Source of the DNA: Lentisphaerae bacterium GWF2_49_21
GTDB lineage: Bacteria > Verrucomicrobiota > Lentisphaeria > Victivallales > GWF2-50-93
Assembly (NCBI GenBank): GCA_001804805.1
Contig: MHBH01000014.1
Span: 1 to 37,885 of the forward strand
Length of the DNA stretch: 37,885 nucleotides
Direction: 5' to 3'
Both the position numbers and the translations under genes were made by a program. The notes below the pieces were generated by a model that saw nothing but the letters and a program-made list of their open reading frames with translations, was not told where the DNA came from and did no database searches. This document shows, piece after piece, positions 1-37,885 of this stretch (its first letter is position 1; every line of letters begins with the position of its first letter).

Positions 1-666
1 CTTCCTTGTCATTCCAAATGCCGTCGTACCATCGTCTACGGCCCAGCCTATCGCACATTCCAACTGCCCCCGGTTCACCAGATTCTTCCTGTGGTGGTTG
101 AAGGAATATGTGTTTTTCAGATATCCATATTGGTTTGGGAAACGGTCCCAATCGACCGGACATACAAAAAGATTTGCGGTATTAATATGGGCTCCTATGG
201 AACTTTTATTGAAAGCTACTGCTCCCTTTTCTGTGTCCGACATATCCCATCCAAGCTGTCCGCATATTAAATCAATGTAGTCAACGCTCCCAACGGCAAG
301 TCCTGAGGGAAGCAATCCGCTGACCTTCCATGGGGGAAATTGATCGTTGTTATCAGTAGCATAAAGCAGGATCGCAAGCCCAATCTGCTTCTCATTGCTC
401 AGGCATATGGCCTTCTTTGCCATGTCCTTGGCGTTCTGGAGCGCCGGAAGGAGAAGCGCCGCCAGGATTGCGATGATCGCAATAACGACCAACAGCTCAA
501 TGAGCGTAAATGCTCTTGAGCTTGCCTTCGCCTGTCTGGCTACGGCTGGCACGGCAAGCAATTCAATCAAAGTAAACTTTGTTTGAATTGGCCTACGTCC
601 CCTGCCGGGTAACTTCGGCTCGCAGGCCACTAAAAGTTCTATCAATGTGAATTTTCCGGTTTTCAT
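1..666 (-). CDS. Pseudopilin-like protein with three tandem prepilin motifs (C-terminus beyond window)
   Basis: The minus-strand frame is open from an ATG at 666 to the left edge (222 residues) with no stop, so the C-terminus lies outside. GGGAGG sits about 7 nt upstream of the ATG. The N-terminus carries FTLIELL three times, at residues 6-12, 31-37 and 53-59. Only the third continues into the full hydrophobic helix ([17 protein letters not shown], residues 60-76). After it come [14 protein letters not shown] and other features usual in PVC-type prepilin N-terminal methylation proteins. Such proteins are type II secretion or type IV pilus-like substrates cleaved by a PilD-type peptidase. The residue before each motif is K, K or A rather than the usual G. 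The role of the globular part is unknown. Confidence 0.85.
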
Positions 667-680
667 CTTCTGCCTCCCGT

Positions 681-1808
681 TCAAATCTTCTTCGTCGACT
701 TCCTGATCACAAGCCTTGGATTCACACCAGTCCTCTCGCACTTCACCCTTGAAAAATCCTTTATGTCCTTCAATATGAAATTTGCAGCGGCCTTTCCAAT
801 GTCTGCAAAAGGCCTTTCAATTGTCGTAAGGAACCCGGCATTCCTGGTGAACGGCATGTCATCATATCCGACAAGGGAAATATCTTCGGGAACCTTGAGA
901 CCGATTTCGGAGAGGGCCTTCCTGCATCCTTCGGCAACAAGGTCGTTGATTGCGAATATCGCAGTATATGGGATTTTCCCGCAGGTGTCCTTAACCGCCC
1001 TGTATCCTATCTCGACATATGAGCTGTCCGAAAGCTGATATTTTGAATCTTCTATCCTTACAGGATGCCTGTATTCAAGTTCCTTCCTGACAGGCAGTCC
1101 GTTCTCGACCAGGGCCTTCCTGTATCCAATAAGTCTTCTTTCAAGATACGGACAGTCGAGATTGATATGGAGAATGTCCTTGTGTCCGAGTTTGATAAGA
1201 TGGTTTGTTGCCATGTACGAGCCGGCAAGATCATCTTCATAAACACAATTTACATCGAGAGACGCGGGTTGTTCCAGGACTATGAAGAGCTTTCCGGAAT
1301 CGACAAGCGGCCGTATGGTCTCCTTGAGCACTTCGGGAAGAGAATTGCATATCGGTTCAAATACAACAATGTTTATTTCCCTGCTTTCCGCAGCCCTCTT
1401 CACTGTTTCCTTTTCAAGATCAACATCTCCCCTCGTGAAGGCTACGCTCAAATTTATGTGCTTGTTCCTCACCCTGAGAGTTTTTTCAAGTTCGTCTATT
1501 ACAAGCGCGGCACCCCATTCAGGAGAGTTGTCCGGACCCGAAAGGAAAGGCTCTATGATCTGGATGTTTATCTTGTCTTCGGCAAGCCTTCTTCCAAGAT
1601 TTACAAAGGTCCCTTTGCCTTTTACGCTGAGAAGGACCCCTCGGGATTTCAAATCCCTGATGGCATTCCTGACAGTGATCCTGCTGACATTGTAGATTGA
1701 CATGAGTTCGGATTCGGAATAGATCATGTCTCCGGATTTCAGATTGCCATTGCTTATATGAGATTGGATGGCTTCACAAATAAGATCTGTCTTTAAAAGA
1801 GATTTCAT
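681..1808 (-). CDS. GntR-family transcriptional regulator with LacI/PBP-like sensor domain
   Basis: 375 residues. Residues about 8-70 form a GntR winged helix ([20 protein letters not shown], then a KGKGTFV wing). Residues about 80-370 resemble a LacI-type periplasmic-binding-protein sensor, with [31 protein letters not shown] and [13 protein letters not shown] as landmarks. This AraR-like arrangement is typical of sugar-responsive repressors. AGGTGA lies just upstream of the ATG. It is encoded 14 bp upstream of the pseudopilin on the same strand. The neighbouring sugar genes suggest that it controls carbohydrate catabolism; the ligand cannot be read from the sequence. Confidence 0.9.
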
Positions 1809-1819
1809 TGTTCACCTGT

Positions 1820-1861
1820 ATTAACTTGTACTATTATATATATTAACTTAGTATATGTCAA
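1820..1861 (-). promoter_or_regulatory. Promoter of the GntR-type regulator with a putative autoregulatory operator
   Basis: On the minus strand TTGACA (1861-1856) is followed, after exactly 17 nt, by TATAAT (1838-1833), a consensus sigma-70 promoter. Two copies of AAGTTAAT (plus-strand ATTAACTT at 1842-1849 and 1820-1827) are spaced 22 bp apart. One lies in the spacer and the other just downstream of the -10. Operators at these positions would block initiation, so autorepression is the natural reading. The bound regulator is inferred. Confidence 0.65.
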
Positions 1862-1921
1862 GGCAAGATCAGGATTTTTCCGTAATTATGATGATATTTT
1901 CTAATAGTAAGATAGTTATAG

Positions 1922-2743
1922 CTATAAATGCATTTTACGAAAAGCTGCCGGGGAATATCTTGTCCTGCGTCTGAACATTCTTGAGAAATAATGCAGATCA
2001 TCAAATCCACATTCAAGTGCCGTCTCCTTCATGGTTTTCAAGGAATAGGACAGTATCCTCTTGGCGGCAAGTATCCTGGCATCTATCAGGTCTGAAATCG
2101 GAGTGCTGTTGAAGAACTTCCGGTAGAGTGCTGCAAACCGTTCAGGACTGAGGTTTGCCTGATACGCAAGTCCATCTATGGTCTGTGTCTCAGTATAGTT
2201 TTCCAGCATTTTCGCCCGGATCACTATGAACCTCTCATAGTGCCTCCTCTCAGCGGGAGTCATCGTCTCACGTCTCAAGGAGTGTCCGCGTGCAATCCTT
2301 GAAACGTCGACAAGCATTTCAAAAAGCTTGTTCTCTATGGACACGCTGGAGAATTCGTCAGCTGTCTCCGCCTCGGCCATCAATGCCTTTATGTATTCCT
2401 CCATGAGTTCAGGATGTCCCGTGGGGATCAACCTGTTCCATGGCAGTTTCAGCCGTTTCATGATCCTGGATACAACGCCATAGTCCAAATGCATCCAGTC
2501 GTTGCGGAATCCTTCCGGAGCCCTGGGGACGCTGCAGTGGTACTGTCTGGAACCGAGATCCTGGATGATGCAGTCTCCCGGCTCGACCCTTTCCATTCCC
2601 TTGGCCGTGCTTATCATCGCCCCGGTGCGGAAACACATGACAAGCGCCCTTCTTGGAAGCTTGGGCTTCCAGTCGAACACGAACTCCGGCGTGTGCCCGG
2701 TGTTGATGTCCATGAGGTGAAGTATGACTGTTTCCTTGCCCAT
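1922..2743 (-). CDS. AraC/XylS-family transcriptional regulator
   Basis: 273 residues. The C-terminal 100 residues form the double helix-turn-helix of the AraC family: DGLAYQANLSPERFAALYRKFF, then TMKETALECGFDDLHYFSRMFRR and the closing YSPAAFRK. The N-terminal half is a cupin-like ligand-binding domain (GDCIIQDLGSRQYHC). It is divergent from a Gfo/Idh/MocA oxidoreductase gene, 110 bp away, which suggests that it controls that operon. No strong Shine-Dalgarno precedes the ATG. A possible TTGAAG-16-TATATT promoter lies about 12 nt upstream, so the leader would be very short. The inducer is unknown. Confidence 0.9.
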   Translation of the reverse strand: MGKETVILHLMDINTGHTPEFVFDWKPKLPRRALVMCFRTGAMISTAKGMERVEPGDCIIQDLGSRQYHCSVPRAPEGFRNDWMHLDYGVVSRIMKRLKLPWNRLIPTGHPELMEEYIKALMAEAETADEFSSVSIENKLFEMLVDVSRIARGHSLRRETMTPAERRHYERFIVIRAKMLENYTETQTIDGLAYQANLSPERFAALYRKFFNSTPISDLIDARILAAKRILSYSLKTMKETALECGFDDLHYFSRMFRRRTRYSPAAFRKMHL

Positions 2744-2763
2744 TACCGATCGAATATAACCGT

Positions 2764-2792
2764 TTTGTCCAAATCTTCAAAATCTTTGTCCA
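2764..2792. promoter_or_regulatory. Putative AraC-type operator: two TTTGTCCA direct repeats 21 bp apart
   Basis: TTTGTCCA occurs at 2764-2771 and again at 2785-2792, a spacing of 21 bp. AraC-family monomers typically bind direct half-sites about 21 bp apart (for example araI1/I2). The site lies in the 110-bp gap between the divergent AraC-type gene and the Gfo/Idh gene. Assignment to this regulator is inference. Confidence 0.45.
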
Positions 2793-2853
2793 TTTTAAAG
2801 AAGGCATGGTCAAATATGTTTATGATTAATAAATATCCTATTGAGGTGACTAC

Positions 2854-3891
2854 ATGAATACACATAAGGTCAGGATTTGTTTTGTAGGATGCGGCGGACA
2901 TGCCACTGGATTCATCTATCCAGCACTGCTGAAGATACCGGACGCCGAACTCTGCGCAGTTGCGGCGCAGCATCCGGAAACCGCGGCGACTGCGGCAAAG
3001 AAATTCGGCGCTGGAAATTCATATTCCGATTACCGGAAGATGATTGAAACCGAAAAACCGGATGCGGTGATAATCGTCGGACCTCCTAAACTGCATTACG
3101 AGGCCGGGAAGTTCTGTCTGGAACACAAGATTCCTTTTTTCATGGAGAAACCCCAGGGTGAGAATCTCGAGCAGGCTGCGGAACTCGCAGATCTTTCCAG
3201 AAAACACAAGACGTTCGGACAGGTAGGATTCATGATGCGCCACAGCAGTATCATACGGAAGGCCGCGGAAGTGATCGAAAAGGAAAATCTCGGCAGGATC
3301 ATGTACGGCTCAGTGAAATACTACACCAGCGGTCCATACCGTTCAGACGTAATCTACGGTCTTCCGGGAACGGATGACATTTCCTACCTGTGGCGTTACC
3401 TCATGGTACAGGCAGTACATCCGGTAAATCTCGCAGGCAGCTTCCTCGGCAGTATAACGGATGTCGTTCCAGAAGTTATTTTCTCAGGCGAAAATATACT
3501 GGTCAACATCAAGCTTAAGGATGATGCCGGAGCAGTTTTCGATGTGCTTCTCCATACCTTTGTAGCTCCCGGCTACGGCAATCTGGAGTTCAGGACGGAA
3601 CTTGTGACAGAGAACCGCGGCATGCTTTTCGCCGACAATTTCTCATCTCTGGAGATCTATCTGCCGAAACCTCCACGCGATTATCTCGAGAAGAACAGCC
3701 GCAGCATGATCGCCTGGGAACCGTCCACCTTCGGCAACAACAACGTCAAGCTCGGGTTCGAGACCGAGATCGCCGAATTCATAAAATCGGTCCGGACTGG
3801 AATAGCTCCATGCACCGATCTGATAGACGGACTGAAGACGATGCAGATTTTGACTGATGTCTGCAACAAGGTGAAAGGACAGGGCAAATAG
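2854..3891 (+). CDS. Gfo/Idh/MocA-family NAD(P)-dependent oxidoreductase
   Basis: 345 residues. It opens with a Rossmann nucleotide-binding segment (ICFVGCGGHATGFIYPAL, residues about 8-25). FFMEKPQGENLEQA near residue 92 holds the EKP signature of the family. The C-terminal half is the alpha/beta substrate domain. Members oxidise or isomerise sugars, inositols or sugar acids with NAD(P). GAGGTG lies 5-6 nt before the ATG. It is followed after 1 nt by an MDR dehydrogenase gene, so the two are almost certainly translated from one mRNA. Proximity to a beta-galactosidase suggests a sugar substrate. Confidence 0.9.
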   Translation: MNTHKVRICFVGCGGHATGFIYPALLKIPDAELCAVAAQHPETAATAAKKFGAGNSYSDYRKMIETEKPDAVIIVGPPKLHYEAGKFCLEHKIPFFMEKPQGENLEQAAELADLSRKHKTFGQVGFMMRHSSIIRKAAEVIEKENLGRIMYGSVKYYTSGPYRSDVIYGLPGTDDISYLWRYLMVQAVHPVNLAGSFLGSITDVVPEVIFSGENILVNIKLKDDAGAVFDVLLHTFVAPGYGNLEFRTELVTENRGMLFADNFSSLEIYLPKPPRDYLEKNSRSMIAWEPSTFGNNNVKLGFETEIAEFIKSVRTGIAPCTDLIDGLKTMQILTDVCNKVKGQGK

Positions 3892-3892
3892 C

Positions 3893-4849
3893 ATGAAACA
3901 GAAAGTATTGACATTCAGGAGCATGGATGACGCGGAACTTGAACCTTCGGAACTTGTTCCGTCTCCTGATAGTATGCTGGTACGGACAATCTGTTCGACA
4001 ATCAGTCCCGGAACAGAACTGTTCTGCATAAGGGAAGCAGTGAAGTCAGGCAATTCTACCAGGCCCGGTTATATCCTGACCGGAAAGGATGAGAAAGGAA
4101 AGCGTAATTTTCTTTTTCCTGCGATGAAGGAAAGTTCAGGGTGCCATTGCGATGTAAAGGCTGTCGGCAAGGACTCAATACTGGTTCCGCTGCCCGAAGG
4201 GATATCCGACGAGGAATCCGGGTTCCTGCGTTTCATCAATATAGGGCTCCATGCGTTCTTAAGGATTCCAAAGCTCCCTGAGAAAGTATGCGTGATCGGA
4301 CTTGGTCCGGTAGGCAACATGGCATGCCAGACCGCGCAGATACTAGGCTGTGAGATAATCGGCGTGGATGTAAGCGACAGACGGCGGGCTACAGCCGGTG
4401 ACTGTGGAATCAGAAGCACAATCCGTCCCGAAGATCCTGCGAGGAAAGACAAGGAGTTTGATCTGGTGATCGACACGGTATGCAGTTCGTCAACGCTTGC
4501 ATCGGCATCAGCCATTCTCAAGGACCACGGCGAATGCAGCATGATTGGGATTGTGAAGGACGGCGACCTGAAGGCTTCCGACATCATGCGCCAGATATGG
4601 AACCGGAACCTGGTCTTCCGTTCCGGCTGGGAAATGTTGAACCCATTGAAGAAACAGGCGGGCGATCCACAGGTCAGCACCGAAGATAATCTTCTCAGAG
4701 CAATTAACTGGATGAAGTCAGGATTATATTCAGTGAAACCTCTGATCACAGGCGTAATCCCCGCCGAAATAGGGGCTATCAAGGACTCCTATTCACGGCT
4801 AGACAAAAAGCCCGACGAGAACATGTGCTTCGTGATCAGATGGCAATAA
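3893..4849 (+). CDS. Medium-chain dehydrogenase/reductase-like protein (zinc-alcohol-dehydrogenase fold)
   Basis: 318 residues, shorter than a typical 340-380-residue MDR enzyme. The N-terminal GroES-like part contains ICSTISPGTELF, resembling the SxGTE motif of bi-domain oxidoreductases and BchC-like enzymes. A Rossmann core follows (VCVIGLGPVGNMACQTAQILG, residues about 138-158). The classical catalytic zinc Cys/His set is not obvious. The partner Gfo/Idh gene lies 1 nt upstream. In bi-domain oxidoreductases the same two domains are fused in the opposite order, so the pair may act on one substrate. The gene converges on the GH42 gene with an 11-bp gap. Confidence 0.75.
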   Translation: MKQKVLTFRSMDDAELEPSELVPSPDSMLVRTICSTISPGTELFCIREAVKSGNSTRPGYILTGKDEKGKRNFLFPAMKESSGCHCDVKAVGKDSILVPLPEGISDEESGFLRFINIGLHAFLRIPKLPEKVCVIGLGPVGNMACQTAQILGCEIIGVDVSDRRRATAGDCGIRSTIRPEDPARKDKEFDLVIDTVCSSSTLASASAILKDHGECSMIGIVKDGDLKASDIMRQIWNRNLVFRSGWEMLNPLKKQAGDPQVSTEDNLLRAINWMKSGLYSVKPLITGVIPAEIGAIKDSYSRLDKKPDENMCFVIRWQ

Positions 4850-4860
4850 GCGGTAATTGC

Positions 4861-6906
4861 TTATAATCTCTCCAGTACCGCTGAACCATCCGCTTCAAGC
4901 TTGAGCCTGCCTTCAACGGTCTTGCCTGTCAGCATGTCCTTGAACTTGTCCTTGCCAAGATCGATCTTCTGTTTCTTGGACCTGAAGTTGAAGACGAACA
5001 CAAACTCCCTCTTGCCGTCGGTCCTCATCTGTGCGGTGACGCCTGAAGGAAGATCTTCAGATAGTATCCTTTTCACCTTCATTTCGCTGATCACTGCCGT
5101 AGAAAGATCCTTCAGGAAATCATCGGAAGTCCTGGCGGCGACATAATAGACTTTGCCTTTGCCAAATTTATTCACGGTCACAGCCGGTTTGCCGGCATAG
5201 AAATCCTTTCCATAGACTGCAAGCGCCTTAGCTCCTTCCAGATGGATCTGTTCGCAATAGTCATACGCCTTGAATTTGCCCTTGATCCCAAGTGAATTAC
5301 CTTTGATGGCCACGACCTGCTGTTTGTCGTCAGGCGTAATGCCGTCGATCTCCTCGTTCCAGATTCCGAAGAGCTTGCGAAGTCCGCAACCCGGCCATCC
5401 GCCAGTGAAACACCTGTCGTTTTCATCCACAATCCCGGTAAGATAGGATGCGATCACGGTTCCGCCGTTAGACACGAACTTGGTCAGCTTTTCCGCGACA
5501 CCCTTCTTTATCATGAACAGCATCGGAAGGACAAGAACCTTGTACTTGTCAAAAGAGGATATGCTTTCAATAACATCGATAGACACTCCGGAATTCCAGA
5601 AGGGCCTGTAGAAAGACTGGCAGGTCTCGACATATTTCTTGTTCGCATTGGTGGGACCCTGCGAAAAATCGAGGGCCCAGCGCGAATCCCAGTCGAATAC
5701 AAGCGCCACTTCAGCCGCCGTAGAAGTCCCAATAACGTCGTCGAGTTTCCTGTGTATCTTCCCGATCTCAGCGACTTCCTTGAAGACTCGGGTGTTCTCA
5801 TGTCCTACATGGTCTACGACTGCGCCGTGAAATTTCTCACATGAACCCATCCCCTTGCGGTACTGGAAATACATGGTGCCGTCGGCGCCATGAGCGATCG
5901 TCTGAAGCATTTCCCTCTTGTGGACGCCCGGCCTCTTGAGCCGTGTGTACTGCTGCCAGTTCGTCGCGCTCGGACATGACTCCATCAGCATGAACGGCTT
6001 TCCTCCCTTGAAAGAGCGGTGCATGTCGTGGACCATGGACAAATAAGAACCCATTCCTGAATTGTCGTCTGGCTTGTACCATGACGGATATGCATCGTCT
6101 GCTATCACATCGCAGACTTCGGCGACACGCCAGTAGTCAAGTCCGTTGAAGAATCCCATCATGTTCGTAGTCACCGGCGCATTCGGCGTCAGCTTCTTGA
6201 GCGGAGCTATTTCGTGCTTCATGAAATCACAGCACTGCCATGTGATGAAACGGCTCCAGTCAAGTTTAAGGGCGTCGACACAGCCGTCATGCGGATCGAT
6301 CTGGTTCCAGGCGGTGTAGTTATGGCTCCAGAAATAGGTCCACCAGCGCTCGTTGAGGTTGTCGAGGGTCTTGTATTTCTTTTCTAGCCAGCCGTACCAT
6401 GATTTCAGGCAGAGGTCGCACATGCATTCGCCGTTGTATTCGTTCGAGATGTGCCAGGCTCCGAGCGCAGGATGATTCTTGTAGCGTTCAGCGAGCTTCG
6501 TATTGATGATGTTCACCTTTTCACGGTAGACAGGAGAAGTCCAACAGTGGTTGTGCCTGTCATGATACGGTTCGCGCTGTCCGTCCCTCTTCACGCGCCT
6601 GACCTCCGGATATTTCATCGCCATCCAGGCCGGGCGTGCACCGCTAGGAGTTGCGAGTATCGCATTGTATCCCTTTTTTGCGAGACGGTCCATTATCTTA
6701 TCGAGCCAGTCGAAATTGAACTTGCCTTCCTCGGGTTCATAGCTTGTCCAGGCGAATATGCCGAGGGAGAAGGTGTTGCAGCCGGAAAGGTCCATGAGAC
6801 GGAAATCCTCGTCTATCGCCTTGGGATGCTTGAGCCACTGGTCCGGGTTATAGTCTCCACCGTGCAGGAAATGCGGGAACTTCGATATGATCGGCGCGTA
6901 TTTCAT
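4861..6906 (-). CDS. Glycoside hydrolase family 42 beta-galactosidase
   Basis: 681 residues from the ATG at 6906, chosen because AAGGAAGG lies just upstream; in-frame starts further up (6951) lack such a site. GH42 landmarks are GGDYNPDQW near the N-terminus, acid/base Glu156 in HISNEYNGECMC, and nucleophile Glu309 in MLMESCPSATNW. CMCDLC near residues 161-166 fits the Cys cluster that binds zinc in this family. The C-terminal part holds the trimerisation and beta domains. It hydrolyses beta-galactosides such as lactose, galacto-oligosaccharides or galactan fragments. No signal peptide is visible, so it should be cytoplasmic. The ribosome-binding site is inside a perfect inverted repeat. Confidence 0.93.
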   Translation of the reverse strand: MKYAPIISKFPHFLHGGDYNPDQWLKHPKAIDEDFRLMDLSGCNTFSLGIFAWTSYEPEEGKFNFDWLDKIMDRLAKKGYNAILATPSGARPAWMAMKYPEVRRVKRDGQREPYHDRHNHCWTSPVYREKVNIINTKLAERYKNHPALGAWHISNEYNGECMCDLCLKSWYGWLEKKYKTLDNLNERWWTYFWSHNYTAWNQIDPHDGCVDALKLDWSRFITWQCCDFMKHEIAPLKKLTPNAPVTTNMMGFFNGLDYWRVAEVCDVIADDAYPSWYKPDDNSGMGSYLSMVHDMHRSFKGGKPFMLMESCPSATNWQQYTRLKRPGVHKREMLQTIAHGADGTMYFQYRKGMGSCEKFHGAVVDHVGHENTRVFKEVAEIGKIHRKLDDVIGTSTAAEVALVFDWDSRWALDFSQGPTNANKKYVETCQSFYRPFWNSGVSIDVIESISSFDKYKVLVLPMLFMIKKGVAEKLTKFVSNGGTVIASYLTGIVDENDRCFTGGWPGCGLRKLFGIWNEEIDGITPDDKQQVVAIKGNSLGIKGKFKAYDYCEQIHLEGAKALAVYGKDFYAGKPAVTVNKFGKGKVYYVAARTSDDFLKDLSTAVISEMKVKRILSEDLPSGVTAQMRTDGKREFVFVFNFRSKKQKIDLGKDKFKDMLTGKTVEGRLKLEADGSAVLERL

Positions 6907-6945
6907 ATATTTCCTTCCTTTCATTTTTTGTAGGAAGGAAATATA
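6906..6945 (-). promoter_or_regulatory. Perfect 14-bp inverted repeat covering the GH42 ribosome-binding site
   Basis: Positions 6906-6919 and 6932-6945 are perfect reverse complements, with a 12-nt loop. In the mRNA the 3' arm contains the AAGGAAGG Shine-Dalgarno and ends on the A of the AUG. The 5' arm is its exact pyrimidine-rich complement. The stem would block ribosome access unless opened, or the DNA palindrome could be a repressor operator. A second in-frame AUG lies in the loop (6924). Confidence 0.7.
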
Positions 6946-6983
6946 AGCCAAGAATCTTACTAATCACTCTCAAAGTGAAATTT

Positions 6984-8416
6984 TCAGACTCCTATTTCTC
7001 CATGCAGCACCGGCCAGGCGCCGGACCAGAAAGTGACGTTGAATTTCATTTCCATCGTCATTTTATCCTGTTCAAAACGGCAGCTCAGCACGATGTTGAA
7101 AGGCTGTTCGTGGCAGCAGATGAAGATTTGGAGTTCCTCAGGAGAAATCCAACCGGCGGAAGCCGCATAACGGCGCGGCGGATCGTTTTCCAGCCGGATC
7201 TGCCCGCATCTCCAGTCTCCGTATCCGGCAGTCAGGGTTTCAGTTAGTTCCTCTTTTCCCAGCTCAAGTGTCACCCCTGACTTGTCAAAGCGGAAGACAG
7301 CTTGGCTGAAGAGACCGGGATTTTCGCTCAGTTTCCATTTACGTCCGTTCAAGCGGGCCTCAAGAGGGGAAGATGAGGCTCCAGACGCTTTTGGCATACA
7401 AGGCTTGATGAACTTGGTCTTTTCTGAAATAGTAAGACAACCAGCATGCATGCTGGGAAGCAGTTCCTCCCAGATCAGATCCAGCACCTGCTGCATGTTC
7501 TGCAGTCCTGAGGTAATTGCGATTACCGCATCCTGTTCCGGCATGGCAAGACAGTATTGCCCGAAAGCTCCATCTCCACGAAACGCATTGTGCCGGCAGC
7601 GCCAGAACTGATATCCATATCCTTCCGCCCAGTCAAGCTTTCCTGCATGTGCGTTCGACACCTGGAAAGACGTCGCTTCAGACACCCATGGTTCCGGTAT
7701 GAGCTGTTCTTCGCCCCATCTCCCCTTCTGCAGATATAGCTGTCCGAACTTCGCGATATCCTCGGTCTTCAAGCTCATTCCCCAGCCGCCGACATGTGTC
7801 CCGTCCGGGCTTGTCTCGGTCCTTGCTCCTTTTATTCCAAGAGGGGCAAGGATTCTCGGTTCCAGATAGTCGAGCAACTGTTGGCCTGTCACAGAACTCA
7901 GGATCGCGGACAGCAGGTATGTCGCTCCTGAATTGTAGACGAAATGCGTTCCGGGCTTATGGACCACAGGCTCCTCGAAGATCTCCTGACCCAGTCGCCC
8001 TGGAACTTGTTCTTTTTCACACCTTCCAACGAACATTTTCCATGGCCACTGGTCATTGTGAGCAGATGGCGTACGGTCATGGTCCGGAGTTCCTCGGAAA
8101 TATCGCCTGGGTGCCGTTTCCGCGGAAAAAATCCGATCACGGGATCGTCTATTTTGAAACAGCCCTCGGATATCGCAATCCCTATGGCGGTCGAAGTAAA
8201 GCTCTTGCTCAATGAAAAAAGCAGATGGGGATGTTCAGGGGCATAAGGGAACCACCAGGTCTCCGCAACCACTTTTCCGTGGCGCAGAAGCATGAAGCTG
8301 TGCAGGGAATTCAGTTCCTTTGCCGCACGTTCGATGAACCGACCGACCGACTTTCCCGGAATGCCCACTTCTTCGGGCGTTGCTCTTGCAAGACAACACT
8401 CTTTCTTGGTTTTCAT
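6984..8416 (-). pseudogene. Beta-lactamase-type serine hydrolase, broken by a one-base frameshift
   Basis: Two overlapping frames encode consecutive parts of one class C beta-lactamase/esterase-like protein. The upstream part (from the ATG at 8416; an ATG at 8458 is also in frame) carries the SxxK motif in LFSLSKSFTS and ends its homology at QGDWVR. The downstream part resumes with IFEEPVVHKPGT and the tyrosine motif YNSGATYLLSAIL, ending at 6984. Adding one G near 7986-7990 (GTC AGG GAG ATC) would restore a continuous WVREIFEEPVV. The intact protein would be about 477 residues. Whether the frameshift is real decay or a sequencing error cannot be told here. No slippery site suggests programmed shifting. 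It lies 77 bp upstream of GH42 on the same strand. Confidence 0.8.
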
Positions 8417-8512
8417 ATCACAGTAAAATAACCGGAGGCAGGGAAGAATCAAGCTCATGCATTTTTCAGGCCTACGTCCAAGCTGGAGTCCGGGAAAGAT
8501 GTCCTATGCTGG

Positions 8513-8539
8513 ATTAGGAACGGGTCAGAAGACTGTTAG
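8513..8539 (-). promoter_or_regulatory. Putative Pho box upstream of phoB, inverted relative to the gene
   Basis: On the minus strand CTAAC (8539-8535), CTGAC (8528-8524) and CTAAT (8517-8513) form direct repeats with an exact 11-bp period. This is the arrangement seen before pstS, pit, the secretins and the phosphoesterase. It lies between the serine hydrolase pseudogene and phoB. A TATATT (8543-8548, plus strand) could serve as -10 for phoB. In the minus direction only poor -10 candidates are seen. Confidence 0.55.
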
Positions 8540-8616
8540 AATTATATTATGCCATTGAATATGAAGGATTGACGTGGCAAAATATGTGGTAATTTCAAAA
8601 ACAGACGGGGTATTCC

Positions 8617-9309
8617 ATGGGCAAAGGCAACATATTCGCTGTAGATGACGAGGAAGACATACTTGAGCTTATCCGCATGAACCTTGAAAAAGAGGGCTAC
8701 AAGGTCACATCCATCGGCACCGGAGAGGAATGCCTGAAGAAGTCACGTGAAAAAATTCCTGATCTGATCCTGCTGGACCTGATGCTTCCCGGAATTGACG
8801 GACTCGATGTATGCAGGACCTTGAAGAACGATTCCAAGACACGTCACATCCCGATAATCATGTTGACGGCGAAAGGCGAGGAGAGCGACATTGTCACAGG
8901 TCTTGAGCTTGGCGCCGACGACTACATTACAAAGCCGTTCAGCATGAAAGTCCTGCTGGCAAGGATCAAATCAGTGATTAGGAAAGGAACTGCTCCGGCT
9001 GCAACGGGTTCTGCGGAAGTCATCAAGAGGAGAAACATGGTCATCGATCCGGGCCGCCGTGAAGTCACGGTTGGAGGCAAGGCGATTGAACTTACATTCA
9101 CCGAATTTGAAGTCCTGGCTTTTCTTGCAAGAAGGCCGGGCTGGGTCTTTACCAGGAATCAGATCGTTGAGGGTGTCAAGGGCGGAGGATATCCTGTGAC
9201 CGAACGGGCGGTGGATGTGCAGATTGTCGGGCTCAGGAAGAAGCTTGGAGCTGCAGCAGAGCTGATTGATACTATCAGAGGGGTTGGATACAAGTTCATG
9301 GATCGATGA
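8617..9309 (+). CDS. phoB: PhoB-type phosphate response regulator
   Basis: 230 residues, the usual OmpR/PhoB length. The receiver domain (1-120) has acidic residues D10 and D11, phospho-acceptor D54 in LILLDLMLPG and the conserved K106 in TKPF. The C-terminal winged helix (about 132-230) contains ELTFTEFEVLAFLARRPGWVFTRNQI and ERAVDVQIVGLRKKLG, with the GVGYKF ending typical of PhoB. It lies 16 bp upstream of a PhoR-like kinase gene in a phosphate-uptake cluster, which supports PhoB over other OmpR-family members. It probably binds the 11-bp-periodic CTAAC repeats found before the downstream genes. Confidence 0.9.
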   Translation: MGKGNIFAVDDEEDILELIRMNLEKEGYKVTSIGTGEECLKKSREKIPDLILLDLMLPGIDGLDVCRTLKNDSKTRHIPIIMLTAKGEESDIVTGLELGADDYITKPFSMKVLLARIKSVIRKGTAPAATGSAEVIKRRNMVIDPGRREVTVGGKAIELTFTEFEVLAFLARRPGWVFTRNQIVEGVKGGGYPVTERAVDVQIVGLRKKLGAAAELIDTIRGVGYKFMDR

Positions 9310-9325
9310 ACCAGGGTGATGTCAA

Positions 9326-11089
9326 ATGGCGAGAAAAACAATATTCTATCATATACTCCCTTATTATCTCCTAGTAATAGTCCTTACTCTTTTCACATCG
9401 GCCTGGTATACGACCGTTCTCCTGAAGAAATTCTACTTCAAGCACGTCCAGGAGGAGCTTGAGATCAGGTGTTCGCTGGTTGAAAAGGATGTTGCCGATC
9501 TAATGGCCTCGTCGGATTACAATGGTCTTGACCTCTTCTGCAAGAAGTTCTACAAGGCGAACAATTCAAGGTTGACAGTAATAGCGCCCGACGGAAAGGT
9601 CCTCGCCGATTCGATAGAGGATCCTGCGAAGATGGAGAATCATGCTGGGCGCATCGAGATTGATGATGCATTGAAGAACCTTACTGGAAGATCGATCAGA
9701 TACAGCCCCACATTGCACCAGAATATGATGTATATCGCGATGCCTCTGCCCATCAAGGGGAAGGATTCGTCCGTCCTGAGGATATCGGTGCCCGTAGGTT
9801 TCATAGACAAGACATTATCCGAAATATATAGGAAGATAATCTATGCGGGAATCGCCATTGCGGTCCTGGCGACGCTTATAGGAGTATTTGTTTCACGCCG
9901 GATATCCAGCCCGATACTTGCCCTTGAAAAGGGTGCTGCGAACTTCGCAAAGGGGGATTTCAGCAGGAAGCTCCAGGTTCCGGACATCGACGAGATAGGC
10001 GAACTTGCCGGCTCCATGAATTTCATGGCGGACGAGCTGAACAGGAGGATGAGGGAGATCCTTGAACAGCGCAACCGGCAGAACGCGATCCTTTCAAGCA
10101 TGATGGAGGGAGTGATCGCAGTGGATGCCGAAGGAAGAATACTCAGCATCAACCGCGCCGCGGCGCTTCTTCTCAAGACGCCGGAGTCTTATCAGGACAA
10201 GCTGTTCCATGAGATCATCAGGAATGCGGCACTGCAGAATTTCATAGACAGCGTTCTTGAAGAGAAGAAGACCATAGAGAAGGAGCTCAGCTTCTTCGAC
10301 GATGAACAGCGCAGCCTGTATGTGCGAGGAACCGTGCTAAACGATTCCGAGGGCGGATGCATCGGTGCGCTTCTTGTGATCAACGACATAACCCGCCTAA
10401 AGAAGCTTGAGAACATGAGGAGTGAATTCGTAGCCAACGTCTCGCATGAGATCAAGACGCCTCTCACCGCGATAAAGGCGTCTGTAGAAACCTTGCTTGA
10501 CGGGGGAACTGCAAAGGATGACATGGAGAACCTCCTCAGGATCATCAGCAGGCATACCGAGAGGCTGACTTCCATAGTCGATGACATCCTGAGCCTTTCA
10601 AAGCTCGAGCAGGACAAGATGCAGGACGATCAGAAGCTTTCCGAGACACTGCTGGAAACCGTTGTAGAAGGCGCCATCGCCGACTGCAGGGAGAAGGCGG
10701 AGAAGAAAGAGATAGGCTTTGTAATGAACTGCAACAAAGGCATAGTCGGAAAGATGAACAGCTCGCTGATGGAACAGGCTCTTGTCAACCTCATCGACAA
10801 TGCCATCAAATACAGCGATGAAAAAAGTTCAGTGGAAATTGAGACTTTCAAGGACGATGGGAAGATCTTCATGCGCGTCAAGGATCACGGCTGCGGAATC
10901 CCACAGGAGCACCTCTCCCGGATATTCGAGAGGTTCTACCGTGTCGACAAGGGCCGCAGCAGGAAGCTTGGGGGGACAGGTCTCGGCCTTTCCATCGTAA
11001 AGCACATTGCGAACTTGCATGGCGCCAAGGTCGAAGTCGAGAGCGTCGTCGGCAAAGGCAGCACGTTCACGATAATACTCCCCGGGTAA
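9326..11089 (+). CDS. phoR: PhoR-type sensor histidine kinase
   Basis: 587 residues. Transmembrane segments lie at about 12-34 and 169-191 and flank a periplasmic domain of about 130 residues. A HAMP linker (191-243) and a PAS domain (about 250-355) follow, then HisKA with phospho-acceptor H374 in NVSHEIKTPLTAIK. The catalytic ATPase domain has NLIDNAIKYSD, DHGCGIP and GGTGLGLSIVKHI. This order matches PhoR/PhoR-like kinases that sense phosphate status through PstSCAB and PhoU, all encoded downstream. AGGGTGA precedes the ATG. The TAA stop is inside a 46-bp perfect palindrome, so transcription probably ends or is processed there. Confidence 0.88.
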   Translation: MARKTIFYHILPYYLLVIVLTLFTSAWYTTVLLKKFYFKHVQEELEIRCSLVEKDVADLMASSDYNGLDLFCKKFYKANNSRLTVIAPDGKVLADSIEDPAKMENHAGRIEIDDALKNLTGRSIRYSPTLHQNMMYIAMPLPIKGKDSSVLRISVPVGFIDKTLSEIYRKIIYAGIAIAVLATLIGVFVSRRISSPILALEKGAANFAKGDFSRKLQVPDIDEIGELAGSMNFMADELNRRMREILEQRNRQNAILSSMMEGVIAVDAEGRILSINRAAALLLKTPESYQDKLFHEIIRNAALQNFIDSVLEEKKTIEKELSFFDDEQRSLYVRGTVLNDSEGGCIGALLVINDITRLKKLENMRSEFVANVSHEIKTPLTAIKASVETLLDGGTAKDDMENLLRIISRHTERLTSIVDDILSLSKLEQDKMQDDQKLSETLLETVVEGAIADCREKAEKKEIGFVMNCNKGIVGKMNSSLMEQALVNLIDNAIKYSDEKSSVEIETFKDDGKIFMRVKDHGCGIPQEHLSRIFERFYRVDKGRSRKLGGTGLGLSIVKHIANLHGAKVEVESVVGKGSTFTIILPG

Positions 11090-11131
11090 ATATTCACCGG
11101 ATCCGCCGTGGCGGATCCGGTGAATATTTAC
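11086..11131. repeat. Dispersed palindrome, copy 1 (perfect 22-bp arms)
   Basis: Arms at 11086-11107 and 11110-11131 are perfect reverse complements with a 2-nt loop. The outer part of each arm is GTAAATATTCAC or its complement. The phoR stop TAA (11087-11089) is inside. Related palindromes occur at 24763 and 31664. There is no downstream T-run, so it is not a textbook intrinsic terminator, but its position at the end of phoR suggests termination or 3'-end protection. Confidence 0.85.
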
Positions 11132-11155
11132 ATCTAACAGAAAACTCACAGTTGC

Positions 11156-11193
11156 CTAATACCCCTCTAATCCTTTCCTGATACAATGATAAC
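11156..11193 (+). promoter_or_regulatory. Putative Pho box and -10 element of the phosphoesterase gene
   Basis: CTAAT (11156), CTAAT (11167), CTGAT (11178) and ATAAC (11189) are spaced exactly 11 bp apart. TACAAT at 11182-11187 starts 15 bp after the second repeat, the same distance as in the secretin promoter. Initiation from it would fall at about 11194, essentially at the ATG at 11195, implying a leaderless mRNA. Confidence 0.6.
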
Positions 11194-11194
11194 T

Positions 11195-11929
11195 ATGAAA
11201 TATAAAACCATATTTATCAGCGATGTCCATCTCGGGACAACAGTCTCGCAGACCGATAAGCTTCTGAAGTTTTTAAAGGAAAATGAATTCGAGAAGCTTT
11301 ATCTGGTCGGGGACATTGTCGACATGACTGCAATCAGGCGCCGGTATTTCTACTGGAATGAGGATAATAATACACTGCTCCAGAAAATCCTCCGCATGGC
11401 GAGGAAAGGGATCCAGGTGGAATACATAGTCGGAAACCATGATATCTTCCTGGAGTTCTTCGCCCATGAGTATTTCGGGAACATCGGTCTTAAGGAAAGG
11501 GATGTCCATGTCACCGCCAACGGTACAAGATGTCTTGTTATGCACGGGCATCAGTTTGACGGGGTGATCAAGAAAATGCCTTTGTTATACTGGCTCGGGG
11601 ATACCATGTATGATTTCGCGCTTTTCATAAACATATGGTTCAACAGGATCAGGTATCTCCTCGGGAAGGACTACTGGTCATTGTCGCTCTATCTCAAGAC
11701 AAAGGTGAAGAATGTCGTGAAGTTCATAGGCAATTATGAACAGCTCGTGATCCATGAAGTGAAAAAGGACACGAGTATCGGCGCAGTCATAGTCGGGCAT
11801 ATCCACATGGCGGCCGACAAGGAAATTTCCAGAATACGGTATTTGAACTGCGGATGCTGGACGGAGTTCTGTTCCGCGGTGGTGGAGCACGAGGATGGAA
11901 GACTTGAGCTGCTAAGGATTGAAGAATAA
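11195..11929 (+). CDS. PlcP/LpxH-like metallophosphoesterase, putative Pho-regulated phospholipase C
   Basis: 244 residues from the ATG at 11195 (an ATG at 11186 is possible but lies in the promoter repeats). All calcineurin-type metal motifs are visible: SDVHLG (D10, H12), VGD (D40), GNHD (81-83), HGHQFD (from H117) and GHIH (H202, H204). The stretch DYWSLSLYLKTKVKNVVKFI and the C-terminal NCGCWTEFCSAVVEHEDGR resemble proteins usually annotated UDP-2,3-diacylglucosamine diphosphatase, which include PlcP of Sinorhizobium. PlcP degrades phospholipids under phosphate limitation so that non-phosphorus lipids can replace them. The Pho-box-like promoter favours that role over LpxH, but LpxH-like activity cannot be excluded. 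Confidence 0.78.
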   Translation: MKYKTIFISDVHLGTTVSQTDKLLKFLKENEFEKLYLVGDIVDMTAIRRRYFYWNEDNNTLLQKILRMARKGIQVEYIVGNHDIFLEFFAHEYFGNIGLKERDVHVTANGTRCLVMHGHQFDGVIKKMPLLYWLGDTMYDFALFINIWFNRIRYLLGKDYWSLSLYLKTKVKNVVKFIGNYEQLVIHEVKKDTSIGAVIVGHIHMAADKEISRIRYLNCGCWTEFCSAVVEHEDGRLELLRIEE

Positions 11930-11975
11930 TACTCCTCTATTTCCTCCTGAAAACAGAAATAAGAAGCTTTTGCAT

Positions 11976-12029
11976 TTAACACAATATTACCTCCCCCCTA
12001 ATCTTATCCTAACACTGCAATTGTAGAAT
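11976..12029 (+). promoter_or_regulatory. Putative Pho box and -10 of the secretin operon
   Basis: TTAAC (11976), TTACC (11987), CTAAT (11998) and CTAAC (12009) are in exact 11-bp register. TAGAAT at 12024-12029 is a good -10, starting 15 bp after the last repeat. The first repeat and the flanking ACAAT also match the pit site at 20175. Transcription would begin near 12036, about 50 nt before the secretin start codon. Confidence 0.65.
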
Positions 12030-12085
12030 AATTCTCATAATCAATGAATTCTATTGCCAATAAAATAAAAACTAAGGGGAGAAAG

Positions 12086-13495
12086 ATGAACTTGAAGAGA
12101 AAATTTCTCGCTGGAGGCGCGGTGCTCGCGATCTTTGCAGGAGCGGTATTCGCCCAGGAGACGAGGGAGATCCGTGTGACGGAGGACCGTGACCAGGCGT
12201 ATTTCACCACGAAGGTCTATGAACTCAAGAACACTCTGGCCACGGACATCACACCGTTCGTTATTGGCGCAGTGCAGCGCTATGACAAGTTCTCAAGCGT
12301 AGAGAGGATGAACGACAAGGCGAACAAGCGCCAGATGCTCACCGTGAACATGCCTGTTGTCATGGTCCCATATATAGACGACATGATTGAGAAGATAGAT
12401 CGCCCCGGAACCAAGGACGGGCAGAATTCAGTGATCCAGAGTACAGGCATTGCCAAGTTCGTCTATTATCCTGAACACCGCGCATCTGCCGACATGCTTC
12501 CGATAGGTCCTGCTGTCGGAAGTTCCGACGGGGCATATTTCTTCGACAAGGAGAACAACATGTTCTACTGGAAGGATGTAAAGTCGAAAGGCGAGAGCGC
12601 GTCGAAATACTACCAGGCGTTCGACAGGCCCGTACCGCAGGTATCGCTTCAGCTGAACGTCTACGAGATCAATGAGAACGATATCAAGGAACTTGGAATA
12701 GACTACATAAGCTGGAAGAATGGCCCCGGCGCGAATCTGTTCAGCACTGGTTTTGATTTCCTGAACATGAAGTCGTTTACTGATGTTTCTAACTGGATGA
12801 ATTCCACGGACATCATAGGCAAGGCATCGCACAGCTGGGGCGGATTCCTGATCGCTCCGAACATAGACATGACCTTCATAAGGCTCCTTGCACAGAAGGG
12901 CAAGGCCAGGATATCAACATCCGGATCCCTGACGCTGGTCAACGACTATGCAAATGATCCGCAGAATTTCTCCAAGGCAAAATACAAGCTCAGGTTCACG
13001 CCCAGCTTCCAGGACATAAAGAAGGACGACAAGCAGAACGCAAGTATCAGCCAGGCGGCCTCCGACTTCTACTTCTACCTCAAGCGCCCGACTATCAATT
13101 TCAACGGCGAAGAAGGCCAGAAGGCCATGATGATGGAGTTCGGATACGAGTTGAACATACTTGACACCGTCGAGCAGACCAGCAAGGGAACCCCCGTCCA
13201 GAACGTGAACAATTTCAGCTCATGGCTGACCGTCGCCGCCGATACCGAGAAGATTGTCGGCACTTATGACAGGGAGCAGGATGTGAGCCAGTACAACGGG
13301 ATGCCTTTTCTCGGCGACATACCTGTTCTCAAATATCTTTTCGGCGCAGTCGAGCATTCCAAGTCCAGGACGAAGGTGTTTGTGACCGTGACTATCAAGC
13401 CTGTTACTCCGGTGGACGATCTCCCGGAGTGGTCAGGCAAGGCTGTGACCATCAGGGAGATGCTTGCCGCAAAAAAAATTGAAGATAATAAATAA
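12086..13495 (+). CDS. Secretin-family outer-membrane protein, Pho-associated (first of pair)
   Basis: 469 residues. The ATG at 12086 is preferred because AGGGGAG precedes it and a signal peptide follows at once (MNLKRKFLAGG, cut probably after VFA at residue 23); an upstream in-frame ATG at 12044 lacks these. Residues about 30-105 look like a secretin N-type ring domain. The secretin core begins near PQVSLQLNVYEI (184), continues through QKGKARISTSGSLTLVN (270-286) and ends with the hallmark PFLGDIPVLKYLFG (from 407) and VTVTIKPV. Secretins form multimeric outer-membrane channels. No other type II/III secretion or pilus assembly gene is present in the window. It shares WKNGPG (210) with the next gene, so the two are paralogues. 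Confidence 0.82.
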   Translation: MNLKRKFLAGGAVLAIFAGAVFAQETREIRVTEDRDQAYFTTKVYELKNTLATDITPFVIGAVQRYDKFSSVERMNDKANKRQMLTVNMPVVMVPYIDDMIEKIDRPGTKDGQNSVIQSTGIAKFVYYPEHRASADMLPIGPAVGSSDGAYFFDKENNMFYWKDVKSKGESASKYYQAFDRPVPQVSLQLNVYEINENDIKELGIDYISWKNGPGANLFSTGFDFLNMKSFTDVSNWMNSTDIIGKASHSWGGFLIAPNIDMTFIRLLAQKGKARISTSGSLTLVNDYANDPQNFSKAKYKLRFTPSFQDIKKDDKQNASISQAASDFYFYLKRPTINFNGEEGQKAMMMEFGYELNILDTVEQTSKGTPVQNVNNFSSWLTVAADTEKIVGTYDREQDVSQYNGMPFLGDIPVLKYLFGAVEHSKSRTKVFVTVTIKPVTPVDDLPEWSGKAVTIREMLAAKKIEDNK

Positions 13496-13515
13496 AATAG
13501 GAAAGGGATATTAAA

Positions 13516-15591
13516 ATGAAAAGAAGAATTGCCCAGATAATGATTTTAGGTGCGGTGGCTTCAATGCCGTTCGCTCTGAGAGCAGAGGATGTGACGGGAG
13601 TTGAAACTCCCAGGTCGGCGCCGCTGGGAAGCCAGATACAGACGCACCTGAGGCTCGACATCAAGGATGACACCAAGAATGTGAAGCTCGTATCGGCCAC
13701 CACCAATCCGAACGTGATCACCAAGACATACGTTCTGAAGAACGCAGATCCTTACGAGTTGCTTCCGTATTTCCAGACCGCAGTCAAGGCGCAGAGGACT
13801 GCAAGCAACACCTCCAAGGTCGAATGCATGAAGTTCAACGACGGCACTGGCGTACTGATAGTGTCAGCTGAAGACTACAGGTTTGGCAGGCAGCAGCAGG
13901 GAATGGGCTTTGACGAGATAATCGCCCTGCTTGACAGGCCTGGTGTCACAGCGTCATCGGGCACGGTCGGCTATGCTTACTTCCCCAAGTATGTAAGCGC
14001 CAGCTGGCTCTATAACGCCCTGCACAATGTCGGCATGAACCAGAGCGGCAGCAAGGAACTGATGGGAGGAAAGGACAAGATCATAGTAGACGCATCCCTG
14101 AACGCCCTTTTCGTGTATGTCCCATCATATCAGGTGAAGAACATTAACGAAATGATAAAGCAGTATGACACACCTGTTTCGGAAGTGAATGTCAAATATT
14201 CCATTTATGAGCTTGATGCGGAAATAGACGGAAGCATCGGAGTAGATTTCCAGGCATGGAAGAACGGCCCTGGATCTGAATTCCTGAACCTCTCAAGCAG
14301 GTTCGGCCAGCAGTGGGATTTCACGAAGAACATCGTTGACTATGCCACGAAAGGCAATTCACGCACGCAGTTCATCAACTTCAGTCCGAAATGGAACAGC
14401 AAGTATCTTGACTTCCTGATGGCGAAAGGAAAGGCGAGCATTGTCACTTCTGGCACGATGAGCATAAAGAACAACCAGGATGCGAGGATAGAGGCGACAA
14501 CGAGGGTGCCGGGATTCCGCGACGGCGCGAAATATTCTGATATTGATGTGATAAGCTACATCCGGTTGAGCGACAAGCGTATCTATGATTCCACTGTTTC
14601 CAGCCAGATAAGTCCTGATTCGACCGGTGCATATGATGACAGGTACAGGCTTACTGCTACCGATGAAAATGGTATTCCAATTGCGATAACCGGCATAGGC
14701 AACACGTATGGAGCCTTTCCCGGGGCGCCGTATCGTGGAGACCTGCAGATCACCAGGATGTTCGATGGTTCGAGATATTATTACTATCTCGAGATGAACG
14801 AAAATGAGGCTTCAGGACAAGGGGCGCAATTTGTAAAGCTCCCATATTACAGGAATGCAGCTGGAGCTCTTCCCGCTTCGCCCCTCACCAATGATGCCTA
14901 TAATCTTGGATACAAGACAAAGGCGTACAATGTGAAGATAGAGAGGCTGACCGCCACTTCCGCCGGTAATGGAGGAGTGCTCAATCCGGTTGGCGGCGGT
15001 ACGGCGGCAACTACGGAAATATTCAACTATGCATGGGTGGCAATGACAAGCTGGGATTCTTCCGAGAACTTCAAGCTTTATAAGGATGTTGCGCGCGATA
15101 CGGCGATAGACGGATATGGGTTTGTGATGAACATCAGGCCGGTCACTTGCGAAAAATCGAGTACTCTCGATATCAGCATGGGGAATACCAGCCTTATCGG
15201 ATACCAGGACAACGGTGCGCCCAGGACATCCAAGAGCGAGATGAGCACCAAGGTCGTAGTCAACAACAACGGCAGTGAGTTCGTGATCGGCGGTTTGGAC
15301 AAGAAGTCGATAGTCACAAGCGTCGACAAGCTGCCTTGGCTCGGGGATATCCCGGGTCTCGGCTGGTTGCTTGGCAGCGAATCTCCGACCACCAAGAAGT
15401 CCCAGCTTGTAGCAGTCATACAGTGTGTGCCTGTGATGCCTGAAACCAAGGTGCCGGAAGACTTGAAGAAAGAGATCGAACAGATGACCGAGAAGATTGT
15501 GTCGGCTGGAGAGGCCTTCAAGCTTAACCAGGTAGGATATGATCAGTACCTGCTTGACGGGGAAAAGAAGGGAATTGACCCTCTGCCCTGA
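13516..15591 (+). CDS. Secretin-family outer-membrane protein, Pho-associated (second of pair)
   Basis: 691 residues with a signal peptide (cut probably after LRA at residue 23). Two N-domain-like segments lie at about 70-142 and 150-217; the second includes IIVDASLNALFVYVPSYQVKN. The secretin core starts near 222 and has WKNGPG at 248-253 and MAKGKASIVTSGTMSIKNN at 302-320. A Tyr/Asn-rich insertion of about 185 residues (335-520) is absent from the shorter paralogue. The end carries LPWLGDIPGLGWLLG (606-620). It starts 20 bp after the first secretin gene, with GGAAAGGGA upstream, and is surely in the same operon. The insertion may form a cap, gate or extracellular loop; this is inference. 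Confidence 0.82.
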   Translation: MKRRIAQIMILGAVASMPFALRAEDVTGVETPRSAPLGSQIQTHLRLDIKDDTKNVKLVSATTNPNVITKTYVLKNADPYELLPYFQTAVKAQRTASNTSKVECMKFNDGTGVLIVSAEDYRFGRQQQGMGFDEIIALLDRPGVTASSGTVGYAYFPKYVSASWLYNALHNVGMNQSGSKELMGGKDKIIVDASLNALFVYVPSYQVKNINEMIKQYDTPVSEVNVKYSIYELDAEIDGSIGVDFQAWKNGPGSEFLNLSSRFGQQWDFTKNIVDYATKGNSRTQFINFSPKWNSKYLDFLMAKGKASIVTSGTMSIKNNQDARIEATTRVPGFRDGAKYSDIDVISYIRLSDKRIYDSTVSSQISPDSTGAYDDRYRLTATDENGIPIAITGIGNTYGAFPGAPYRGDLQITRMFDGSRYYYYLEMNENEASGQGAQFVKLPYYRNAAGALPASPLTNDAYNLGYKTKAYNVKIERLTATSAGNGGVLNPVGGGTAATTEIFNYAWVAMTSWDSSENFKLYKDVARDTAIDGYGFVMNIRPVTCEKSSTLDISMGNTSLIGYQDNGAPRTSKSEMSTKVVVNNNGSEFVIGGLDKKSIVTSVDKLPWLGDIPGLGWLLGSESPTTKKSQLVAVIQCVPVMPETKVPEDLKKEIEQMTEKIVSAGEAFKLNQVGYDQYLLDGEKKGIDPLP

Positions 15592-15602
15592 TTAGCGTAG
15601 AA

Positions 15603-15650
15603 CTAATCCGTACCTAACGAAAGTCTAACAATTGAGAAAGAGATTATAAC
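15603..15650 (+). promoter_or_regulatory. Putative Pho box and promoter of pstSCAB
   Basis: CTAAT (15603), CTAAC (15614) and CTAAC (15625) are direct repeats with an exact 11-bp period, beginning 12 bp after the second secretin stop codon. GATTAT (15642-15647) or TATAAC (15645-15650) is the likely -10. This is the cleanest of the Pho-box-like sites in the window and precedes the gene most reliably PhoB-controlled in other bacteria. Confidence 0.75.
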
Positions 15651-15668
15651 AAGAAAGAAGGAGTGAAT

Positions 15669-16697
15669 ATGAAAATGAGCATAAGAAATTTGATAGCAGG
15701 GATAGGCGGTGCGATATGCCTCGCCATTTCCGGAAATTTGTTTGCGGGTACGCTTAATGGAGCCGGCGCCACATTTCCGGCTCCGCTGTACCAGCAATGG
15801 ATTTCAGAATATTCGAAGGTCAGCGGCGGGGTTAAGATAAACTACCAGGCGGTCGGTTCAGGAGCCGGTCTCGCACAGATAAGGGCGAAGACGGTGGATT
15901 TCGGAGCGTCCGATGAACCATTGAAAAAAGAAGATCTCGACAAGGACGGGATGATACAGTTCCCGCTGGCCATGGGGGCAATTGTCCCAGTCGTAAATCT
16001 GCCGGATATAAAGCCCGGGGAACTGAAGTTTTCGGGGCCGGTACTTGTAAAAATATTCATGGGGAAGATTACTTCATGGGCCGATCCTGAGATCACAAGG
16101 ATCAATGAGGGTCTCAAGCTTCCCGATACGAAGATAACAATGGTTCACAGGGCTGACGGTTCAGGTACCACCTGGAATTTCACAAACTACCTGTCGAAGG
16201 TGTCCGAGGAATGGTCCGGAAAATATGGATGCGCAAAGGAGATCGCATGGTTCGAGGGATCTGTAGGCGGGAGGGGCAACTCAGGAGTTGCGGCCATGGT
16301 GAAGAAGATAAAGGGATCTGTCGGATATGTGGAGTCTGCATATGCCTTTGAGAGCAAGATGACTTATACACAGATGCTGAACAAGTCTGGAAAATTTGTA
16401 AAGCCCTGCGATGAATCATTTCAGGCTGCCGCTGAAAATGCCGATTGGAAGAACGCTCCCGGCTTCTATATGGTCCTTACTGATCAGGCTGGAGAGAAGA
16501 GCTGGCCGATCATGGCTTCAACATATATCCTGATCTACAAGAACCAGCCTGACAAGGAGAAGATAGGAAGCCTTACTAAATTTTTTACGTGGTCTTATGA
16601 CAGTGGAACAGGTATAGCGAAAAAACTGAACTATGTGCCAATGCCGAAAAATGTGTCTGATCTTGTCAAGGAAACCTGGAAGAACGAGATAAAATAG
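15669..16697 (+). CDS. pstS: PstS periplasmic phosphate-binding protein
   Basis: 342 residues. ATG 15669 is chosen over a GTG at 15663 because GAAGGAG is ideally spaced to the ATG and overlaps the GTG. A signal peptide runs to about LFAG (residue 26). Mature-protein motifs match PstS: LNGAGATFPAPLYQQW, NYQAVGSGAGLAQI, DFGASDEPL and the phosphate-loop segment RADGSGTTWNFTNYL. VGGRGNSGVAAMVKK is also typical. It delivers periplasmic phosphate to PstCA. It heads the pstSCAB-phoU run behind its own Pho-box-like promoter. Confidence 0.96.
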   Translation: MKMSIRNLIAGIGGAICLAISGNLFAGTLNGAGATFPAPLYQQWISEYSKVSGGVKINYQAVGSGAGLAQIRAKTVDFGASDEPLKKEDLDKDGMIQFPLAMGAIVPVVNLPDIKPGELKFSGPVLVKIFMGKITSWADPEITRINEGLKLPDTKITMVHRADGSGTTWNFTNYLSKVSEEWSGKYGCAKEIAWFEGSVGGRGNSGVAAMVKKIKGSVGYVESAYAFESKMTYTQMLNKSGKFVKPCDESFQAAAENADWKNAPGFYMVLTDQAGEKSWPIMASTYILIYKNQPDKEKIGSLTKFFTWSYDSGTGIAKKLNYVPMPKNVSDLVKETWKNEIK

Positions 16698-16748
16698 TCC
16701 ACACTGTGGAAAAGAGGGGATGGTCTGGAGCGGAAAGATACTGGTTCA

Positions 16749-16757
16749 CCCCCCCCC
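16749..16757 (+). repeat. Nine-C homopolymer between pstS and pstC
   Basis: Nine consecutive C residues lie 19 bp before the pstC start codon. They are preceded by a small hairpin, TCCAC-ACT-GTGGA (16698-16710), straight after the pstS stop. The tract is in the intergenic leader, so length change would alter spacing rather than reading frame. Confidence 0.6.
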
Positions 16758-16776
16758 ATGATTCGAGGTTTGCAGC

Positions 16777-17718
16777 ATGAAAAAGAGGGACAGGACAAAT
16801 GATTCATATCCTGACAGGATTTTCAGGACGGTTACATATTGCTCCGCGATCCTGATAATAATAATCATGGCCGCCCTCTTCATCCAGTTGCTCTATCACT
16901 CCGTTCCCACGATCAGGAGATTCGGCTTCGAGTTCTTCTGGTCGAAACAATGGGATCCTGTCAATTTAAACTTTGGCGCCCTCAGCAGTATCTACGGTAC
17001 CATTGTCACTTCACTGATAGCGATGCTCATATCCGTGCCTATTAGTTTTGTGATCGCTCTTTTCCTGGTTGAGATGGCCAGTCCCGGAATCAAGAGGATC
17101 GTAAGCCAGGCTTTGGATCTGCTTGCTGCGATTCCAAGCATCATCTTTGGGATGTGGGGCCTTTTCGTGTTCGCCCCCTTCATGCAGGATTATATCCAGC
17201 CGTTCCTCGGTAAATATTTTGGTTTCCTGCCTTTCTTCAAGGGAACTCCCATGGGGATAGGAATGCTGACTTCCGGGCTTATCCTTGCGCTGATGATACT
17301 TCCATTCATAAGTGCAGTGATGAGGGACGTCTTTCAAATGGTTCCACCTGTGGTCAAGGAGTCGGCGTATGGAATTGGTTCGACCACATGGGAGGTATCG
17401 TATCATGTCACTATGAAATATGGACTTCAGGGAATTCTGGGAGCCGTCTTCCTTGGACTGGGAAGGGCCATAGGGGAGACGATGGCCGTCACGTTTGTCA
17501 TAGGAAATGGATATACTGTGAATGCATCTCTCTTTGATCCTGCAACTACCATTGCTTCTACTCTTGCAAGCCAGTTTCCCGAGGCCGTAGCACAGCCGAT
17601 ATTCAAAAGCACGCTGATGGAGCTTGGACTTGTCCTGTTCATTGTGACTTTCGGGATCCAGATGGCCGCCCAGTGGTGGCTTAACAGGATCAGACGTAGT
17701 ACAGGAGGAGGATTGTGA
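16777..17718 (+). CDS. pstC: PstC phosphate ABC transporter permease
   Basis: 313 residues with about six hydrophobic segments, the first at about 20-40. The region around GLFVFAPFMQDYIQPFLG is typical of PstC. The cytoplasmic coupling loop carries VVKESAYGIGSTTWEVSYHV, and GLGRAIGETMAVTFVIGNG is the family hallmark. It pairs with PstA in the inner membrane. It follows pstS by 79 bp and precedes pstA by 42 bp. Confidence 0.95.
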   Translation: MKKRDRTNDSYPDRIFRTVTYCSAILIIIIMAALFIQLLYHSVPTIRRFGFEFFWSKQWDPVNLNFGALSSIYGTIVTSLIAMLISVPISFVIALFLVEMASPGIKRIVSQALDLLAAIPSIIFGMWGLFVFAPFMQDYIQPFLGKYFGFLPFFKGTPMGIGMLTSGLILALMILPFISAVMRDVFQMVPPVVKESAYGIGSTTWEVSYHVTMKYGLQGILGAVFLGLGRAIGETMAVTFVIGNGYTVNASLFDPATTIASTLASQFPEAVAQPIFKSTLMELGLVLFIVTFGIQMAAQWWLNRIRRSTGGGL

Positions 17719-17760
17719 AGACAGACGACGGACGACAGATGGCAGAGAATAATATCAAGG

Positions 17761-18636
17761 ATGAATTCTAATATGAAAAAGAGACCTGTTTTTCTCAGGA
17801 AGATGACCGACAAGATGGTGAAGGTGGTTTCCATCATGGCTGCCTTTGTCGGAATATTCCTTTTGTTCTGGATCCTCTTTGAAGTATTCATGCGGGGATT
17901 TTCCGCATTCAGTCCGAAGTTCTTCATGGACATCAGCCTTGACGGGGAAAATGGAGGAATTGCCAACGCCATAGTCGGAACAGTTGTCATAACTTTCACC
18001 GCGGTCATCCTTGGTGTGCCTGCCGGACTTCTCGGCGGGATATTTCTCTCGGAATATGGCAGGAGCAGCAAGATAGGGAATATAATAAGATTCTCATCCA
18101 ACGTCATGATGGGGATGCCGTCGATCATCATCGGCCTCTTCATATATAGTATTATTGTATATAACATGGGTACATTTTCCGGTTTTTCCGGCGCAGTTGC
18201 GCTTGCGATCATAATGCTTCCTGTTGTACTGAGGACGACCGAGGATATGCTTTCTCTTGTTCCGAATTCCCTGCGCGAGGCGGCGCTGGCGCTTGGCACC
18301 CCTAGATGGAAGGTTACCCTCAATATCCTGTTCAGGGCGGCGAAGACAGGTCTTATAACCGGTGTTCTGCTGGCGACAGCAAGAGTGAGCGGCGAGACGG
18401 CACCGCTGCTTTTCACAGCCCTCAACAGTTATTACTGGCCGGCAGAACCATGCTGGCAGTTCTGGCAGTTCTTCAGTTCACCGACGGCAAACCTTACCGT
18501 CACAATAAATGATTATGCAATGTCCCCCTACCCGGGATTGAACAGCATTGCCTGGGGGGCTTCCCTTCTGATAACATTTGGCGTGCTTGCATTGAACATA
18601 TCCGCGAGAATATTTTTCAGGGAGGAAAAGAAGTGA
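17761..18636 (+). CDS. pstA: PstA phosphate ABC transporter permease
   Basis: 291 residues with about six membrane segments. Landmarks are [22 protein letters not shown], the coupling helix [21 protein letters not shown] and [21 protein letters not shown], all characteristic of PstA. It forms the permease heterodimer with PstC. The start may be 17761 or the in-frame ATG at 17773; neither has a clear Shine-Dalgarno. The stop codon overlaps the start of pstB (TGATG), indicating translational coupling. Confidence 0.94.
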
Positions 18637-19406
18637 TGCATGAAATAAGGGACAATATAAAGATATCCGTAAGAGGACTTAATTTCTTCTACGGTTCCAA
18701 CCAGGCTCTGATTGATAACGATATTGACATCCTGAAGAACAAGGTCACGGCAGTGATCGGCCCATCCGGATGCGGGAAGTCGACACATCTGCGGGTCTAT
18801 AATCGAATATTCGAGCTCTACCGGGAACAGAAGGCCACGGGAACTGTCATGCTCGACGGGGAAAATATACTTTCACCTGATATAGACATACTGGAACTCC
18901 GCAGGAAAGTTGGAATGATCTTCCAGAAGCCGACGCCATTTCCGATGTCGGTCTATGAGAACATAGCATATGGACTCAGGCTCCATTACAAGCTGGGCAG
19001 AGACGAGATCTTTGAGAAGGTCGAAAAGGCCCTCCGTTCAGCTGCATTATGGGATGAGGTGAAGGACAAGCTGGACAAGCCTGGCCTGGCTCTTTCCGGC
19101 GGACAGCAACAGCGGCTCTGCATTGCAAGGGCGATAGCCGTTGAGCCTGAGATAATCCTGATGGATGAACCGACATCCGCAATTGATCCGATTGGAACCG
19201 CGAAGATAGAAGACCTGGTAGGTGAGCTTGAAAAGAAATTTACTATAGTGATTGTCACCCACAACATGCAGCAGGCAGCCAGGATTTCCGACTATACCGC
19301 CTTCTTCTTCGAGGGCAGGATAATTGAATACGGGGAGACCGAGCAGATTTTTACAAAACCTGCGAATAAGAAGACGGAAGATTATATAACCGGAAGATTC
19401 GGGTGA
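18636..19406 (+). CDS. pstB: PstB phosphate ABC transporter ATPase
   Basis: 256 residues from ATG 18636; a GTG at 18633 is an alternative, closer to the GGAGG at 18621-18625. Walker A is GPSGCGKST (about 42-50), where PstB has an almost invariant GPSGCGKST. The signature is [16 protein letters not shown], Walker B is [13 protein letters not shown], and the switch His is in [32 protein letters not shown] is typical PstB. It powers phosphate import through PstCA. The stop is followed at once by an 11-bp-arm hairpin before phoU. Confidence 0.96.
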
Positions 19407-19429
19407 TATTTCAACTGAAGTTGAAATAT
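19406..19429 (+). other. Hairpin between pstB and phoU
   Basis: Perfect 11-bp arms (ATATTTCAACT at 19406-19416 and its complement at 19419-19429) with a 2-nt loop start on the last base of the pstB stop codon. No T-run follows, so attenuation or mRNA stabilisation is more likely than full termination. Confidence 0.6.
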
Positions 19430-19459
19430 TAAAGTAATGATAAAGCAACGGAGGATGAC

Positions 19460-20128
19460 ATGTCAGTACTATTGAACAAGGAAATAACTGGACTTAAGAA
19501 GAAAATACTCCAGATGACGGCAATGGTCGAGGAGAGCGTGAGAAAATCTGTAAATGCTGTAAGACACAAGGATGAAGCTCTGGCGGATGAGGTGATCCGT
19601 ACTGATGATGAAATAGATCTCATGGAAAACGCTCTTGAAGAGGAATGCCTCAAAATACTCGCGCTGCATCAGCCGGTGGCCGCTGATCTGCGTTATGTCG
19701 TGGCCTGCCTGAAGATAAACAATGATCTTGAGCGCATAGGCGATCTTGCTGTAAATATCGCCCAGAGGGCGAAGGCTATTTCCTCCGAGAAGGACGACTT
19801 CATTCCCGGTTCGATATCCGAGATGATTGAAAAGGCGATTTCAATGCTGAAGAAAAGCCTTGATGCCTTCATAGAAACGGATGCTGCCCTCGCAAGGGAG
19901 GTATCATCCCTTGACGATGAAATCGACGCGCTCAACCGGAACATGTACCAGGAAGTCAGGAATATGATCATGCAGGATCCGAAGAGGACCGGCTATCTTC
20001 TCCATGTCCTTGGCGTCTCCCGCCAGCTTGAACGCATAGGCGATTACGCCTGCAACATATCCGAAGATGTGATTTACATGATCGAGGGAAGGATTGTCAG
20101 GCACGACAAGCTGTCGGGCAAGGGATGA
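19460..20128 (+). CDS. phoU: PhoU phosphate signalling regulator
   Basis: 222 residues, the usual PhoU length, composed of two tandem three-helix PhoU repeats. Landmarks are MVEESVRKSVNAV, DDEIDLMENALEEECLKILALHQPVAADLRYVV-type text in repeat 1, and RNMIMQDPKRTGYLLHVLGVSRQLERIGDYACNI in repeat 2. The E/DxxxD metal clusters of PhoU are visible (LERIGDLAVNI and LERIGDYACNI). PhoU links PstSCAB transport activity to PhoR and keeps the Pho response off when phosphate is plentiful. CGGAGG precedes the ATG. Confidence 0.95.
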   Translation: MSVLLNKEITGLKKKILQMTAMVEESVRKSVNAVRHKDEALADEVIRTDDEIDLMENALEEECLKILALHQPVAADLRYVVACLKINNDLERIGDLAVNIAQRAKAISSEKDDFIPGSISEMIEKAISMLKKSLDAFIETDAALAREVSSLDDEIDALNRNMYQEVRNMIMQDPKRTGYLLHVLGVSRQLERIGDYACNISEDVIYMIEGRIVRHDKLSGKG

Positions 20129-20174
20129 AGGTCTGGTTTCCTGCATTCTGATCCATTCCCATATATCCTTCGTT

Positions 20175-20215
20175 TTAACACAATCCTAACAAATCCCTCA
20201 CCTGTGCAAAATAAT
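20175..20215 (+). promoter_or_regulatory. Putative Pho box and promoter of the Pit transporter gene
   Basis: TTAAC (20175), CTAAC (20186) and CTCAC (20197) have an exact 11-bp period. A weak -10 (AATAAT, 20210-20215) follows. The first repeat with its flank (TTAACACAAT) is identical to the start of the secretin-operon site at 11976. Confidence 0.6.
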
Positions 20216-20255
20216 CAGATGTCATTTTATCTCCAGACAAAAAGAGGAATTTGCC

Positions 20256-21257
20256 ATGGATACGACATTAATACTGGTAATAGCAGTAATAGTATTGGCG
20301 CTAATATTTGACTTCCTAAACGGATTTCATGATGCCGCCAACTCCATTGCGACCATTGTAGTCACCAAAACACTTACTCCTGGCCAGGCCGTAGTCATGG
20401 CCGGACTGGCTAATTTCGTAGGTTACTTCACCTTCGGCATGGCAATCGCCAAGACAGTCGGCAAAGGGATAATAAACATTGAAAATATAACCTTGACCAT
20501 CGTACTTGCCGCCTTGGTCGGCGCCATAATCTGGAACATTATAACCTGGATCCTCGGTCTTCCAACCTCGAGCAGCCATGCGCTTATTGGCGGCCTTATC
20601 GGAAGCGCAGTTGCCGCGGCAGGCTTCAAAGCCGTGGTTCTCGGCGGGGTCATAAAAATTGTCGCATTCATCTTTCTGGCGCCCCTGATAGGAATGTTGG
20701 CGGCATCAATATTCACAGTCGCCATAATATGGATGTTCCGGAAGTCAACACCAACCAAGGCAAATACGATTTTCAAGAGGCTCCAGCTTGTGTCTTCTTT
20801 CTGCTACAGTGTCGGACACGGCACAAATGACGCCCAGAAATGCATGGGTATAATTGCCCTGGCTCTTTTCACAGGGGGCATTACAAAAACTTTCCAGCTT
20901 GATACCTGGGTGATAATCTCATGCTACTGTGCAATTTCCCTTGGGACTATGTTCGGAGGCTGGAGAATCGTGAAAACTATGGGCACCAAGATAACGAAGA
21001 TACGTCCGATGGAAGGGTTCTCCGCTGAAACAGCCTCGGCGATCGTCCTGATCGGAACTGCTCACTTTGGTATCCCTGTCAGCACAACCCACGTCATCGC
21101 CGGATCCATCATGGGCGTGGGTGCCGTTGAAAAAGGAGCCGGTGTGCGCTGGGTCACGGCACGCAGGATAATATGGGCCTGGTTCCTGACAATCCCTCTG
21201 ACCGCCCTTTGTTCCGCCTTGACATATTTTGTAATGTCATTCCTTTTACCCGCCTGA
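20256..21257 (+). CDS. pit: Pit-family low-affinity inorganic phosphate transporter
   Basis: 333 residues, a polytopic membrane protein. It carries the duplicated PHO4/Pit signature: DFLNGFHDAANSIATIVVTKTL near the N-terminus and SVGHGTNDAQKCMGIIALALF in the second half. GLPTSSSHALIGGLIGSA and HFGIPVSTTHVIAGSIMGVG are the paired internal repeats. Pit proteins move metal-phosphate with protons. In many genomes pit sits next to a PhoU-like gene, as here. The Pho-box-like promoter is unexpected, since pit genes are usually constitutive or repressed in phosphate starvation. The gene converges on a GT87 gene with a 14-bp gap. Confidence 0.93.
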   Translation: MDTTLILVIAVIVLALIFDFLNGFHDAANSIATIVVTKTLTPGQAVVMAGLANFVGYFTFGMAIAKTVGKGIINIENITLTIVLAALVGAIIWNIITWILGLPTSSSHALIGGLIGSAVAAAGFKAVVLGGVIKIVAFIFLAPLIGMLAASIFTVAIIWMFRKSTPTKANTIFKRLQLVSSFCYSVGHGTNDAQKCMGIIALALFTGGITKTFQLDTWVIISCYCAISLGTMFGGWRIVKTMGTKITKIRPMEGFSAETASAIVLIGTAHFGIPVSTTHVIAGSIMGVGAVEKGAGVRWVTARRIIWAWFLTIPLTALCSALTYFVMSFLLPA

Positions 21258-21271
21258 CCGCTCAAAATACC

Positions 21272-22621
21272 TTATTTGCAGTCATCGGCATACCATGTCC
21301 AGAGGAGGCAAAGAAGCAGGCAGACAGCCCCTGCATTGCAAAGGACGGCGGAAGTCGCCATGGGAAATCCTGTCAATTCGGAACGTCCGGCAAAGCTTAT
21401 AAGACAGTATGATATCAGAGCAGATGAATATATGACTGTACGCTGGACATATGGTATTGCCGGCATAGGCCTTGCAAGACACATGAACGCAGGTATTGCG
21501 AGCACATAATAGTGAATCCAGACAAGTGGTGCGCAGAGCAGGTATAGCAGGCATCCGATGCTGAGCATCAGGAGATTCATCGATGGAGAACCGGTCTCAG
21601 CCGTGCGTGAAGGATTCTTCCTCATTACAGCAAATGCAACTCCTGTTATCATTGCCATCAATATGATAAAGAGGACGTATGACAGATTTTGCTGGCCGCA
21701 CATTTCTCCTGTCACTCTAGAAAGGGCGAAATTTCCTTCCTTAACAGTCACATAAGGCAGATTGGAAATATTGCGCGCGGACTCGAACCACCAGAACCAT
21801 GATTTAAAAGTTGAAAAGAATATTGAGGCAGACAGCAGTCCAAGGACAGTTCCCGCCACCATCCCGGCCAAAGAAAGAAAAAACTCTTTCTTTTGCTTCA
21901 TCACCATCAGCCCGGCAAGTATCATCATAGGCGCAAATATCATGTTCGGCTTGAAAAGGACCATCAGCCCGAGAACTGCTCCTCCAATAACATATCCAAG
22001 TTCCTTTTTGCGGATCATATGGACACAGACGAGAAATAAGGCGATGAACGCGAGTTGCATCAGCACGACATTTCCCACCCGCAGATCGGACAGGAACGGT
22101 CCGTAGAAAACTGAAAAGAGTATTGCCGGATATAGAATTGAATAGAAAGGAAATTTAAGAAGGTGAATAATTATCAGGATAAAAAAGGCGAAGCAGGCAA
22201 GTTGGATCAGGTAGAACTTTGAAATGTCCAGTTCATAATCACCACTGACAAACAAACTCATGAACGTATATAGAAACGGCGTAGATATGAAAAAATGAAG
22301 TCTGTCATCAGATGACTGGTAATTGTAGAACTTCTTCTCATAGTCCTGCCAGCACTGCGCGGCAAGTTTCTGCCTTGGACCGGTATTCATTTCGAGCGAA
22401 TTCCTGTAGCAGCTCTCCCTAACCTGCGTGCTTTTCTCCTTCTCATAGAAATTGACGCCTTTCTGCGCCCGTACGGCCTGCACCCCGACCCAGTAGTTAT
22501 AATAGTCCACCCCGGGACTTGTCCGGAAAAAACTCCATATGCTGACAAAAAGGAGAAGTACCGTCAGGATGACGACAGATGTCCGGAACCAATTTTCATT
22601 ACTGAATTTAAAATCATTCAT
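21272..22621 (-). CDS. GT87-type (DUF2029) polyprenyl-phosphate-dependent membrane glycosyltransferase
   Basis: 449 residues from the ATG at 22621 (the frame is open upstream to a TTG at 22681 that overlaps the preceding gene). About nine or ten membrane helices are visible. The first-loop VDYYNYWVGVQAV holds the acidic residue typical of GT-C enzymes. SDLRVGNVVLMQLAFIALF and LFKPNMIFAPMMI match the GT87 family. Family members transfer mannose or other sugars from polyprenyl phosphate on the outer face of the inner membrane. It follows a methyltransferase gene on the same strand. The substrate is unknown; glycolipid synthesis under phosphate stress is possible but speculative. Confidence 0.75.
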   Translation of the reverse strand: MNDFKFSNENWFRTSVVILTVLLLFVSIWSFFRTSPGVDYYNYWVGVQAVRAQKGVNFYEKEKSTQVRESCYRNSLEMNTGPRQKLAAQCWQDYEKKFYNYQSSDDRLHFFISTPFLYTFMSLFVSGDYELDISKFYLIQLACFAFFILIIIHLLKFPFYSILYPAILFSVFYGPFLSDLRVGNVVLMQLAFIALFLVCVHMIRKKELGYVIGGAVLGLMVLFKPNMIFAPMMILAGLMVMKQKKEFFLSLAGMVAGTVLGLLSASIFFSTFKSWFWWFESARNISNLPYVTVKEGNFALSRVTGEMCGQQNLSYVLFIILMAMITGVAFAVMRKNPSRTAETGSPSMNLLMLSIGCLLYLLCAPLVWIHYYVLAIPAFMCLARPMPAIPYVQRTVIYSSALISYCLISFAGRSELTGFPMATSAVLCNAGAVCLLLCLLWTWYADDCK

Positions 22622-22677
22622 GGCTGATGTGAATTTATATTTATAATGTCGGAAAATACCCCTGAGGCATAAAAGAA

Positions 22678-23373
22678 TCAAGGAATCCGGCGCGCTATGG
22701 CCCTGAGGCTGTCGCCATTAGGTTTGACTTCAACACGCTCCCTGAGGATTTCAAAGCCATGGGAGGCAATTTCCCCTATCAACGATTCCTTCCTGCCAAA
22801 ATAACGGTAGGGAGCTCCGTCGGAAAAAGCACAACGCATTACTGAATCATAATTCTTGATTATCTCTTTGTCCTTGGGCTCATCACAGATGGAATTCAAC
22901 ATGAAGAATCCTCCGGGCTTCAATACTCGATGAATTTCCTTGAAAGCGAGACTGCGATCTTCACCGATTATGCAGTGGAGGCATAAACCGTCGAACACAA
23001 TGTCGAATGTTTTGTCTTCAAACCTGGAAAGATCAGTTACATTCATCTCGAAGAAACGGAGATTTTCGAGTTTTTCATTCCGCTTGCTGGCAATCTGAAC
23101 CGCTGTCGGAGATATCTCAATTCCGGTGACATTGAATCCATGTCTGGCGATTATCGCACTTATATTTCCAGCTCCGCTTCCAAGCTCCAATACCTCACCC
23201 TTGTCTGGCGGTTTGAAATCCTTTACAAATTCAGCCCAGTAGTCGGTCCAGTATTTTTCGCGTTCAGGAACCTGGTTTCCTCCCCAGCCCTTCAAACCCT
23301 TTTCAACTATTTCACGGTATCTGGCTTCGTGCAGTTCCTTGTATTTTGGCTTCATACGGGCATGATTCCTCAT
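22678..23373 (-). CDS. Class I SAM-dependent methyltransferase
   Basis: 231 residues (an in-frame ATG at 23355 is a possible alternative start). Motif I is VLELGSGAGNISAI, followed by VTGIEISPTAVQIA. FDIVFDGLCLHCIIGEDR and HRVLKPGGFFMLNSICDE complete the Rossmann methyltransferase fold. A GWGGN segment near residue 33 is shared with the decayed methyltransferase at 24805-25340, so they are paralogues. The substrate is unknown. It is upstream of the GT87 gene on the same strand. Confidence 0.85.
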   Translation of the reverse strand: MRNHARMKPKYKELHEARYREIVEKGLKGWGGNQVPEREKYWTDYWAEFVKDFKPPDKGEVLELGSGAGNISAIIARHGFNVTGIEISPTAVQIASKRNEKLENLRFFEMNVTDLSRFEDKTFDIVFDGLCLHCIIGEDRSLAFKEIHRVLKPGGFFMLNSICDEPKDKEIIKNYDSVMRCAFSDGAPYRYFGRKESLIGEIASHGFEILRERVEVKPNGDSLRAIARRIP

Positions 23374-23535
23374 TTTTCGTTCCTATCCCACAGCGGTATC
23401 TCATTATAAACAAACACGATATGCCGTAAAAACAAGTTGAAATCATTCTTTCAAGTGGTTTCTTCTGGAAAATCCTGTTATATTCATGATGCGGACGAAT
23501 GGTATGAGATAATTCATTTACAAGTATGGCAGGCC

Positions 23536-24777
23536 ATGAAACAGACAACAGAAATTAATGTCTCCCTATTGGTGCCCGGAGAAGCTGAAGCTGCATCTCA
23601 GCTGGTGATGGAGACATTCCGGACACATGTGGCGCCTTGTTACACTCAACAGGGAGTCGATGAGTTTGCGAAATACGCAAAAGCAGATTGTATTCAGGAA
23701 CGGCATGGACATGTACATCAGACTTGGACTGCAAAGATTGGAAACGTCATTGTCGGCGTGCTTGAAATCCGGTTTCCAGACCATATTTCAATGCTGTTTG
23801 TATCAGCAAATCATCAGGCTAGAGGAATCGGCAGAAGTCTCATGGATCGCGCCATGATTCAATTGCTTAGTGCCAGCCCGGACATCCGGGAATTGACCGT
23901 GCACTCATCGTCCAATGCCATTCCAACCTATCGAAAGTTCGGTTTTAAGGAATGTGGAGGTATTCAGGAAAAGAACGGTATCAAATTCCAGCCAATGACG
24001 ATGGTATTGAAAAAGGACATGAACCAATTCTACAAGGGGCTGACACCATACTATCACCTTATTTATCAGGACTGGGAGAAGAGCATACGGAAACAGGCGA
24101 AGGATATCAATTCAATAATCCGGGAAAAATTGGGCGATGGTGTACACAGTATCCTTGATGTCTCATGCGGAATCGGAACACAGGCAATTGGGTTGGCACA
24201 ACACGGATATCAAGTAACTGCATCAGATCTTTCGCCCGAAGAGGCCGAACGGGCAAAGGTTGAAACATCAAAAAAAGGTCTCAATATCAATTTCTCCGTG
24301 TCGGACATGCGCGATAGTTTCAAGCACCATGCCAAGCAGTTCGACGCAGTTATCTCATGCGACAATTCCGTGCCGCACTTGCTGACGGATGACGACATCC
24401 TTCTGGCTTTCAGTCAATTCCACCAATGCACCCGTCCCGGGGGAACCTGCATCATAAGCGTCAGGGACTATGAGAAGGAAGATTTATCCAAACAGCAGAT
24501 CAAACCGTATGGAGTCCGGGAGGAGCACGGGGTTCGCTGGCTGCTCTGGCAGGTTTGGGATCCTCATGGATCAACCTATGACGTAACCATGTACCTGCTT
24601 GAAGAACGTGCTGGTTCTGAATGCCGTATTCATATTGTTCGCACAGTTTATTATGCAATAGGCATCCAGAAACTGATGGATCTGATGAGAAGTGCCGGAT
24701 TCGAGAATGTCACACGACGGGACGGCGTTTTCTTCCAGCCTCTGATCACGGGAACAAGAAAAGTAAATATTCACTGA
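23536..24777 (+). CDS. Fused GNAT acetyltransferase and SAM-dependent methyltransferase
   Basis: 413 residues from ATG 23536; the frame is open to 23437 but the extra 33 residues look non-domain. Residues about 5-160 form a GNAT domain, with the acetyl-CoA loop in LFVSANHQARGIGRSLMDRAM and the ending AIPTYRKFGFKECG. From about residue 165 a class I methyltransferase follows: ILDVSCGIGTQAIGLA (motif I), VTASDLSPEEAERA, FDAVISCDNSVPHLLTDDD and RPGGTCIISVRDYE. The C-terminal VNIH and the TGA stop are encoded by the left arm of a dispersed palindrome. Such a two-enzyme fusion suggests sequential modification of one small molecule, but no substrate can be named. Confidence 0.82.
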   Translation: MKQTTEINVSLLVPGEAEAASQLVMETFRTHVAPCYTQQGVDEFAKYAKADCIQERHGHVHQTWTAKIGNVIVGVLEIRFPDHISMLFVSANHQARGIGRSLMDRAMIQLLSASPDIRELTVHSSSNAIPTYRKFGFKECGGIQEKNGIKFQPMTMVLKKDMNQFYKGLTPYYHLIYQDWEKSIRKQAKDINSIIREKLGDGVHSILDVSCGIGTQAIGLAQHGYQVTASDLSPEEAERAKVETSKKGLNINFSVSDMRDSFKHHAKQFDAVISCDNSVPHLLTDDDILLAFSQFHQCTRPGGTCIISVRDYEKEDLSKQQIKPYGVREEHGVRWLLWQVWDPHGSTYDVTMYLLEERAGSECRIHIVRTVYYAIGIQKLMDLMRSAGFENVTRRDGVFFQPLITGTRKVNIH

Positions 24778-24808
24778 ATTCACTGCGGTGGATTCAGTGA
24801 ATATTTAC
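24763..24808. repeat. Dispersed palindrome, copy 2 (between convergent genes)
   Basis: A 46-bp palindrome with GTAAATATTCACTGA in the left arm and its complement in the right. Two mismatches occur near the 2-nt centre. The TGA of the plus-strand GNAT-methyltransferase (24775-24777) and the TAA of the minus-strand methyltransferase frame (24807-24805) both lie inside it. A CTTTTT follows on the plus strand. It probably acts as a bidirectional transcription terminator. Confidence 0.85.
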
Positions 24809-25340
24809 TGCTTTTTAGCCTCAATGCATATTTCATCACCATCGAATTCATGGGACAATTCCCAGCTTATGATCTCAAGACCGGTGGTCCTGACCTCATC
24901 CAGTATGCTTTCCGGAGGACTCTGAAAATTGAGGAATATGACTTCTGTCGGCCCTCTCCATATATCCAGTGGAGGCAATGTGCGTCAATGACAATATCAA
25001 ACGACTCGTTACCGTAGGAACTCAAATCCGCTATGTCTCCAACTTGGAAATCAGCCTTGAACTCAGCAGTTGAATTCTTTTCCTTCGCCCATTCAATTGC
25101 GGTCGGGGTAATGTCCACTCCAAACATTTCATATCCCTTCTGCGCCATCCACAAGGTGAGGTTTCCGGCTCCACAACCGAGTTCGAGCACCCGGCCCTGC
25201 TTTGGAGCCTTAGCCCTTACAAGCGACCTTTCGATGTTCAGTTTGAACAAATCATAGTCTGACTCATCCCCTCCCCATCCTGCTTTCCCTTCTGCCTTTA
25301 ATTTGGCATAACCTTTGTCGGCCGTAGGTTTACTATCCAT
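24805..25340 (-). pseudogene. Decayed SAM-dependent methyltransferase (internal deletion and frameshift)
   Basis: The first about 130 codons are a good class I methyltransferase: KAGWGGDESDYDL, VLELGCGAGNLTLWMA, MFGVDITPTAIEWA and FDIVIDAHCLHWIYGEGR. Directly after GEGR the frame becomes nonsense and stops at 24867. Another frame resumes from about 24960 with the expected C-terminal region, SILDEVRTTGLEIISWEL, and ends at a TAA at 24807-24805. Compared with the paralogue at 22678-23373, about 40 residues including the RVLKPGG strand are missing. The size is not a multiple of three, which explains the shift. The remaining product would lack a complete fold. Confidence 0.75.
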
Positions 25341-25374
25341 GTGATCCTTTCATTTTTTATTTGAGCGTCAAGTA

Positions 25375-25633
25375 GGTACGTGCTTCAGCATGTACCATCT
25401 TAATGAGGCAATTTCAAAATTGCCTTTATTGAGCTTATTGCTTACGTTGGAGTATCACGTGACCACGTTGACACGTGGAACGTGACTCACGTGGCAAGCT
25501 TCAGTCCCGATGCCGATGGATCGGGAACAAACTAAAGTTTGGACTCCAACGGGCACATTTCCGCGACAACCGTTTTATTGTATTTTAAAATCAGCTCTAA
25601 TGTATAAGAATGGGACAGGCTAAAGCCCGTCCC
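25375..25633. repeat. Array of short hairpins and CACGTG motifs in a 324-bp non-coding gap
   Basis: No gene is visible in 25341-25664. Hairpins occur one after another: 25375-25396 (10-bp arms, one mismatch, 2-nt loop), 25407-25424 (8-bp perfect, 2-nt loop), a nested stem at about 25455-25485 built on CACGTG/CCACGT motifs, 25505-25526 (7-bp arms) and 25612-25633 (10-bp arms, one mismatch). CGTTGGAGT at 25445-25453 has its exact complement at 25543-25551 and brackets a 107-bp sub-block. The whole resembles a composite of REP-like or MITE-like repeats. Confidence 0.65.
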
Positions 25634-25664
25634 TACTTATGAGGCAAAAAGCCCAGCTTAACGG

Positions 25665-26318
25665 TTACCCTTTTCTCGCCAGCATCACGAATGGGCCGGG
25701 ATAAAGACCGCGCTTCTGCTGCATGGGAACATCTATTGCTGCAATGATTTCCGCTCCCGCCTTTTCCGCGGCATTGACATATTCCTCTACGCTTCCATGA
25801 AATGCCGGGAATGGGAACTGAGAACCTTCTATATCTATCATTAAGCCGGGCCCCCAAGTTTTTTGTATATCCGGATGTATATCAGAAATTATAATGTGTC
25901 CTCCAGGCCTCAATACACGCACAAACTCCTTGAACGGCTGATTAAGATCCTCAACGTGTGCAAGAGTCAGCATGCACATAACTAGATCAAAGGATTCATC
26001 TTTAGCAGAAATGTTCGAAACATCCTCTTTCCTGAATGCAATAGAAAGTCCAAGTTCCTCAGATTTCCCGCGAGCCACTTCGAGCATCTTGGAACTCTGA
26101 TCGGTAGCCTCAACCCTTTTACCTTGCTTAGCCAGAAAGACAGCATACCGCCCCGTTCCAGTTCCTGCATCAAGAACATCTTTGAATTCAATCCGCCGCA
26201 ACAGTGATTTGACGACAATCTCTTCGACCGCCGTTATCTCGCTGGCAGTACAGGACGAGTGGGCTTTGTCATATGCATTACTTTGCGCGTCATAGGTCTT
26301 TTCAACTTGCTGTTTCAT
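25665..26318 (-). CDS. Class I SAM-dependent methyltransferase
   Basis: 217 residues. Motif I is VLDAGTGTGRYAVFLA, followed by VEATDQSSKMLEVARGK, FDLVMCMLTLAHVED and FVRVLRPGGHIIISDIHPD, a complete small-molecule-type methyltransferase core. AAGGAGG lies 4 nt before the ATG. It begins 9 bp after the stop of the kinase-WD40-CBM9 gene on the same strand, so it is probably co-transcribed with it. The C-terminal SVEEYVNAAEKAGAEIIAA is usual for the family. The substrate is unknown. Confidence 0.87.
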   Translation of the reverse strand: MKQQVEKTYDAQSNAYDKAHSSCTASEITAVEEIVVKSLLRRIEFKDVLDAGTGTGRYAVFLAKQGKRVEATDQSSKMLEVARGKSEELGLSIAFRKEDVSNISAKDESFDLVMCMLTLAHVEDLNQPFKEFVRVLRPGGHIIISDIHPDIQKTWGPGLMIDIEGSQFPFPAFHGSVEEYVNAAEKAGAEIIAAIDVPMQQKRGLYPGPFVMLARKG

Positions 26319-26327
26319 TTCGCCTCC

Positions 26328-29300
26328 TTATTCAAACACCATAAAATTGAAACGATGGGGATTGTGCCAGAAGCCCGATTCCTGCCCCCATGATATCTCC
26401 AGACGCTCCCCGTGGAAAGAAGTGCCTTCTGTCATTTTTGCCGAAAGATAACGGTTCCTGCGCAAATTAGCGTTGACAAGTCGACCGGAAAGAGCCTTAG
26501 CATCCGAAGAGTCGGTAAACTGAGAGAGAGGGATCCGGAATTCCATCGTATAATAATCGTTGCCCTTGTACGTGGCACATGCAAATTCATCCAAGACCTT
26601 GCCATGGGACATCTGGATAATCAAATCCTTTGAGATCTTATATCCTGAGATCTTGCTTTTTACATAGGAAAAGGCTTCGCCGTTCGACACATGCCAGTGA
26701 AGATATTCGGAGAGATTCCGTGTCATATCAAAGAACAGTTCTATGCCGTCATCCGCCCATGCTCCCGAATTTTCTCCTGCAGGGAGCTTGCAACGTAGTG
26801 CATCCATGCAAGGTTCCGGCACCTTAACTCCTACATGGAGAAACTTATCCGTATAGAAAAGATATGACTTGAGAGCCAGACTGCCAGCCTGCACTGGCTT
26901 CTCAACGTCCTCTCCATTGTTCAAACAATAAGGTCCTGGCAACGGAACCAGTTCACTGTAGATTGGTTCATCAAGCTTACCGTCAAATGTAATTGCCGCC
27001 TCAGACTTATGTGCAATTACATACAACGGCTTCGGTGGATTTCCCGGCCTGCCGCTATGCGCCCATTTCTCACCGTCAAGGAATTGATGCATATCTGCCT
27101 GGGGAATTGAATCCATTGCAATATTGTCGGAAAGAAACTGTTTCCAGATGTCTTCAATAGACTTGTCCTTCTTCTGCTCTGAAAGCCTAATCAGTTTCAG
27201 GTAATACCAGGCCCTGTCTTTCGTTTGTTCCGGCAAAAACTCCTTCATTTTAGAAATCAATGCCAGTATCGCAGTTGGATTTCCATCCTGGAACTTGTCG
27301 GTGTCCCACCATTTGAGTAGAATGTCAAGCAGGCGTTGCCAATCCGCTGCCGCTGAAATGTTATCCTTGTTAAGTCTGCAAAAGTTCAGGGCATTCAACA
27401 GCACCGTTGCGGGATCTTTTTCCCCTTCGGGCAGATCCACGAACACAGGTGCTACGACACCTGGCCACACGAGCTTGTCCCCGGCCCTGACAGTCCATAC
27501 CGCCACTGGAGTCAAGGAGAATGCTTGTGATAATTCGAGAATTGCTGGAACAGGTGAAGGAATGGAGATCCTCTGGACCTGTCCTGGCGCAATGTCTATG
27601 GCAGTCAAACCCGCCGGGAGTTCCCAGGGAAAACCCTCCCCGTTCATCTTCCAGCAAATCGACCCTTGCAATTTATCAGGGAAAGGATTCCTTATGGCAA
27701 ATTCCAATTCCGCAGGTTTCTTTCCCCCTTTCGCAGCCACGCGCAGGACAAGAGGCCTGAGAGATGAATCAAACGCCCAGAATGTCTGCAGGTCATCCTG
27801 ATGGCGATTCATTTCCTGTCCCTTCCATTTCAAGATATCCCAGAGGATGACAGCGTGATCCGAAGTACTCGTCGCAATCCGTCCAGTAGAAGGGCAAACG
27901 GCACCTGCCGGATCAAATCCAGTTCCCGGCAAGGCCAATGTCGCCATTTCCCTTCCTGTTGCAAGATCCCAGATTTTTGCGGTTCCGTCTGAAGTCCAGG
28001 AGAATCCCCTGCGGCCGTCATCAAAAAAAGAACCTGTGAAGACTCCCCGGAAATGGACTTTCATACTAATCAATTCCTGTCCATGGGCTATATCCCATAA
28101 CCTCAAATATCCATCCAGTCCTGATGAGAGAATACGTCGTCCATCAGGGGAAAACTCAATGCCGTTCAGACAGTTCCTGGAGCTTCCCATATCTCCAAGC
28201 TTTTTTCCAGTATAGGCATCGTAGATTGCTATCATTTTACCTACACCCGCAGTCGCCAGCATCTTCCCGTCAGGCGAAAAAGCAACAAGTCCGCCGCGTC
28301 CGCCAAGATAGCGTTCATCCGGCTCAAGACATAACTCCCTATCACCGGTCAGGGTGTTCCAGACAGTTACCATGGTAGAACTGTTGACAATGGCAATCCG
28401 TTTTCCATCCGGTGAAAACCTTAAGCTTTGTATCCGGCCAATAGTATTGATTGTAATCTTTTTCCCTCCTGTTTCAGCATCAAAGACAAAAGCCTCTCCG
28501 CTGGCAGTCCCGCTGGCGACATATCGGTCATCCGGAGAAAAGCATACGCTCTCAATCTGCGACATGTTTCCTTCAATAGTCCGTATCAATACACCGTCTT
28601 CGGTGCGCCATATCCTTAGCACAGTGTCCGTTCCAGCGGTCACAAAGAAGTGATCATCTCTGGAGAAACACATGTCCAGGATGAAACTGGAATTACCGGC
28701 AAGTTTCATAATCCCGATATCCTGCTCAATTCCCTGGAGACGCAGGGTGCGATCATCAGATGCCGTCAGGACATTTTGTCCATCCGGAGAAAAAACAGCC
28801 GAATTGACAGTACCCTCGTGTCCCCTGATTGTCCGCAGGGCACGACAGGTTTCAGTATCCCAGATAATTGCCGTCATGTCACCACCGGCAGTCATCATGC
28901 GGCTGCTATCTGGAGAAAAAGACACCGAAAGGACACTGCCGGAATGCCCCAAATGCCTGCCAATTATCTTCCTTTTACCTTCTGCTTGCATTGAGTCCAT
29001 GGCATTTTTCACAAAAGCTGCAGTGTCCGCATCCCATGCCTTCGCACGAATTGCAAAAATATTATTTGAAAACCCCATGAGCGTATATTTCCCGTCAGGC
29101 GAAAACGCCAATGATGAAAATCGCAATACCGCAGTATCGCCGTAATACTCTTTCCCCGTATAGGAATCCCAGAGATTCTCGACTCCCATTCCACCTCCGG
29201 CAATGAACTTTCCGTCAGCGGAAAATGCTGCAACCAATGTCATCTTCCTTTCATCGCTGATTCGCAACAACTCTCCTCCCGAACCGCTGTCCCATACAAT

Positions 29301-29390
29301 TACAAGACCGTTGCCAGCCGAGAGAAAGCGTTTACCATCAGGCGAGAATGAAACTGCCCTGCATGTTCCGGGATGCTTCAGCCTGAACAC
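26328..29390 (-). CDS. WD40-repeat and CBM9-like C-terminal part of a split kinase protein
   Basis: This 1020-codon frame is the direct in-frame continuation of the kinase frame ending at 29412, separated only by a TAG stop. Its GTG start at 29390 is probably not a real start. The first about 530 residues are WD40 repeats (many SFSPDGK..L..AGxD..xxxWD units), which form beta-propellers. A middle region of about 250 residues has no family I recognise. The last about 230 residues (from AHKSEAAITFDGKLDEPIY) resemble the CBM9/DOMON carbohydrate-binding fold, with WADDGIELFFDM and YYTMEFRIPLSQF. In the whole protein it would lie outside the membrane, after the kinase's transmembrane helix. Confidence 0.8.
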   Translation of the reverse strand: MFRLKHPGTCRAVSFSPDGKRFLSAGNGLVIVWDSGSGGELLRISDERKMTLVAAFSADGKFIAGGGMGVENLWDSYTGKEYYGDTAVLRFSSLAFSPDGKYTLMGFSNNIFAIRAKAWDADTAAFVKNAMDSMQAEGKRKIIGRHLGHSGSVLSVSFSPDSSRMMTAGGDMTAIIWDTETCRALRTIRGHEGTVNSAVFSPDGQNVLTASDDRTLRLQGIEQDIGIMKLAGNSSFILDMCFSRDDHFFVTAGTDTVLRIWRTEDGVLIRTIEGNMSQIESVCFSPDDRYVASGTASGEAFVFDAETGGKKITINTIGRIQSLRFSPDGKRIAIVNSSTMVTVWNTLTGDRELCLEPDERYLGGRGGLVAFSPDGKMLATAGVGKMIAIYDAYTGKKLGDMGSSRNCLNGIEFSPDGRRILSSGLDGYLRLWDIAHGQELISMKVHFRGVFTGSFFDDGRRGFSWTSDGTAKIWDLATGREMATLALPGTGFDPAGAVCPSTGRIATSTSDHAVILWDILKWKGQEMNRHQDDLQTFWAFDSSLRPLVLRVAAKGGKKPAELEFAIRNPFPDKLQGSICWKMNGEGFPWELPAGLTAIDIAPGQVQRISIPSPVPAILELSQAFSLTPVAVWTVRAGDKLVWPGVVAPVFVDLPEGEKDPATVLLNALNFCRLNKDNISAAADWQRLLDILLKWWDTDKFQDGNPTAILALISKMKEFLPEQTKDRAWYYLKLIRLSEQKKDKSIEDIWKQFLSDNIAMDSIPQADMHQFLDGEKWAHSGRPGNPPKPLYVIAHKSEAAITFDGKLDEPIYSELVPLPGPYCLNNGEDVEKPVQAGSLALKSYLFYTDKFLHVGVKVPEPCMDALRCKLPAGENSGAWADDGIELFFDMTRNLSEYLHWHVSNGEAFSYVKSKISGYKISKDLIIQMSHGKVLDEFACATYKGNDYYTMEFRIPLSQFTDSSDAKALSGRLVNANLRRNRYLSAKMTEGTSFHGERLEISWGQESGFWHNPHRFNFMVFE

Positions 29391-29411
29391 AGCTTGCCCG
29401 CCCGAACTATC

Positions 29412-29414
29412 CTA
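29412..29414 (-). other. In-frame amber codon replacing the Trp of a WD motif
   Basis: Reading through the TAG gives GAITM-stop-DSSGGQAVFRL, where WD40 repeats expect I-x-x-W-D. TGG to TAG is a single transition. Both flanking frames are in the same phase and the WD40 pattern continues without a gap. It is therefore a nonsense mutation, a sequencing error or a readthrough codon within one gene spanning 26328-31211. Confidence 0.85.
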
Positions 29415-31211
29415 CATGGTAATGGCACCGGACTGTTCGGCTGTCAGAAAACGTCCGTCCCGGGAAACAGCTACCGCATCAACTGGACTGTCAAGTTCAA
29501 TCTTCAATGATTCCTTGCCGGTGGCTGAGTCCCAGATTCGGACTGTCTTATCACTGCTGCTAGAAAGTATCCTCTTCCCATCTGGGAAAAAAGCTGCGCT
29601 TGTTACTGCCGCCTGGTGTCCGGTCATTACGACAACCTTGGGATTGCAGAGCCGTTTCATACGCCCCCATTCCCAGTTGCGGAAATACGGTTGGCAGCTT
29701 TCGATCATCTCCCGTGCCGAAGACAGATTCTCCTCCTGAACCTTCATCTGGATGGCGCCAATCCGGGCAACATAGGACTCATATTCATCCTCCGTCTGAA
29801 GTTTCTCGGCTTTCACTCTTTGAAGCTCTTCAGCAGTCTTTGCCTTCAATGCCGAATTTCTGGCAATCTCCGCGGCATCGCGCTGATTCTGCGCCTCCTC
29901 TTTGGCTTCGACAGCATTCCTTTCAGCGGTGAGCGCCTGATTCCTCTGAGCAAGTGCAACCACCAGCCCAATAGCCACCGCCAGGAATACGCTCGCTGCT
30001 GCTGCAACGAATCCCTTATGCCGCCCGGCAAACAGCCACAACTGCCTGAACAGTCCAGCCCCCTCTGCGGAGGTCGCAAATCCACCCTGGTATGCTTCAA
30101 TATCCTTCTGGAGATCCTTGACACTCTGGTAACGGTCGTTCTTATCTGGAGACAATGCTTTCATCGCAACTGATGAAAGCGCGGCCGGGACATGTCCTCC
30201 CGGAAGATGCCGAAGCTTAAGCTTGTGACTGTGCTCAAATAATGTTGGCGTTTCTATCCTTCCCTGGACAACCTTCATGAGAATATCGTTGACGTTATCT
30301 CCGCCCACCGGAGGAGACAATGTCAATATGTCGTAGAGAATTGCTCCGAGAGCGTAAATGTCCGACCGATGGTCTATTTCCGACACTTTGCCATAGGCCT
30401 GTTCGGGAGGCATGTAGACAGGCGTACCCATGGCTTTTCCCTCCATGGTCATCGCTCCCTCAACGGAAGCAGTACCATCCGATCTTGATGATTCTACTAT
30501 GGTCCTTGAGCCCGTAGCATCTTCTGACACATCATCCTTCTCCTTCCGCCCTATAACTTTTCCAAGCCCCCAGTCCATCACCAGCACTTCTCCGAATTCC
30601 CCAATCATTATGTTAGCCGGCTTCAAGTCGCGGTGAACTACGCCCTTTGTATGTGAAAACGCCATGGCATCGCAAATCTTGAGGAATATGGTGAGCAGGC
30701 TGTTCAGAGGATACTTTGAAATGATGTCTGGAACTCCGTTCCTGATGCCGTCGATTATGGAATCGAGTGTCACTCCCTTGACGAATTTCATCGTGTAGAA
30801 GACATTGCCCGAAGCATCCACTCCAAGCTCATGTACAGGCACGATGCCCGGATGCTCCATCTGCCCGGTGATCTGCGCCTCCTCGATCAGGCGTATGATC
30901 TGATTGTCCGTGGAACGCTTCGGATCAAGGAGCACCTTCATCGCCACAGTCCGGCGTATGTTCAGGTCCTTCGCCTGCAGGATTGCCCCCATCCCTCCCT
31001 GGTTGACTTTTCTCCCAATGTCATATTTCCTGCCGGCCTGGTCGACAAGCACGGAAGACGCCACGGAGGAGGATTTGCCTTTCTCGTCAAGTGCAACCCC
31101 TCCTTCGATCCCGCACTTCTCCATGAACTGCGTGATCGTCATTCCGTCACGCTTAATGTCCATCGCAAGCGTTTTTTTCAGTTCGGATACTTTGTCTTTT
31201 TCCTCTCCCAT
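29412..31211 (-). CDS. Hanks-type Ser/Thr protein kinase with WD40 repeats (N-terminal part of split gene)
   Basis: 599 residues before the amber. The kinase domain lies at about 62-355: glycine loop VNQGGMGA (69-76), Lys92 in VAMKVLL, catalytic Asp195 in HRDLKPANIM, DWG instead of DFG (D213) and GTPVYMPPEQAYG. DWG is common in PVC-type kinases of this class. One transmembrane helix follows at about 400-421, then a charged coiled coil (422-475), a linker ending NWEWGRMKRLC and the first WD40 units (from 527). The product phosphorylates proteins in the cytoplasm, with a periplasmic sensor tail. AGGGGA precedes the ATG closely. The rest of the protein is in the next frame downstream. Confidence 0.9.
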   Translation of the reverse strand: MGEEKDKVSELKKTLAMDIKRDGMTITQFMEKCGIEGGVALDEKGKSSSVASSVLVDQAGRKYDIGRKVNQGGMGAILQAKDLNIRRTVAMKVLLDPKRSTDNQIIRLIEEAQITGQMEHPGIVPVHELGVDASGNVFYTMKFVKGVTLDSIIDGIRNGVPDIISKYPLNSLLTIFLKICDAMAFSHTKGVVHRDLKPANIMIGEFGEVLVMDWGLGKVIGRKEKDDVSEDATGSRTIVESSRSDGTASVEGAMTMEGKAMGTPVYMPPEQAYGKVSEIDHRSDIYALGAILYDILTLSPPVGGDNVNDILMKVVQGRIETPTLFEHSHKLKLRHLPGGHVPAALSSVAMKALSPDKNDRYQSVKDLQKDIEAYQGGFATSAEGAGLFRQLWLFAGRHKGFVAAAASVFLAVAIGLVVALAQRNQALTAERNAVEAKEEAQNQRDAAEIARNSALKAKTAEELQRVKAEKLQTEDEYESYVARIGAIQMKVQEENLSSAREMIESCQPYFRNWEWGRMKRLCNPKVVVMTGHQAAVTSAAFFPDGKRILSSSSDKTVRIWDSATGKESLKIELDSPVDAVAVSRDGRFLTAEQSGAITM

Positions 31212-31325
31212 GATCCCCTATGTTTTTGAAAATCCGCTATCCTCTCAGATATCCTTAAATCCTCTACCTTAGAAAATTACCACCAGCCTCCAGCGTTTTC
31301 CTTCCAACATGTACAGTTTTCTTCC

Positions 31326-31583
31326 CTACCATCCTTCATCTTCGTATTCAGTGGCTTCCGAACCGACTTCGACCTGGACCGCATCGATCCATAACGTGCC
31401 CACGTCTCCGATCGGATAGAATCTAACCAGCAACCGATCATTTACATCCTTCATAGTCCAGCTGAGCTGGTATTTCTTCCATTCGGCAGAAAGACGGAAT
31501 TCCTCCTTTGCCATTTCACGGTCTATGGTCGTCTTGGCACTTACCGTCGTGTTTTCCTGCGCTTGCAAAATCCCAACCAACAT
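31326..31583 (-). pseudogene. C-terminal remnant of a carbohydrate-binding-type beta-sandwich protein
   Basis: The 85-codon frame (ATG 31583; GTG 31598 also in frame) encodes EEFRLSAEWKKYQLSWTM and RFYPIGDVGTLWIDAVQVEVGSEATEYE. This is the closing part of CenC/CBM4-9-like jelly-roll modules, which normally end with a W-D-x-V-Q-E-G signature. The upstream strands that should start the module are missing and stops lie just upstream. A real short secreted protein is possible, since MLVGILQAQ looks weakly like a signal peptide, but a truncated gene is more likely. It is on the same strand as the kinase gene and upstream of it. Confidence 0.5.
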
Positions 31584-31663
31584 GAATACTGCATGCACTC
31601 ATATAAGAACTCTCAAAAAGTCCTGAAGCCGGTATCAAAAAAGATAAGATCTGGGGATTTTTA

Positions 31664-31712
31664 GTAAATATTCACTGTATCCGCCGCAGCGGATACTTCA
31701 GTGAATATTTAC
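31664..31712. repeat. Dispersed palindrome, copy 3
   Basis: The arms contain GTAAATATTCACT and GTATCCGC with their complements. The right arm has an extra TTC (31697-31699). It begins one base after the TAG stop of the DUF1854 gene on the minus strand. The outer 12 bp of each arm are identical to those of copies 1 and 2. Confidence 0.85.
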
Positions 31713-32222
31713 CTACATCGTTATGCCTTCGATGATGGCTCTGGCGCCTTCGGGCAGTTTTTCCAGATTGCTGATCTTATACCGGTTCTTCTCGATGTCG
31801 GTCAATATGATCACCCCGGCGTTGTTTACGGACATGTTTTCCCTTGGATTGAAGAGATACATGATTTTCTTTCCGCGGTCAGTGGTAATCTCCCATTCAT
31901 CGAATCCGTGCCCGCGTATGACCTGTTTTGTCTTCAGTTTGCTGATATCGAGGATCTCCGGGACAAAATAGCGTTCGTCCATCGCCCGGCGGACAAGCTG
32001 CTTCTGAACCTCGTCGAATCCTTCCAGGCCGGTCATGATCCCAATCTCTTCGATTTCCTGGTCTATCTCCTTGATGACAGATATGAACTGTTCCGGCAAA
32101 GTCAAAGGGAAAAGTGTGATGCAATGCAGATGCTCATGGACTGTCCCGTCCTTGAGCTTGCAGTTCAGAACGCCTGTCGCGCTCTTCTCAAACTTGATGT
32201 CGTCTTTTGTCAAAATCTTCAT
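31713..32222 (-). CDS. DUF1854 family protein, partner of the adjacent ABC exporter
   Basis: 169 residues. The pattern TLFPLTLPEQFISVI, LVRRAMDERYFVPEI and WEITTDRGKKIMYLFNPREN matches, from memory, DUF1854 proteins. These occur beside ABC exporters and are annotated cyanophycin metabolism-associated in some genomes. AAGGGATG precedes the ATG and overlaps the end of the ABC transporter gene, 10 bp upstream, so the two are co-translated. No membrane segment is visible. The biochemical role of the family is not known to me. No cyanophycin synthetase lies in this window. Confidence 0.75.
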   Translation of the reverse strand: MKILTKDDIKFEKSATGVLNCKLKDGTVHEHLHCITLFPLTLPEQFISVIKEIDQEIEEIGIMTGLEGFDEVQKQLVRRAMDERYFVPEILDISKLKTKQVIRGHGFDEWEITTDRGKKIMYLFNPRENMSVNNAGVIILTDIEKNRYKISNLEKLPEGARAIIEGITM

Positions 32223-32232
32223 CAGTCATCCC

Positions 32233-34578
32233 TTAAATTTGTTCCGGTATACTGCCTTCTCCATTATCCTGTCCGCCTTTGTCCCCGAAATTTTTAGGCT
32301 TCTTGCCGTTACCATTGCCTTCCACCTGGGGGGTCTCAAAAGCCATGATCTGAGCAAGTTCGCTCTGGATCTGCACGAGCTCGTAGAAAATGCCTTTTTT
32401 CGCCAGCAGTTCCTGATGCGTGCCTATCTCTCCGATCTCACCGTTCTTCAAGACCACAAGCCGGTCGCATTTGCGCAGGGTGGAAAGACGGTGTGCAATG
32501 GCGATGGTTGTGCGTCCCTTGGTAAGCCGTTCAAGCGCCTCCTGTATCTTCTTTTCAGTCTGTGTGTCAACAGAAGATGTCGCCTCATCGAGGATCAGGA
32601 TCTTCGGGTCACGTAGTATCGCCCTGGCAATGGAGATCCTCTGCTTTTCACCGCCGGAAAGACTGTTCCCTCGTTCGCCGACCTCAGTGTCGTATCCATC
32701 CGGCTTCTTCAGTATGAATTCATGTGCATTGGCCGCAATTGATGCCTTGATCACTTCTTCCCTGGTGGCTCCTGGTTTTGTATAGCAGATGTTTTCGTAG
32801 ATGGTTCCGTTGAAAAGGAAGGTATCCTGGAGGACGATCCCAATATTCTTGCGCAAGTCATTCTGCTTGATCTTGCGCAGGTCCACCCCGTCCAGCAATA
32901 TCTCTCCGCCGGTAGTGTCATAGAGGCGGCAGATCACGTTGATCATCGTGCTTTTGCCTGCACCGCTCTTGCCGACCAGCCCGATCATCTCGTGCTCGTG
33001 GATGGTCAGTGAGACATTCTTGAGAACAGGCTTAAACTTGTCATATCCGAAAGTGACGTTCCGGAACTCGATTTCACCCCTCAGGTTGGGAAGACCGACA
33101 GCATCCGGAGACTCCTTGATCATAGGTTCGGTGTCAAGCACGTCAAAAACTCGTTCAGAGGCGCTCAAGGCGTTGGTGATGAGATCGAGCATGCGGGTCA
33201 GCATGAACACAGGACGGTAGAACATCATCAGGTATCCGGAATAAGCGAGCACCGAGCCGAGACTCATCTTGCCGGCGAAGAGGAGATGTCCGCCAACATA
33301 CCATACTATGACCATGCCCGACATTAACAAGAGATGGAACACTGGATGGAAGATGCTCCAGCGTTTAACAAGTTCGATTCCGGCGTCACGGTATCTCAGG
33401 CTGTATTTCTGGAACTTGTCGGTCTCCATCTGTTCCTGTCCGAACGCCTTGACGACGCGGATCCCTGACAAGGAGTCGGCAACAATCGCACTGAGCTTCG
33501 ATCGGCGGTGGAAGAAACGGTGGAAGAATATCCAGAACTTAGGTATTACCATCTTGACAAAAAGGACGATGCAGAAGATCGGAATCAGCACGAACAATGT
33601 CAGCTGCCAGCTCAGAAAGAAGAGGAATATCCCTATCCCGATGAACATCAATATCGATTCGATGGTGATTGGAACGAAATCCACGAGCAGACGTTGCATC
33701 TCCGAGGTGTCCTGGTTGACCCGCGCCAGCAGGGCCCCGGTCTGGTGTTTGTCGAAGAATCCAAGCGACAACTCCTGTAGTTTCTCGTAGACTCTCTGGC
33801 GGACGTCGGCAACAGTCTTGAAGCCGAGAGTTCCGGACAGCCGTTCCTGTATTCCACCGAGGAAGAGCTGCATGGCATATGCTGCAAAAAGCACGATGCA
33901 GGTGATCCCCAGCCATTCCATGTTTGTATATACGCCGGCAGCATCCGGCTTGAAGATGACATCGACGAATATCTTGTTCATGTACGGCGGAATAAGACCG
34001 CATACTGTGCCGGCCAACATCGTCAGAAGTATCAATACCAGCGTGCCCTTGTAGACCCTTGCAAACTGCGAAATCCGCAGAAGAGTTCCCTTGCGGTCGG
34101 TGCATCTTGGACACTTGTTGAGCTCCTCGGGTATGGGCTTCTTGCATGAAACGCAGATTTTCCCGGACAGGGTTGACTTGTCCAAAATCGGTTCGTTGTT
34201 GATAAGCCGCGAAATGTCTTCAGCTGCATGTGCAAAGAAAGGATTTAGAACCTGGGAGAATGAAATTATCTTGAACGGAGATCCTACCTTGGGTTCGACG
34301 AGAAGCGACATTATCCCGACAAGAGGGGAAATCCTGGCTTTCTTAAGCGAGATCAGGGAAATGTCATGGCAGGGAGCACTATCTCCTTTCTCGCCGATGC
34401 AATAGACAAGGACGGTCTTGTTTGTGACGACAAGCCATTCGACGCCATAATGCCGGTGTCCCGTAATGTCCGAGGACAAGGATAATTTTACTTCCTCGCC
34501 GGGATGATCCTTCTGGAGGATCTCCCGTACCCTGTCCGGTATTACGCTGTAAATGTCTGAAGTCTGAATATTTGTCAT
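32233..34578 (-). CDS. ABC transporter, fused permease/ATPase, with N-terminal extension and zinc ribbon
   Basis: 781 residues from ATG 34578 (ATG 34617 is in frame). An N-terminal domain of about 140 residues and a zinc ribbon (C-x2-C, x10, C-x2-C, near 142-159) precede a six-helix exporter domain (about 175-480). The ATPase has Walker A GLVGKSGAGKST, LSGGEKQRISIARA, ILDEATSSVD and the switch His in IAIAHRLST. This is a half-transporter of the MsbA/LapB-like type that dimerises. The N-terminal PH-like and zinc-ribbon part is unusual and matches exporters found with DUF1854 proteins. The substrate is unknown. The C-terminus is a Gly/Asn-rich tail. Confidence 0.88.
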   Translation of the reverse strand: MTNIQTSDIYSVIPDRVREILQKDHPGEEVKLSLSSDITGHRHYGVEWLVVTNKTVLVYCIGEKGDSAPCHDISLISLKKARISPLVGIMSLLVEPKVGSPFKIISFSQVLNPFFAHAAEDISRLINNEPILDKSTLSGKICVSCKKPIPEELNKCPRCTDRKGTLLRISQFARVYKGTLVLILLTMLAGTVCGLIPPYMNKIFVDVIFKPDAAGVYTNMEWLGITCIVLFAAYAMQLFLGGIQERLSGTLGFKTVADVRQRVYEKLQELSLGFFDKHQTGALLARVNQDTSEMQRLLVDFVPITIESILMFIGIGIFLFFLSWQLTLFVLIPIFCIVLFVKMVIPKFWIFFHRFFHRRSKLSAIVADSLSGIRVVKAFGQEQMETDKFQKYSLRYRDAGIELVKRWSIFHPVFHLLLMSGMVIVWYVGGHLLFAGKMSLGSVLAYSGYLMMFYRPVFMLTRMLDLITNALSASERVFDVLDTEPMIKESPDAVGLPNLRGEIEFRNVTFGYDKFKPVLKNVSLTIHEHEMIGLVGKSGAGKSTMINVICRLYDTTGGEILLDGVDLRKIKQNDLRKNIGIVLQDTFLFNGTIYENICYTKPGATREEVIKASIAANAHEFILKKPDGYDTEVGERGNSLSGGEKQRISIARAILRDPKILILDEATSSVDTQTEKKIQEALERLTKGRTTIAIAHRLSTLRKCDRLVVLKNGEIGEIGTHQELLAKKGIFYELVQIQSELAQIMAFETPQVEGNGNGKKPKNFGDKGGQDNGEGSIPEQI

Positions 34579-34691
34579 ATCAAATCCGGATAAAGAAAAA
34601 CTCTCCAATGAGAACATCCGACAGGAGTTGTGATTTTCTTAATGACAGGAAGATAGTACGGAGAACGGAAAGAATCAAGCTCAACCATTTC

Positions 34692-35306
34692 TCAAGGTTG
34701 TGCAAGTTCCTTCCTTTTCTTTTCCAATGTCTCAAGATATGTGCTTGAGATGAACCAGTATTTCAAATAAGCCACCAGCGGGACGCTTATAGCCCCGTAA
34801 CCCGGAAGGATCTGGAAAATCCCAAGAAAGATAACAAGCAGGCGCATCGTCCATTTCGTCCTGAACCTCTTTCCAAATGGAAGGTATTGAGCAAACGGAG
34901 CAATGATCATTGTCCTAAGGAACAGTATTCCGGCAATAAATCCGAGGATTGGAATGAAGCTAAGCATGATGCATACAGGTATGACCTGGCGAAGATATCT
35001 CCTATGCATGAAATTCAGGTATGCGTCCACGTCATCCTGCGTCTTCATCAGCTCATATCCGCATTTCCGGCATTTCTGGATTGGACAGCTTTCGGCAAAT
35101 GCGGTATTGCATTCCGGACATCTTTTCCCCTCTATGGCGAAGAGACTGTTGATTTCCTTCCTGTCTTCCTTCAGCAACCAGTCTGAAAATCCGGTCCTCC
35201 TCTTCTTCATGAGATAAGCTGATCTGGCAATTATGAAAGTAAGGACAATGATTATGAACGGCAGGGAGGAAATGATACTTTTGCATATCAGGCTCAGCCT
35301 ATCCAT
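34692..35306 (-). CDS. Membrane protein with a zinc-ribbon motif
   Basis: 204 residues. A hydrophobic segment at about 11-28 is followed by a cytoplasmic stretch with CPEC (63-66) and CRKC (79-82), a likely zinc ribbon, and two to three further membrane helices (108-130 and 152-183). GGTGG precedes the ATG. It lies about 110 bp upstream of the ABC exporter on the same strand. The exporter also carries a zinc ribbon, so a functional link is plausible. I recognise no named family. Confidence 0.7.
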   Translation of the reverse strand: MDRLSLICKSIISSLPFIIIVLTFIIARSAYLMKKRRTGFSDWLLKEDRKEINSLFAIEGKRCPECNTAFAESCPIQKCRKCGYELMKTQDDVDAYLNFMHRRYLRQVIPVCIMLSFIPILGFIAGILFLRTMIIAPFAQYLPFGKRFRTKWTMRLLVIFLGIFQILPGYGAISVPLVAYLKYWFISSTYLETLEKKRKELAQP

Positions 35307-35363
35307 TTTCCACCAGTTTCAATAATTTACATCTCATCCCTGTATCATAAGGCTGAAGACAGG

Positions 35364-35960
35364 TCAATGGGCGCAGGCTAGCTGATGCATCTTGATCAGT
35401 TCATCAAGCATGGCCTGCTGGTTCTTGGTGATGTCCTCAGGAAGCACCTTCATTGTCTCCACGTGCCCGTCGGCATATACGATGTTGAAACCTCCGGGAT
35501 GGGCGGACGGCGTCTTCTTCGAGATGTTTGAGACACATGTGAATTCAATGAGTATCCAAGTCTTGTCAGGATCCTTTATTGTTGCCTTGCCTGCAATCGT
35601 ATCGTTGTAGACCCATGTCAGCCCCTTTTCCTTCATGGCATCAGGCATCGCGGGACATATCCATACCTTGTCACCGCTGCCAAGCGCATCTCCCAGAATC
35701 ACCCTGATGCTGTTCTTGTCTGTCTTGGGCTTTTCAGGAAAGAATGCGGCCTTCGGATATTCCCCGCTTTCCAGCTGGAACGCGACTATCGCCTGCCCGA
35801 CCTGGCGCATGTTGTTCATGCATTCGACCTCAAGCCCCTTCTGCTTCACCTTCAGATATGCTCCTGCCGGAATGCTGGTGACAATGGCGGTGACCGCGAG
35901 AAGTTCAGTGAGGGTGAAATACTTGACCACCATCTTCTTCATACTATTTTTTGCCTTCAT
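35364..35960 (-). CDS. Pseudopilin with H-X9-DG motif and degenerate prepilin site
   Basis: 198 residues. The start at 35960 has GGAGG 6 nt upstream. The N-terminus reads VVKYFTLTELLAVTAIV. Relative to the consensus [17 protein letters not shown], the residue before Phe is Tyr and Ile4 is Thr, but Glu5 is kept. The helix is shortened (TSIPAGAYLKVKQKG). Near the end, HPGGFNIVYADGHVETM fits the H-X9-DG motif of PVC prepilin-associated proteins exactly. The start overlaps the end of the upstream kinase gene by 17 bp, so translation is coupled. It is probably a minor pilin-like or secretion-related surface protein. Confidence 0.85.
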   Translation of the reverse strand: MKAKNSMKKMVVKYFTLTELLAVTAIVTSIPAGAYLKVKQKGLEVECMNNMRQVGQAIVAFQLESGEYPKAAFFPEKPKTDKNSIRVILGDALGSGDKVWICPAMPDAMKEKGLTWVYNDTIAGKATIKDPDKTWILIEFTCVSNISKKTPSAHPGGFNIVYADGHVETMKVLPEDITKNQQAMLDELIKMHQLACAH

Positions 35961-37689
35961 CTTCTACCTCCTGTTTGATCCAGATGAATATTCCCCTGTT
36001 CCTTGCCGCCTCGGCAAGATAACCGTCCTTCAATTTCCCGGCTGGCGTGTTCTGCGCCAGTGCCCAGTATCCCAGACCCTTCAAGACCTGCGGACTTGAC
36101 AAACAGTATTTCTCATCCCCATAATTTTTCCCGCGGCTCAGCATGGCCTTGGATAATAACTTAATGTAGCTACCTAAATCCTTGGTGTCAACCAAGGACT
36201 TCTTTCCAGCCCCATCAGCATCCACTATTTCCTGCCATAGCTTAAATGCGTCAGCCTCATTTTCCTGCAGCCAGCTGGCAGCACCGGCTTCGAAGAACGC
36301 AATCTGTCCGCTCAGTGTCTTCTTGCCATATGACTCTGCCACACTTTTGAATATTTCAACGGCCTTGACGTACTGTCCTTTTACCATCGCTATCCTTGCA
36401 AGGCTGTTTTTGGATTCGAGCAGCATTCCTTTGTGGGAATTTTTAACAGCCCATTCTTCTGCCGACTTGAACTGCGGTTCCGCATCATCAAGCCGTCCTC
36501 TGGAAAGGGATTCACGCGCCTTGAGTAGGATTTTCGTACCTTCCTCCATTTCTCCGGCAGTTGACATTCCCTGGTTTTTAAGTGCAGAAATCTCCTCTTC
36601 CAGTCGCTCGGACTTGTGTTTTGCTGCAACAGCACTGATATCCACCTTCTGTTTTGCAATACTTCTTTCACTGGTCATCGGAACAACAAAAAAGTAGTAT
36701 AGGGCTCCCCCGATGGCGAGAAATATAGAGACTGTGATCGCCTGGGCTCTGTGCCGGCGCAGCCATTTCTCCCAACGTTCCGCCAGTGAGAGGCGCCGCA
36801 CTGAAACAGGATTTCCATCCCGGCATGCCTCTAGGTCGGCGCAGACACGGGACATATCCCTATATCGCAGTTTTTTCTCCTTTTCGAGCATCTTGAGGAC
36901 GACCGCCTCGAGGTTACGGCTGATATCCTTGCGCAATTTACGGGGAGGCTTTGCTTCATGTCTGCAGATCATCTTGAACATTTCAGGCAATGGCATGTCA
37001 GGGGTGACAGGATAAGGAGAGACTCCTGTAAGAAGCTCATATACCATGAAACCGAACGAATATATGTCCGACTGGTTCGTGAATTCACCATCTCCTGCGC
37101 CGCATTGTTCCGGTGACATATACCGTGGCGTACCCATGATGGTTCCGGTCAATGTCAGCTGCTGCGAATTCTCCATCTTCGCCAGGCCGAAATCGGCAAG
37201 GAGAGGCTGGTTGAACTCGTTGATGAGGATGTTCGCCGGTTTAAGGTCACGGTGCAAAATCCCCTCGTTGTGAGCAAAGGCAAGGGCCTGCGCCACAGGA
37301 ACCACATAGTCCAGCACTTCCTTTATAGATAAATTCTTTCCTACCATCTCCTTGAGGGTCCGTCCTCCCGGAACTAATTCCATCGCTATATAATAGTCCG
37401 GACCGCTCCGGCCAGTGTCATAGACAGTTATGATATTGGGATGTCTCCTGAGAAGCTTGGATGCCTCAGCCTCGCGGAGGAAACGGCTTATCTCCGCCTG
37501 CGGTACAAACGGGGTGGTGGTCATGACCTTGATGGCAATTTCCGCCTTGTCGGCATCTGCGGCGCGATATACTATGCCGGTGCCTCCTCTTCCAAGGAAC
37601 TCGATGATTCGGTACGGACCTATCTTCCCCTTGGAGATTTCCTGCTGTCCGGCATTGTCACGTGCCAATGTCTCTTCAAAATCGCTCAT
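35944..37689 (-). CDS. Membrane Ser/Thr protein kinase with TPR-like C-terminal domain
   Basis: 581 residues. The kinase domain (about 26-290) has FLGRGGTGIVYRA, Lys54 in IAIKVM, HRDLKPANIL (D148), DFG (D166) and GTPRYMSPEQCG. One membrane helix lies at about 316-337. A coiled-coil stretch follows (343-380), then a helical repeat region (385-560) with TPR-like units such as RESLSRGRLDDAEPQFKSAEEWA and GQYVKAVEIFKSVAESYG. All catalytic residues are present, so it should be active. The gene is co-translated with the pseudopilin downstream. AGGA lies about 9 nt before the ATG. Confidence 0.92.
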   Translation of the reverse strand: MSDFEETLARDNAGQQEISKGKIGPYRIIEFLGRGGTGIVYRAADADKAEIAIKVMTTTPFVPQAEISRFLREAEASKLLRRHPNIITVYDTGRSGPDYYIAMELVPGGRTLKEMVGKNLSIKEVLDYVVPVAQALAFAHNEGILHRDLKPANILINEFNQPLLADFGLAKMENSQQLTLTGTIMGTPRYMSPEQCGAGDGEFTNQSDIYSFGFMVYELLTGVSPYPVTPDMPLPEMFKMICRHEAKPPRKLRKDISRNLEAVVLKMLEKEKKLRYRDMSRVCADLEACRDGNPVSVRRLSLAERWEKWLRRHRAQAITVSIFLAIGGALYYFFVVPMTSERSIAKQKVDISAVAAKHKSERLEEEISALKNQGMSTAGEMEEGTKILLKARESLSRGRLDDAEPQFKSAEEWAVKNSHKGMLLESKNSLARIAMVKGQYVKAVEIFKSVAESYGKKTLSGQIAFFEAGAASWLQENEADAFKLWQEIVDADGAGKKSLVDTKDLGSYIKLLSKAMLSRGKNYGDEKYCLSSPQVLKGLGYWALAQNTPAGKLKDGYLAEAARNRGIFIWIKQEVEDEGKK

Positions 37690-37885
37690 CAGGGACGATC
37701 CTATTTAACCGCTGATATACCAGTCAACTCTATTCCGCTGACAAATCGTTTCATGTTGAGTCTCCTGCTGTCAGCAATTTTATTTTTTATATTGGACCAT
37801 TGCTGTCCTAAATAAGCTTCAAGTTTAGATTTGGGACGGATTTTTCCGTCTGAGCACATTCTTCCAACATTCATTTTTCAAAACC
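37690..37885. other. Right-edge non-coding segment upstream of the kinase gene
   Basis: No credible gene is seen. A short perfect hairpin GACGGA-TTTT-TCCGTC lies at 37835-37850. The promoter for the kinase-pseudopilin operon is presumably here, but no convincing -35/-10 pair stands out. Confidence 0.4.

Follow-up and report, generated by a model that had tools for sequence, protein, structure and literature searches.

As gates, secretins are known to let proteins, pili and phage out and DNA in, and a locus in which two secretin-like genes stand among those of phosphate acquisition raises the question of what such gates would be doing there. The locus lies in a window of 37,885 nucleotides (the whole stretch of DNA that was analyzed, from Lentisphaerae bacterium GWF2_49_21), in which the Pfam-derived gene order, all on the forward strand, runs from phoB (response regulator, 8617-9309) and phoR (histidine kinase, 9326-11089) through a metallophosphoesterase gene (11186..11929) to the two secretin-like genes, here termed SecA (12086..13495) and SecB (13516..15591; the pair, SecAB). 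These are followed by pstS (phosphate-binding protein, 15663..16697; PBP_like_2, 125.8 bits), the genes pstC (from 16777; under the Pfam cut-off), pstA (17761), pstB (18633) and phoU (19460), which together span 16777..20128, and a PHO4-family phosphate transporter (20256..21257; 309.7 bits). An orthologous pstC-pstA-pstB-phoU cluster is also present at locus L065. The gene immediately 5' of SecA encodes a putative calcineurin-like, LpxH/PlcP-like metallophosphoesterase (Metallophos_2, 43 bits) and adjoins SecAB at L065 and L071 too. The placement of the pair between a plcP-like gene and pstS, as given by the first-pass annotation, was borne out, while the ‘plcP-like’ identity is unproved (the NCBIfam model that matches best is LpxH, with 37 bits against a cut-off of 134).

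Both genes encode secretin-superfamily proteins with N-terminal signal peptides (judged by eye), as had been claimed, and both exceed the Pfam Secretin cut-off (PF00263, 27.5 bits): SecA (469 aa) with 38.2 bits over residues 366-450, and SecB (691 aa) with 69.3 bits over residues 534-636. The SecA frame can be extended to an ATG at 12044 (12044..13495, 483 aa); we consider the start at ATG 12086 more likely, since AAGGGGAG precedes it and the relatives, once aligned, begin at the position of M15 in the longer frame. When searched against solved structures (PDB), the family profiles matched secretins only, with GspD as the best hit for SecB (6i1y, E = 1e-21) and f1 pIV for SecA (7ofh, E = 6.8e-13). 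Secretin_N was recovered at E ≤ 0.1 in 13 of the 16 SecB and 7 of the 16 SecA family members; in the window, SecB falls just below the Secretin_N cut-off (27.5 versus 28.2 bits) and SecA has no match. Neither protein reaches the GspD equivalog TIGR02517 (84.2 bits for SecB and 35.1 for SecA, versus 351), and both are also far under the cut-offs of the PilQ, MshL and YscC models. Only Secretin-type domains were found in SecA and SecB, with neither Porin_O_P nor another porin domain among them.

The claim that no type II ATPase lies beside the pair agrees with our scan, in which none turned up in those window genes that it covered, and the DUF1559/N_methyl open reading frames (1-741 and 35364-35960) are at least 10 kb away from the pair. 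Nor are the pairs encoded together with GspE, GspF and GspG (as judged from the window neighbours and, elsewhere, from locus maps and the Pfam assignments of selected neighbours), and no shared family of secretion genes emerged when the neighbours were clustered. The largest neighbour cluster joined DUF1559/N_methyl proteins with kinases, and we gave it no weight as evidence.

Phosphate-regulated secretion has a precedent in the Hxc system of Pseudomonas, a type II system encoded by a complete operon. By analogy, SecAB may be only the outer-membrane part of such a system: the pair would take the place of, or join, the secretin in a housekeeping machine of the type II or type IV-pilus-like kind, and release phosphatases or other scavenging enzymes at low phosphate. 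This alternative draws on the secretin nature of both proteins, on the T2SSE ATPases and other secretins encoded on other contigs of the same genome, and on the hydrolases found next to some SecAB copies. In Caulobacter, a 12-gene T2SS lies beside elpS, a phosphate-starvation lipoprotein gene (PMC2996285). In both systems, as here, a secretin is tied to phosphate starvation by its expression or by the location of its gene; they possess complete T2SS operons, whereas here there are two secretin-like genes only. Furthermore, the sole T2SS-type gene among all Pfam-typed neighbours was one T2SSE on the opposite strand (L081), and no N0/STN model was matched at E ≤ 0.1 in 32 members (16 SecA and 16 SecB), although a strongly diverged N0 could escape such a search. 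This domain is the usual docking site for the inner-membrane platform. As enzyme export would also hardly explain the linkage of other copies to Amt/PII and ABC substrate-binding genes, we regard starvation-specific export as rather unlikely.

The pair belongs to a two-gene family that is specific to the order and present in multiple copies, which is wider than a pst-specific invention. SecB was matched in 53 of 60 relatives at E ≤ 1e-20, a genome carrying about eight copies at most, and a profile search over 241 genomes of the phylum returned 56 matching genomes within the order and five weak matches outside it (best E = 9.8e-20). Pairing is obligate: SecA was found immediately 5' of SecB in all 47 pairs (gap of -13 to 106 bp), and both proteins have diverged in step (Mantel r = 0.94, a value reached by 0 of 2000 permutations). 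While SecAB shares with GspD, PilQ and pIV a homologous C-terminal module and a Secretin_N-type domain, it differs from them in always occurring as tandem paralogues, in its undetected N0/STN, in its many copies per genome, and in adjoining uptake genes instead of a secretion or pilus operon.

The pst neighbourhood, whose conservation the first-pass annotation had set beforehand as one test of its proposal, is kept in relatives of four families (f1, f2, f3 and f4), where SecAB lies immediately 5' of pstS and on the same strand at 10 of 28 pstS loci; a further pst-linked locus was found in genome G223. Mapped on the tree, the pst-linked label requires at least six changes and falls in several separate clades; the cases inside f1 are not independent, and neither are those inside genus g21.

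The promoter points in the same direction. A four-repeat Pho box precedes SecA exactly as claimed (11976..12013, forward strand; TTAAC at 11976, TTACC at 11987, CTAAT at 11998 and CTAAC at 12009, 11 bp apart), and boxes of the same 11-bp spacing and strand stand 5' of the metallophosphoesterase gene (11134..11182; CTAAC, CTCAC, CTAAT, CTAAT, CTGAT) and of pstS (15592..15629; TTAGC, CTAAT, CTAAC, CTAAC). Since the pstS box alone matched a perfect three-repeat pattern (the only such match in the whole genome), a scoring matrix was used, trained on pstS promoters only. The SecA box scored 21.4 bits with it, a value that none of 821 background genes attained (99.9% quantile of the background: 10.5 bits). 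With the same matrix, scores of at least 10 were registered for 15 of 82 SecA upstream regions versus 4 of 1057 other genes (p = 6e-15), and the reversed-matrix control gave 2 and 3, respectively. Some pst-linked SecA upstream regions scored low (L125, L127, L132 and L201), partly owing to uncertain starts or contig edges. With the box conserved in relatives, the window pair is best read as a candidate Pho-regulon copy of the family. Together with the pst neighbourhood, this conservation supports the first-pass proposal of an undescribed, phosphate-responsive outer-membrane pair. In the open-access literature, which was the scope of our search, no previous account of a secretin pair linked to phosphate or nutrients came to light for Lentisphaerota or other PVC bacteria.

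Linkage to uptake genes recurs beyond phosphate binding: SecAB copies lie beside Amt/PII genes (G000, G003, G004 and G007), NMT1-type ABC genes (L078, L156 and L158), an SBP_bac_8 gene (L084), a PHO4 gene (L169) and an amino acid permease gene (L164). No Pho box was found at the scored pairs linked to Amt/PII, NMT1-type ABC or SBP_bac_8 genes. Many other pairs adjoin genes that show no obvious tie to nutrients (Rnf subunits, tRNA synthetase, glycosyl hydrolases, MatE, MarR), and since many neighbours are housekeeping or catabolic genes, we rejected the proposition that every pair is nutrient-linked.

These many copies lacking a nutrient neighbour would fit a general, lineage-specific family of outer-membrane channels placed under any useful regulator (for efflux, polymer or DNA passage, or envelope stress), in which the pst copy is merely Pho-controlled and has no phosphate-specific role. 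So would the lipoprotein-SecA-SecB-MarR module of the gut clades (f3/f4), as MarR regulators often respond to small molecules. Against it, the Pho box and the pst link recur across several separate clades and the box persists at pairs unlinked to pst (L070, L071, L072, L075, L094 and L183); this recurrence favours a role in the phosphate response, and leaves the general channel, in our view, unlikely.

We reason that SecAB probably serves as a gate for nutrients rather than as a secretion pore, given that the order keeps many copies without secretion genes, repeatedly beside transporters for phosphate, ammonium and other nutrients. In its fuller form, in which an outer-membrane channel derived from secretins, probably of two subunits, has nutrient-dedicated paralogues and provides gated nutrient entry in the absence of a secretion machine, we give this reading an even chance. 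SecA and SecB would be diverged copies of a single secretin-type ring protein, each with N-domains that build the ring and, at the C-terminus, a secretin domain (barrel and gate), and, being presumably co-produced, would probably form one mixed or stacked two-subunit outer-membrane channel. Under phosphate limitation PhoB may bind the 11-bp repeats, so that SecAB would be produced with PstSCAB; the channel, operating without a secretion machine, would then admit phosphate (or small phosphate esters) to the periplasm, where PstS could capture the phosphate. Other paralogues may play the same role for ammonium, NMT1-type ABC substrates and other solutes, in a lineage that is almost devoid of TonB-dependent receptors and has no porin of the OprP type. 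Wild-type secretins are shut at rest and wide once open, and the channel reading therefore leaves selectivity unexplained. Small solutes do have a precedent for passing a secretin, as f1 pIV gate mutants let in maltopentaose and antibiotics (PMC8563730).

Within the 41 genomes of the lineage, Porin_O_P and BBP2 were absent from all and the TonB-receptor plug from 40, the sole genome that has it (G011) being devoid of SecAB. The idea of a replaced phosphate porin, raised in the first-pass annotation, gains from these absences. Several members of the order (G014, G021, G025, G026 and G037) lack both SecAB and the plugs, hence other channels must exist. OprP/OprO and PhoE are Pho-regulated outer-membrane porins, encoded or co-regulated with Pst; SecAB resembles them as a candidate Pho-regulated outer-membrane protein, while they are trimeric 16-stranded porins of a fold unrelated to secretin rings. 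The SusCD/TonB-dependent receptor pairs of Bacteroidota, multi-copy two-gene outer-membrane modules at nutrient-specific loci, provide a working analogy for the distribution of SecAB, to which they have no homology. Somewhat more tentatively, and at less than even odds, the order may have made a secretin its nutrient porin: a machine-free hetero-oligomer, spread among nutrient regulons like SusCD and replacing both TonB-dependent receptors and phosphate porins. If true, a secretin pair that is obligate, multi-copy and machine-free and is tied to genes for phosphate, ammonium and ABC uptake would represent a new use of the fold. It would then also be a ready candidate for a secretin ring of two subunits, and would suggest how these bacteria take up nutrients through the outer membrane without TonB receptors. 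A secretin (the PilQ protein Amuc_1098) is the most abundant outer-membrane protein of Akkermansia, also a PVC bacterium (PMC4960237). Unlike SecAB, this secretin of 95 kD has been assigned to type IV pili, and the NCBIfam Amuc_1098_fam model gave SecA and SecB only 21-28 bits (cut-off 750).

AlphaFold2 monomer models, computed from only six near-identical alignment rows, had mean pLDDT values of 31 (SecB) and 33 (SecA). Secretin-derived proteins without a pore (e.g., periplasmic or surface scaffolds induced in starvation) would suit the coverage of just the C-terminal half of the Secretin model by SecA (model positions 77-164) and the long, variable insert of SecB, but are very improbable given that the C-terminal secretin motif is kept in both families throughout the order and that the Secretin domain was matched (E ≤ 0.1) in 16 of 16 members of each. 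The insert itself, described in the first-pass annotation as a unique insertion of about 185 residues, does exist (approximately residues 350-520) and is not unique, as the corresponding region has a paralogue-specific length that differs greatly among SecB paralogues.

The window, one whole contig of a Lentisphaerota genome, encodes on the forward strand, in this order, phoB, phoR, a calcineurin-like phosphoesterase, SecA (12086-13495), SecB (13516-15591), pstS, pstC, pstA, pstB, phoU and a PHO4 transporter (the labels SecA and SecB were coined for this analysis; the Sec translocase proteins are unrelated). The start of SecA is probably at 12086, as its relatives start there and a good ribosome-binding site lies 5' of this position. 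Pentamers at an exact spacing of 11 bp precede three genes (phosphoesterase gene, SecA at 11976-12013, and pstS). Each partner carries one Pfam Secretin domain, and among solved structures the profiles of both families matched secretins only. Elsewhere in the window, DUF1559 (SBP_bac_10) proteins are encoded at 1-741 (with an N_methyl prepilin motif) and 35364-35960, and eukaryotic-like Ser/Thr protein kinases at 29412-31211 (with a WD40 stretch) and 35944-37689.

SecB was matched at E<=1e-20 in 53 of 60 relatives (the named ones being the MAGs Lentisphaerae bacterium GWF2_50_93, 'Victivallis vadensis' MiH-14oct19-33 and GL140_5), and a profile search of 241 genomes of the phylum recovered 56 genomes of the order and only five weak matches elsewhere. 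SecA lies directly 5' of SecB in 47 complete pairs (gaps of -13 to 106 bp), and pairwise distances among SecA proteins correlate with those among their SecB partners (r 0.94), thus the partners travel together. By the tested domains both belong to the secretin superfamily (Secretin domain in 32/32 members, N0/STN domain in 0/32), and they fall outside the T2SS, type IV pilus and type III classes on account of NCBIfam cut-offs, domain content and neighbourhood; we found no prior description of such a system in the open literature covered by our search. The insertion in SecB, considered unique in the first-pass annotation, is better described as a variable region, since the middle of SecB, flanked by a conserved WKN motif and a C-terminal VIGG motif, differs greatly in length among paralogues. 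Two loci (L107, L186) hold two pairs in direct tandem (SecA-SecB-SecA-SecB), and a third (L202, G000:C78:30000-45000) has two tandem open frames of ~890 aa at ~C78:35000-40700, with two Secretin-domain matches each (double secretin-module proteins).

The conserved pst neighbourhood on which the first-pass annotation had made its phosphate-responsive reading depend does recur: the 60 relatives have 28 pstS loci, and at 10 of these, spread over four families of the order (f1: G000, G001, G002, G003, G006; f2: G022; f3: G033; f4: G024, G029, G032), a pair lies directly 5' of pstS on the same strand, as it does in one further genome (G223, f3). With a handful of pairs in ~3000 genes, we estimate the chance expectation at far below 1. 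On a tree of SecA and SecB combined the pst label requires at least 6 changes, hence the link was gained repeatedly or else selectively kept. Using a Pho-box matrix built from 21 pstS promoters (SecA promoters left out) and scored over 250 bp 5' of genes, 15 of 82 SecA upstreams reached >=10 bits; for other genes the count was 4 of 1057 (p 6e-15, nominal as related sequences are not independent), and the reversed matrix gave 2 and 3, respectively. Boxes also precede pairs away from pst (e.g., G004, G005, G007, G008, G020, G226), so the predicted phosphate control is no by-product of gene order. A conserved protein of 195-213 aa (L065:13256-13897, without Pfam match; L064:4176-4781; L066:3094-3681) sits between pstS and pstC or, as a second copy, directly 3' of SecB.

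Other pairs directly adjoin Amt/PII genes (at four f1 loci; one such pair, on contig C20, is the second pair of the window's own genome), genes for NMT1-type substrate-binding proteins and permeases (L078, L156, L158; permease in L099, L100), an SBP_bac_8 system (L084), PHO4 (L169) or an amino-acid permease (L164). Pairs next to Amt, NMT1 ABC, SBP_bac_8 ABC and permease genes had Pho-box scores of -2 to -13. The association with nutrient genes is frequent, not universal, as unrelated genes adjoin the remaining pairs (loci entered the survey through their similarity to the window SecB, and f1 is over-represented).

The reading we favour, as fitting all these genomic lines, is an outer-membrane channel of two secretin paralogues under nutrient regulators: the regulators would switch on expression, SecA and SecB would together build the channel, and it would admit scarce solutes to the periplasm. 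Small-solute passage through a secretin is known, since f1 pIV gate mutants let in maltopentaose and antibiotics (PMC8563730). The likeness to a nutrient porin module lies in arrangement only, SecAB having no porin homology. The main rival, starvation-specific protein release via a borrowed secretion machine, could draw on the T2SS-type ATPases and other secretins encoded elsewhere in the same genome; however, the N0 domain was not found in SecA or SecB members and the pairs are linked to Amt and ABC genes, for which reasons uptake is favoured over release. Missing alternatives count as supporting evidence only for the channel reading: TonB plug domains were absent from 40 of 41 genomes (the exception, G011, is without SecAB), Porin_O_P from all 41, and BBP2 from all 41 in a weak test (control detection in one genome only, below cut-off), given that several order members lack both SecAB and TonB plug and that the porin families covered were Porin_O_P and BBP2.

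In gut-type relatives the couple is extended by a small lipoprotein gene 5' and a MarR-type regulator gene 3' (L188, L189, L190, L193, L194). The lipoprotein, which is ~150 aa long and shows a lipobox in L188, L189, L193 and L194, may be a dedicated pilotin.
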